Origin: Lepidurus packardi
Lineage: Eukaryota > Arthropoda > Branchiopoda > Notostraca > Triopsidae
Reading direction: 5' to 3'
Assembly: GCA_023053545.1 (NCBI GenBank)
Contig: JAKZAN010000002.1
Span: 6,382,790-6,446,789 of the forward strand
DNA: 64,000 nt
The notes under the pieces are model-generated. The model made no database searches. It saw only the letters and a list, made by a program, of their open reading frames with translations, and was not told the origin of the DNA. Positions 1 to 64,000 of this stretch are shown one piece after another. Made by a program: the position numbers and the translations under genes. Numbering within the stretch: the first letter of the stretch is position 1; each line of letters opens with the position of its first letter.

Positions 1-53
1 AAAAGCTTGCTATGACTTAAGGAGCAAAGTTGGGAAATTTGGAATGTTTTTAC

Positions 54-934
54 CTGATGTGCATAATGTTTGCATCCATACTCCAGGGTTCTTTAGGAGT
101 TACGGGTACAGGGATATCATGTTCCTTAGCGTAAGCCAATAGGGCTTGACGTCCTGGAAAGCGTTTGTAGAACTCGGGCATTCGCCATGGTGCAATGATC
201 TGATTTTCATGGAGTTAGCCATACATGTATGTATGTAAATATCGGGGTTTTTACCTTGACTTGAGGGTAAAGTGCGTAGCAAGCTAGCTCGAATCGAACT
301 TGGTCATTGCCCTTGCCTGTGGCTCCGTGAGAAATGTTGGTCGCTTGTTCTTCCCGAGCAGCGTCGACCAAACCTTTTGCAATGCAAGGTCTTGCCAAAC
401 TTGTCCCGAGTAAATATCGGTCTTCGTAAATGAGACCTGCAGCTATAGCTGGCCATATGTATTCCTTCACAAAAGCTTCGCGGCGGTCGTCCACAATAAC
501 CTGTTTTGGCGGACATCAAAATCTCTGTAATGCCCTCCCAAAGACCTATTTAAAGACCAAAGTACCTTCTTTGCACCTAGCTTTGTTGCTTTCTCACACG
601 CTGCCTCGAAGTCCTCCTCTTGGCCAATGTCTGCCTAAATTATCCGTAAAATATAAATTTGACTTATCACAGCATCGACAAAAGCGTTCAGAAAATAGTT
701 TTCAGGGAATTGGTGACGAGAGTTGCAAAAGAAAGAATAATATGGACATTCAAGCTTGTTTTGTGAATGAGAAAGTAGCCTTTTAACTTAACTTTGGAAA
801 GTTGGAAAGTAATGGAAATTGCTTACCATATAACAAATAACTTCATAACCAGCTTGTTTTAGCCAAACTAATATGCAAGAAGTGTCCAAACCACCACTGT
901 AAGCTAAAATCACGCGCTTATTATCGTCAGCCAT
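54..934 (-). CDS. Ass1: Argininosuccinate synthase, 5' part (runs off the left edge)
   Basis: Joins citrulline and aspartate with ATP to make argininosuccinate in the cytosol (arginine synthesis/urea cycle). Visible exons on the minus strand are 934-827, 634-566, 500-255 and 199-54, all with GT-AG borders and matching phases; they give the first 189 residues of roughly 410, and the rest lies beyond the edge. The N-terminal ATP-binding loop AYSGGLDTS sits at residues 10-18, and the blocks [28 protein letters not shown] and APWRMPEFY are hallmark substrate-binding segments of the family. The last visible codon is split (AG plus one base), as expected for the serine of the family's HISYE block. 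Start chosen at 934 because homologues begin just before the ATP loop and a TATA/initiator pair lies directly upstream. An in-frame ATG at 1045 lies upstream of the predicted transcription start. Introns are short (192, 65 and 55 nt). Confidence 0.97.
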
Positions 935-966
935 GGTTTCAAGTTTATCGTACAGAACTAAGTCTG

Positions 967-1003
967 AACTGAAGACGTGTACTTGCTCTCTTCTGGTTTT
1001 ATA
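967..1003 (-). promoter_or_regulatory. Core promoter of the argininosuccinate synthase gene
   Basis: On the minus strand a TATAAAA box lies at 1003-997 and a TCAGTT initiator at 972-967, with about 33 nt between the TATA start and the initiator A. This is the arthropod TATA plus TCAGTY arrangement. It predicts a 5' leader of about 35 nt before the ATG at 934. Inference from sequence only. Confidence 0.6.
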
Positions 1004-2123
1004 CTCCAGGTTTTCCTTGCTGATCAAAGTGAGGTTCGATTGCATAACCTGCTGTTTCCTGTTAGAGCGGAAATCCCCGTCCGAGTTCTAAGATGCGGGT
1101 TCCCGCAATTGCATCCCTGGAACCGTTTACTAAAATCCTGTGGCATAAGAAATATAGAAAAGCAATATCCTTTCTGATGAAATTTGTTTTTAACTAGATA
1201 AAAAGGGAAGAAAGAAATTTCTTATGTGTCGTATACAACGGAACAGCAGGGGCTGGTTTATTACTCCATTCTGTACAACTATGTTTCTTTGGCGTGTGTC
1301 CGTGTCGGACACACGCCAATAAACCGTTGTGTGTTTCTTTCTAACCTGGGTTAAATTATCCCAAATTGAGGATTCGATGTACTAAATGGTTGAAGATGTT
1401 CTAAGCCTGTATTCTTCAGTAATGAGACTGTAGAGCGGGTAAGTGCCATTGTTCAAAAAGGTCTTGTATAAGACCTGTCAGGAATAACAACGTAAGTTGT
1501 ATGAGTATTCACTTGTTTCCCGGAGCGCTGGGTCTTTTTTCTTTCAGTCAAATTAACCGGACATGTAACAATCCAAATGTGACTTGTCCTTTCCTTAGAA
1601 GCTTTTTCTATGCTGTTATTAGCGTTACAATGGGAATTAGACTTGGTTCCTTTGTATCGTTTCATTATTGCATGGCTTAGAATGGAACTCTGTTCCAGAT
1701 ACCAGTTCTGTGAAGTCAAATCGACATGCTATTCTCGTTTTAGCAAATTTTGGCTAGTCGTTACTCGAATTAATCATCCTCATTTCCATGCTAGACGTTT
1801 CACAATTAGAAAAACAAATTTAGAACGGCAAGTTATGTATCATGCAAGCTTATATGCAAGCGGGGATTTGCGTCGTTTTTCATTCTTGCGTCCTGTTGAA
1901 AGTACACGGAAACAGAGTCTGCATGGGATAATTGTTGATTACAGCAATCAAGGTATAAACTGGCACTTATTAGATTTGCCAGCAACCGTGCTTTACGCGC
2001 TGGTAGCAAGTGGTAACGACAGTTTGAGATCTTTTAGGACTTGGAAAGAGACTTTAGACAGCGGCATGTAAAGAAAAGTGGAAGTATCATTGAGTTTGGG
2101 TTTTCTATAGCCGTCGTAAAAAG
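1004..2123. other. Intergenic stretch with no supported gene
   Basis: Separates argininosuccinate synthase from the next minus-strand gene, so it should hold the 3' untranslated region of the latter. Open frames of 153 codons (1610-2071, plus) and 88 codons (1453-1719, minus) exist, but neither resembles a known protein and they overlap each other. A strong hairpin lies at 1289-1319. Confidence 0.5.
1289..1319. repeat. Perfect 14-bp inverted repeat with 3-nt loop
   Basis: The arms TTGGCGTGTGTCCG (1289-1302) and CGGACACACGCCAA (1306-1319) are perfect complements around TGT. Weaker outer arms exist too: ACAACGG near 1235 and GGTTTATT near 1255 face AATAAACC and CCGTTGT at about 1318-1330. The layout suggests a small fold-back element or the relic of one. 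Confidence 0.85.
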
Positions 2124-3524
2124 CTAGATCAATTCTTGTTGCTCCTTGTCAATTTTTTCGGCGGGCTCAGGCGACGTGCTTGTAAGAGACACTAACGTCA
2201 CAATCGGTTGGCCTCGCCTGTCGTAATTGCCTGTTCGACGATGACCGGACAGCCCCACTTGAACCTTTTTACTGTTATTAGAAAGTGTAGGTTCTCCCCC
2301 CATCTTCCTCCAGCCGGCTGACACAGGCTTAGCGTTATTACTTTGATGGAGTGCCCGTTGGCGCTGTGTAGACATTAAAGATGGTTCTGTGTTGCACAGA
2401 ATTTTGTTATTACTAATAACACGCTCACTCTTTGTTGTAACCACCCGGGGCAACAAGGAAACGCTGGAAAGTGATGCAGAAGGCGGATCACTTGATCCAC
2501 TGCTAACAATAGAGCTATTTGCCGAGAGGTTTCGAGTACTCGCGTTCCAAGAGGATCCTGAGCAATCTTCGCCGAATACTAAGGCAGTTTTTTCCAAATC
2601 GGAAACGGAATCTTGCCATGAAATGCAAGAAGAACGTTCATCATCGTCACTTTGCGCTCTTTCGCGCCTCATGTCCAAATTCAAGTTGACAAAGCTGGCC
2701 GGTCGATGACTGCTACGACAATCGTAACGGCCTTTTGCCCCTTCCGAAGAAGAAAACGTTCGTTGAGAAATCGAGCCGTCTGTTGACCGATCACAGCCGC
2801 TTGTAGTGCGTGCCTGGGGATTCTTAGCCACTTTGGGACCTGCAATTATGCTTGCACCTTCCATGGCCAGGCCCAGTTGTCGTGAACACGGATTTATTAT
2901 ACGGAGGGACGAACTTGTAACATTTGAAAAACTACTCAAGTTGCTCAAACTCAGACTCGGCCTTAAATTTGGTTTGGTGTGTTCTGGAGTTTTCTTGGAT
3001 TTCAGATTCAGTTCTTCCAAACGATTCGTCATCGTTGCCATGGGTCTGGTCGAATTCGCCGTGGAGGCTCTTTTCACTTGAATCAGTGTCTCGATCTTTT
3101 CTCTTCTCGACGTTCTGGATTTCGTCTGTGGTTTCCGTTGATAGGAACTGCTCTTGGATTTCAAAGCGACTTCGAAATTAGGGGAAGTCGATACAGCTAC
3201 ATTAGCTCGGTCGCCACACCAAACCACTTCTTCGGTATCTTCCGCACTTCCAGCACCAAGGACAGGTTCGGGATCCATTTTGAGATGACTACCACGAAAG
3301 ATTACTGCAGCTACAGCAGAGTCTGGAGTGGGCCGCAAATTCCAACCTTGATCTGCTAAATAGGCCAACAAGCGCCGGCGTCGCCTCCAGCATGTAGTCA
3401 TGCTACTCTGTTGCTGTTGAGCAAATGGTATCGGCGTCAATGTCATTGGAGCGGATGGCGATGATGGTGAAGTGAATGATGATGATGATGAACTCTGGTC
3501 ACAAGCAGTCGTGGACATGAACAT
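2124..3524 (-). CDS. Serine-rich protein of unknown function, single exon
   Basis: A continuous 466-codon frame that is far too long for chance in this AT-rich DNA. I do not recognise the family. The N-terminus has a run of serines and a Q run followed by a basic patch (CWRRRRRLL, about residue 48) and a short compositionally normal stretch (LADQGWNLRP). The rest is low-complexity, rich in S, T, R and N, and probably disordered, with an acidic SDDDERSS stretch in the middle. There is no signal peptide or membrane segment. Start set at 3524 (MFMSTT) because a TATA box and initiator lie just upstream; the frame stays open to about 3596 but without a better ATG. A second ATG follows two codons later, and the predicted leader is only about 11 nt. 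It is the lone intronless gene among spliced neighbours, so a missed upstream exon or a retrocopy origin cannot be excluded. Confidence 0.8.
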   Translation of the reverse strand: MFMSTTACDQSSSSSSFTSPSSPSAPMTLTPIPFAQQQQSSMTTCWRRRRRLLAYLADQGWNLRPTPDSAVAAVIFRGSHLKMDPEPVLGAGSAEDTEEVVWCGDRANVAVSTSPNFEVALKSKSSSYQRKPQTKSRTSRREKIETLIQVKRASTANSTRPMATMTNRLEELNLKSKKTPEHTKPNLRPSLSLSNLSSFSNVTSSSLRIINPCSRQLGLAMEGASIIAGPKVAKNPQARTTSGCDRSTDGSISQRTFSSSEGAKGRYDCRSSHRPASFVNLNLDMRRERAQSDDDERSSCISWQDSVSDLEKTALVFGEDCSGSSWNASTRNLSANSSIVSSGSSDPPSASLSSVSLLPRVVTTKSERVISNNKILCNTEPSLMSTQRQRALHQSNNAKPVSAGWRKMGGEPTLSNNSKKVQVGLSGHRRTGNYDRRGQPIVTLVSLTSTSPEPAEKIDKEQQELI

Positions 3525-3531
3525 GGTCCGA

Positions 3532-3566
3532 AACTGGTCGTTGTAAAGCCAGTACCAAGTTTTATA
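3532..3566 (-). promoter_or_regulatory. TATA box and initiator of the serine-rich gene
   Basis: On the minus strand TATAAAA at 3566-3560 is followed 31 nt later by the initiator-like CCAGTT (3537-3532; start A at 3535). The spacing is canonical. It lies only 11 nt before the ATG at 3524, so the leader would be very short. Confidence 0.5.
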
Positions 3567-5263
3567 GGACTTCCAAAGCACTAAACTTGTAAGCAACTCA
3601 TATTTTCACTCCCAAACCACAGCAGTGTTGAGCAACCGACAGGTTTGGAAATGGACTTGCAAGCGGTTTCCGTCTCCTCGGAGAGAGAGCCACATATACA
3701 CCTGCCGCGGTCCCAACTTTAGTAGGGTGTAGTAGTGTGTATTGATTGGCATTCAGTACCAGGCCTCAATGGCGGGGAAGGAGAAGACGGGGGAAAACTT
3801 TCAGTATCTACCCCTGTAGGTATGTTTGGTTAGATGTGGGTGGTGTACTCTGCATGCGCGTGATACGTAACCTTGTGAAGCCTAGATTTACGCGTTTACG
3901 CACGCTATACCTCCTAAAAAAGGCAATTACTTCCCGGACTCCAGCTTATATGTTAGGTTTTCCTTGCTCTACCCTGTAAATCTCATTGTGAAATAACATG
4001 ACAGGATACGTAAGTGTCAACGGATTTGAGCTTAAACTAGCTTTTCGGTAGAAAAGAACTCGCCAATATTTCACTGTAACTCTGTGGACTAGAAGGTTCG
4101 CAGAGAGTATGATTACTGTGAGGCAAAAGCAGAATTGATTTGAACGAGCTTATGTTTTACTTGATGTTTTGGATCAGTTTGAGTGATTCAGACTGGTTTT
4201 GCGTACTCTGATATCACTAGAGATGGAATGTTTGGTTAGAATATACAAGGACTATTGCGTTCTCGGGTTCTGTTTGAATAGTAGAAAAGCATTATAATAG
4301 TTATAGCAAGCCATCAACGTTTCACGGTCTAGACTGCATATTTGATTTGGCTAACAATATTACGATTAAGCACCTAATGCCGGTTTGGCTATGAGAAGGA
4401 GTAGGCTTAGATTGCTGTTGTATTCCGCCGTCTCGTGTGCACAAACTTTAAAACGCAAATTCAATAAAGAAAAGGTTGAGAACCAAAACGTTCTTTATTT
4501 TTTTTACATTGCCCTTACAAATGTATCAATTACCCATTTACATTAACGGACATTGCTCTATAATTTTGCTCAAATTGGTAAATAATCAGTAATGTTATAG
4601 GCAAAGGAAGTCTATAGGTTAGTTAATTGCATTGAAGAAGAGAAAAACCAAGGCAATAAAGAAAAGGTGTGGGTGTGTTCACGAAGAGGTGGACAAGAAA
4701 ATAACCAGTCCCGATTTAGAAGACGAATTGAAAAAAAAAAAGCAAATACGCGAGAATGACTACATCTTTCCCTTATTTGGTGTGCACTCATTATTAGTCT
4801 ATTCAGGAGAATAACTACCAAACATAGGGCGGGATGAAACGGAAAATTAGTAACTATGGAAGATACGTCGTTTTATCTCCACCTTTCCTCCTACTTTGTA
4901 GTACAATTCAACGCACTAATTTGTTCTTTTCTTTTTTTGCTTGAAATTTAACTGGTGAGGAAGTTCAGAGTCATCAGCAAAATGTGTATACTATGGTTGG
5001 GGTAAGATTGGAACAAGGAAGCACTTAAAATACTTGAAATTAAATTTCGCTAGCATTGTACTCCTCCAGCCCATAAACTATAGAAAATGTGTCTTAGTTT
5101 TTAGGTCTATCGGCCTCTCTTAATCTGGCTGAACAACGTAGGTTTCTGCATTCTTTAGTACTGATGAGGAGGGCGGAAAAGGGACACAAAACGAGGCAAT
5201 AAGGGATTGTTTTCTTTCAAGGAAAAGGGTGTTTCGTTAGAAAATGAAGAATAGAGCGTGTTG
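3567..5263. other. Intergenic stretch, no gene seen
   Basis: AT-rich DNA between the serine-rich gene and MO25. It should contain the 3' untranslated region of MO25. AATAAA hexamers occur on the plus strand near 4464 and 4656, and TTTATT (AATAAA on the minus strand) near 4494. Open frames here are short and show no recognisable protein. Confidence 0.5.
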
Positions 5264-6570
5264 CTAGTGTTCAGTTGCCGGTCTAAGCTCCTTAATTTGT
5301 TTAATTAAGTACGCCTTTTCATCATTAAACTGCTCATCTTCGGAGCGGTCGGTATGGAACTTGGTTAAGAAATCCACAAGTTTCTCTTGATTCCTCAACA
5401 ATATGTCCAATATGGGCTTAGGCTTGTTGGGGTTGGCCACAAAAACTTTGAAAACGTGAAAGGCTTCGAATTGAATGTTGCGTGATTTCTCTTTTAGCAT
5501 GTTCATCATCAACTTGAGATTATCCGGGTTGGAGATATACCGTGTCATAACCTAAAAAAAAAAAAAAAAAGTTTCAAAGCCGCACGCAACAGTACTTTGC
5601 ACGTAGATTTACGGTAAAATTATGGCGGTCCAACAGTAACTCCCCCAACAACTTCAAGCTCTGTCTCCGAGTGACGTAGTTCTCTGAATTCAGCAAGTTC
5701 TGGTAATGTACAAAAACTTTGTCGTAATTCGTTTCCAAGAATTCGGCGCACAAGATCTTGTGCTTCGTTAATAATTCCTACAGGAACAGATTTATTACAA
5801 CTTTCATTTTCAAACGTTAACTTGAATCAACTTTAAATGTAGAGAAGGCATCTGAGGCTATGTCAAAGGTCGAAACTTCCACATATTTAAAGAAGTTGTA
5901 GAAATCTTCAGAATAGAGCATAATTTTTGCCAAGGCTTCATATCGGGCACATTCTCGTGACATGGTACCACAGTTAAGAGCAATGTCTTGGTGTTCGTAC
6001 CTGTAATGAGGGAAAATTTCGGTACTAAACAAGATAACATGCCTTAGACACGAGCTTACCCTTGTACTAGTGTAAATAAAATTTCCGGTTTGGTACATAT
6101 GTACTCGACCGTGGGAGTACGTGTACCAATCTGACGCCTGAGAATGTTGTTAAAAATCTGAGCCACATCTTTCTTACCCTGTATATAAACATAATTTCTT
6201 CATTAAACCTATAGCTAAATTCAAAAAATGCATTTACCTCAAAGTCTATCCGTGACAAGTTCTGTATAAAAAGCAAAAGAAGCCCAGAATTATACAACTC
6301 TTGCGCCAACTGGGCCACCACTATGTCTGTCTGCGGCTCTGTGTCGGATGTACCATACAGCATGTTTTTAATAAGCACCAAGTTTTTACTCACATCTTCT
6401 TGAGCCTGTTAGGTATAAAGGGTATTGAATAGGATTACGTTCTATGGGATAACGTGTTTTATATTTACCTTCTCGAGCTTCTTTTCTCCTTTCTCTAAGG
6501 AAAGAACAGCTTCTTTGAGCGCTTTGACTACTTCAGCCGGACTTTTCTGTGATTTCCCAAACAAGGGCAT
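5264..6570 (-). CDS. Mo25: MO25 / calcium-binding protein 39, complete
   Basis: Scaffold protein of cytosolic LKB1-STRAD complexes and activator of STE20-type kinases; built of helical armadillo-like repeats. Six exons join in phase: 6570-6469, 6405-6238, 6178-6060, 6000-5832, 5777-5613 and 5551-5264, giving 336 residues (human protein 341). The start [11 protein letters not shown] is the family N-terminus. [66 protein letters not shown] and [17 protein letters not shown] match the family almost word for word. Introns are 54-63 nt. The fourth intron has a weak donor (AAA before GTTGAT), but protein continuity across it (STFK to ELLT) confirms it. No frame damage is visible. Confidence 0.98.
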
Positions 6571-6978
6571 GTTGTATGTGTTCCTAGAATAAAGAAAGGT
6601 TAAACGTTGTTATCACCACAACAAGCCAACATTCAGAGCATTTAACCTAATAGACATCGTGATCGGTAGTTTAGAATGTGCTGCGAACACAAGTGCTTAA
6701 GTTCTATTCTAAAATGGGAACTGTTAGTGCTGCACGAGTTGATTAAACAAGACCATTCACTAATGTTAGCTTTGAATGAATTCAAATAGAAATCCGCTTC
6801 TTACAAGAGACTATACGTACTAGTACTACAGTATAGATTGCAGTCGAAAAATTTAAAGCTACCTTTGGTCTTTTATCGCAGAATTTTTTATCCAGCAGAT
6901 AGCATATTATTTTTTAATTAACAACTGATAAACTGGCAATCAAGTTGGCAAAATGGAAAGAATTTACAATCGGTTACC
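6571..6978 (-). other. Probable 5' untranslated exon and intron of MO25
   Basis: On the minus strand a good acceptor (TTTATTCTAG before GAACAC) ends at 6584, 13 nt upstream of the MO25 ATG. A donor (GTCAAAG before GTAACC) ends an upstream segment at 6978. Together they suggest a leader exon above 6978 and a 394-nt intron at 6977-6584. Inferred from splice motifs only. Confidence 0.45.
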
Positions 6979-8324
6979 TTTGACTTTTGACGTTTTTTCT
7001 CGTCAGCTGGGACAAGTCGAGTTTATCTTGCGCTGGAAGTCAACTTCGTAGTAGACTTTCTTTTCTGGCTTCAACGTCTATTTCACTTTTGGGATCCTAG
7101 GTGGCAGCTCTGCTTTGCTGAAAACCCTAATTTCCTGTTTCTAATTTCTACACCTTTCTTGTTCTATTTTGTCCTACTTACGTACGGTACAGTAGGGTGC
7201 CGTCAGGCCGAGTGTCTCCGAATGCACAGTTTTCAATTAATTTGTAAGTCCGCACTTACATATTTCGTGGCATATTATAGCTCAGAAGAAAGCTCTTTAA
7301 AAGCTAATTAAGATGTCACCAGCAGATTGCGCTTGCGAATCCTTTTTGTATCTAGTTAATGTCATAATTCGATGGAGAAATACCCAAACGTTTGTGATTT
7401 TTAAAAACATCCCCAGGACATGTCTTACCGTGCTTTTATTTTAGAACTCTTCCCCTATAAGCTAATGGATATTTTCGAAGTTTTCTGTCAAATCAAATCT
7501 AAAGTAGTTATCAGGGGAAAGTTTCTTTTTAAGCTTAGAAAATGGTCACTATCTGTCACTCCTTTCTCTAAATATATTTTGCAGGGTTATATTATTTAAG
7601 TACACGTCACGCATTAAGTGTCAATATAAAACGGATTATTTGTAAGCTTGAAAATCAGCTCCCCTGTAGTAAGCTGCATATTTTTCAATCGTTCGAAGTC
7701 ACCCAAAATCAGGTGCAACTTAATAATTAATTTCCAGTAAAATTAGCAAAACCCTAGATTATCTTTGTGGTAATTGAAAGTAGTAATGTACAAAGTGCTA
7801 GAAACTAGTATTTTGAGAAATTGTCTGTCAAATTTGGCAACGTGCTGAGACTATAAGAGAATAAGTAAACAGAAAGTTCGTAGTCTGAAGGTAGAAGGTT
7901 CGTAGTTTGAAGGTAGAATATTCGCTCGGTTGTCTTTCGTTGTAATTAATTCAGCTTTTTAAATAAACTAACTTTCCTAAATTATTATCCGGATCCAGGA
8001 AATTGCGTACACATATTAGCTTTTCTTCGCCTGGCCGCGCTTTGTCGCTCATGTTTACTTTCACGATTTGCAATGCATGAGTTGTGAAGGAACTGCATTG
8101 ATCCTAGGTTAAAGCTTAATTCGATAAAAGCTGGATGAACCTCGAGCTCTCTTGTGTCGGCAACTAACCGTGAGTACAACTTTCTCATGTTAATAGATAC
8201 CAGGAAGTTAATTATGCACGTATGGGATAGATCGAACATGAAATGCTTTTATGCGACCATACCCCTTTATTACACCGTTTAACAACCGAAACAAAAGTGA
8301 AGGTAAAAGGCAAGGGCAGTGTGG
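6979..8324. other. Intergenic stretch, no gene seen
   Basis: Presumed MO25 promoter side and downstream flank of the receptor gene. AT-rich. A 22-bp tandem duplication (GTTCGTAGT..GAAGGTAGAA) starts at 7876 and 7898. I see no coding potential above background. Confidence 0.5.
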
Positions 8325-8330
8325 TTTATT
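8325..8330 (-). terminator. Poly(A) signal of the GPR161-like gene
   Basis: AATAAA on the minus strand about 90 nt after the stop codon at 8418-8420, followed within the usual distance by a T-rich stretch. Another AATAAA lies further down, near 8265. Confidence 0.6.
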
Positions 8331-8417
8331 GTAGTTTTGCGATCATGCCACAGGGTTTACATATGAAAGTGTATACATGTACAAAAGATTTTTGACTAGT
8401 CACGTTGTAGGAGTTTG

Positions 8418-11400
8418 TTACGTCAGCACATCCTGAGTAATGCAGTCTTTCTCAATGCCTTCATCCACACTCATTTGACAACAAGGCCCAGAAGGATGCA
8501 GACGTTGACTACGAGCACAACTAGAAGATTGGAGCTCCGCAAGTTTTCGCCAATGGCGCACATCTGGTTCCTTGAAGCTGCTCAAGTCTGTATTCTGAGC
8601 AGTCATGGCCACCACACTGCCGCAACTTCGACTTCGTCTTTTTTCGCACTGACGATGCTCAAACAATAAGTTTGTCTTCTTCCCGAAATGGCCACCATGC
8701 TGGCTCATAATTCTAGACAGAGAAAGCCTGCTGCTGTCGTGGCCCTGGCTATTGCGGAGATAAGGAGTCGAATCGGCCACCGCCAGGAGTAATTTTCTAT
8801 AATTTTCTCCTTTTCGCAAGTCATCATCCTGAGCTTGTTCAAATGATAAAACCTTACCGACCTCACCCCCTAGACTGGGAAGCGACTCAGCACGATGCAA
8901 TTCCACAGTAAACGTATACTGACACTGGGAATAGTACAGCGTATTTTCCTCCTCTTCTTCATCGCTGCACAGACCAGATTGCGTTGATAGGCACCAATTA
9001 TAATGACTATTGTGTTGCACTTCGGAAGGTTTGACCTCTGGCTTGATTTTTGCTGCCGCTCGTTGCGGCTCACAGCGGGGAAATGCCAATCCCCAAGTAG
9101 TAGTATTAGGCGCTTTCGTTTTGTCTCCTGCTGATACCGGCGGCCCATCTGCAAGCCCTTCTTGAGGGGCTCCTTCGGCAGCGTCTTCCTGATCCACATG
9201 TCGTCTCATCGATCCTTGTCGGGTTGCTGGCGAAGATTTACATAACTCTTCGGTAACGAGGAATTCGTGTCCCACGCGCATTCCGTGATGCTGATGGTCT
9301 GACAAGTAGAGCTGGTGATAATTCCACAAAATTGAGGGGGCTGACATCCTCCTGGATTTCTTCCTCAGTAGTCTGCGCCAAGCCCGGGGTTCTTTAGTAT
9401 CATCCTCGTCCGCGGACATCATGACTGCACCTGGGGAATATCCAAAAGGTTAACAAGGGCTAACCGTGTTCAGAGCGGAAAGCCAACAAGAAAGGGAAAA
9501 TAGAGCAAGCAATAAGAGTCACGGGACACGAGAAACAACACTTCCACTTCTCTGATGGATAATGAGCCAAATCGTACCTGAATCCTGACTCGGTTTGCGT
9601 GGCGTGGAGGACGAGCCTGTGCTTTGCGTGTAGTTAAGGTCGATGGGCCCAGCAATGGTCGCATGGATAGATCCGGTCCAAGAGTTCTTTTCTTTGACTC
9701 GAAGCACAGAGTAATCTTAATTTTTTTATGTGTGGTAAAATGAAGGAAAGAAAGAGAATAAAAGAAATTAGACATCTAAAACAAGAAAAAGGTAGGGCAA
9801 GATCAATCGCAATCCAGTTCATAATGAAAGTCCATTTCTTGCTCTGAACTAATTACTGAGGGGCTTCTTTAATTTTCCTTGACCGAATTCATCTTTCAGT
9901 GACGTCATACAATCCTTTCTTTTCTAGGAAAAGTCGGTCTATAAATAATTCTGAACTTGAAACGACTTTCCTTTGTTTCTTTCGTTTTTTTTTTCTCCAG
10001 TTTACGAGATTTAACGACACTGACTTTTAATCTTTATGAATAGGAACAATGCTAATCTTGAAGTCGCCACCATGTTACACAATCAGTCCCAAGCAAGCAT
10101 GGATGCTTTCTTTCCAGCCGATTGAGCCGAACTGTATTGTATTGTCGTAAATTAGCAGTTTTTTGAACGGGTGCCAGTCGTTTGTGACCGGAAGACAGCA
10201 AGGAGGACGACTTCTGAATGTGAAACTTACCGGAATAATTGGACCATTTGGATGCTCGTCGCTGATTGTGTTCGTATTTGAGTCCTTTGGCACACCAGGC
10301 CGCCCGAAAAAGTTGTTTGCGAATCGATCGGTTGTAGACACCATACAGCAAAGGGTAGGTGATGGTACCAGCGCTGAGCGACCAAAAAGCGAGCACGTGG
10401 AGCCAGCTTGGGATCAGGTTGCTGTTGTCTGCCATGTTGCTCGAATTCGAAGCAAAAGAGCCTCGGATTTCCCAACACGCTACGATGACAGTAGGGCTCC
10501 AGGTCATCAGAAACGCTGTGATGACAAGAAAAACCGTCGAAAAACCTTTAATGGGAGGCGTGGTGGAGCTCGCCCAGCCCCACGATGCTTTACGTTGGGA
10601 AAAGGAGAACTTTTTGTCGCTACCAGACGTCCGATCGGTACGAAACAGCGTCCGGTATTGACTGTTGTTGTTAGTACTACTAGTAAACTTGTCCATGGGG
10701 TTCAAGGCCGGCTTTACTAATCCGTCAGGGGAACGCATCGATATAGGAAGTGGCACGAGTCGGTCGTGATTCTTAGCAGGTACTTGGGAGGGATAGGAAG
10801 CTGGTCTCAGATTGAATCTGTCAATTTTGCAGAGCGAGCAGGTCGTAACCCTCTGTGAGTTCATAAGAGCCGATTGGCTGGCCAGTTCCAAGGAAATACT
10901 CCGTCGGAGGAGGTTCGACCGAGTCGTTTTGCTCCTCACACTAGAGTTCCTTGGGGTAGTAGGTCCTGAGAAGCTTAATCGGCCTAGACTACAGGTCCGG
11001 GGCCCCATGTGTTGTTCTTTGTCCTCCACCTCGTCCTCCTCCTCCTCTCCTCCTTCTTTAGCGGGTCGGCATCCTTTACATGACCAGGGATAATTACTTT
11101 GCGCAATAGGCCCATCATGAGTAGGGAGACTGATTTCTTCATCGACTCCACCCGCTTTGTAGCTGATCGCATCGGTAGGATCAGCGAGAATGCCCACGTG
11201 AATCCGGCGACATTTGGTACGCGCCACTTGGAGAATGGCATAGTAACACAGACACAGGAGGCATAAGGGCGAAATCACGGCCACTGAGAAGAAACACACG
11301 CTGAACGATAAAGAAGCATCCCAGGCCACTACACAAGCGTGCTGACCAGCATGATGGGTGAACCTGTGAAAAACATGATCAGTTTGTTACACTTTTCCGC

Positions 11401-14400
11401 GTAATTCCAACAAGGCCAACCGCTTGCTTGACAACAATTTTTTGTTTTACTTCACTCGGAACCGTTAATCGAGCTTAAGTCGCAACAACATAACATCACA
11501 AGGGGGAAAATGGACAGGTCCAGCTGTGGTAACAGGAAGAGAATTGTAACAACTTCAGCCATTTTTCCCCGTTGTTTATGTTGTGTTTAATTGGAAATTT
11601 TGTGAGAAATTTCTGAGAAAAGGAAACAGGAACTTCCTTGATTGAAAGATTGTCAAGTACTTACTATAAAAAAGTTTCAAAATTTTTAGCCTCGGAATAA
11701 GACTTGTTTTTAGCTTACTTTCCTTTACCTAACTTAACGTTGGGACGATGTTTCTTTCAGGTAGGTTATTTGTTTAGTGCCCTCAAGCGTTCGCGCACTT
11801 TATCCTTCATCCATTTGTAATGAAATCCGCTTGAAAAGGCTCGTGCCTTCTAAGCTCGACTTACGTTTTATTGATATTTTAAAACAAAGGAGAAGAAAAG
11901 CTTGTTAGATTCTTTATAACACGTAACAGAACTCTCAAATCTTAAAAAAATCACTATTAAAAGTCTAAAAGTCCAAAAGTCTATTAAATCTAAAACAATC
12001 ACTATATATTGAAAAGAAGACTAGTAATTTTAATAAATGTGTACAAATTTAGTTTTACAATTTCCGGAGCTTATGCTGTTGCGGCGGCATCTCTTTAATA
12101 ATTTTAGAATCTAAATACAGTAAAGACATACTATATTTAATACTAGTACAGCAACAGGAACTTAACCAAAATGGCTAACTGTAATATTATTAATGGCTAC
12201 TCGTAACCGTGTAAAGTGTATATAATGCTTTTGGAACGATAAAGTGAATTGAAAGAAAAAAAAAACATACGTATATATCGTTTACGAGTTTATAGCCCAC
12301 TACTTGCATGATAAAGAGAGCAGACCCCAGCCTTACTAAAAGTCTAAATTTAGGCCAGCGCGGAAAGGATTATTCATGCATAAGTTGCTTCGGGTGCTTA
12401 AATAATGGGTAGGTATAGTCTCGACTTCTTACACGGCTGCGGTTGGCCTCCATGAAATATGAAACAAAAATTGGTCGTAGGGAGGTCGTTAGAGGAGTTG
12501 CGTATTACCTGGACCAACCCATATATGGTGGAGAAGCGCAGGCCAACGCTAGCAACCAAATTCCTGACAGCATCCAAAGAGCTCGTGTTGGTGTGATGGT
12601 TCTCGTGTATTTCATAGGCTTCACGATAGCGTAATATCTACGGTAAACAATCAGGCATAAGAGTGCGCTTTAAGGATGAGTACTGCATGTGGATCATTGG
12701 GGAGAAGCTAAAAGAATATCTATAAAAGGGATGAGTAATCAGGTTAGTGTCTGTGGGAGATATGGCGTTCCGTATACGAGCTTTGGCAGGAGGGTTGGGG
12801 GTTGCTATGTGGTTCTTGCTTCATACACATGGTAGTGTTACTTGTTTATGACGACGGAGATGAAAAGAGGGGACTAATTCGCCCTGCCGACAGCTATATC
12901 CCTCAAATAGGGATTATTATTAGCCCCATAACATCGACCCCAATGGTAACACGACTTGTTTTCTTATTTCTCCCTTGTAGAAGTCATTGTTCTACTAACG
13001 TTGATGAGAACCAGGGCCTAAGTGTATATTACCCCAGTTTTGTCTGAATCTCCACCCTCCCTTTTACAGAAAAACTGGGTTAGCTACATAGGCCTAACCT
13101 TCTTTAGCTCCGTTAGTTCTGAATATTCTTTTTGTCTTCCAGTCCAATGCCTTTGGTCAACCGCTATTGGCAATCACTGGATACAAGGGATAAAAGAAAC
13201 CCATTTTTTTCCCCCTCTCACTTTGTAAAGGAAAGAACGACAAGTCACTCAGAGGATAGAACTACTGGGAGTCTTTTGGGGTGGATCCAATGAAGCTGTC
13301 TAGTCTCAAACGAATTCTTCTAGGTTTCTTCGCTGTCTTTTTTTGAAGAAAATAACTAAGCTTAAAGACACATTAAATGTAGGCTTTTGCTCCATTTTTG
13401 AGCAGGGTGTGGTCTCTGGACTAGATTTCTTCTTTTCCAGAAAGCTGTTTTGGGATCCGTGAAGGCTCACATAAGGAAAGAAAAGCCTATGTGAAATTTC
13501 CTACGTGGAAGCCTATGTGAAATTTTGTTTTATTTATGGCTTCTAAAAACGCCTATCCACATTGATTGCGGAGGGTTGAGTTTCATTTGTCGCTTGTTTT
13601 TTTCCTTAAACAGAGCCAAAAAATCGGTAGTGGCTTTTCGTGCCATTCCTGGAGAACTGACGACGTAAGAACGCCAGTTTTTTTATTTGCCAAAAAACTA
13701 TATGTGCGACGTTAGCACATATTTGCTGGGTTGCTATGATGGTTTGATTTTTATGCTTGGCTTAGTTTGTGGGTTACTATTATATCCAAAGGTTATTACC
13801 GCTGAGTATAAGGAAAGAAAGAATAATGGGCTCACATAAACTCCACGTTGGGCACGTGCCCTACGAGTTTGCTTGAAAAGAAAATTACTGTGGCAAAAAG
13901 CAGAATTGAAAAAGAAACAATTTTGGTACGCGTTCAAGTATCTTCCCTCAGCTTGTTTTCTTGATGTTGTTTGCATGGTGGCTTGGTTATTTCCGGGGTT
14001 TTCTTTGTTGGGAGGATTTTTTAACACATTCTCACAAACCTCTTCTAAAAAAAATACGCAGAAGATTCATATAAGAATGGTTATGAAGTAGTTTTACCTG
14101 TCGAAAGCGATGGCAGCCAAAGTGGCCGAGCTGGCAGTCGAGACAAGGAGTTCTGCAAATGCGCTAAACTGACACCACCACGTTGCACTCCAGTTGCCCT
14201 CCTTATCAACTTGAGTTAAAGGCGGCCACGACGTTCCGGACGCTGTAGATGCCAACACGCCCGGTAGGACTAACAAGGCAAATACCAAATTGGACGCCGT
14301 CAAACTCAACACCAACCTGTTATCGCCCGGGAATATATATAAAGAATAAATAACGGTATGCTAAACGAACAGACGTTTCAATGCCAGAACGGTATGTTTA

Positions 14401-17400
14401 TAAATTAACAGGATAGAATGGTTCAGTTGTGCATGCGAATTGGCTGTCAGTTTAACTTCGAATTAAGCACGTATTGTTCTAATTGACGTCAGCAATCTTG
14501 AGTGTATAGTCGCGAGATAGAAGTATGGTTCAGTGGTTTTACCAAAGGAAAGCCAAAAGCCCCCAAAAAAAGTGCGTGGCAAGAGAGAAGAGACTCTTGG
14601 TTCCTTTTCGCTTTCCAATTTGGGTCGGAGGATCAATTCTTGCTTGTTCGATAATGTTCCCAACTTCGATTTTGCAAGAGGAAACAAGCAGATCTTGTCC
14701 GCGCCCTGGCTTTACACGTGTCTTATCTACGTTGGAGGGATTAGCGCTGTTTTTCAGCTCTAAAAGGACGCCTTTTTTTCGTAGTTGCTAAAGATTTTTG
14801 CTGTATTCCACCAACAGCGTGTGTGAGGGATTTCGACTCCCAGAAGGCGATTTAGCTTTCGAAACAAGTATGAAATCTGGTAGTGCTTCTGCACTTCACA
14901 GTCTTATTTTTTTTTGCCTTGCACAAACATCAATTTAGCATAGTCGTACATATTCATGTGTTCAAGTCTCCCCTTGTGAAATCCGAAACGACTTGGAATT
15001 TACACAATGTGTTTATGTTTACATTTGTCTCTATTGCTCGTGACCTCCACTCTGCTTATCGGATTATGCTGTATTGACTTTTATTCAGTCAGATTTGCTG
15101 TACTTGAGCTTAGCAAAGGCATACACTAGCTATACTTTGAAAAAAGAAAAGACAGATCGATAACTGGCGTGAGTGAAATTGGGGAGAAGTCTCGGGAAAA
15201 TTGGAAAAGTCTGTATTTATGGTGTGCCTTTATGGGGCGGACGTTTTATGTAGAGTACATATGTTTTGCTTCACATGGGACTGTGCCTTAGGCTAGCTAC
15301 GAGCTTCTAACTGGAAGCTCGTCTCAAGTCTATTGCTGTGCTTCCGCCTCTTTTTCTTTTTATAAGATGTACTCAAATTCCGTTTTCCGAGAACTCGTGG
15401 AGCACGCGACTTATGCCAGAACAAAAAGTTTTGCTGGTGTGCAATCTCTTTGTCCTTTTCACTGTGGCTCTTCTTTTTAGTAGCTATTTTAGACTTGCAA
15501 TAAAAGGAAAAATTGTTAATTGGAACCTTGTTAACGTAATCGTATATTTTCAGAGACCCTTTGAAATTAGAGACGGATAAGTACCATTACTACCAGGCGG
15601 ACTTCCTTATTAAGGACACATAACAATCTCATTAAAACAACTTCTGGGTGCTGGTCCAGAGAACTGTAGCGGCACGCAGGTAAAACCAAGGGATTCGTGC
15701 AGGTATAGCCTTTAATCTTCTCGAATTAGGAATTAACCAGGTTCAGTGACTTGGCTACATGCCCATTATAGCCCATATCTGTTGACTCTTTTAGTATCGA
15801 GGAATGGAAGACCAGCAAAAAACAAAACGCTCCATCCGCTTTTCCTACCATGGGCATGGACACCTTTGATTGCCCCAACCCAGACATTCTCCATTATGCT
15901 GAGAAACTGAGGGCTTTTCTGCTACTTGTCATGGAACCTGGACGCCTCTCTTCATTCTGGATCTGTCTAAAGTGTCTGCAAGTCTGTGATCATAACCTTG
16001 CCTAAAAAATAGTGTTTATTTTTGCGTTGAGGAAAAAGAGACTTGCTCTCTCTTGGCGCCCGATATCCACGCCCTTTCAAGGTCAGGTGCGTCTATAAGG
16101 TCACAGAATCACATTACCCGCAACAGGAAATGCGAATGCAAAGCTATGGCATATTCTCCTTGGAATATTTGCCCCGTATATCCAAACTAAAAAAATCCAA
16201 TCTCCGCCTGACTTTTTATTTAATTTTTAACTGTCCCGTAAACCGTCCGATAGCTCATCTTCCAAATGGCACCACCTTTTAAAGAGCGCTCCCCTACAGA
16301 TTTTTAGTTTTTTATACACCTCTAAAAAAGAGGGAAAAAGTAGATTTATAGTTGCAAAGCTTTTAAGCCGGCCAAAAAGTCCTAATTGATTGGCTGCTCG
16401 TTTTTCCCAATTTTTCAGACAAAACAAACGAAAAAGAAGGATGACATTGGACGTCGAGCCAGCTTGAAGATTAATAGGATCAATAATTGCTGACAAGAAT
16501 TTGCAATTACAGACTCGCTTCTCAGGCGTAGAGGAACTCATTTGCATTTTAATATCCGAGCGTTTTTCTTTTTTTGGTTCGTCCGTCTTCCACGTCCAAG
16601 AACCTAAAAAAAAAACTTGTAACAAAAAATAAGAAAACGCGTCTTGATCTAAATGAGAATCTGTGGTCGAGCGTTTCAAGTTGAGTGCTCGCGCGTATAT
16701 ACCCTTGAACAAAAGCTTTTACTGACACTTGATGTGTACACTTGTATATTCCCTTACTACGGCACTAAGATACTTTCTGCGTCCCAAAGACTGTGTAGTT
16801 GCTTACCTTGCTCATTTTTAACGTGCAAAGTCTTTGGTACTAGCGCAGTCGCTCTGGCGCTGTTTAAGAAGGGGTTGTAATGGGCTCTTGGTGGGCAGGA
16901 AGTCTTGGAAAAATTAGCCAAAATTGGTACCGCTAAAGCCAGAGCTAAATTGTACGGGTTCCTGTGCATGCTTCTAATGGTTATGTCTTGTGGTTATATC
17001 CTTAAAATGGGCAAGTCCACTAATTTTTTTCTATTTTTTTCGCCACATGAGTTGTTTGGGAAAAAAAGACCGGGACTGCCACCATTTTATGGCCGGGAAA
17101 AGCCTTGAAAACGTTCGAAAGCAGCGGTCATCAGCTATTAGGGGAGGAAAAGGGGGGAGGGAGACACTGACTACGTTGCTGTTTGGTTCCACTGATGGGC
17201 AAGGCGGAGATTGGGGGGACAAGGCTACTTTTATGGATAAAGTGTTGTCTCCATATATGTTTGAGCTATTTTGTTTTCTGTCAAAAGTTTTTTTTGTAAA
17301 AAGCTTCGAACCTTTTAAGATTAGACGCGGTTTCTTGTGTGAAAAGAGTAACGTGTCAGGGAATACTGTTTAAAACGAAAACTGAGTATTTATTATCAAG

Positions 17401-19466
17401 GTTTCTGAATGTGTAAGAGCTCCAAAAACCTTCTTTTGGTGATAAAACAAAAAACGAAAAATAAATGAAGAAAATGAAAACTCTCCACTAAGTTTTGTGC
17501 ATCAGTTGAACAAGCCAAAATTTGCAAGTTTAATTTTATGTCAGCGTGTTGTCTCGACGTCGACGTTATACCCCAAGTCGATAACGCGTCAACATAATTC
17601 CGAAAAACTCGGATAAGATCAGGGGATGTACGTTTTGCACTCCCGACAAGAAAGCGCTCACACTGCCAGTGCGGAAATTCTTGCGTTCGAATGACGCCAT
17701 GTCAGGGTCCCTGCCGTTATGACTGGTTATCTCTGAACTTGAAAATAGTAATAAAGTATCCTTGCCAAGCTTTATGTCTACTCTGCTGCGTAAAAAGAAG
17801 AGCAATGCAATAAAATGAAGCTCTAGTTGTGTTCTCTTTTGCCTTTTTGTCTGATTTCTGGTTTACAATTTGAAAAGGATCAACAGAAATGGAGCATTCG
17901 TTAAGTTCCTTTTATCGTGTGAGGTAAAAGACCCGCAGCTATGGATTATTCTCGATCTGGCCGACTTTGAAAGGCCATATTCAACTTTTAGGCTACAAAA
18001 GAGCAAGAGGAATACACGGGAATCTGTCGTCGAGAAACATCAGGCACGCGACTCACAATAATGGATATTTCATATCTTTCGGATTACCCTCGAACTTCCT
18101 TTTTTAAAGGATAAAGTGACATTTTAAAGATTTCTACATTGTGTCGAGCTAAAGTGTCATAACATTCTATGCGGGAAAAGTAAATAAAAACATGATTGAC
18201 AAGGTCGCGTGTGTAAGCAAAAACTTGCCATTTTACGCTGTTCAATTGTAAACTTGTATACGTGCAGTGCAGCAATGTCACAGAGAAAACAGTCACACAA
18301 CGTCGCGCGACTGCTAGTTTGGCAAGGTGTCGGGGCTGTCTTTCCTTATGAGGGCTTGCATCTCCGCATAACTTTGACCATTTACGACTACGTGATTGAC
18401 AGTTTCTACTTCTGTGTCTGTGCATATCCATGGCTGTTTCAAGGTTTTTCTTTTAGGTTTCGGATGATCCCTGCACATACATTTAACATAGCGGAACTCG
18501 GATCTTTTCCTTCCTCTGATCAGTGCTTTACTTTTCGGCGTAAGAAATTCCTCGAATCCTCAACAGCCAGAAATGTCATTTGGCTTATAAGGAATTCGTT
18601 GTGTGAAAGCAAAAGCGGTAACTAGTGGACGCAACCAAAAAAAGCTAGATCTAATGCAATTCGACGACCTTGTCAGTCAAGGCATCGTTCGGGTAAATCA
18701 AGTTAGCTCATCGACCGCATAATTCGTTTTTCTTTGACCGCTCCAGCGCCCTTTTCCTTTTTTTTAAAAAAAGTAAATAAATACATACACACAATGCCAA
18801 ATAAAGCACTAGCTCACACAGTAGGCGAAGGAAAAGGGAGATTAACGTGGGATGGATGACTATGGTTCGGCTCAAAGACACTCCAAAATTCTACGTCATT
18901 TCCGTTATATGCAGGCAGTCTTGGGAAACGTAACCTTGACCTCGATAGAATAGACAATTTGTTTTAAATTGTTAAAAAAAAACGAGCCCACTTGTCTGAA
19001 ACTGTCAATGAAGAATAGTTTGTCAGAAAAGGGAAGGGCGCTGCTTGTTCTGAAAAATTGTTGCGGCATGAGAGTGATTAAACTTGAGCGGGTACTTCGG
19101 GGAGTATGCAGGAAGTTTTTTTTCTCCCTATTACTACGTCTTACGTTTGACCTAGAGAAGTAGGTAACAGCCAACGCATTACTGTTACACGTGTGCCAAA
19201 CACCTTGTTCTACATTTGTGTTTGGTGTAATTAATTAGTATAACTGTTGATATAGCCATGTAAATATAGAGTAGGTTGACTTACCGGTTTGAAGGATGAG
19301 CCAGCAACCCTCGACGGACGAGTGTAAGACTGACCAAAGCATTGCCCAAGACGGAAAAGACGAGAATGACAGCGAGACTAGCCGTTTCCAATGCAGAATC
19401 CCAGGATGAATTATAAGGAGAAGACGAAGAAGGGGACACCATGTTAGGCAAAGAAGGCATGGCCAT
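8418..19466 (-). CDS. Gpr161: GPR161-type orphan G-protein-coupled receptor, six exons
   Basis: Seven-helix plasma-membrane receptor; vertebrate GPR161 sits in cilia and restrains Hedgehog signalling through cAMP/PKA. Exons: 19466-19285, 14316-14098, 12637-12509, 11363-10231, about 9697-9578 and 9430-8418. All phases fit and the sum is exactly 932 codons (931 residues; human 529). Exon 1 has NSS glycosylation and helix 1 (GNALVSL). Exon 2 has helices 2-3 with WWCQFSA and IAFD. Exon 3 gives DRYYAIVKPMKY and helix 4 ending in GWS. Exon 4 has ACVVAWD (disulphide cysteine), helix 5, QVARTKCRRIHVG (vertebrate RVARVKARKVHCG), a long acidic third loop, helix 6 TWSP and helix 7 YPLLYGVYN. Exons 5-6 are a long tail with a PKA-type RRMS site. 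The start has an in-frame TGA two codons upstream. The exon-5 acceptor may instead fall at 9691 (same phase). Confidence 0.9.
11364..12508 (-). other. Intron 3 of the GPR161-like gene
   Basis: Bounded by the donor CCAG/GTAATAC at 12508 and the acceptor TTTTTCACAG at 11364. AT-rich with no coding frame or repeat of note. Confidence 0.75.
12638..14097 (-). other. Intron 2 of the GPR161-like gene
   Basis: Runs from the donor GACAG/GTAAAAC (14097) to the acceptor TTTACCGTAG (12638). It contains a 26-bp tandem duplication, AAGCCTATGTGAAATTT starting at 13483 and 13509. No other gene seen. Confidence 0.75.
14317..19284 (-). other. Long first intron of the GPR161-like gene
   Basis: 4968 nt from the donor ACCG/GTAAGTC (19284) to the acceptor GCGATAACAG (14317). 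It is the largest intron of the window, where most are under 100 nt, so it is a likely place for regulatory elements. A 77-codon plus-strand frame at 15772-16005 (reading IEEWKTSKKQNAPSAFP) lacks a recognisable family. Nothing else is supportable. Confidence 0.7.
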
Positions 19467-22400
19467 CAATCATCGCGTCTATACAGCTTGTCGACGATGG
19501 CCAAAGGACCTGATTTGCCTAAATATACAAAGGTATGGTAGATAATGAAGTTTTGTTGCTCTTTGTTTCCTTCTTTTGCTTTTTTAACCCGTGTTCGAAC
19601 GTTTTCCGTCTTGTTTTACAATACCTCCTTTCCTCCTTGCCATCACGCTTCTACTTTTCTTGATTAATCCTAATTCACTTTGGGTTACGCCTTGTGTCAT
19701 CTTTAGGAACTAACTTAGGTAAGCCTACGTTTTGAAGAGAAAAAGAAAAGACAGTTCTTAGTCAAGTCCTTGTCAGGAAGTGAATGCAAAAATGAGGGAG
19801 TTCTTAATGATCCTTCCCGTATGCTTACTATGTGCCCCAAATAAAACAGGACAACAGACACGACGCAGTACATTTCATATGATACCCTGTTATCCTAGAA
19901 GGCTTGTCTGTTTTTACCCATCCAACGTTTTAAATTTATTTATTTTTTATTTAGGAAAGGCACTTCTTTCCTATCAAAATGCCCTTATTTGTGGGTGGGC
20001 TCGGCAAGAGCGGCTGCCGGTTACATAAAATACCCCGGTAAAAGAAGACAGCAGCAATTTCGTTATCTTTAGCGCAGAGGTTCTCATATACAGCGCACTG
20101 GGGCAATCCAATGCCAACATATGCTGTACGGCAGCGGAATTTATGACTGTTACAAGACCGATAGGATTTTCCTTCTAACCCTTCGATCTCTCTGTAATCT
20201 TCCGTTTCTTTATGACTATTAGAGCTCCGCACGCTGAATGCCCTTGTAAGCTATCGGTGGGTTTAACATTGAATCTGGTTTAGTGTTGCTACTAATTACT
20301 AGTTTGGATAGAGTAGCAAAGGCTTATTGCCACACCTTTTCGATTAAGGAGAAATGCAAGAGCTGCTACCGAATGAGGTTTCGTGGGGTGATATAAGTAT
20401 AAAGACAGCTGCATACTATTTACTACTTGAAAATCCCTCCCCTCACCATACAATAACCTATAAGAAGCTTTTGGTGGGCTTCTGGTGTTGCTCAGTGTTG
20501 TACAATTTACACAGGATTTGAAGGAGAGATGGAAATAGGTCAAATGAAACGAAGAAATAAGGAGGAAAGCGAACGGGTAAGTATGAGTACACTTCTGCCA
20601 TGTATCTGCGTGTATCCGCGTGTGTACTCAAGGTATGAATATAGAATGGTGTTCAGCGTTTACCTCGTTTGTATTTGGGTTTACTGGCCAAGCAGGAAGA
20701 GAGGGGCACGGAAATAGGATATTTTTCTTGCTTTCGGTTTCACATTCACTCCTAATACTCCAGCCCCGAAAAGAAGCTTGCTGACCAGCATCTGCACCGA
20801 ATCCGAGGACGTTTGTGACTGTCGACCTATACATGACATACACACATGAGGATGATCAGGAAGAAAAACACTTTCTTCTACTTTTGTACGAAAACAGTTC
20901 TTTCGCCGTGTTCACTTTCAACAGTCGTTCACCTCCATCCCCACTGTCTCGAAAAACTATTTCCACGAGAATTGGAAACCAGAGAAAACGTTTTTAATTG
21001 CGGCAACCGAAAAAGAGAGTTTTTCCCCAGAAGAAATTACGCATACGAAGTCGACCACCACAACGGAAGTCTTACTTGCTTCTATACACTAGTAATTAAG
21101 AGTTGAATTTCTGTAGCGGTTTCCAACACTACTGCCTCTCCAAAGTTCGGAGTAGAAGTGGTATCCGAAACACCCCGATGGCTTCAGGAACCCGCGTACG
21201 CATCCATTCACTTCTAGGAAGCAACTGCTGAGCGTCCATGGGCGCGACGCTCATCTATAGCTTCCCTCCTTTGCTTATTTCCGTTTAAGCAGGCTACGGG
21301 AAGAGGGAAAGAGAGAGACAGAAGTAGAAAGACGGATAGAACACAGAGACAAGTTGGACACTGTTGGGCTCGTGCGCGAACCCAAAATATGTACTAATTC
21401 CTCGTCCAGAACTTGAGATGGATATGTGGAAACCTTTAATTCCCTTCGTCTGCCCTGACAACTTAAGGGGTATAGTAATAAGTAGGGTCAGGAGAGCAAA
21501 AAGCTAAAGAAAAATAAAAAAGGAAAAAAATATAGTACTTGGATATGCCAAAAACCGACGTATTGACCACCGACGAACCAACACTCTGCGAAATTGACCA
21601 ACGTGGAACAGCTTTGGGAGTTAGTCATAGAGAAAAGGAAAAGAAAAGTTACGGAAAGTGTGGACAGATTCATCCAAGCGTCTTTTCCTTGTCTTTTTTA
21701 TATTGTTATATCTTTTTAAAAAAGAAAAAAAACATAGGAGTCCCTTTGCTGCCTCCTGGATAATTTAATTGTGCCTTGTGTGGACAGCCTGTTTATTGGT
21801 TTGGAACACGTCAGGATGCTATTGATAACTTTGACGGCCAGGCAACTTTGTTTGACAGTCCTTTTGTTACTGTTTGAGGGGGTTGGGAGTTGGGAGGGTC
21901 AGTTCGAGTGTATCTTTTCGAGCTAGCGAATTGAAGTTGACCCTGTATAGCCGGTGTGTGCGTCAGAGGTGAGTTTTCGCTTTTTTATTTGTAATCCAGG
22001 CATCTGTTTATTGATTCTGTTGCGTTTTTAGGGCAGATGGATATCTCGTGATGTCGTAAAATGAAAAAAAATTGGGTTTTGTTTCCTTGTGCTGTATAAA
22101 TCGTTTTTAGTTTGTCACCCGCATTTTTCACTGTCATCCGAATTTATGCGAGAGTCCCGGTTTTAACATGATACTGGCTTAAAACTCTGCGCCGACGATT
22201 ATTTTGGGCGCCTGTTAAATTAGGTGGATCGACGAAGAGAATGCATTGCAGGTAATTATGCCAAGTCAACCCTTCCGTGAGGAATAGGGCGAACTGCTAA
22301 TGTTTCTTCTATGGAAATTAGGGTTCGTTCTTTTTCCGATGGCTGTAGATAGTCGAGCAAGATGAGAGCGAAAGGTAAAGAAAAACGAGTTCTTGATTCC

Positions 22401-23157
22401 ATCGCAGCAGTTCAACTTCCAAGTGTGTAGTCCAAACGTTTTACAGGAGTCACTGGAAGTTATAGTTTTCTGAGATGTAAATATCCCGCAGACCTCCCGT
22501 ATGTGCTTTTTATTCATAAGTCGTTTGGCGTCAGCGGAAATCAGAAGCTGAGTCACAGCTAAATTCTGGCGAATTTACAACTCCCACAGCCAAGGAAGGA
22601 TATAGTTGTGTTTGGATACGGCAACTAATTGTATACCGTGCAAGATTTTTCAAGGCTATAATGAGTCCTCATTACGTCAATAAGTCTCCAGATAGATTAT
22701 TTGGACACATTGGGTGTAGAATGCCTTCCGGGGTGGTGAAAGGTCTTAGCCAGAGAGACCAGAAAGGAAACAGGAGTTGCTAATACGAGCCGTGCAGGTT
22801 CAACTGATATTCTACGAAAATGATTATCTAAATTATATATGGCTCTGCTTGCGCTATATATTTATGTGGGTTCTAATTCCAGAAAAAGAAACGCAAGGTC
22901 ACTCTTTTCTTACGCGTAGGTTAGTTAGCACAAGAAACTCCTTTATCTTTACTTTTTTTTTTTTTTTTTTACCTGTTTCTCATGCACTGTATGCCAATAA
23001 TCTGAAACAAGCGCCTTTGAGTTCAGTGCTGCCGCCCGTAGATCGTCTGGCGAACTTTACGGACTTAATAACAAACAAATCGGCTTAAAAGTTTGTTTAG
23101 TGTATAGTCTTTTTAGTTTTAAGTCTCATCCTGGTGGTCTACCAGTTATTTAGTGCA
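19467..23157. other. Divergent intergenic region between the receptor and SPRYD7
   Basis: The two genes point away from each other, so this holds both promoters. No TATA box in a convincing position was seen for either. A donor-like CAGAGGTGAGTTTTC on the plus strand near 21967 could end a 5' untranslated exon of SPRYD7, but this is a guess. A run of 18 T lies near 22955. No coding sequence recognised. Confidence 0.5.
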
Positions 23158-23975
23158 ATGGCTAACATATTTTGTTGTTTGAAAGGCTGCTTGAATGGGT
23201 TTGATCTGGGTGTGTCGGCAGCTCCAGTTGTCCAGCGCAGAACTCCTTTAGTCACCATTGATAACTCTCGAACAGGTATGTGTCGCTTATCTAAAGCCTA
23301 CTGCGATACACTATGATTATCTTTTTGTCTATATTAGGTCAGGAAGTCGTCGTAGTCAAGAATGGCAGCAGAATTTGTGGCACCGGTGGTGCCTTGGGCA
23401 GTGCTCCTTTAGTCCAGAACAAAGCCTATTTTGAAGTCAAATTGCAGCAGTCAGGTATGCAGATCCTGTTAACAGACTATGTTATTTATCATATGAGTAG
23501 GTATTTGGGGAGTTGGAGTGGCAACTGAAAAAACTAATCTTAATCAAGTCCCCATGGGCTGCGACTCCGATTCATGGGTTTTGAGTTCAGACGGAGTTGT
23601 ACGTCATAGTAAAGAAGAGTTACACAAGGTGTCTGACCTGCCCCAAGAAGGAGATGTTATTGTAAGTTTGGACAGTTGGAGTGGGGGTTATTTTCTTTAA
23701 TCCAATTTGCAGGGTGTTACTTACGACCATGTTGAGTTGAACTTTTACGTTCATGGGAAGAATCTTAATTGCCCGGTTTCGCATATTCGGGGTACTCTTT
23801 ATCCAGCTTTATACGGTAAATTGCTCGATTTAGTTGCCGCGGGAACACCGTGTAATGTTATTTCTGATTAGTTGATGATGGAGCTATTTTGGATGTCATT
23901 TTTGAAGATTTTACATATACACCCCCACCGGGGTACGATAACATTATGATTGAGCAGTCGCTGCTGGAAACCTAG
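23158..23975 (+). CDS. Spryd7: SPRY domain-containing protein 7, complete
   Basis: Small, nearly pure SPRY/B30.2-type beta-sandwich protein; its function in animals is poorly known. Five exons, 23158-23275, 23338-23454, 23501-23661, 23713-23815 and 23872-23975, join in phase to 200 residues (human 196). Diagnostic blocks: FCCLKGC at the N-terminus, VVVKNGSRICGTGGALGSAPL, QNKAYFEVKLQQSGIWGVGVAT across the exon 2-3 join, NLNQVPMG, LPQEGDVIGVTYDHVELNFY across exons 3-4, VDDGAILDV, and TPPPGYDNI before the stop. The cysteines near the N-terminus are as in vertebrates and might be lipidated (inference). Introns are only 46-62 nt. The start is the first ATG in frame and matches the family length. 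Confidence 0.96.
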
Positions 23976-24152
23976 ACGTATTTTGGACCTCTGTGAACGT
24001 CTGGCTTGAAGTTTGTGGAACGAACAAAATGCTGAGCATCTCAGAAGGGTTTGCTGTTGTTATTGCGTTTATACATACTGTGCGGAGCTTTGCAGCATGC
24101 TGAACATGACCTCCCATTCCGTGTATGCCAAATCTATGTACATTCGTTACGG

Positions 24153-24158
24153 AATAAA
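24153..24158 (+). terminator. Poly(A) signal of SPRYD7
   Basis: AATAAA about 180 nt downstream of the SPRYD7 stop, on the same strand. It is the first such hexamer after the gene. Confidence 0.55.
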
Positions 24159-26879
24159 ATCGTATGTCTGTCTTCATTCCAATACCGAGTATTCTCAGCA
24201 AGATTATCAGTAAGCTCAGCAAAAACAGGTAATGTATTTATTTTTAACTGGGAAGCTTTTATTTAATAAGCTTTTTTTATAAGTATAATATTGTATATTT
24301 ATAGCATAGTATTGCCCTAGCCAGGGACATGGGACAGATCTTGGTAAAAGTATCTTGAAATCGGACGTGTTTTTAGAGGGAATTTTAAAACTTTTAACGT
24401 AAGAATTACTTTCTTTCTGTTATGGTGTGTTGTGCATTTAAAGCCGGTATAACAAACCAGACAAGCTTTCGAACATGCAAACGTGAAACAAACTTACACT
24501 TCATTCCATCCTTCCCATACTTCCCAAGGCGTATTTTGCTCGCAGCAATGTTGTTTTGCTTGGTCGTTAAGCATTGATTTGCCAATGCGAAAGGGTAGGA
24601 CAGAGTATTTTGTGAGTGAATACCTTTCTCTGAATATGCATTGCTGTATAGCTGGTCTTGGGTAAGCTTATGTTAGAAAAGCATTGAGTTAATTTATTGT
24701 TTTCGTGTAATTTCCTTTCCCACATACCTAATCCGAATGGGCTCTATGGGACTCCGACCGTAAACTGCATTGTATGGCAGCGGCTTATGATTCAATTCCC
24801 GGGTTGTAGTCAGGTACAAGACTCACATTTAGTACTAGCTCTATTGACGTGTTCGTTGTAATTCGTGTCGGGTGAGCGGGAATTAAAAAATTTAACGAAA
24901 AACCGCAAATAAAACTAATTGAAGCGATTAAAAAAATAATTTAAAGAAACTATGTTCGTATCTCAATGTATTTCAAATCCCAAAGCAAAGTACTTTATAA
25001 ATCATACTTTGCTATACACTAATTGCGCGATAATAAGATTCTGTATTAAAAACAGCAAGCTCAATCAAAGCCGTTGGGTAGGATGCACGCCAGTAGGGAA
25101 TCTTAATCCGCAAACTTGCGAAAAAATCCCTGAGCTCGTCCATGTTAATCGTTAGTTTATGTTAAAGAAAGGTATAATAGTGGGCTACAAAAGCTTAACC
25201 CACTCGTGCCAATCACACTGGAGCCGCTTGAAACGAAATGAAAGTATCTGGATTATGCTGGCTAATTTTTATAGGCCTGTTGCTGCAAAGTTAAACCTAA
25301 GAAATGTTTTAGACAATTCCTTTGAATTTGAATAGTGCGCGTTACTGGAACGGCCGCAACCAGCGCTTTGTCCAACTTGCAGCCTCAGTCGCGCTCGCAA
25401 AGTCGAACAAGCTACATGTTCAGACAGAAACTATTGTTATGCAAAACATTATATATAGAATAGTTGTGTTTTTAGCTGCATTTCTGTAACTTAGTCTGTC
25501 TGCAGTTACGAACAACATTCCTGTTAATTTTTAAGCATTCTTTTGGCTTAATTTGTGGATTTTGTGCGTGTTTTCAGTGCGAAGTTTCATTCAAACGTTT
25601 GGGCGTGTATGCCTTTTTTAAAGTCTTAAACGGACGATTTTGTGAAATTTGGGCTGGACAAGCTCAAACATGATGCCGCTGGGTTACTCTTTTTCACCTT
25701 TTGCCTGCTCCAGTTGGTCATTATTATTTGAAATTTTTAGGAGAGATATCCTTATTTCTTCGCCTGTTATTCAAATGAAGCTGAGTGAAAACATAGCATG
25801 CCACGTGGGAGCGTTATGTGTGAGATTAAGGAAAGATATTTTTAAATGTATTTAATGAAATAGATCAGTAATAGTAAAAGGAATAAAATAGGTCAGTCCT
25901 CTTTACGTCGCAGCTCTCGTTCTTATGAATTCGGCTTATTAGTTAGTTATTTATACATGTAAACGAATGTTTATATTTCTTCATTCATAAATCGTCGTAA
26001 GCAATTGTAAGCTTTTTTGCTTAATCCCCAAGTGTGGCTAGGTGGCTAGGACTTTCCACAATTTTCGTTCCTATCCATTTGATGTATACAGTTACTTGTT
26101 ATTTGTACAGTTATTCATTGCCATTTTCCTTATTTTTTTTATTTTTTTTGGGGGGGGGGGAGGGGGGGGGGTAAAGTATTGCTAGAACACAGAATGCCAG
26201 AATACGGAATTTGAAAATCTACCCAACGCAGTGCCCCAATCACGTTGCTCGTTGCTAACGTTGCCATGGCCTCTGGCGAATGATACAGCCCTCTGTATGC
26301 ACTCGCCGCCACTTTGCGTAGTGGACGGAATTAATCCCGCCAGCCATTTTGTGAACAGACGCCAAGCCGACTCCACGTCAGGTAATTTGCTCCCGTTTTA
26401 TTCAAATTTTTCGACTCCCATCCGACTTTTATCAGACTGAAAGGCAAACAGACCTAAATATCATGCAATCAGCTTGCATATTATCACATTTTGTTAATTA
26501 AAAGTAACAATTTTGATAATGTTCGTCATTATTCCCAGGGGTAAGCGTCAGTAGATTTCGAACAATTTTTCGAACGTTTTCAAGTTTATTCGCTCCCATT
26601 GGCTACATATTGCCATTCATTCAATTAACAACTACTAGGAAGTTACCATATTCTGCCTTCCGTTTCCTCTAGATAGGTGAAAATTTTTGTTTATCCTATT
26701 TTTTCACAAAACGTTCAAAATCCGATTTGAGCAATTTCCAAATTTCTCTTAATTCCTCAATCCTCATCACTACCAACAAAGATACACCCCCGGAGTGTAA
26801 TCCCGTTTATGGATTTAAAAAATTATCAACGCAAACAAATTTATCATTTTTCCGGCTAAAAAACATAATATTACAAATT
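24159..26879. other. Intergenic stretch, no gene seen
   Basis: AT-rich sequence with short open frames only and no recognised protein, RNA or transposon. A G-rich tract lies at 26150-26171. Confidence 0.5.
26150..26171 (+). repeat. G tract (11 G, A, 10 G)
   Basis: Follows a T-rich run. The pure G blocks could form a G-quadruplex on the plus strand; it may also be a sequencing-sensitive homopolymer. Confidence 0.9.
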
Positions 26880-27010
26880 CCCGCATGGCCGCCATTGCCG
26901 GCCCAGGTCAAAGCTCCAGCGAACGTTTTTGTCCCCTGTCGCTTAACCCGAGTGCCCGCCCTGTTCCGCCATTTTGATTTGTTTAGTCGGGTGGGATGAC
27001 GTACTTTTTT
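26880..27010 (+). promoter_or_regulatory. CpG-containing, promoter-like stretch before the duplicated array
   Basis: A locally GC-rich segment in otherwise AT-rich DNA, with two YY1-like GCCGCCAT/CCGCCATTTT cores (near 26890 and 26970) and a TGACGTA site at about 26997. It sits directly upstream of the first spliced-looking blocks on the plus strand. Promoter role is inferred. Confidence 0.3.
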
Positions 27011-27298
27011 CGTGACTCAAATTCAATTTGTCAAAGCGTAAAACCGTGTTAAGTTCTGTTTAAAGATGAACAGTATTACTAAGAGTTGTCCCTTTTATAT
27101 TTACTAGGTGGTGACAAATTTCACAAACAGTTATACGTGCTATAACGTGTTAAGTGTGTGGTGCTGGTCAATTCGCTCCTGTTCTGCTCAGCCAACTTTT
27201 TCCCCTTGCCCTTTGCCATCCTTCTGGAGAAGGAAACGAGAACCGCCAATTGCTTATCTGCTAACCTGAGGCTGTGGGGAGATATTATTTCATCTTCT

Positions 27299-27560
27299 GT
27301 GGGAGCCGCCAGGAGAACCAGAAGAAAAGGTATGCCAGGAGTTCAAAAGTGTTGTGGCCGGTTAGGTCTTTTGCTGCAACATTTTAACTTCCTGGGGAAG
27401 CTTCCTGGAAACAGAAAAGCTTTCGCTGTGCTATGCAATAGGTCTTCCATGGCAAAAACAGCGGACACTTTTCTGGGGTCATGGGGTCAAACGGGCGGTG
27501 GAAGCCTCGACTGGAAAACGCGAAGACGTCGCCAGGCAGGGGAAAAAGATTCGTCTGTGG
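27299..27560 (+). repeat. Block A, copy 1 of the array
   Basis: Starts CTTCTGTGGGAG..CAGGAGAACCAGAAG, then GGTATGCCAGGAGTT, TTAGGTCTTTTGCTGCAAC and AACTTCCTGGGG. Diverged copies lie at 30284-30545 and 31789-32010. In all three a GGTATGC(C/T)AGGAG core follows a GA-rich purine stretch. Confidence 0.7.
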
Positions 27561-28845
27561 TCATTTCTGGCTGAGTAAATTTTCTTGCATTAAATCTAAA
27601 TATTGGTAACATTTTGAAACTAAACTTCCGTTTCTTTTACAGGCTTTCACTCCGTGTGGGTCCCTTAGTGCTCGGATTGTGGCGTGTTTTCAAGATTGTT
27701 GCTGTTTTGGTGGGGATCCACGTGTTCGCCCAGTCGGGTAAGAACTTGTTTTAATTTTTGTGGCTTTCTGGTTTCTTTCCCTAATCGAAGAGTCCATTTT
27801 GTGTTTGAACATGTTGGTTAACATGGTCGTAGAAGATAGATGGATTTTACAGTGTTTAAAGCAGCTCAGTTTTACAGTTTTTATTCTTATTTTATAGTTT
27901 TTATTCCTGTTCTTTTTTCATAGGACGCTCGCGGGACCGCGAGAAAAGTGACGACGAAGTCTCGGAAGGTTTTGGATCGTAGGAAAGATAAGCGAAAGGG
28001 GAGCAGAACCTGCACCTGGTCGACTTTGGGCAAAATCTCCGTCTTTCCCACACTTGCTATGTCTCCAGCCGGCGAAAATGGATACATTTGTGTCTTTTCA
28101 AAAATGGAAGTACATTTTGTGTATTATTATATGCTTTCGTCTGCGTTCGTCTTTGTTGGGCAATTCAAACTTAAAAAAAAAAAAAAAAAAAAAAAAAAAT
28201 TGGTAGTTTCTTGAGTTTGTGCAGAGAAAGCTTCGCTAGTGCTAGCCACGCGAAGCTTTTGGGCTTGGAAAAATGAAACAGTTCTTGGCCAGAAGTGTTT
28301 TATTTCGGTCAAACTTGCCGCATTGAGTCATTTTGAATTAATTTTAATCCCAGTGAGGGTCATTTCTTGCCCATTTTTGAGAAAGCGCCCGGAAGAGAAC
28401 GTATTGTGTTCATTGCAATTCTATTGATGCTTTTCTCGTTTATTTTCGTGTTTCCTTCCGAGTGGACTTGGGACCCCTGGGTGGATTTGACCCTCTGACG
28501 GTCTTACATTAAGTTTATGGCCTTTTCGGTGCTAATTTTCCCTAATCGGGTTTGGAAACAGTGGCGCTTTGTGTTGGACGATGCGTAATCCCTGTGATCT
28601 GGTCCCTTGGCGAACTTTCTTCAATTCCGCGGTATTTTCAAGATCTTTTCGGTGTTTTCAAGACGAAGTCGAGGTAACCTTTTCGTTTTCCCCAAATTGG
28701 TGTTAAATTTTCGAACCTTCATTTTGAGGAGATTTGCTTCTCATTCGAGTCTATATACGCATTCTTTTTAAGGGGCGCTAAAATGAAAAATACTAAATAT
28801 TAAAGCTGAAAATGAAAAATACTAAATATTAAAACACTTTTGACA

Positions 28846-29493
28846 TAATACGGATGCTTGTCCCTTTTGTTCTAGAATTCTCATCGAAAACGAAGTGAAA
28901 GGCTTTCAAATGGATTCACTGCGTTACTACCCAAGATTAGCTTCATGAAAAGCCTTTATGACGCTAAACTCCGCCCACTTCCGAAGAAGACGAGGATACT
29001 TGTGAGCCGCAGTTACCAGATTCGTCTTTGGTGTTCATTACGCAAGGTCCATTTTTTGATTTGAATGAACTCGATCTTTTCTATTAATATCTGCCTTGTC
29101 ATTGTCTATTAGGCTTGAGATAGAGCTCCGTTTGGCTACTATACCGTATTGGGAAATACCACGAGCAGGTCCGTTCAGTCTTCATGGTCGTCTGGGGTTT
29201 GGTGGGCGTGGTTGTGGGGCCGGTGGAGGACCAGCAGGCACGGGACGGTATTGCGTGTGTGGTGTTGAAGAGGGCAGAGTAAGTTTGAATTCTTTTTTTA
29301 AAAGTGTCTAGTAATGTTGTTGCTTTTATTCACGTAGGCTATCTATGGGATCTCTTGCGTTATTACTTAACAACATCTCCATGACATTTTGCCTTTATGT
29401 CTTTAAAAATTCCGTCCGTTAGAAGAAGCGAAGAGTCTTGTGAGCTGCAGTTATCCAATTCACCAGTTTCGCCATTGGTGTTCACTACTGGAG
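28846..29493 (+). repeat. Block B, copy 1 of the array
   Basis: Holds GGATTCACTGCGTTACTACC, AACTCCGCCCACTT, GAGCCGCAGTTA, TATTAATATCTGCCTTGTC, AGGCTTGAGATAGAGCTCC and GGTGGGCGTGGTTG in this order. Copy 2 (30600-31165) repeats the same order with moderate divergence. Parts recur at 29700-29930. Confidence 0.8.
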
Positions 29494-29699
29494 GTAAAGT
29501 ATTTTCATTGGAATATTTGCTTGGTCCTAGGCTCTTATGGGCTTCAGACGGAAACTTTCTTCAATTCCGCGGTGTTTTCAAGATTCTCGTACTCGTCCAA
29601 TGTCTCGAAGGGAAAAGGATGATCTAAATAAGTCGACTTGGGCAACGTCGCAATTGTCTCGAACTTGAGCTCCGCGCGCAAGTTAGTACTGTGCTTTGT

Positions 29700-29976
29700 G
29701 TTACTTACATAATACTGATGCTTGTCTCTTTTGTTCTAGAATTCTCAGAGCGAAAATTAAGTTAAGGAGGACACTTCTAGATTCTTATGAGCTGCAATTG
29801 TCAAATTCAACAGTTTCATCCATGGCGTCCATAACTGAAGGTAAACCATTTTAAAATTAAATGAACTAATTTTCGAAAATTAACATCCCCTTGATCATAG
29901 GCTATTGCAAGCTTGAGATGGAGGTCTGTTGCGCTAACATTGAGCTGGTTCTGTAATTCGGAATGTTCTTTGAAGG
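29700..29976 (+). repeat. Block B, partial copy
   Basis: Shares ACTGATGCTTGTCTCTTTTG and TTCTAGAATTCTCA with copy 1, then a GATTCTTATGAGCTGCAATT segment and GCTTGAGATGGAGGTC after an acceptor at 29900. It has lost the middle portion seen in the two longer copies. Confidence 0.65.
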
Positions 29977-30283
29977 GTAAGTTTTCGCTCCAAAAGGAGT
30001 TTTCCGTAGTGGAAATTTTTTTTGGAATGTATTCATGTTTTTCTCATTCCTCTTTGCTCTAGGCTTCCTCTTTTGAGCCCCTTGTGCTCTTTCCTCGCTA
30101 TTTAGTAGCGCAGGCATTCCTAAAGAAGATTATCCGTGCATCAATGGCGATTCCTCCAGCTGCAATACGCAAGATCATCGTCATCATCAGCTCTTCCCTC
30201 AACCCTTGCCTTGCCTTTCAGCACCGACGTAGCTGATCCCGTTGATTTTCTTCACGTCGCCTTTGATTCGGATTTCGGATTCG

Positions 30284-30545
30284 CCCTTTCTTGTGATGGA
30301 ACTGGAGACCCAGAGGGCATAAGGTATGCTAGGAGATTTGGCTGCGGTAAATCGCTTAAAGATTTGCTGCAGTCCAACTTTCTGGAGGGCAGAAAAGTTT
30401 CCGTTGCTGCATGATTCGTTAGGTCTTTAATGGTAGCAACGGAGCTTCTCTGTTTTTTGGGGGGCGTGGTTTAGGTGAATTTTGGATAGCCATGAAAGTC
30501 AGGCAGGCCAGGGTTGAGTTCATCTGTGGATTGAAGATGTGGAGT
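30284..30545 (+). repeat. Block A, copy 2 of the array
   Basis: GATGGAACTGGAGACCCAGA then GGTATGCTAGGAG, AGATTTGCTGCAGTCC, TTAGGTCTTTAATGGTAGCA and GGGGGCGTGGTTTAGG, ending at a GTAAGTTTT donor (30543). Related to 27299-27560 and 31789-32010. Confidence 0.65.
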
Positions 30546-30599
30546 AAGTTTTCCTCTTATTTTTTGTTTATTGAATATTAATAGTTTTATTTGTAATTC

Positions 30600-31165
30600 A
30601 AAAAGGCTTCTCAACCGGATTCCCTGCGTTACTACCCAAGATTATCGTCATTTGAAGCCTTTGTGAGGCTAAACTCCGTCCACTTTAGAAGAAGACAAGG
30701 ATTCTTATGAGCCGCAGTTAGCCGTTTCACCAGATGTTCATAACGCAAGGTCAATTTTTTAATTTGAATGAACTAGATCTTTTTTATTAATATCTGCCTT
30801 GTCATTGTCTAATAGGCTTGAGATAGAGCTCCATTTGGCTACTATTCCGTATTGGGAAATACCGCGAGCAGGCCCGTTCATTTTCAGTGTGTTAAGTCTT
30901 AAACGGTAGCAACGGAGCTTCTCTGGGTTTTGGTGGGCGTGGTTCGGGTGCATTGTGGGGCCTGTGGGGGACCAGCAGGAAAGGGGCGTTATATTCGGGT
31001 GTGGTGGTGAAGAGGCGGAGTAAGTTTTGACTTGTAATTTTTTTAATTCTCTATAATAGTGTTGTTGTTTTTATTCAAATAGGCTATCCATTGCTATCCT
31101 GCGTTATAACTTAACAACATCTCAATGACATTGTGCATTTGTGTTGTTAAATGCCGTCCATTAGA
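30600..31165 (+). repeat. Block B, copy 2 of the array
   Basis: Order-preserving, diverged copy of 28846-29493, including the intron-like gaps 30750-30815 and 31020-31082 at equivalent places. It has an extra GTGTTAAGTCTTAAACGGTA insert compared with copy 1, so the copies are not fresh assembly duplicates. Confidence 0.8.
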
Positions 31166-31788
31166 AGAAAGCGAAGCCATAAGAGGTGGCTCGGTTTTGG
31201 CCCTCGATCCACGTCGTAGTAGAATTCGCCAGAAGTTTTGGTTGGCAAGCCGTTCTCTTATTCGTTACCATGGATTGACGAACCCGAACCGAAGCTGCGT
31301 AGCACTGCATTTTTTTGTGTATAAACACCAAACCGTGTCCGGATAGGTTCAAGAAAACGAATCCACAAGTTTGTTGCCTTTGAACGGATGTGCACCCTGA
31401 AGAACCCCTATAACGTCAGTTGCTCTCTAGCAAGCAGTCAGTGCAGACTTTTCCGGCGACCTTGTGAAAGCTAGTAGTGAGTTTATAGTTAAACATTACC
31501 CAATCGTGTTGAACATTAACAATAGGATTAAGCGTTATCTTCGAAAACATTAAGAATTGGATCTTCGAAAACCTGGAAGCAATTCAAGTGCGCGTTTAAA
31601 GTGTTAAGTGTGGTGTTTGGCAAAAGGCTCGTCAGGCCTACGCCAGTAAAAAAAAAAGAAAGAAAATGTGTTGGTGTTAAGTGTGCTCTCTACTTCATCC
31701 CTGCCTTACATCATCCTTCGCAGTCGACAAAATTTGCAACTTTAATCTGCTAAGCTGACATTCTGTTACTTGGAGGTAGCTACTTACC

Positions 31789-32010
31789 TTCTGTGGGAAT
31801 CAGGAGAACCAGAAGGAACAGGTATGCCAGGAGTTAAAGTGTTGTTGACCGGTTAGGTCTTTTGCCGCAACTTTTAATTTCCTGGGCGGCGAAAAGTCTT
31901 TGTTGTTGCCATTCATTAGGTCTTTAATGGTAACAACGAAGCTTTTCTATGGTTAACGGGTGGTCAACGAATTTGGGGAGCCTCTATTGAAGAACGCAGC
32001 CCAGGCAGGG
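31789..32010 (+). repeat. Block A, copy 3 of the array
   Basis: CTTCTGTGGGAATCAGGAGA, GGTATGCCAGGAGTTAAAGT, GGTTAGGTCTTTTGCCGC and TTAGGTCTTTAATGGTAAC. It runs straight into a 94-bp tandem duplication. Confidence 0.7.
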
Positions 32011-32198
32011 ATGGAAGTTTCGTCTGTGGAAGCATTTGTCTGATCCTTGGATTTCTTCATGCCCTTTCTTCAAATCCCAGTGTTTTCAAGAGCGAAAAGT
32101 GCAGATGGACGTTTCTTCTGTGGAAGCATTTGCCTGATCTTGGGATTCCTTCATGTCCCTTCTTCAAATCTCAGTGTTTTCAAGAGCGAAAAGTGCAG
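32011..32198 (+). repeat. 94-bp tandem duplication
   Basis: Units 32011-32104 and 32105-32198 both run from ATGGA(A/C)GTTTC through CTGTGGAAGCATTTG to CAAGAGCGAAAAGTGCAG, with a few substitutions. Confidence 0.9.
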
Positions 32199-32553
32199 CG
32201 ATAGACCGTTGCTTCGGGTTGGCCCCTTGGTGAGCTTTCTTTGCATTCAGCGGTGTTTCCAAGATTGCCTGCGAAGCCAAAGTCAACTTTTGTAAATCTG
32301 AGTGTTCGCGAAGTCGAGGTAAAAGAAAATCCTTTTCTTTCCCATGTCGTTTAGATTTTGATTCGTTTGTATACATTTCGAACTTACTTTTTTCTACTTT
32401 ACGTTTTGTTCCAGGATCTTTGGTAACGTTAATCGACTAAAGTGGGTGGAAGGTGGCGAAAGGGGGAGGACAACTGGGTGTTGCGACGTTCATACGATGT
32501 CCCGAACGGGAAATGCAGCAGTGAGGTCGACTTGATGAACGTCTCAAACTTGT

Positions 32554-32763
32554 GCAACTTGTGTTATTGTTTTTTATTTGTCTGTCGGAAGTCTACAGAC
32601 ACAAAACTCGGCAAGTTTTCTCCTTCTCCAAAGTCCTTTGCCTTTTCACACGTTTTCTGCAACTTGTGTTGTTGTTTTTCATGTTTCACCGGAAGTCTAC
32701 AAACGCGAAGCAGGACAAGTTTTATCCTTTCATACGTTTTGTGTTTTCACTCGTTTTGGGAGC
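32554..32763 (+). repeat. 105-bp tandem duplication
   Basis: Two diverged units starting GCAACTTGTGTT at 32554 and 32659, each with GGAAGTCTACA and (A/G)CAAGTTTT. The repeat length is a multiple of three. The pyrimidine-rich sequence is open in all three plus-strand frames, so an open frame here is not evidence for coding. Confidence 0.8.
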
Positions 32764-33224
32764 CTTCCTCTGTGGATGTGTTTGGGTCACACTTATTTGT
32801 AAGTTTTAAACATTTTGTTTATGAATTGATTTCATGCGTAATGATATTTTTCTCTCTTCTTTTAGCTTTCGGTGGCGAAATGAATGAGGAAGTAATCCTG
32901 TGCCAAGAGGTCAACATCTCCTAACGAATCCGATTTCAGTTTAAAGGTCATGGGGAGCTTCGGAGTGATGGTAGTAACATTTTAAATGTACATTTATAAG
33001 TTTTTACTACTCATTGTTTCTTTCAGGCGAGTAAATAGAAGGCTGTTTGGATTGAAGTCAAATATGGATCACAAGATTTCGAAGCCATTTTTAAGATTAC
33101 TGTGAAGGATAGCAAAGAGCCGACTTACATGCAGTTTGTATTGTTGAGTTTTTTTTTTTTAATTTTAAATTTGTTCACTTTTCCCTAAGTCACGCTTTAG
33201 AATCGCCGCTTCTTCATCGTTGGA

Positions 33225-33735
33225 GGTTTTCACTATGGCGGTGGCTAACCTTAGACAGCAGTGGCGGTCTTTGGCGGGCAATTCCTATTGAAAACATCGT
33301 TGGAGGTTTTCACTAGGCGGTGGCTAACCTTAGACAGCAGTGGCGGTCTTTGGCGGGCAGTTCGAACGTTAATTTCATGATGAAGATATCGTTGGGTGGT
33401 TTTCATTGTGATGGTGGCTAACCTAAGACAGCAGTGGCGGTCTTTGGCGGGCAATTCATGATGAAGATATCGTTGGGTGGTTTTCATTGTGATGGTGGCT
33501 AACCTGAGACATCAGTGGCGGTCTTTGGCGGGCAATTCATGATGAAGATATCGTTGGGGGGTTTTCATTGTGATGGTGGCTAACCTTAGACAGCAGTGGC
33601 GGTCTTTGGCGGGCAATTCCTATTGAAGACATCGTTGGAGGTTTTCATTGTGATGGTGGCTAACCTTAGACAGCAGTGGCGGTCTTTGGCGGGCAGTTCG
33701 AACGTTAAATTTGGCGGTGGCTAACCTAATCAGTG
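33225..33735 (+). repeat. Minisatellite, about 80-bp unit, six copies plus a partial
   Basis: The core GTGGCGGTCTTTGGCGGGCA begins at 33261, 33340, 33434, 33515, 33596 and 33676, giving spacings of 79, 94, 81, 81 and 80 bp. Each core is preceded by GGTGGCTAACCT and followed by a (C/A)ATCGTTGG linker. The longer spacing is due to an extra GTTCGAACGTTAATTTC segment, which also follows the last unit. A partial GGCGGTGGCTAACCTA closes the array near 33712. Confidence 0.95.
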
Positions 33736-34418
33736 CGATATCCGTGTTCCATGTTCGTCCTGCGATATCAGTGTTCAGTTTTGTGGCTACAATGCCTGAA
33801 ACCCTATCTGGAGCGATTGGCTGAGTGTCAACATCAACGAGGTGAGAGACGCCAGTATTGCTCGCTGGCTGATGGCCAGGGATGCGAATCTACTGCAGGG
33901 GTTTAGTTCTTTGCCAGGACCGGAAAGGAAAGCGAAATTTAAGTTTTCTTTTGAATTAACAATGCGTTTGAGTTTTACAATTTCATCAATTGATCTTTTT
34001 TTTTTATTATTATAGTTGAAGTGGAAATGAAGCAACAATCTCAAGTGATCCATCGCGGTATTGCCTCGTTCCCATGATGCGAATTTCTCCGCAGCGTGTC
34101 AGAGAACCGCAGATCGTCCAGCTTCCAGAAGGTGAATTAATTTCACATATACATAAGGATGTAATAATGGTGAATTACATTGGAAGAACGACAAACAGTA
34201 GATGACAACTTTTGTTAGGCAGATGACCTGATCAAGGAGGAAATGATTGATTCTCCATTCGAAATCTGCGTCCAGGATCGGATCAATTTGCTCGTCATTT
34301 TCGTAATTTAATTTGGTCCCTTACAAGATTATGGACTCGTCGGCCTTGTGTCACAATCCGGCGGCCTTCTTTCGAGTCGTCCTTGTCTCGCTTTGCCATT
34401 AGCCCTAGCCCCCTTCCA

Positions 34419-34581
34419 GAAGCATTGCTCTAGCGCTGTCTTCCAAATCTGCAAAGCACCCTGTGGGTTCGACGTTTTGTATTATTGTAAGAGTTTTGAG
34501 AAAGAATTGTTTCATATTTTTTTTTTGTTTGTAAAATATATCACTCCAGAAACATTGTTCTAGTGCTGCCTTCTAAATCTG
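34419..34581 (+). repeat. Short direct duplication, 128 bp apart
   Basis: CCAGAAGCATTGCTCTAGCG (34419) and CCAGAAACATTGTTCTAGTG (34547) begin matching segments of about 35 bp that continue CTGYCTTCYAAATCTG. Confidence 0.85.
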
Positions 34582-34743
34582 TTAGAATTTTTGTTCTGTA
34601 ACCTTTCTTAGCTCTAAAAATTGGATTCTAATATTGTGCAAATGAGATTGCTTCTCACTGGAATTCCTTATTTGTTGTACCAAATGTTCCCCGTAAAATC
34701 TAGTTTCCAAAAATGTTATTTTTGTATTATTTGTAATTTTTGC

Positions 34744-34749
34744 AATAAA
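34744..34749 (+). terminator. Poly(A) signal, possible end of the duplicated array unit
   Basis: AATAAA followed by a T/G-rich stretch (TGTGAAAATTTTGAATGTTT), a good animal cleavage context on the plus strand. There is no protein gene to which it obviously belongs. Confidence 0.4.
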
Positions 34750-35130
34750 TGTGAAAATTTTGAATGTTTTTGCGTGATTTTTCAAAAATCCGCTAGAAAA
34801 GGAGGCGTGGTTTCCGAAATGGACGAATCCTATTGGTGAATTGGACCAAAAAGGGGGCGTGGCTCCTTTTCGAGCTGGGGAAGCGTTTTCAGGGCTTTTC
34901 TCCATAAGGAATAATGCTGTATCAAGGGGGTCCCCTTCAAAAATCGTGAAAAATTGAGAGCCTCGCCCCTTTCCCTGTTCCCAACTCCCCTGCTCGGTTT
35001 CCTATCCACGATATTCGAGCTCGTAATGCCGAAGCATCACAATTTCGAATATGGGAATAGGAACGGGAAGGCATTTGGTACGGGCAAAGGGAGCCATTTA
35101 ATATTTCGCTTTTTCGACGAAATAAAGTGC

Positions 35131-35198
35131 TTCGACCGGGAATCGAACCGAGGACCTCTGGGTCCCCAGTCGTGCGTGTTATCCACGCGGTCATGGGC
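35131..35198 (-). pseudogene. tRNA-like relic or tRNA-derived SINE head
   Basis: On the minus strand a perfect B box GGTTCGATTCC (35149-35139) follows an arm GCGTG-GATAA-CACGC like a D arm, and a CTGGG-GA-CCCAG hairpin where the anticodon arm should be. The T stem has a mismatch and no acceptor stem closes properly, so it is not a working tRNA. It could be a decayed tRNA or the 5' part of a SINE. The minus-strand conceptual peptide GDPEVLGSIPGRS is just a read-through of this B-box region. Confidence 0.6.
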
Positions 35199-37043
35199 TT
35201 ATATTCAATAGTGGTTGAAACATCTATAAATACAACTATGAAGTGAGCCAGTGTACAGTGTTGAGGGTAGCTTCCATCTTTTGTTCGATTTATATAAATT
35301 TGACGGTTCGCCCATTGCCATGACATGTATTTTCTAGAAGTTTGTATTGTATTTATTACGTTGTATTATATTTAAAAGTGTAATAAAAAAGCCTTCCTTA
35401 ATTTTGGATTGTGAGTCAAAATCGTTGGAAATAGTTACAAGGCCATTTGTTTGTTTTACAGTATTTCTAATAAAAGCTCACAAATCCAAGTTCTCCTACA
35501 TTACTGTTACCGCAGTTTGAAACACTAAAAAAAGGAAAAAAAACTGGTCGTGACTTTTTTCGATTTCGAAGAAAATTAGATGCAGGAAATGCATTGGTTT
35601 CACATTGAAGAGGCACACCAGCGCCACGGAGTTCCGTCTCTGTGGGGTTCAAAACTTTAAACCCCAAGCAGTAAGCCATACGTTATTATAGAGAACAAGA
35701 GAAGCTATTTGGAAGGAAATCTGTTACTTTTTCCACAGGAATAGTCACTCTTATAGTTGTGTCATTATCTAAAATCCTATAGCGTAGGTAAATAAAAGGC
35801 TGACGATTTCCTGCGACGGTAAGCAACAGGCTCTGCTCTAAGATTGCAGTTCGGCAACAAATAATGCGATCTGCAAGGACTACTAAAAAGACGCCCCAGT
35901 AATTTCTACAATTTTTCTAAAAATAATTCAAAATAATTTATAGAGGTGTAGACATTTCTTAGGTTGTATAATTATACACATCGATATTGAAGAATCACAG
36001 TACAAATTTCTCTCGACTAAACTATATACAAGATTTGGGGAGATTTGGGAGGCGCAGGGATGGCAAATTTCTGTCTTTTTGTTCGATAGATTGCATCAGC
36101 AGTAGCTGTTTTTAAAATAGCTTCAAACTTAAGTAGAACTGAAGTATAAATGGATGGCGAAAACTAAACGGCCGGCTTTGGTACAAATCTGCTTTTCAAA
36201 GGCCACCCTGTGATTATTGCTTCCTTGGAATGCTTCCTCACAAACTTCAATCCTACCGTTTTAGTCTAATTGACGCGAGGGGGGAAATTTATCACGGAGG
36301 AACACAAAGGAAGTATGCCCCTAATTAAACAGAAAATTAACCTAACGACGAATTGGCACAGTGAAAAGCTACCGGAGTCAGAAAAGGATGAGCCAACACA
36401 ATCAAAAGGGGGTTTATAAAGTCAAGCGGAAATTAACAAAATATGCAATTGCAAAATATGATCTTTTGGGAACTATATACACCACTATAGACATTGGACG
36501 ACTAGTTTGGGTTTGTTTCTGGGGGGGGGGGGGGGGGGGGGGGGTGGAGTTTTGGAGCTGACAAAATGCATAAAGAAGCGAAGGCTTGGATGGTATAACA
36601 TTATCTTCTTAAAAAAAAAAAACTTTTTTCCCGCATTCATGATTTTAAACAGTAGTAGCAAACCCAAGGAGAAGATCTGAAATGCGTTTTTGCTTTTTCA
36701 TCGGTATCTTGTGGCTAACTTCTCCATCCCCTTCACATAACAGTTTATTTTGTTTTGGCTAAACTAGAGATCTCTTACTTTCTTCCCCAAGAAAAGGAAA
36801 TAAGAAGAATCTATTACACTTCTTTTGTCACTTGCTTTGATCCAAAATGCAGGCAAACACTTTCTTGACTTGAATAATGGCCGGGTCGCGAGTTTTCTCT
36901 TCTCTTCGTAGTTTACACCCAAACCCTTGGACCAAAATCTAAATTTTTGGGTTCTTGTTGTTATTCCGTCCAGCGGATTGGGGGAGCCAAGCTGTGCCTT
37001 ACAAATGAGAACAGATTCGTGCATTATATTTTAGCAGGAAAGG
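35199..37043. other. Intergenic stretch, no gene seen
   Basis: AT-rich DNA between the tRNA-like relic and the 3' end of the LRR gene. A run of 24 G lies at 36521-36544. Confidence 0.5.
36521..36544 (+). repeat. Run of 24 G
   Basis: An uninterrupted poly-G tract; length is likely variable and sensitive to sequencing error. Confidence 0.95.
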
Positions 37044-37049
37044 TTTATT
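37044..37049 (-). terminator. Poly(A) signal of the LRR transmembrane gene
   Basis: AATAAA on the minus strand about 45 nt after the stop codon (37095-37097). Confidence 0.65.
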
Positions 37050-37094
37050 TGAAAACAACATGTTTCAAAACTTGTCCTTCCTGCGTACTTCTGT

Positions 37095-39132
37095 TCAGAG
37101 TTCTGTTCGTGGATATGGTTTCATACTATTCTGCATCGTCACTCCTCTCATGATGCACTCCGCTTCACTGCAGCAAGTGCAGGCTTTATGGTAATCCGGG
37201 GCCAAAGGTCGGCTACTTAAAGTAGACCCTACACTGAGGCCCCGTCCCAAATTCGTCGGCGCAGGTGTCCATTTGGCAGGATGGTGCTTATGACTGCTTC
37301 GACTGGAGCACAAAAGTCGAATACGACGCCGGTAATGCCATGCGAGCAACAATAAGCCTACTACGAGTATGGCTGACGCGCACGCGAGGCCAATCACCAA
37401 GCCTTGAGGCACACCGGGTATTTTGCAATTCAATGCTTCATCCGACAAGCTCTTCAAGTTCTGGCCGTTCAACGGCGGCGGAGCAGTACACAACACTGCG
37501 CCCGCTGAGTTGCTGGCTACCAGGGCGCCCGGCGCCGCGCTGTGGCGAGGATTGTTGCTATTAGCATGCATTAATGGTTCTGGAGCAGTTTCCACAGCCA
37601 AACCGGGACTACTCCGCAAGAAGGCGTCACCTTGCTCTGGCATTTCTGCGCTGTTTAACAATTCGATCGCTTCCGATGGAGATGAAGACTGCGAAGAAGT
37701 TGCTCGTAACGCTTGAGGAGCAATTTTACCACGTGGGGCTATCGATCCTCCTGCTCCCCCTCCGAAACTTCTATTTCTGCCTTGTCGGTTGAGTAAATCT
37801 CGGAGCCAGGCTAATTGGCAGCCGCAGAGAAGGGGGTTCTCGGACACATCCAGAGTGACAATTTGCGACCACGGCGCCAAATTCTCTGGGATGTTAGTCA
37901 ACCCGTTGTCTCGCAGATGTAATTCCCGGAGAGATGGCAAGCCCGTAAACAATCCTTCGGGCAAAGAGCTTAACCGCTTGCAGCCTGTGATTCGCACCAC
38001 TTGCAAATCCCGGTTGGCTGTCAGCGCTCCCGGGTAGACCGACACGAGGCTTTGGGCACCTTGGATTTCCAGAATCCGCAGTCGATAGAGACCACGCAAG
38101 ACACTGGCTGTGAACTCGACGAATCCGTTCCGACCCAGAGACAGTTCCTCCAAATGCTGTAATAATGAGAGGGGTTGTGTGGGAACGTGGAGCAGATTGT
38201 TATCGTGGAGCTTGAGAACGCGCAACTGGGACAAGCCGCGGAAAGCGTCATCCGACACATTGCGTATAGAGGCGCTGCTCAAATCCAGGTTGACTAAGCC
38301 TTTCAACGAGGCGAACATGTTGGCGAGCAAAACAGGGAGCTCATTGCCGGCCAGGTTCAATTCCGCCAGGGAATCGAGCGGAGACAGGGCAGGTAAGAGG
38401 GCTGGTACCCGGCTGAGTTGGTTGTCATCCAGATAGAGGTTCCGCAAATCCGGTAAGCCTGCGAAAGTGGCCGGATGCAGGTAATCGATGCGGTTTTGAC
38501 CCAAGTCGATTTCGCGGAGTTTCGGAGCACTGGCGAACGTCCGTTCTTCGAGGGTTTCCAAGAAATTATTCCGCAATGATAAGACGCTCAAGCTACGTAA
38601 GCCCGTCCAACTGCGGTTGGATACGAAAGCGATTTTGTTGTTATCCAAATGCAGTTCAATCAACTTTTTTTGAAACTCGAAACTCTTGTTATTGATCGTC
38701 ACGAGCCTACGGAGGATAAAAAAACGCACCACATGAGATCCATTATATATCATATATAAAGAAGAATAGAAAAACAGTGCAGTTCTTCTTTTCATACTTA
38801 TTGTGGGACAAGTCAAAGAAGACAAGCTCGGGGTAAAATCGCATTGTTGTGTCAATAGTTTTAATCCGATTACGGCCCAACATTAGCCGCTATAGAAACA
38901 TGAGATTTCAATAAATTAAACATTATAGAGATTTAAAAATAAAGAAGAAAGCAAATTTTACTTGAACAGATGGGTTAAAGGTGATGGGAACAACTTCCAA
39001 ATTGACATTATCGCACGTGACTTCCAAGGTTTCGTCATCACAAAGGCAGCCAGCTGGGCAAAAAGCCCATACGGGCTTGAAAACCAATAAAACGGCGACC
39101 AAACAACACAAAAAAGGCGGCGACATGTCCAT
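37095..39132 (-). CDS. Leucine-rich-repeat transmembrane protein, Tartan/Capricious-like
   Basis: Single-pass surface protein, probably for cell recognition. Exons 39132-38962, 38889-38798 and 38706-37095 join in phase to 624 residues; introns are 72 and 91 nt. A signal peptide (about residues 1-23) is followed by an LRR N-cap with four cysteines (CPAGCLC..VTC), 14 leucine-rich repeats (for example LVFFDLSHNKL, LIELHLDNNKI, LRELHLRDNGL), an LRR C-cap (C382, C384, C494, C515), a 21-residue membrane helix (about 523-543) and an 81-residue basic tail. The tail ends in TEL, a class I PDZ-binding pattern. There is no immunoglobulin domain, which favours Tartan/Capricious over Kekkon or LRIG types. 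The C-cap is unusual: about 109 residues separate its second and third cysteines instead of some 20-25. A further 5' untranslated exon is possible. Confidence 0.88.
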
Positions 39133-39889
39133 TTCTAAGATTAGGTCATGTCCACACTAACCTACATACCAATAAAACGAAACAAAGACAAAAGAAGAAC
39201 AGATCAGACCATTTGCTTTCTCCTGACAGGTTACGATGTTCACATTTTACACTTTTAGATCTTGTCAAATTGCAAAAACGAAAAAAAGGCGGATTCTGAC
39301 AACACACACACTAATACAGTTGAAATGATTATTTTTAAGCACTTAAAGCTGCATGGCAAATATAACCGCGTTCGTTCTTGAAAAGTCGCCAGTGCTTAGC
39401 AAACGGTTATAAAGTATAAGTTTACAATTGCGCCACCCATGGCGCTGTTGCTTGTCAACATACACTTTATATTGCTCAATTCCGCCCAGACGGAAATATT
39501 TCCAATGTCGTCTACAACCAACTTAGAAATAAAGACATCTTGCTTAAATAGTCACTTGCCTCCAGGGTCACGACAAACAATTCTATATTTCCCTTAACCG
39601 TTTTAGCAAACGCGTATGGAGTAACCATAAAACCATAAATGTTTATGTACAGAAACACATTAAAATGTGTTAAAAATACAATATTCTTTTAAAAATACTA
39701 ATTCTAAGCATCCGTATAGGAAACACACACGCAATAATACACAAGGGGGCGTGGTAAAATTGAAGTCTGGATCCATGAGTGCCCGTTAAAGGCTTGATTG
39801 ATTTGAGATCAAAACTATAAGTCGACTTTCAAAGTCTACGTCGACTATCTAAATCAAATGCTTATAAGCCCGAAGTATATTGATCTCGA

Positions 39890-39903
39890 GCGCTTATAAG
39901 CGC
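39890..39903. repeat. Palindrome GCGCTTATAAGCGC
   Basis: Perfect 14-bp palindrome; a related shorter one, GCTTATAAGC, lies about 30 bp upstream. Two TATAAG palindromes close together could be protein-binding sites or chance. Confidence 0.8.
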
Positions 39904-41332
39904 AAGTCTTGGGGTAGGCTTTTAAATCGACTTAAACTTAGGACAAAAAGGGGCTTAAGGGCTTTTATATGCCATTATCTATAAGTTACCTATGAAAAAG
40001 CAGCACATGACCTTCCAGAAAAGGAAGAAAAGAACCCAGACAAGGTAGAGGAATCTGGTACTCCAATATACCGACACTACAAGTACTAATTAAACTACTT
40101 TCAAGTAACGAGAAGTATAAATTGACAAGAGAAGAAAGGTTGGCATCGTATCAATAGATACGGGAGACTATCTGCAGATAAAAAAAAAGTTCTGGCTTTC
40201 GACACGTTTGCTATTCGGCCTTATGCTTCGAAACCTGAAGAAGAAAACTAAATACGCTTTCTGCCTTCCTGAAGAGTTTCGCGAGCAAAAGCTATCGTCC
40301 AAATACTCCTTTCATCCAACAGCGAATAAAAACTGACAGGTAGAGATACACTAACGTCCCATGCTGATAGATATATACTGGTCTCGACAGATTCGCCAAC
40401 ACTCGGGCAGAAAAACGGACCGACGACAAGTTGCACTTTCTCTCTATTATCCGAGATCGAAAAACAGAAGACAAATAGGAGAATCTGGTGATCCAGAAGA
40501 AGAAAGGGACTCTTTCTATTTTGCCCAACCAAGGAATAGTTATTCTTGATCAATCAGGCGTCAGGGGAAAATGCTAACATTCAAACATGAACTAGAAAGA
40601 AAACTGTTATGCCTTCTAGGCACACAGTTACTCTTTATATCGGTCATTTATAGATCTTTTCTTTAACCCCCCAAATCCAAAGCCATTATCCTTAATGTTT
40701 CGCCTTTTCTCTCTATAGAAAGCTACTCACACGCAAGAAAGCGTGTAAGGTATCGTTACAGTTTTTGTTCAGTTTTTGCACCGGACCGTGAAACCGTGGA
40801 GTACCGGCAACCGACAGAAACTCAAGAAACACTGTACGTATATAAGCAGTATTTATTTGAGGCGACTTGGCTTTCCGTGTCAGCTTGCTTTTAAAAACCA
40901 ATTCCGTGACTAGCAAAGCTTTAGGCGTCCAAGAGCCGTTAACTTATTCTAATGCTTTTTGCTCCATAATTACGAAAAAGCTGACAAATAACCCAACGAC
41001 CTCCTCCCTCCCCAACTAACAGCAAAACATATACATACAGGTTATTGCGTAATATTCTCATATGGCCTGCTGAGGGGTAAGGGACGGAAGGGAAATGAGT
41101 GCAATAAGGTAAACTGGGGAGGAAACGAGCATATGCAAATGAGTTTTCTCTCCCTCTCCCTCCTGCGTGTGTGGTTGTCTTGTGTGTATTCTCTCATCAA
41201 TACTTTTGCTTTATAAAATGTCGTCCCTGAATCCACCCTCGGATGTCTGAATCTGTACACTCCTCGTGTAGATGAAAGCACAAAGGATTTCCCAAGTTGC
41301 AGATTCCAAGACAAAGGAAAATTGACTTTGGG

Positions 41333-41430
41333 GTACTCTCTCTCTCTCTCTGCCAGTCGGACGCACACACTCTCCCTGTTTCTCTCCCTCTCTCTCTGTA
41401 TATACACATAGAGAGAGAGAGAGAGAGATA
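41333..41430. repeat. TC microsatellites facing a GA microsatellite
   Basis: Two (TC)n runs (about 41335-41350 and 41383-41398) are followed by (GA)n at 41410-41428. They are mutually complementary and can fold into a hairpin; GA repeats are also GAGA-factor type sites in arthropods. Confidence 0.85.
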
Positions 41431-42989
41431 CCCTCAAACTTTATGCGGGCCAAAGAACTCTAGTCAATATTATGCAAAGCGGGGCGAGTCTACCTAAACT
41501 TCATCTTAAACTCGAACCAAAGACGGCACAGGTGTAATTCAGAGCCCTTTTCTTAGTCCCGAACTCCCTAAACCAAGATGTATTTTTTCTTTTCTTGGGG
41601 GCACACGAAACCCCTTCTATCTCAGTCATATCCTCCCTTGCTCTTCCCTACATCTCTTGGTCTCCTTTTCTCCACCTAAAACTGCTTTGAACCAACGTAA
41701 TACAAGTTTCGGAGATTCTGCTTTATCTGGTTACAAATGAGCCGTGAGGTAACTAAGCATTTTAAAGACTCGAACAGCGACGTCTTTTAGGTCAAGTCCC
41801 AACTCAAAAACAACATTCGCCATGACTTTTACAATTCTTCTTTCTTTTCCTTTTTCCCCTGTTTTTCTTCTCCCTGTCAGTTTGAATCGAGTTTCCAAAT
41901 TTTCAATGAAGGCGAAAATCCACAGTACTGCATAACCACGGAACCTCGAAATTTTATACAAATTTTATACAAAATGTAGACTGACGAGAATGTGTTATCT
42001 TGGAAACGAAAAACGAGACCTTGAATGCCAACGACGTCCTCAAATTTTTAAACCCCAAAAAAAGAAAAATGAAAAAGAAACAATAGATAATCAACACAAT
42101 GCACAGGCTTTCATTTTTCAAGATTTCTGCCATTAGCAGTCTAAAACAGCGTTTCTAACCACAATATTTAGGAGTTCTAGGCGGCTTGGACCACAGGATG
42201 TAAGAATCGTAATTCAAATTCCGATTCACACCTGCTGAGAGCTAGTTAACAAAGAAGCTACAGGGGGTCCCAGCCAAATTTTTTTTTTTTTTAACTTTTC
42301 TAACAACACGAAAACGAAACCCCCTCCCTTGTACATACCTAACAGCATTCCCCTCCTTTGTAAAATTGACCCTTAAACAACATACGGTTACGTGAATCTA
42401 GGTTCAAATTACGCTTGCTCACTATTGTTTTAGGATTCAGCGCCCACGAACCGTGACAAATCACATATTACGATTCCGCACTACCATATGCATAAGTTGA
42501 TCCAACAGCCGGCCTGCAAACCTATGACGACTCTCAAGAATTTTCTTCCTCCATTCTCAGTTATTTTTTTAATTTATTTTTTGACTTTTAACGTTTTCCT
42601 CCTTTTTGTTCTTCCCCGGGACAAGTCGCTTCAAGGGGCTAAATATGCGATGACCTCGTGCGTGCTGGCATTAATGAGCCTTGCTGCGAAGAATAGCAAC
42701 ACTCTAAGAAAGTTTCTTGCTATCGCGTTGTGACTGCCATATCTTCTCTGAGGAAGAAATGCGGGATAGAGGAGACAGACAGTTGAATACAAAGCATTCT
42801 CATTTGGCTGGCTTATTACTTCATTTCCAAGCGGGGAGAGCAGGGGACACTGAGACACATTTTAAGGGGAAAACTTATCGCGTGCTTTCAGCGGCTAAAA
42901 AGAGGGGTCGAATGGGGGCTGCGTACTCGGGAGTACACATATAAGTATCCCTTCCCTTCTCTCTGCTTCTTATGCTCTAAAGCTTTTCA

Positions 42990-43037
42990 TTATCCAACAA
43001 TAGCCGTGTGCTAAAGGTGCCACTGGATGTTGGATAA
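42990..43037. repeat. 10-bp inverted repeat with 28-nt loop
   Basis: TTATCCAACA at 42990-42999 faces TGTTGGATAA at 43028-43037, both preceded or followed by AAGCTTTTCA-like sequence. Could be the relic of a small fold-back element. Confidence 0.6.
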
Positions 43038-44446
43038 CACGAAATGCATTAGATAGCAAGCTTTTCACACCCTTTTACTCAATCATGGAGACGCGTTAAG
43101 AGGGTGTTATGTGAGGGACCAGGGGGAGAAGATTGAACATTACAATTGCCTCCAAAAGTGCGCCAAAATAAGCGAGCAGTCATATTGCAAACGTTAGACG
43201 AGAAGAAATTAGAGCTAGCAATGCCCATTACCGTCACATTGCCATGAGTCATGTCTGTTGCAATCATCTCCAATTTGACCACATTTGCCACCCATTCCCC
43301 TCTCCCCAAGAACGAAAAGTCATCAATTTTCCCGCCTCTTCACACGTTGGCAACTCATTCTGTATCCCATTTTTTTAATTTATTTTTTCTACCAAACTGT
43401 GTGTGTGTGGTCTTTCATAATCAAAAGTTGTCAGTGCCTGTACATTGAAAGGCGAGCGCATTCATCAATCATTGAAACTAGACGTGGCTTTCATTTTTCT
43501 CTCTATACATATTTTACTGGTTGTTCCTTTTTGAAGCAAATAAGGTCCCAGATTTTTGTCTTGTAATTTTCTAAAAGCTTTGGACACAAAAGCTTTTGGA
43601 TAAAAGACAAGCAGTTCTTAAAGAAACTAAGACTTTCGATGTTACGTATAGTCTATATCCTTTAATTCGTGAACTTTTTGAGCGTTATTAGTGTGTTGCG
43701 AGAAGCTTTTCAATTACTAAAAAGGAAATCAATGGGGCCAAAGGTGCACATGAGTGCGTCCACTTGCGTCTCTTTTTAGAGTATATGGGCAAGGACGGCA
43801 CAAAGTTTCCCTTTGGGGAAACGAGACCCTTCTCGCTAAACATGGAGCTGAAAATGGCAATCAGATCTAATTATCTCGATGAGGAAAAGCAAAAAGAGGA
43901 GATACAAGCATAAGACGTCGCGCGGAAGGGCAGAAAGACGAGGGAGCAACTTGATATCAAGGGGATGATATCAAGCGTTTCCCATCAGCGTCGATAGGAG
44001 TGCTCCCATGAACGAGGTGTCGAGAATAAAAGATGATGAGAAGTGTAATTCCACCTTGCTGTATCTAGAACAGCCCAAAATACATAATGCATGTTCTTAA
44101 AGCCATTCTCATCACCACTTTCGCCACAGGAAGCTTCCCAAAATCCTCATTCTCTCTCTCTATCGCTTCCTTTCCCCTGAACATTTACGAAGTTATTTCG
44201 ATTTCCATAATAACATTTAGTTCACCAACGATCGCCCACCATGATGTTCCTCAGCCTGAACAATACCTCCAACAAAAAACTTCCAGGGAAATGTCAGCCT
44301 AAAAAAGGATCTAGAAGACCCCACCACTTTATCCTAACAAGAATGGTGCCACAATTCTTGGGGGAAGGTATTCGAAATGACTAAGCCTAATATGGATATA
44401 AAGCCTTGTGGGCTCTCAAAATTTCGAATTGTAAGCACTCTTCACG

Positions 44447-45177
44447 TTAAGGATGCAATACTTTAGCTTACTGATGGGATAGATGCAAAGATGGCACTGA
44501 CGTTTGTTATTCTTTTGCACAAACACGTTCTCTGGGCTTAATGACAAACGTGTGTAACGTATCCCGCTGTCAAAACTTACACTACTGTGTCATGTTTCGA
44601 ACAAAGAATTTTTTTCCAGGTAATCGAGTGAAAGAAAGTACAAATTTTAACAATTTGATCAACGAAAAAGGATGAGAATCGTTAACCTAACCTAGATCGT
44701 TTCCAATCCAATCCAATTTTTAACTCGAATGACACCTGTTTGTCATTCTTCTTCCGGAGAACGTTTTGCAACCATATGACACAGTGTCAGTTAAAAGCTT
44801 CTAACCTTGTTTTGCTTCTGAGAAGTACAATGTGTCACCACAGTTTGCTGTAGCAGCACAATATCCCAAATCAAGTCGTCAAACTTCCGGAACATTTCCG
44901 AAAACAGCTGGTCAGATTTGAAAGCAAACTAAAAAAAGTTGTCTTTTATTAGCAGCTGGGGCAGATTTTTAGGTAACGTATTTCTTATAGTTGCAAACTT
45001 CATTTGCATATTTCTAATTTATTACTTAAAAAGGTTTGCATTGGCTGTGTACTACAGTTAGTCTCAAGATTACCGTCAAAGAATTGTTTCTTTCAATGCA
45101 CTGGTTTTCTAAAAAAGTTGTTTCGAAATTCCCATGCTAACCGCCTATACAGAGCTAAAGTTATACGGGAGCGTTAA
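44447..45177 (+). mobile_element. TTAA-flanked non-autonomous element, copy 1
   Basis: Ends in inverted repeats: TTAAGGATGCAATACTTTAG on the left and CTTTAGC read outward to CTCCCGTATAAC..TTAA on the right. TTAA at both ends fits the piggyBac target site. 731 bp, no coding frame. Inner landmarks shared with the other copies: AGATGGCACTGACGTTTGTT, CAAATCAAGTCGTC, TTGCAAACTTCATTTGCATA and CATGCTAACCGC. Confidence 0.8.
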
Positions 45178-48100
45178 GCAAACAATTCTTAGGTGTACAA
45201 TAATGTGCTATGGCTTTTATAAGGTACGAATAGAAGATTGGATCATGAGAAAGTACCCGGGAAAGCGTAAATGAAAGGAAGTTAAGGCAAACTGCAGCAT
45301 TCTTTGGGCTGAAACCATAGCTCTTTTTTCGTAGCAAGATTTACACCCAGCTGGGCTATCACTTCTGCAGACTAAGCACGAAAAGTCAGACAAAACGTTT
45401 AATTGAGCCTGCTGTGTCAGCAAGAATGAGCGAATGCATGGCCGAGTATGATAAAGGCTTTTCCTCTCCTCGAACCCACCAAATCCTAAGGGTTAAAAAT
45501 ATATCAAAATAAAAAGCTTCCGAAGGTCTGTTAATTCATGGGAGGGAATAGGATTACAAAAGTCCTCTATACTTCTACATATATTCCTTTTCCCTCATTG
45601 CCAAAACAGATCAAAAGCTCCCGGGCTCTATCCCACGTCTGGCATCGCGTTTTAATTTTCCCTCAAAACCCAAGTAGGATATGTGGTTTTAGAAAATGAC
45701 AGCTTTTCCCATGAGACCAACTGCGTTCTGATTAAAACCATTCTGTCGTTCTTACAAACAGACATTAAGTCCACATTCCATGCTAACTCATTAAGAATTC
45801 CGATATAAAACAATCTCGACCTTATCCCAAAAGGATTACAAATTATTTTTTGGACACCCCCAAAAAAATGCACTAAAAAAGCAAACGCTGTATCTTCACT
45901 TTTTTGTTTTTATTTTGTGGAAGCAATGTACCCAACCAACCCAAGTCATTTTAACTTGAACTGCTTACAGGGACCAGTGCAGGAAATGAATTATTGATTG
46001 CTCTCTAAAAATACTAGCTCAGGAGAAAAAATAAAATAAAGACAGCAGGGAATCGACAACTGCAATCAGATTCTTCTTGGAGACTTTTCCTTCTTTAGTT
46101 TCCCGGAACGAAGCAAAAGATTTGGCCATCTATAAGCATCACTACTAGGGCCTGCAAACCGTAAAAGTTCACTTTCACTGATCCTGATGAAGCTAAAAAA
46201 AAAAAGCTCTTTTACAATGTGACCAGTCGCCTGTCCGTCAAGGGGAGAGAAGATAACCAAAAGACTCTTTTGTTCCTAGTCCTACTCGCCAAAAACTTTC
46301 CAAAACGGTCTCACGATGTTTTCAAGAAATGTTCCATGCATTTCTGTTGTGTGGCTCAAAAGCTCGCTGAAAGTTTGGGATGATAATTATAAAGAGGTCT
46401 TCTTTGTCTAAACCTTCAAACGTCATGGCACAAAAGGTGGACAATAACTTCCTGGGATTCTAGGAAGGGTTCAACCACAACGTTAAGTTGGGAATAAATA
46501 AATGGGAGGTCCTAATGTGTTTTTACGATCGAACCAATAACTATCGAGGAGTTTCTGACCCTTTTTACAACGCAGGAATTGATCTTGGTGTGCTGAACCG
46601 TTGCAAGACAAAGACTAATTTCATTTGGGTGGAGTGCAAGTAGGTAAGTGGTCAGCAATTTAACATTCTTCTTCGTTTTCCAAGAGCCCCATCTGCTCTG
46701 TCAGGAAACAGGGAACACAAGTTGAGAAAGAATAGTGCCAAAAACTCGCCCATACTCATTTTCCACCGTCTGGGAACAGGTTCGGGAATTTGAAAACTTT
46801 CTAAAAAAAACAAACAAAAAACAAGAGAAAAACTCTTCCCTAAAGAATAAAACATGCACACTTTTCCTTGCTTCAACGAGAAGCTATAGACACTTTGCGG
46901 TGCTATTTCTATGCTATAAAATGCTCTTATTAAAGCCACCCAACAAAGAAGTGTGCTGGTGTGGTCACATTTTCAGGTTGTTCGTCAACGGAGTTGCTTG
47001 GCTAGATAAGGTTTCAGTTCCTTTAGCGTCTGGTCAACACCACCATGGACACCCTATACTGTACTTGCTTATCGACACCCAAAAACAAGACGACGAGGCC
47101 TATTAATGCGTTTTTACGTTCCTTCTTCGTTCTGTCCCTTTTCCCCCACCTGTGTCCTTATTTGGCAGGACTTTAATCGCACCTATGCGACGGATAGCCG
47201 GGAGACTTTTCAACTGAAAAGCAAACTGAAAAGCAAACTGAAAAGCAAGCTGAAAAGTGACGGAGACCACTCACATTAAGCATATGGCGGATGAAAAAAA
47301 ACTTAGTGGAAGAGCGAGAGAGACAGGAGAATTTCTAGCGCTGTTCTACACCGCATATTTGACTAGGTAAATTTCCCTTTTTGGGGTCGTGGGGACTTTT
47401 CAAACGTTTTTCAAGTACCCAAACTTGAGCAAACAGCGCCCATCCTCTTTGGTCAATAAATAATCATAATAAAAAAGACTAGACGACACAATGGCCCTGG
47501 CTTGCTTCTCAACAAATGACTAAAGGCATCTAAAGAACAAAGACGAACGAAAAGTCTCCTGACGTTACACCAACAGTCCACTTATGCGCAGTCTAAAACT
47601 GTCGACACGAAAAGTGACACAATAGGCTTGGCTTGTTTGCCGGGTCAAATTTCTTCGCTTAGGAAACTCCCCAACTACGGTATATAGTGTCAAATTTTTA
47701 ACAAGCCAGGCTTCTAAAAAAGTAAGCTGATACTTTTGACCTATTAACAATGGAAACGCAATGCATGCCATGCTGTAGTAAACTTTACTTCACTGTACAT
47801 TATTAACTTAAACTTGGCTTTAAACGGAAAAGTGATTAGCCTACCAGAAAACACCTTTGCAAAAATGGATGCGAATTAACGATCTCCACATCGCAGTAAA
47901 AAGCAACAATGAAAAGTCGCGCACGGGTGAGCTTTTGTCAGCTCTTTTACTCTCGCCCTCGTCCGGAACGCACACGATACCCTTCTGAATACCAACTCGG
48001 GGTAAAAAAAAAGCAGCCAAGATTTTCTTCCAGAATTGTTCGCGAAAGTCGTGCAGCAGCCATTGTCTGCAATCCTACGAGCACAACAATGAAAATTCCA

Positions 48101-48805
48101 GCTCCGGACAAGCTGCTGTTCCACATTTCCTAAGAAATTGTGACAAGAAACCAAAAGAGATACATGTTCCTCTAAACTAACCAGCAAGAGTTTTTTTTTC
48201 ACTTTTAATTCCGAGTAAAAAGCTGAAAGTAATAAAAAAGGACAGAACAAACTTTGCGTTTTAGCAAAGCGTTCGCATATCATGCTAAACCACGAACGTC
48301 GGTGTCGCCATCTCTCAGGGGAAAAACGGAAAGAAAAACAACAACAAACAAAGCTGCCTTACCTAAAACAAAGCATGACAGATGTCACACAGCTAACTTA
48401 CCATACGTTCAAATGTAACGTCAAATGTACTAAAGTACAACACACGACCAAGCTGCAGAAATCTATTTGATTAAATGTAAAAGTGTCTACAAACTTTGTA
48501 AACTTGGTGAGGATACCAACTTCTGTCACAACAACGAAACGCTTATACATAGTACCTTCTACAAACAATAAAAATCACATACGCTCCACTGACCTAGTCT
48601 TTACTTCAAACATCAAGTTGAAAAACCCATTAAGATTTAAGATCCAAAGCTGAAAACTTGACACCCGATTTAACGGAAACCACTGAACTCTGTCGAACAA
48701 ACAAAGCAATAAAAAACTTTCTATATCCCCAAACCAAAAAATATAACCAAGCATGCTCCGTTTCTATTTCACTTTCACTCGAATCAAACGAACCTAAGCC
48801 GTCTA
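45178..48805. other. Gene-free stretch between two TTAA elements
   Basis: AT-rich with many short homopolymers. A 12-bp tandem repeat lies at 47211-47258. No protein or RNA gene recognised. Confidence 0.5.
47211..47258 (+). repeat. 12-bp tandem repeat, four copies
   Basis: AACTGAAAAGCA is repeated four times in register, with the last copies slightly changed (AGCTGAAAAGTG). Confidence 0.9.
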
Positions 48806-49320
48806 TTAAGGCTCCCGTATACCTTAGCTTATTTTTCGGGAACGAGTCACAGATGGCACTGATGTTTGTTATTGTTTTGCCAAAGCCTTGTGTAAGAAAT
48901 AAAAAAATAGATATCTAATTGCCGACAAAGTCTATAAGCTTGTTTTGCTTCAGAAAAGTACAACTTATAACCAAAGTTTGCTGTAGGATCACAAGGTCCC
49001 AAATCAAGTCTTCAAAACAGCTTTTCAGATTTAAAAGCAAACTAAAATATTGTGTTTCCTTTATTGTCAGCTAGTGCCCAATCCAAGGGCAGATTTCTAG
49101 CTAACGTATTTCTCATAGTTGCAAACTTCATTTGCATATTGCTCATTTATTACTCGTTGGAAAAAACTGTGCATTGGTTGTGCACTACCTGTTAGCAAGC
49201 TCAAGATTACTGTCAAAGATTTTTTCCTTAAATGCACTGCTTTTCTCAAACCGTTGCTAATCGTTGCAAAACGTTGCTAACCATGCTAATCGCGTATAGC
49301 GAGCTAAGGTATGCTTCCAA
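48806..49320 (+). mobile_element. TTAA-flanked non-autonomous element, copy 2
   Basis: Left end TTAAGGCTCCCGTATACC then TTAGC; right end GCTAAGGTATGCTTCC. Same orientation and inner landmarks as copy 1 (CAGATGGCACTGATG, TTGCAAACTTCATTTGCATA) but shorter (about 515 bp). The right TTAA has been lost or mutated, so this copy looks older or damaged. Confidence 0.75.
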
Positions 49321-51394
49321 CGAAATATGCTTCGAAATACATCAATAAATAGAATGCAATAAAACATAAATCGCTGAAGCTTAATATGACAAAGGACAAG
49401 CAAGGATAAGCTTATGCTATATCGTCACACGTGTACAATGTCACAGCGATCCGGAAACTTGGATTCATATCAGCATTACTTTTTTTTTTTTTTTACCAAA
49501 CGTGTTTAGCACGAATTCTTCGGTGAATGTATACGAGCGCTGGCCAATTCCCAGCGTCAATGCGTGAAAATATTCCGTGTCAAAAGAACAAGAGAACCAG
49601 TTCATAAAACGTTTTACGGTCTTTAAACTATTGCCGCTTGGACATTCAACCTTGATTTTTTATTTTTTTTGCTTATTTTTTAAAATAGTCCCGCAACTAC
49701 GCAGCCTTGTCATTCGTCCAGAACCTCAAGTACTTCAGGAACGTCAACGTCATTGCCGACATGGAGATTCCTGGCTATACCATACTATCAGAGGCTGTCG
49801 ACAATGATTCTTCCCCGTTTTATTATAAACGATAGAGAAAGAAGCGAAAAAGGGGACGGTGAAAGGGCAGACTTGGGGTGGAAATGGCTACTGGGAAAAC
49901 GGGTCTTCCTAAAAGTATCACACCATTGGGCTTCGCTCGCACAAGAGCCCAAGGAGGTTGAGTGCTGGCAAGCATCAGGAATGACGTTAATAGAATACAA
50001 TATACACTAACCCCCTCTCCCTTCACAACAAGGCCGTTTCTCCCTCTGTATCATGCTGGACCGTTTCTTCTTACCCAAGAAATGACTCATCGAAACCGCT
50101 CTTCTTGCCTCAACGACGCCTTCTAGCAAACGCCATAGGAATCTTATGTGTTTGAATTTCGCTATCTGAACAACCGAGACAAGAATATCTGTATCTACAG
50201 TCCGAGACCCCTGCACGTGCAAAATGGAACGCCATCGCTGGAAACTTTGGAGAAAGGCGTTTTCCTTATCGCTTAATGTGGCATGAAAGAGAACACGTTT
50301 GAAAGGCAAAACCGACAAACCAACTCCGGGGTGCCAAAGTTAGTCAAGCGTTGAAACTGATTGTGATTTCTTTCTCAAGCGCAATTAAAAAGCTTCCCCA
50401 TCAATGGCGTCAATTCGAAAGGTTTGGACGGTTACGACCTTGGTGGATGACAGAACCCCCCCCCCTTTTCTCCGTTTAGGAATAAAGTAAAAAGAGAAGA
50501 GACCCAAACGAAGACAGCAGCAGCTGCAGTGGCGAACCCTATGTCATCCACTTATTGTTATGCAAATTAAAACTGGGGAGGTAACTTCATTTAAGCTTTG
50601 CAAAAAAAGGGAGAAAAAAAGATTTCCCCTTGCCGGATCTTTTCCTTTTCTTTCTTCGGGAAGGAAATTTACCAAGTGCAAAATGCAAATCCACTTACGG
50701 TCGCGTGCTCCGAAAGAAGGGAACAGAGACACACACAGACGGCAAACGATGTGGACCATCAATTTGTTCTTTCTATTTGGCCTCGCGTAATCTGCAAGAA
50801 AAACATTACCCGGAATTACATTTTGTCCAAGCCAACAATACATTTGAATTCAAGGTTTGCGTACCGAAAAAAAAAAAACTGTACCTCACTCCATTATTCT
50901 CAATTCGCAGCCCATCCCAAAAGTTTAGAAACCCCATGTTTTTAAGCAAACGTGACGTCACTTTATGGCCAAAACTGAATTGGGCTTATCAATCTTGGGT
51001 ATGAATTAGCATTTACGCATCTCAATACAATCCTCCCACGTTTCGCCCAAAACTTGGGAGCAAATCAAAAGACCTTTCAGACCATCCTCGAATCGAAACC
51101 TCATTATCGGGTGATGCGTCACGAGATCCGGTAGGGTACTTGACAAGAATTGACAAAACTTGGTAACGAATTTGCATACAAATTTCGATTCAATCTTACA
51201 AATGTTTCAAGGCTACCACTTTCGTAGTGTAAAGGTCAGTCTTGCGTGCGAGCTATGATGTCACGATTCTAAATTCTCGTTTTTCTAGAATTAAGAAATA
51301 CAAGATTGGATTGCCAAAGGTTTTAGTACCCAATCATGGTGACGTTAGGTTATACATGCCTTTAACGTAGTCTCGAGGAAAGCAATACACGAAA
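49321..51394. other. Gene-free stretch
   Basis: No recognised gene. Short open frames on both strands lie across a purine-rich area near 50590-50700 and are not convincing. Confidence 0.5.
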
Positions 51395-51396
51395 TA

Positions 51397-51851
51397 CAGT
51401 ACATGCCACTTATTGTGATCACTGGTTCTTAGAGTAACCCACTTTAAGGAATCAAACTTTAAAGGAGAAGTAAGGCTTCAAAATGAAAAATATGGGTTAC
51501 AGAAGAGACCCAATTACGTGTTCTGGCTTAAGAACCGCTATGTCAATTATGCATCTTAACGGAGTAATTAATTAACATTTAAAAGATTTGCCCGCTTCAC
51601 AAAGAGAAGCGGCCGTTAAATTAGGAATTCCTCAATCATCGCTATCAAAATTGTTGAAATATCGTTACCAAATAAACAATTGTGGGTCTAGTGAATCTAG
51701 GAAAAGGAAACGTGTGGGAAAGTGTCAAAAAGTAGATGCTTTGTTTCTATGGTTTAAACAAGTTAGTAACAGGTTTTCGGCTATTAGAATCTCCGCCTAA
51801 TAAAATCAATATTCACTTGACAAACGTCATCGCAATAAGCGGCATCTATTG
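51397..51851 (+). mobile_element. pogo/Tigger-type DNA transposon remnant, copy 1
   Basis: Starts CAGTACATGCCACTTATTG and ends with the inverted form CAATAAGCGGCATCTATTG; a TA lies on each side (51395-51396, 51852-51853), the target duplication of the Tc1/mariner-pogo group. At 455 bp it keeps only the N-terminal part of a transposase. A diverged relative is at 53672-54416. Confidence 0.8.
51588..51800 (+). pseudogene. Fragment of pogo-type transposase (CENP-B-like helix-turn-helix)
   Basis: About 70 codons reading SQREAAVKLGIPQSSLSKLL, then YRYQIN, ESRKRKRVGK and DALFLWFKQ. This is the pattern of the pogo/Tigger DNA-binding region: a helix-turn-helix followed by a basic linker and the start of the second helical domain. 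The DDE nuclease domain is absent, so the fragment cannot move itself. Confidence 0.75.
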
Positions 51852-51853
51852 TA

Positions 51854-53671
51854 TATACCAGTTTTTAGGCACTGAGGTGTCAATTAGGGATCTGTAACAT
51901 TCAAGCTAGAAAACTTGCTAGAAAACTAGCGAATACGAAACTCGTGTCGACCTTGCCTTGTCCCGTTTTTATTGCGCTAAATTTGACCAACGATAATAAC
52001 AAGCCAGTTAAACAAAAAAGATTGAGAAAACAACTTTCCCACTTGGAGACTAAAAAGGTCCCCAGTTCCCAACCGGTTTAAATTAGCAATTCAAACAAGT
52101 GACCCAAACAGGCTTTTTTAAAGCCGTCTGGAGACTTGAATTCTTTCTCATTTGTCATTTTTTTGTGCACTTCCTTACTATTAATACTTAACTTCCCTTT
52201 TCCCAAACTGAGGCTTATTTGCAGTGAGGAAATGACCCAGAGCATTATTGGGAAAATCAGGGGAAAATCTCCTTTTCTTTTTTTCCTTATTAACTTTCTA
52301 CTTCTTCTTCCCTGACTGGGACATAACGAAGCGCTTTTCTTTGGACGGAGCAATTATTGATCGCTACGATCCCAATCCCCCAGCACAAGATCGAGCGAGA
52401 AGACCTTTCTCTTTATTAGACCTAATCTTGACAGATAAATCAATGGCAAGACCATCTGGATTCTGCCCGTGTTCCTTTTAGGTTGTGTTTCAAGGTAAAA
52501 AAAAGCCCAAATGTAAGAAGTTTCTCTCCTCCCTCGTCTTCCATTCTTTTTCTTGGATGGAGAAGATTATTTGCGCGCAAACTGTCCTTCTGGGATCTAA
52601 AGTAATGACAAGCCTAAGAAAAAAAAAAGAAAAAAAATGCTATCCTATTGTTATCTTTTACGAACACGGATCTTGTGCTCCGCTGCATCAAACTAAGCAA
52701 GGTAAAAACTTGCCTCCTCCCCTTCTAACTTTCTTTGTTATGCCCATCTTTTCTTTTTTTTCTTGGATTATCTCAGGGGGTATCCAGGAATGAAAAATAT
52801 AAGTGTTCATGCTACTTTGGGCACCCGCGTTACATTCTAGCACGCTTTTTGTACAGGATTCATGGTTCCCAGTACAAAAAAGTGAATGCAACCAAGTACA
52901 AGAAATAGCCCGTCTAAGCGCTACCTTCCAGCTTCTGCCATTTTCGTTTACTTTGCATATCTTGAGAGAAGAAGCACAAGCAGCAGTAGTGGTGTCATTA
53001 AAGAAATCTCTGGTTCAGCTGGAACACGACTACGGAGAAAAAAAAAAAATATAAAAAATCCTAGCAGGCTTTTTCGGTATTCAACCCTCTTATCGTAACT
53101 CGTGAGCTCCGCCTTTGCTTAAAGCTGCAAAACAGTTTCTTCACCAACAAAAGCTGCTGCCCGATTGCATTTTATACACCGAAGGAGAGTCCTAAGAGCT
53201 AAGAGGCGTCTTGGGGCATCGTCGGACGTAACATGGCAAAAGTCTCGGCACAAAGCGTCAAAGCTACGACGGATCTAACTGCCAGGATTCTTATTCTTCT
53301 GGAAGGCAAAAAAAAGAATTAACGAAAAAAAAAAGGAAAAAAAGCGGAACATTCTGAACAGCTTTTATCGAAAAGGATCTGCGATACACGAAAAAAAAGA
53401 GAGAGATCTGTCCGAAAGAAATAGTAACGACAGCCATGAGTTCTTTTTTTTGTGGGGGGGGGTCGCTTGTTATAGTAGTGTATATGTCCCAATCTCCTGG
53501 ATATTTTCCTATTCGGCACGCTTTGCTCCTCAAAACGCGTACCGAAAGCTTTTAAGCGAGGTTATAAGTCAGCGTGTGGTTCCAACCCCTCCTGACAGAC
53601 TGAGAAACCACCAAGCACGATCTTTCTATACAGCTATAATAGCTTTTGATAGACTCGACACACTGCACATA
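51854..53671. other. Gene-free stretch between the two pogo remnants
   Basis: AT-rich with A and T homopolymers; no coding sequence recognised. Confidence 0.5.
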
Positions 53672-54416
53672 CAGTAGGCGCGGCTTATTGCGATCACTGG
53701 ATATTAGAATGAGCCGCTGTACGGCATCAAATTTTAAAGGAACGATTCAAGATGGTAAAATTCACAGCGTTTTGGTTGGTTATTAGAGTCATATTTTCGG
53801 ATATTAGAATCAGTTTCAAAAGAATCCTCACATAACGAAACTGAAGTAGTGATCGCTACATGGACTTTGCATAGTGACAATTAACAAAATGACGTTGCTT
53901 TTACGTGGTTTTTTACGAGATTTCGCTTAGGAGGAAATCTCTTCTAACTCCCCAGTCAATTAAATGAGCAGGTTATTCAACTGACCAGTTCCTTTAATTG
54001 ACTGGGAAAATTGGAAGGGATACCATGTTGCGAATCCTACCTCAGCATAGGACTCGGCTTCGAAGGCGCAGTATTAGTTGTGTTTTAGACATGTGGTTAT
54101 ATGCAAATGTCGAGTTGGCGACGAACAATAAAAGAGTTGATTGCAATGCTCATTGAAACTTATGACAAGTTACATTTGAAAGATTGCGGCCGTTAAGTTA
54201 GAAATTCGTCAATCATATCTACCAAAATTGTTGAAAATCGTTATGAAATAAACAGTGGGTGTACTGAATCTAGGAAAAGGAAAGCGTAAAAAAGTAGACG
54301 ATGCTTCGTTTTGTGTTGGTTTCTTTGGAACATATTTCCGATTTTCGGTTATTAGAATCCCCGCTTAATAGATTCAATATTCACTTGACAAACGTGATCA
54401 TAAGAAGTGTCAACTG
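53672..54416 (+). mobile_element. pogo/Tigger-type DNA transposon remnant, copy 2
   Basis: Left end CAGTAGGCGCGGCTTATTG preceded by TA; right end GATCATAAGAAGTGTCAACTG. It shares CTGAATCTAGGAAAAGGAAA and ATTCAATATTCACTTGACAA with copy 1 and keeps a scrap reading IKELIAMLIETYDKL upstream. No open transposase frame remains. The right-hand TA is not visible. Confidence 0.7.
53952..54007. repeat. 14-bp perfect inverted repeat inside pogo copy 2
   Basis: CCCAGTCAATTAAA (53952-53965) faces TTTAATTGACTGGG (53994-54007) across 28 nt. It is absent from pogo copy 1, so it may be a tiny element inserted into copy 2. Confidence 0.85.
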
Positions 54417-57400
54417 CACTAACGAAATAGGAAGTTTTTCGATGGGCATTGAAAACCACAGGTTCGCCAAGTTACATAAGTGTTTGTCCGCAGTTTCTAA
54501 CCTATAGAGTTTGGGGGAATGTGAAACTAAAATGGGAACAAGTAACGCCAGCGATGAGGTCGTCAAAGCAATTTCCTTGATTGGAACGTGGAAACTTTGA
54601 GAAATTCCACCCCAACTATGCCATGTAAACAAGTTTTCCACAAACACGTCAATGCGGTTCAGAGAGCTTCGTTATGCCTGCGACACTGAGTTATTGCGTC
54701 TGGAATACGAAATAAAAAGAAAAGGGGTGAATAAAGATGAACTCGCTTGCTTGTTTGCATGCGCTAATTCCAGTTGAAAGAAAAACCGTTTTTGCCCAAA
54801 ATGTGTTGCCGTTCAGCAAAACACATGAATTAATTAAGACAATTTCACAATACGCAGCCGCATTAATAGGCATTTTCATGAGCACTGTTGTTGGAGACTG
54901 TTCTGGGTGGAAATTACGACCTACTCGGAACATGTAATCAATTTCAGCGGTCATTACAACCCATACTTTACGAGCTCTCTAATAACCGGGTACACTATAC
55001 GTCCATATCTATATGACATAGCTGCTTACATGTATTTGTGCCTTGTAGCCCGCACCCAACAGCTTAACGAATGGAAGTATACGTTGTAAACAACATCTGA
55101 CCCCTTTGTCTCCAAAATGGACATGTAAATCCCGTGCCCTTAGGCCTTGCCCCCCTCTACCCCTTGCATTTTCGCAGTAGCATTAGGATGTAACCACAAT
55201 ATTTAGGTTTATTCCCCCAACCAAACCTATATAGTGTGGCTATAACCTTCAGATGATCACGTCGAAAATATCAGGAACGGTCAGTCATGAAAGGTCACGT
55301 CGCGTGATGGGAATCTCTGAGGCGTCCGGAATCTCATGGCCGAAAAATATACTAAAAAAAAAACGTCTTTTGCACATGCTCGAAAGCGCAGAACTCCTCA
55401 AATAAAATTCTTCCACTGGGGCGAGCAGTTGTCCGTGACAAATTTATCACTGAAAAAATCGCATAATCGCGTACGAGTAGACAATTCTGCTGACACTTTA
55501 TATGCAAACGTGTAAAAATGAAGTAACGAAAATGGCTTCTTGGAAAACATCGTAAATATAAGAATCCTTGCTATCTTTTATAACGTTTAGCCACGTAAAC
55601 CACGCAATTAAAACCGCGTTGAAACCCATGATCAACGTTCTGGACCCCTAGGAAGGGTTTATTTGCATCCTTGATTAGGTCAGTCATCTAAACAGGGTGA
55701 AAGGAGCCCAGAGACCAGTGGCGAAAATAGTCCCCTGATTCAGCTTATTCAAGCAACAATGCGTCCTTCAATCACGACCCAGCCATTTGCACAGCGTTGC
55801 AGTTACAATTCCACTGGGTCAAATAAGTCATTAATCACCTAAAACAGGGTCAAAAATCAGTGTCAATACCCCCCTTCCACGACCTTAAAAATGGTACGGA
55901 CAACTTCCCCCCCCAAAAAAATCATTAAACGAACAGTCCAGGCCAGGTCATAAGTCACCTCCTCTAGTTCATCCAAGCGTAAAAAAGAACCTGAAAGGAA
56001 AAAATACCGGCAAAGAGGCCCCCACCAACACACCACGCCCTAAGGTCGTGTATCATGACCTGGTGTAGGCAACCTTAGTGCTCCCTATCCTCTTGGGGAT
56101 CAAAAACCTCTCCACAAGACAAGACTCATAATGAAACAATGTATTTTTGTCATTCATATTCTTTTCCCCTACACCCCGAAAACCCCAGCTTCCGCGTCTC
56201 TAGAGACATTTCAATTCTCTGCTACACCTTTTTCTTGGGTCTTCCTGGCAGTTTTCAATCTAGCCATAAATTTCCCCCTACCTCGGTTCCAATTCAATTG
56301 TTATCCCCCGTAAGACGACATCTCTCTTGCCTTTGCTTCAGCACTCTCGCCCCAATTTGACTCCTCCCGCTCAATACCAAACTGCCATCCTTAGTTCCTG
56401 GTCGCGTCCTACGTCCTTTGCTAATGAAAACCTAAGGTTGGGGCTCGGGGATCAGTACCCAGTTTGCCTAACGTCAACAAATGCTTCCCTGGCTATCCAT
56501 CTATGGCTTACCCATCAATATATGCATGACCAAACTTCTAGCTCCCCAGTTGCAAGTCACATCCTTAACAAACAGGCGGCGAGTAAAAATGAACACCAAA
56601 AGGAAACAGATCGTTCCATCGAGTTCTATATCAAGGGGGGTTCCTGGTACTCGGCCGCACAACACATCCCACGTCATCCATCCCGATTACTCCCAACGTT
56701 AACTGCACACGTTACATTTTACCTTCCCTTACATGCTACTATCCATCAATGACATTCTTTTTTCTCACTGATCGGCCACTGCTTTCCGCCTGTTTAATCG
56801 TATCTTTTTTCTCTGGATACTATATTCTTCTTACGTAAAAAAGAGGAGGGGGAGCAGAATCTTTTAGCCTTCATTACCAAGTATTTTGTAACAATTTATT
56901 TGTATCCGACAAAGGTTACGTATAAGGTTATATCGGATTACACGGACTGGAGCCAACGGGCTTCTTTTGTGGGACTAGTGTATCGAGACAAGAGTCAGGA
57001 ATAATCCGAAAACCTAGATCGCGTGATATCGCATTAATTAATTCAAGCCTAAAGCCTGGGAAATCAGCCAGCCAGTCAGCGCAGCAGGGTTTTCTTCGTC
57101 TCTATAGTCCGGATCTCCAGGGCTGGCAAAACTTCCCCAATTTCCCATGCATGTATCCATCGCCATCGTCTCATCACGTACTGTTTTATGCATGGCGAGT
57201 GTGGCATGCTTTTTCTGCCACGAAAATAATTTAGATGCCCCAATATCCATTCAGCCGTATACAAGGAATGGCCCAATTTATGATACCAGGAATTAGAAGG
57301 CAGAATTATAATAGCAGCCTTTTTTGACTAGTCACGGCTCTTGCTCAATGCGTCCACTATTTGGCAACACAACAGAGCCGCAATAGAACGTTTTCTTTCC

Positions 57401-58145
57401 CAGTTATCACGTCACATGAAGACTCGATTGGGAATGTGAAAACGAACGTTTTCTTATAGCCTCGATGAGAAGTCTGGTTGTACCTCTAATATGGGTTATA
57501 CTAGCCATACAAGCAAACAAGCTAGCGTTTTGTCCCTACACCAAAGTAGCGCTTGTTTCTAAGGCACTCGCCTCGCATAACAAAAGGGTGGGGGGGAAGA
57601 AAAACGAACGTTTTTCGCCGTGTTGACGTGACGGACAACATACAGCGACACAAAATCGAACGTTTTTGCTAACCGGACGAGTTCCTATAGTGAACCATAA
57701 AAGCTCACGACCTTCACACAATATTACAGCGCTGTTCAGCTCATAGCACTAATGGCAAAACAAGATATGAGCCTTGACTGCGTTGAATCTGTTACTAAGC
57801 TCTTAATGTCTGATCATGTTCTCGTTTCGTATGATCTTTACATTCCATTCTAATGCAAGGTGGATACCCACAGCGTCGACTATGCCAATTACATAAGTTG
57901 GTCTCTCACGCGCTTGTCATTCTGGTCACAAAGGTTCGAAATCGTATTCCACAGTGAAAACAATCGCGATGAAACGTTGCGAAATCCGATTGAAAGCCAA
58001 TCATAACATCGTAACTAACTGGCTTTACGATACATAAAGGGCCGCCTAGACAACGTAGTGTTTGTGTTTTTGGCCTGTGTTTCTGACCTTGTGTCTACCC
58101 ATCAAAAATACAACTGTTGTCTAGATTGGCTAGCAATAACAACTT
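54417..58145. other. Gene-free stretch
   Basis: No recognised gene. A 141-codon plus-strand frame at 56327-56752 has no known relatives that I can name. An AACGTT cluster is present at 57387-57664. Confidence 0.5.
57387..57664. promoter_or_regulatory. Cluster of (C)GAACGTTTT motifs
   Basis: AACGTT cores occur at 57387, 57445, 57607 and 57659; three of the four read CGAACGTTTT. ACGTCA and ACGTGAC boxes lie between them (near 57409 and 57625). Could be a binding-site cluster; no gene start is identified next to it. Confidence 0.25.
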
Positions 58146-58768
58146 TTAAGGCTTCCGTATACCTTAGCATAGGCGGTTAGCAGGGAAATTTTGGAACAAC
58201 TTTTTGAGAAATCCAGTATTCATGAAAAATACTTTATTGCATGAAAAATTATTTCATTTCATTAAGTAATTCTTTTACAGTAATACTGAGCTTGCTAATA
58301 GGCAGTGCACAAACAATGCAATTTTTTCAATGGGTAATAAATTAGCAATATGCAAATGAAGTTTGCAACTGTGAGAAATGCGTTGCCTAAAAATCTGTCC
58401 TATGATTGTGCACTAGCTGCTAACAAAAAAAAAACTCTTGTTTTAAATTACTTTTAAACCTGACAAACCGTTTTCGAGAAAGCTTGTTCCGAAAGTTCGA
58501 CGATTTGATTTGGGATATTGTGCTGCTACCGCAGTACTTTTCGAAATCACCACAAGCGTAGAAACGTTGCCGGCAATTACCTATCCATTTAAAAAAAATA
58601 TATATTAAACTTTTTTCTTATAAACTACGCCACGGAAGTACTAACTTGAGCTTATTGCCGCGTGTTTTTTTTTATTTTCTTATGCAAGGCTTCGGCAAAA
58701 CAATAACAAACATGGGTGCCATCTGTGACTGTTTCGCATCAATAAGCTAAGGTATTCGGGAACCTTAA
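58146..58768 (-). mobile_element. TTAA-flanked non-autonomous element, copy 3 (inverted)
   Basis: Left end TTAAGGCTTCCGTATACC followed by TTAGC; right end GCTAAGGTATTCGGGAACC then TTAA. 623 bp, in the opposite orientation to copies 1 and 2: the inner TAGGCGGTTAGCA is here on the left. Both TTAA sites are intact. Confidence 0.8.
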
Positions 58769-61700
58769 TCCCGTGTCTCTACGCAGTGATGCGACGCTTA
58801 CACCTTTCCCTATCATGAAATCGAATGTTTTTGTGTGGCAACCACGCGACGTAACAGCCTGTGGTTACTGCATAGTCAGTTAACTCAGTGAAATCGAACC
58901 ATTTGTCGCACTTGTGGGCTCATCCTGTCTACATCTGGCGTTATATCTCGCTGTTGTACGTCTTTCAACTGTCAAGTGACGTGACCTTAGCAAATGTCCT
59001 CCCTGTTTTGGCCCCTTTACGAGCATATAGGAAAAAGGCTTGTTTCTGAGATGTCATAAGCATGTCAACACAGGGTAGGCCTTAACGAGGTTTTTGCTCG
59101 AAGCTAATTTAGGTGGGCGCATCATGAAAGACACTTCACATCATTAGAAGTCATTGCCTGCTCCCCCGCTCAGCGTAAGCGCGTTCGCTCACGATCTCTC
59201 TTAAATAGAGCTCAAAGTCAACTTGTCTACTGTCTTGTTATGACTGGCAACAGAGCTCAAGCCTCTCCGTTTTAACGCAGCAAACACACAAACACGGCTC
59301 CGCTCATTACTTACCGGTAAATTTGCATACAATTAGTTCCCTTTTCAACAACGTTAAGCCTCGCATGCAAATTAGCCTTTTCCTGTCTATAGTTCTGATG
59401 CTATCGCGCACATGTGTTAATAACTTGCATGCTACTCGCTAGTCTGGTAATCAACGAGCCCACGCAGCACATATGGCCTAATGAGTAATGCCGAATCCAT
59501 TGTATCCGCTGGAAAAACACCATTAAAAGTTTATACACCCACAGACGGCGGAGGGTATCATCATTTACCAAGCTTGATTGTCTCGTCATCCCTTCTTGTG
59601 GGCTAATGCGCCTCTCTTTTACACTATCACTGCTCTTGACGTTTGTCGCATATATACACAATTCATTTTCCATTAAAAACAACTCTTTTCGCTTCACCAT
59701 CCCTGGCATTTTCTCTTCTTCCATATCCAGTTATACCTTCCCTAACGATCTCCTCTGAAACATCATCCCGTATCACAGCTTATGAATAGTTAGCTTTCTT
59801 AATAAGCTCCTTTTGGTCAAAATTCTTAACGATCACGTCTCGTGTTTTTCAAATGAGTTTCGCGGTTTCTCTCCCCTTTCTCTCTCTAGAATTTTCTCAA
59901 CAATATCTCAGGCTTCCACCAACCACTTTATACCACTTCATTTCCTCCTCAGCACCTTTCCTCGTTGCCTTAAAAACCCCACTTGTCGCCCTCACGAACT
60001 CCTTATCTTGGCAGACAACGACGCCATTTTGGATGTGAAATACGATACCCCCTACTTCACAAAACTTTGCTGCTCCGTGTAATTCCTTATCCTTCTCTTC
60101 TTCCTCCAACAACAGCAAATGCGTCATGCCAAACACAACTCACACTAGGCTCCGGTGGTCTTAAGGAGGTGTCATTGGCATTAGGGAGAGATACGAGGTC
60201 CCCGTTCCATTTGCTATCTTAGAAACCCAGTGTTTACGAAGGAGAAATGTCCTGCAAAGAGCGGCAAATTAGGCTCCTAAAACCCCGTCCCCCCCAACAC
60301 CTGAGCGAGGTACAGAATAGCTTTCGCAACTCGTAAAGTGGAAACTTGTACGCCTTCTAAAGATAACATTCGATACCACGACGTAGAAATCCTCACATAT
60401 ACGTCAAAGTTTCATATGCCCATCTTTCATTTTTTCTTAACGCCCCTTTTATATGCAATCCTCAGTTCATATCGTCTTTGTACATGAAAACGTGACATTT
60501 TGTCATAAACAGTATTATAATGTCCGAAACAGACCCAACGTATACCCTAGAGGTAGTTTATCCAATTATATATTCTTTGATTTGACTGGTGAGCGGGTTT
60601 AAACTTTTCGTTCATTCCATCTGCTTTCGTGTCCAAACCAACACAAAGTCCTCAAGCGTGTTCAGACTAGGTCAAAATGGTTCTTCGCTTTACAGGCTTT
60701 ACAGTAAAATGCGCGAAGTATGTGAAAAAAGTTTGGTTTAATCTGAACACTATTGAGGAGTTCGGTTTGGTTTGGACATAATTGGATACGCGATCTCTAG
60801 GGTATCCATCGGTTTTTTTTGGACACCATAGTACATTCCTACCACTGCTCCAAGCTAATTCCACGATTTGCAGTAAAGAACCCTAAAAATTCACCAAAGT
60901 ATGCAGGAAGATCGTCGTACAAGATTTACAATTTGCTTAGCCCAAATTCAGATAAGTAGTTGATTTTTTAGTCAGAAGACGGCATTGATGTCACATTCTT
61001 TCTCATTGTAACTTAAGCTTTAACAAGAAATTAAAGAAACAGAAAGAGACAATTGGATTTTTTAATATCTTAACAAGAAAATCTAGTGCAGTCAGTTCGT
61101 TTCATTTTGATATATGATTTATTAAAAATTTTCATAAATTTGACTCTAGATTTAAAAAAAATATGGAAAAAGGTATTAACAAAATCGAACTAGGTGCACT
61201 GGATATACATACCATTTAATCTCATATAATCCCATGTATAACTGGATACGGTCACAATATAATGTCACTATGTACTACAATTTCGCAGAAAATTAGAATT
61301 TTCGAATCCAAATTTGCCATACTGTAGCACCATAAGAGGTTCCACTACACCGTGGCCTTAACTTCTGGATTCGCAAATTTACTACAACGAATGTTAAGAA
61401 TGTAAGTACAAGTTTGCCCAAACAAGGCGTGACTACATTATCTGTTTTTAACGGCGCGTAAAAACCCGTTTCAGTTTACTCATAATGGCATGTCGAATTT
61501 TTATCTACGAGCACTGCACACCGTAAAGGATATGGCGAAATGACTCTTCCTGCATTAGTCAAGGTTTGCAAATAGAAAATAGGATTGCAAACATAATGAT
61601 ATAAAACATGTCCGCAAGATTTCCTAAAGCTAGGTGCCCAACTTCTTATCTGACTTATAGACTTAATACATCCCCAATAAAACCATAAACCTATTCTGTA

Positions 61701-62539
61701 AACAGTAATGCAAGAATTCTTTAGTAAGTACGTTCTTATCTGATTTCCCATGAATTTGACCTTAAATTGTTAGCACGGTCTTAGCCAACCACACGATAAC
61801 CCCATTCCTAGTTTCTGCGAATTAAGCTACAGTATACGAAAGAGTAAGTCTAGCGAAACCGAAACTCAGTGCGCTAACTCCACAACCCCCCAGAAGTTTA
61901 GAATGGAGGTCGCTATTGCAAAACTATCTGTCGCAGCCAAAGTGGGCTCCAGGATAATTATAGCTTCTTCAAGTATGTCGACAAAAGCGCAAGTGCCGCA
62001 CTCAGATGCCAGGAAACATACTGCCTGACAAGTGAGACGACAAAAAAGGCGCTCCAACTGCGACAGATTAGCATCGGCGATATCCCAGATAACCAAATGA
62101 CAGTCATTTTTCAACGGAAGCCGAAAACCGGGGGGTACTTTCTCCATGTTCTCTAGGAAAAGTGACAATTGGACAAAAGTTGGGAAGGCTACTTGAACTT
62201 GAAACCTATTCTAGTTCCTCCCTTTTCCTTTTCCGGTTGATCTTTTGAAGAAGAAACCGGTCACAACGCCAACCAGATGCCCCCAAAGGAGCCCCCACAC
62301 AAAACTAACTTGTTCCTTACACATACCTTCCTTCGCTGCTTCTCCTTTCTTCCGAAGCAGCAAGTTGTTACAATCAAAAGAAGTTTGACCGGGGACATGG
62401 CTGATCCGTCAGGTATTTGGCCCATGGCGCTCCTACAGCAGACACGAACCGTCTACACACCTTGCTGGGGTATCTTTACCTGTATAAAAGCGCTTAAAAA
62501 CACGGCAGCGAACGACGCAAAGCACGCACAGGCACACAA

Positions 62540-62563
62540 CGTAAGCTCAAAAGAGAGCTTACG
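62540..62563. repeat. 9-bp perfect hairpin
   Basis: CGTAAGCTC and GAGCTTACG with a 6-nt AAAAGA loop, followed by a T-rich stretch. Confidence 0.8.
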
Positions 62564-62737
62564 GGTCTCGGGTTTCTTTTTTTCTTCTTTTACAGCCGTT
62601 TAGAATAATAAATCTTGCAGACATGCTAAACTCTTAGGGCTTCTGGGAAACTTCTTGGACGCAGAATTTGACTTTGAAATCAATAGGTCAAGTTCCTTTC
62701 CCCCTATGCGTAGTTTCATATCTTCCTAACTTCCACC

Positions 62738-62766
62738 CCCCTCTTTTTACCCGGTAAAAAGAGGGG
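62738..62766. repeat. 29-bp palindrome
   Basis: CCCCTCTTTTTACC and GGTAAAAAGAGGGG are perfect complements with a single C between them. An inverted repeat of this type can extrude as a cruciform or fold as a hairpin. Confidence 0.9.
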
Positions 62767-64000
62767 AAGAAAAGAAAAAAGAACCTTGACTCAATCAAAC
62801 TTCCATCTGGAAACCGCTAAGCCAGGAAATCGTGACTTGCCGTCTAAAGTTAAGCTTCTTAATCTGTATTCCTTTTTTTCTTCGTAGATTCATATTGCAT
62901 ACAGTGTAAAAAATAGTAAATAAATAAAAATATTCAGAGGCCTACCACACTTGAGCCCTGTCCCCTAACCGAACTGTTTCGTGATATGAATATATTCAAG
63001 CAAAATTATAATAATAAAAGTCCCACACTTTAAAAAAAATAAAAACCGTCGAGAAACATCTGGATCCATCTGAATGGGCGTTGGAATGGCTAAGAAACTA
63101 ACTCAATCATGAGTCTTTCAATTTTTTATTACTTTTTTTTCTTTTCTTTTTTGGCGTTGGTTTACCACTTGTGGTTGCTCTAATGGAATTGGAGTTTTCT
63201 AGCACATATATAGACCTATATTTTTCACATTTTGTTCTAGCACAGACTTTTTTACGGTTTTATCTATTTTTATATTTATAAGCCGTAAATTAAGATCAGT
63301 TTACCTGAGTCTGTTTAGAAATGTACAGTCTCACTCTTGTTTTGCTTTGCCTTTTCAAAGTACGTCTTGAAATGTTGTGTCGCTTCAGATACTTGAGCTA
63401 AACAATAACACAACACTAACCCTAAACCAATGATATAAAATTACCTCGTATGAACGGCGACGGGAAGAGCAGACTTTCCCCTCCTAAATCCTTATGGGCT
63501 TTCCACGCTTTAACCGCGCACAGTTGCACTTCTCCACTCTTTGCTGGTTTCCAAAACAATAAGAGAGAGCCGAAGGGCCAAAGAATTTCAGTTTACACCA
63601 AGAACCAGAAATAAAAACACCCCCCACGAAAAACTGTTCCTGGACTTTTCGAAAACTGGTAACTTTTTCGAGCGTCAAGGAGTGAGAAATGTAGGGCAAT
63701 GTAGGTGTATTGCACCTAAAGAACGAGTGTGATCAGTAACGTTTACTTTGGGGCAGGTGTACACACGCTTTTCTTTTAGTTTCTGATGTTAAGATAACGA
63801 TATCAGACGAGCGGAAAGAGAGCTCCAAACTTGCTGCTTGCCACTCAACTCCGCGTCTACTATCCTGCCGTGCTAGCCGAAAACTGACGCTCCAGATGGC
63901 GCGTAACCTGAAGCGCTCCTAAAAGCTAGAGGGGGGACCAGGTCGACTGCGTCACGAATGGGAGGAGGTGTGGCCTGTCAGAATGGGAAGCGGGAAACGA

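Follow-up and report, generated by a model that had tools for sequence, protein, structure and literature searches.

What kind of locus is the array of duplicated blocks at 27.0-34.75 kb, in which an earlier note on this DNA had suspected a long spliced RNA? We analyzed it within the window, that is, the whole stretch of 64 kb. The reading that we favor, and regard as fairly probable, is a plus-strand spliced and polyadenylated long non-coding RNA (lncRNA) gene at about 27.0-34.76 kb that grew by duplication of exon-intron blocks, in which the structure of one block, V, is selected and which would act as a multivalent scaffold or sink. Literature searches, in which coverage of subscription papers was mostly lacking, found no paper on this locus.

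Internal repeats of the locus

Self-BLAST (query 26.5-35.5 kb; target the whole window; E<=1e-4) confirmed the array, giving block pairs that are direct and on the same strand. Self-repeats cover 3156 of the 7745 bases (41%) of 27.0-34.75 kb (+), compared with 2330 of 56255 (4%) in the rest of the window. The duplication described earlier is thus real, and growth of the locus by internal duplication is supported, but the earlier count of block types and copies was too low: V (three copies), U (five, with U3 and U5 partial), W (three), X (six), Z (two) and R (six; Table 1). The pair 28898-29433 and 30602-31176 is 78.8% identical (E 5e-136); 27294-27560 matches 31788-32029 at 72.6% (E 2e-28), 30290-30451 matches 31788-31948 at 70.5% (E 2e-10), and 29780-29926 matches 30700-30831 at 69%, the basis of the weak W2/W3 match. 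Block R is an ordinary minisatellite with a unit of about 80 bp.

At the same threshold, no block copy was found outside the locus within the 64-kb window. A transposable-element or satellite array instead of a gene, to which R as a minisatellite would conform, is therefore highly improbable; the mixed block order, the GC-poor GT-AG segments and the plus-strand AATAAA gap described below are also unlike a satellite. DNA patterns made from R and V found no relatives in viral or prokaryotic contig collections, and that from W found none in the viral collection, animals being outside the scope of these collections. The LRR gene, searched at the protein level against the viral contig collection, gave no relative either.

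Table 1 Features of the locus, with positions in the window; bits are scores under the V covariance model.
Feature	Position	Strand	Basis
Candidate promoter/start region, CpG-bearing, ATGACGTAC site	26880..27010	+	CpG o/e, motif read in sequence; TSS putative
Block V1; HP1 27334-27397, HP2 27412-27475	27294..27560	+	self-BLAST, folds, 105.8 bits
Putative intron GTAAAT..ACAG, GC-poor core	27575..27642	+	splice signals, GC
Block X1	27655..27712	+	repeat comparison
Starts of X copies	27655, 28594, 29538, 32048, 32142, 32216	+	partly chosen by eye
Putative intron	27738..27923	+	splice signals, GC
Putative intron; last 33 bases + 8 exon bases 95% identical to 29740 acceptor region	28674..28875	+	
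Block U1 exon	28876..29046	+	copy alignment
Putative intron, weak donor GTCCAT; 61/66 identical to 30750-30815	29047..29112	+	
Block W1 exon, V remnant at its end	29113..29278	+	copy alignment
Putative intron GTAAGT..GTAG	29279..29337	+	copy alignment, splice signals, GC
Block U2 exon	29338..29493	+	copy alignment
Block U3 exon; only second half matches other U copies	29740..29840	+	self-BLAST
Putative intron GTAAAC..ATAG	29841..29900	+	splice signals
Block W2 exon, weak match to W3	29901..29976	+	self-BLAST 69%
Putative intron with top-scoring donor of the region	29977..30062	+	splice signals
Block V2; HP1 30328-30387, HP2 30389-30450	30290..30535	+	folds, 120.4 bits
Putative intron GTAAGT..AAAG	30544..30605	+	splice signals, GC
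Block U4 exon	30606..30749	+	copy alignment
Putative intron, weak donor GTCAAT	30750..30815	+	copy alignment, splice signals
Block W3 exon, V remnant at end (HP2 3' arm retained)	30816..31019	+	self-BLAST, alignment
Putative intron GTAAGT..ATAG	31020..31082	+	copy alignment, splice signals, GC
Block U5, first part only; opens long exon to 32318 (tentative model)	31083..31176	+	self-BLAST
Block V3; HP1 31826-31886, HP2 31892-31948	31788..32029	+	folds, 145.3 bits
94-bp tandem duplication with X4 and X5	32010..32198	+	repeat finding
Putative intron GTAAAA..CCAG	32319..32414	+	splice signals, GC
Block Z, two copies, 76.6%	32550..32757	+	self-BLAST
Putative intron GTAAGT..TTAG	32799..32865	+	splice signals, GC
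Putative intron GTAACA..TCAG	32974..33026	+	splice signals, GC
R array: six ~80-bp copies, GGTCTTT in each; putative exon	33215..33715	+	repeat finding
Putative last intron GTGAAT..TTAG	34132..34218	+	splice signals
Polyadenylation signal AATAAA; next + one after 25,882	34744..34749	+	motif scan

Strand and ends of the candidate transcript

The plus strand carries no AATAAA from 25,882 to 34,744, and this gap of 8862 bases is the longest in the window, the next-longest on either strand being 3808 bases. Given the dinucleotides of the region itself, the probability of finding no plus-strand AATAAA is 0.043, and the minus strand has 11. ATTAAA is present on the plus strand inside the region, and the two signals together number 4 against 7.1 expected. 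The strand-specific gap supports the plus-strand RNA that had been proposed, and the AATAAA at its end fits the proposed end at 34744. The start had been placed by a CpG-bearing stretch, and the CpG o/e of 1.49 at 26800-27049, second to the bin at 32300 (1.5) among the 250-base bins of 25.8-35.8 kb, makes this plausible, with the TSS itself putative.

Splice signals

The donors and acceptors were all found where the earlier note had put them: the donors at 29279 and 31020 read GTAAGTTT, and acceptors precede GCTATC (29338, 31083), GCTTGAG (29113, 30816) and AATTCTCA (28876, 29740). The donor after V/W has GTAA.TTT in common in four aligned copies, while V3 has no donor at the equivalent place and weak donors follow U1 and U4 (Table 1). 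For 16 putative introns, GC was measured on signal-trimmed cores and was 25.5%, against 32.8% in length-matched GT-AG candidates (P=0.0006, which is flattering because the introns were chosen by eye) and 42.5% in random segments (0/5000 as low). Two of these 16, 29494-29739 and 33842-34015, are probably wrong; their GC is exon-like.

The density of splice signals was near chance (12 donors against 10.4, sd 3.2; 15 acceptors against 10, sd 3.2; not significant). It had also been claimed that splice sites are kept while the sequence between them drifts, but the four junction windows of the youngest pair of block copies match at 46/52 positions against 450/530 over the whole pair, and the best-conserved segment is the 29047 intron, so that retention of junctions amid drift is not borne out there. 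That splicing mattered thus keeps moderate support, and the repeats are predicted to lie within exons of a spliced transcript.

The weak donors, the V3 end without a donor, the near-chance signal density and youngest-pair junctions not clearly better than their neighbors would all suit a dead or never functional region, that is, a former spliced gene, coding or otherwise, in which unequal exchange multiplied the blocks and which survived by chance and is now unused. We consider this unlikely, if a serious alternative, because the contrast in intron composition persists, the AATAAA gap terminates at a polyadenylation signal, and in 11 of 12 comparisons the V hairpins outdid simulated drift, as described below.

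Coding potential

The blocks look non-coding, as the earlier note had proposed. No conserved reading frame was found between block copies, either in the phase of substitutions, which in the youngest pair are flat by codon position (9/7/8, 9/9/5, 5/5/4), or in the indels, none of the ten between copies being a multiple of 3. Pfam gave nothing above cut-off in nine plus-strand ORFs scanned out of 16 listed. A fast-evolving protein-coding gene with duplicated exons seemed to gain from our first spliced model, which had an ORF of 153 aa (95% shuffle value 133), but its exon starts were 1-2 bases off, and with corrected boundaries this ORF is gone and the longest spliced ORF has 93 aa, a chance length (shuffle median 87, P 0.38). 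Together with the flat phase, the frame-breaking indels and the Pfam result, this leaves a coding gene hardly probable at all.

Twin hairpins of block V

Beyond what had been noted before, each of the three diverged copies of block V folds into a pair of long hairpins, and the persistence of these hairpins is a new observation. The six hairpins are 57-64 nt long with 22-24 bp each, and UAGGUCUU lies at or near the loop in five of them. Single hairpins of at least 18 bp are not in themselves rare (249/3000 background windows); a fold as good as that of a given one of the six is reached in only 2 to 21 of the 3000, depending on the hairpin. Against simulated drift, 11 of the 12 copy-to-copy comparisons, which are not independent, gave P<=0.024 and the twelfth gave P=0.07. 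The summed V energy is -145.5 on the plus strand against -103.4 on the minus, making the plus strand the more stable, with one of the six hairpins folding slightly better on the minus; GU and AC cells number 16:4 (P 0.07).

In the V alignment, 89.8% of cells are paired against 38-51% with slid partners, and two-sided compensation occurs in 7 of 43 pairs against 3.1 in shuffles (3/500 as high), the structure having been derived from the same three copies on which it was tested, the only ones that exist. Per-stem tests of pair keeping gave mixed results (P from 0.0014 to 0.72 over 12 comparisons; compensation <0.05 in 2/12), and the RNAalifold covariation term was small (-1.86 for the whole V block, +0.35 for the hairpin alignment), so the covariation evidence is positive, though modest. 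Whole-block folds had z of -1.86 (V1), -5.06 (V2) and -3.03 (V3), and a sliding scan gave z<-2 in 14 minus-strand and 10 plus-strand windows of 132. We think that the persistence of the V hairpins probably reflects selection on RNA structure.

A covariance model scored the three copies from which it was built, all on the plus strand, as listed in Table 1. Beyond these it picked up only echoes on the minus strand, from the same hairpins (22.3, 13.2 and 11.9 bits), and with filters off in 26.5-35.5 kb other matches reached at most 5.5 bits. The loop motif with two mismatches was not enriched (89 against 102.6 expected), while exact TAGGTCTT was (6 against 2.1 expected, 3/100 shuffles as high), because the copies share descent.

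Small RNAs and other blocks

The V hairpins are of a size accepted by Dicer-type enzymes, and the locus might be a host transcript for microRNA-like or siRNA-like small RNAs cut from V. In a microRNA the arm with the mature strand is expected to be the conserved part, but in HP2 the loop motif UAGGUCUU is identical in 3/3 copies and the arms change; in addition, no Rfam family reached its gathering score in the whole window, so we regard such a host as very unlikely. Inverted repeats of at least 40 bases, a possible siRNA source, were not found in 26-36 kb.

Tandem exon-intron units with short introns also recall a snoRNA host gene such as the SNORD116 host. This is barely credible here: a scan confined to C/D-type boxes found a C box in 0/16 putative introns, and Rfam at E<=5 in 26.5-36 kb returned a single match, ARRPOF, whose 17.9 bits fall far below its gathering score of 127.2. 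ARAGORN found no tRNA by default, with -t or with -t -i; the calls of its mitochondrial mode (12) and of its lowered-threshold mode (326) were low-scoring among those listed.

In block U, a stem AAAGGCUUU/AAAGCCUUU was spotted by eye in U1 and has one compensatory pair in U4. U1 and U4 form this stem when folded, whereas U2 and U5 do not, and we therefore did not assign it to the U block generally. An hnRNP A/B-type sink gained no support, since UUAGG, a motif of that type, was not enriched in the exons (5 against 6.2 expected).

Discussion

Much of the earlier interpretation, namely the plus strand, the non-coding nature, the duplication and the end, agrees with our analysis, while splicing is moderately supported, the start is unproven and the uniqueness of the layout was overstated. 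In the lncRNA gene that we favor, exon-intron blocks would have been duplicated repeatedly and the locus thereby enlarged. The twin-hairpin block V would probably be the recurring functional unit, its three copies held by structural selection, and the GU-rich six-copy array of 80-nt R units near the 3' end would accompany it. Hairpins and array together might offer multivalent docking sites for one or more RNA-binding proteins, so that the spliced RNA would work as a scaffold or sink, a proposal modelled on how Firre, roX and Xist use their local repeats. Our computations demonstrate the repeats, the organization along the plus strand, the missing coding signal and the lasting V hairpins; transcription, splicing, protein binding and a cellular role of the candidate RNA are what we infer.

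The kind is already known, as lncRNAs with repeats include these three. The hsr-omega RNA of Drosophila is likewise non-coding, carries tandem 280-bp repeats and is tied to hnRNPs; our candidate resembles it in having tandem repeats in a non-coding transcript and differs in that R has six copies of about 80 bp. The mammalian Firre RRD (156 bp) binds the nuclear protein hnRNPU and keeps the RNA in the nucleus. The likeness to Firre is one of working, not of homology: the repeats are confined to the locus within the 64-kb window and coding potential is lacking. By description rather than by sequence, the two differ in that our locus repeats entire exon-intron blocks and has a pair of hairpins as its candidate domain. 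The RRD has many instances in one locus and is rare elsewhere (PMC4820808; also PMC7734150), and it overlaps 7/13 human and 11/23 mouse exons of a multi-exon non-coding RNA (PMC4820808). The statement that no named system has this layout was thus too strong, as Firre-type lncRNAs with exonic local repeats are described there (PMC4820808).

Our candidate shares with roX a motif within repeated stem-loops, the remaining sequence of roX turning over fast. The roX box is GTTNTACG; it is absent from V, whose loops carry UAGGUCUU instead, and its single match in the region, at 27130, is among five on the plus strand of the window. For roX1/roX2 of Drosophila, it is reported that a short motif in repeated stem-loops carries the function and that more repeats work better (PMC4719309). 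For Xist, the expansion of local repeats is described as one way in which multivalent binding of proteins can arise, and A-repeat monomers as 24-nt cores separated by U tracts (PMC6316617). Again by description rather than by sequence, the Xist A-repeat is not made of exon-intron units as here. That the candidate is an architectural or chromosome-acting invertebrate RNA without a roX, Xist or Firre counterpart, whose UAGGUCUU-loop twin hairpins were multiplied with exon-intron units under selection on structure, seems to us quite unlikely.

To our knowledge, lncRNAs that arose through multiplication of a structured module are few, and these are mostly mammalian or from Drosophila. A locus in which a hairpin domain is present three times in diverged form within one gene allows structural constraint to be tested without recourse to further species. 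The V domain that we propose would be a concrete probe for pulling down a binding protein and for locating the RNA in relatives.

Results

When the 27.0-34.8 kb region was searched against its own sequence and against the entire window (E<=1e-4), all copies of its recurring block families were direct and on the same strand, and none lay in the rest of the 64 kb. Self-repeats covered 3156 of the 7745 bases of the region versus 2330 of the 56255 bases in the rest of the window, and the repeat search of the region found no inverted pairs of at least 40 bases.

Block families and neighbouring genes (window coordinates)
Feature	Position	Strand	Remarks
Block V	starts 27294, 30290, 31788	+	partial V remnants also terminate W1 and W3
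Block U	starts 28876, 29338, 29740, 30606, 31083	+	U3 and U5 are partial copies
Block W	starts 29113, 29901, 30816	+	W2 is a weak match
Block X		+	6 copies, partly chosen by eye; mean column identity 63%
Block Z		+	2 copies
Block R	33215-33715	+	6 copies, ~80 bp each
Rhodopsin-type receptor (left)	ORFs 10052-11386, 14097-14360	-	phmmer E 7.9e-10; nearest among solved structures GPR161
LRR transmembrane protein (right)	long ORF 37095-38882	-	LRR_8 E 7e-45

The stretch 5' of V3 (31320-31787) weakly resembles the sequence upstream of V1 and contains TATAAA at 31320; it is a possible second promoter within the locus. GGTCTTT occurs 10 times in the putative exons versus 1.0 expected, with four occurrences in V and one in each of the six R units, an excess that is mostly copies by descent; the self-comparison revealed no further likeness between V and R. 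At 33239-33730 the R units also carry CTAACCTTAG or CTAACCTAA. The arthropod telomere repeat is TTAGG, and the complementarity of these motifs to it is probably due to chance.

The earlier note had proposed a non-coding RNA or a very fast-evolving gene, and the blocks look non-coding. In the youngest duplicated pair, which takes in U1/U4 and W1/W3, substitutions were spread evenly over codon positions (9/7/8, 9/9/5 and 5/5/4), and none of the 10 indels, one of which sits in a putative intron, was a multiple of three. No Pfam match above cut-off was obtained for the 9 region ORFs scanned (16 were listed), the three weak matches all falling in one ORF (best E 0.071). The longest spliced ORF with corrected boundaries was 93 aa, a chance length (shuffle median 87, P 0.38); a 153-aa spliced ORF had arisen from exon starts that were misplaced by a base or two.

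The donor and acceptor sites listed in the same note are present in the sequence, and a tentative model, drawn by eye from block homology and splice signals, comprises 17 exons and 16 GT-AG introns of 53-246 bases. The donor 3' of V/W reads GTAA.TTT in all four aligned copies, and both AATTCTCA acceptors lie in a common 41-base island of 95% identity. With 8 donor and 20 acceptor bases trimmed off, the putative intron cores averaged 25.5% GC, versus 42.5% in random segments (0/5000) and 32.8% in length-matched controls taken from the region's 96 GT[AG]A..AG candidates (P 0.0006, a flattering value because the introns were chosen by eye), a contrast that gives the putative introns partly independent support. 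Good plus-strand donors (12 versus 10.4 expected) and acceptors (15 versus 10) were near expectation in the region, so that their density proves nothing. The proposal that splice sites were retained while the sequence between them drifted finds no clear support in the youngest pair: its junction windows were identical at 46 of 52 positions, compared with 450 of 530 for the whole pair. The U1 and U4 donors, GTCCAT and GTCAAT, count against splicing, and the putative introns 29494-29739 and 33842-34015 are doubtful because their GC (0.43 and 0.42) is exon-like.

Block V holds the top plus-strand windows of a 120-base fold scan (31821, 30321 and 30381, z -4.1 to -3.8). The scan overall has no strand bias, since 14 of 132 minus-strand windows passed z<-2 versus 10 on the plus strand and the lowest z of all was that of the minus-strand window at 26901. 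Folded as whole blocks, V1, V2 and V3 gave z of -1.86, -5.06 and -3.03. Two hairpins are predicted in every copy, HP1 with a base of CCAGGA/UCCUGG or similar and HP2 with AGAAAAG/CUUUUCU or similar; each of the six has 22-24 pairs, and equally good folds were found in 2 to 21 of 3000 background windows, 249 of which had a single hairpin of at least 18 bp. All but one of these hairpins carry UAGGUCUU at or close to the apex. By eye, another strong hairpin at 28218-28266 in the third putative exon (AAGCUUCGC...GCGAAGCUU) resembles the HP2 base.

Although 29 aligned positions of HP1 distinguish V1 from V2, the two fold at -26.3 and -28.3, and V1 HP1 drifted by 29 random changes reached -28.3 in none of 1000 trials. 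Applied to each hairpin in every ordered pair of copies, comparisons that are not independent, this drift test gave P<=0.024 in 11 of 12 and P=0.07 in the other. A stricter test of pairs kept given the stem changes was mixed, with P of 0.0014 and 0.0034 for HP2 V2-V3 and of 0.014-0.72 in the ten remaining comparisons, and compensatory changes passed 0.05 in 2 of 12 comparisons. In the consensus structure, 89.8% of cells were paired versus 38-51% with slid partners, and 7 of 43 pairs had changed on both sides versus 3.1 in shuffles, counts made on three sequences, the same ones from which the structure was derived. RNAalifold gave the V block a covariation term of -1.86 and the alignment of the hairpins one of +0.35. 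Folding favours the plus strand in five hairpins of the six (totals -145.5 versus -103.4 on the minus), and GU outnumbered AC cells 16:4 (P 0.07).

The plus strand runs for 8862 bases without AATAAA between 25,882 and 34,744; the longest of all other gaps in the window, both strands counted, is 3808. Within 27,000-34,740 the signal numbered 0 on the plus strand versus 3.2 expected (P 0.043) and 11 on the minus versus 7.6; counted together with the variant ATTAAA, the plus strand had 4 versus 7.1 expected. Across the region the plus strand is richer in T than in A and richer in G than in C, and CpG o/e was 1.49 in the bin 26800-27049. Two-tetrad G-quadruplex patterns in 27000-34745 numbered 52 on the plus strand and 5 on the minus, in line with the G-rich plus strand.

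Minus-strand genes flank the locus on both sides. The left receptor gene (10052-14360), divergent relative to the candidate, has Pfam 7tm_1 matches below the curated cut-off and its exon at 14097-14360 resembles TM2-TM3; the right gene, closest among solved structures to Toll-like receptor 3 ectodomains, is convergent. Together with the shortness of the putative introns, these neighbours hint at an arthropod. A minus-strand stretch at 35127-35199 looked tRNA-like by eye; ARAGORN at default settings called no tRNA there, and it is possibly a tRNA-derived SINE. Scattered repeats of 67-405 bases at 44447-58769, in both orientations and 70-87% alike, are probably an interspersed element family.

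Discussion

The repeats, the lack of coding signal, the strand logic and the persistence of the folds, all supported in the sequence, favour a plus-strand lncRNA gene that grew by copying of exon-intron blocks and whose V hairpins would be under selection. Such an RNA would be transcribed, spliced and bound, and would have a cellular role. Multivalent protein docking, which has been proposed for the local repeats of Firre (PMC4820808), roX (PMC4719309) and Xist (PMC6316617), would be the likeliest way in which the candidate lncRNA works. The likeness of these RNAs to the candidate is one of mechanism alone, with no claim of homology.
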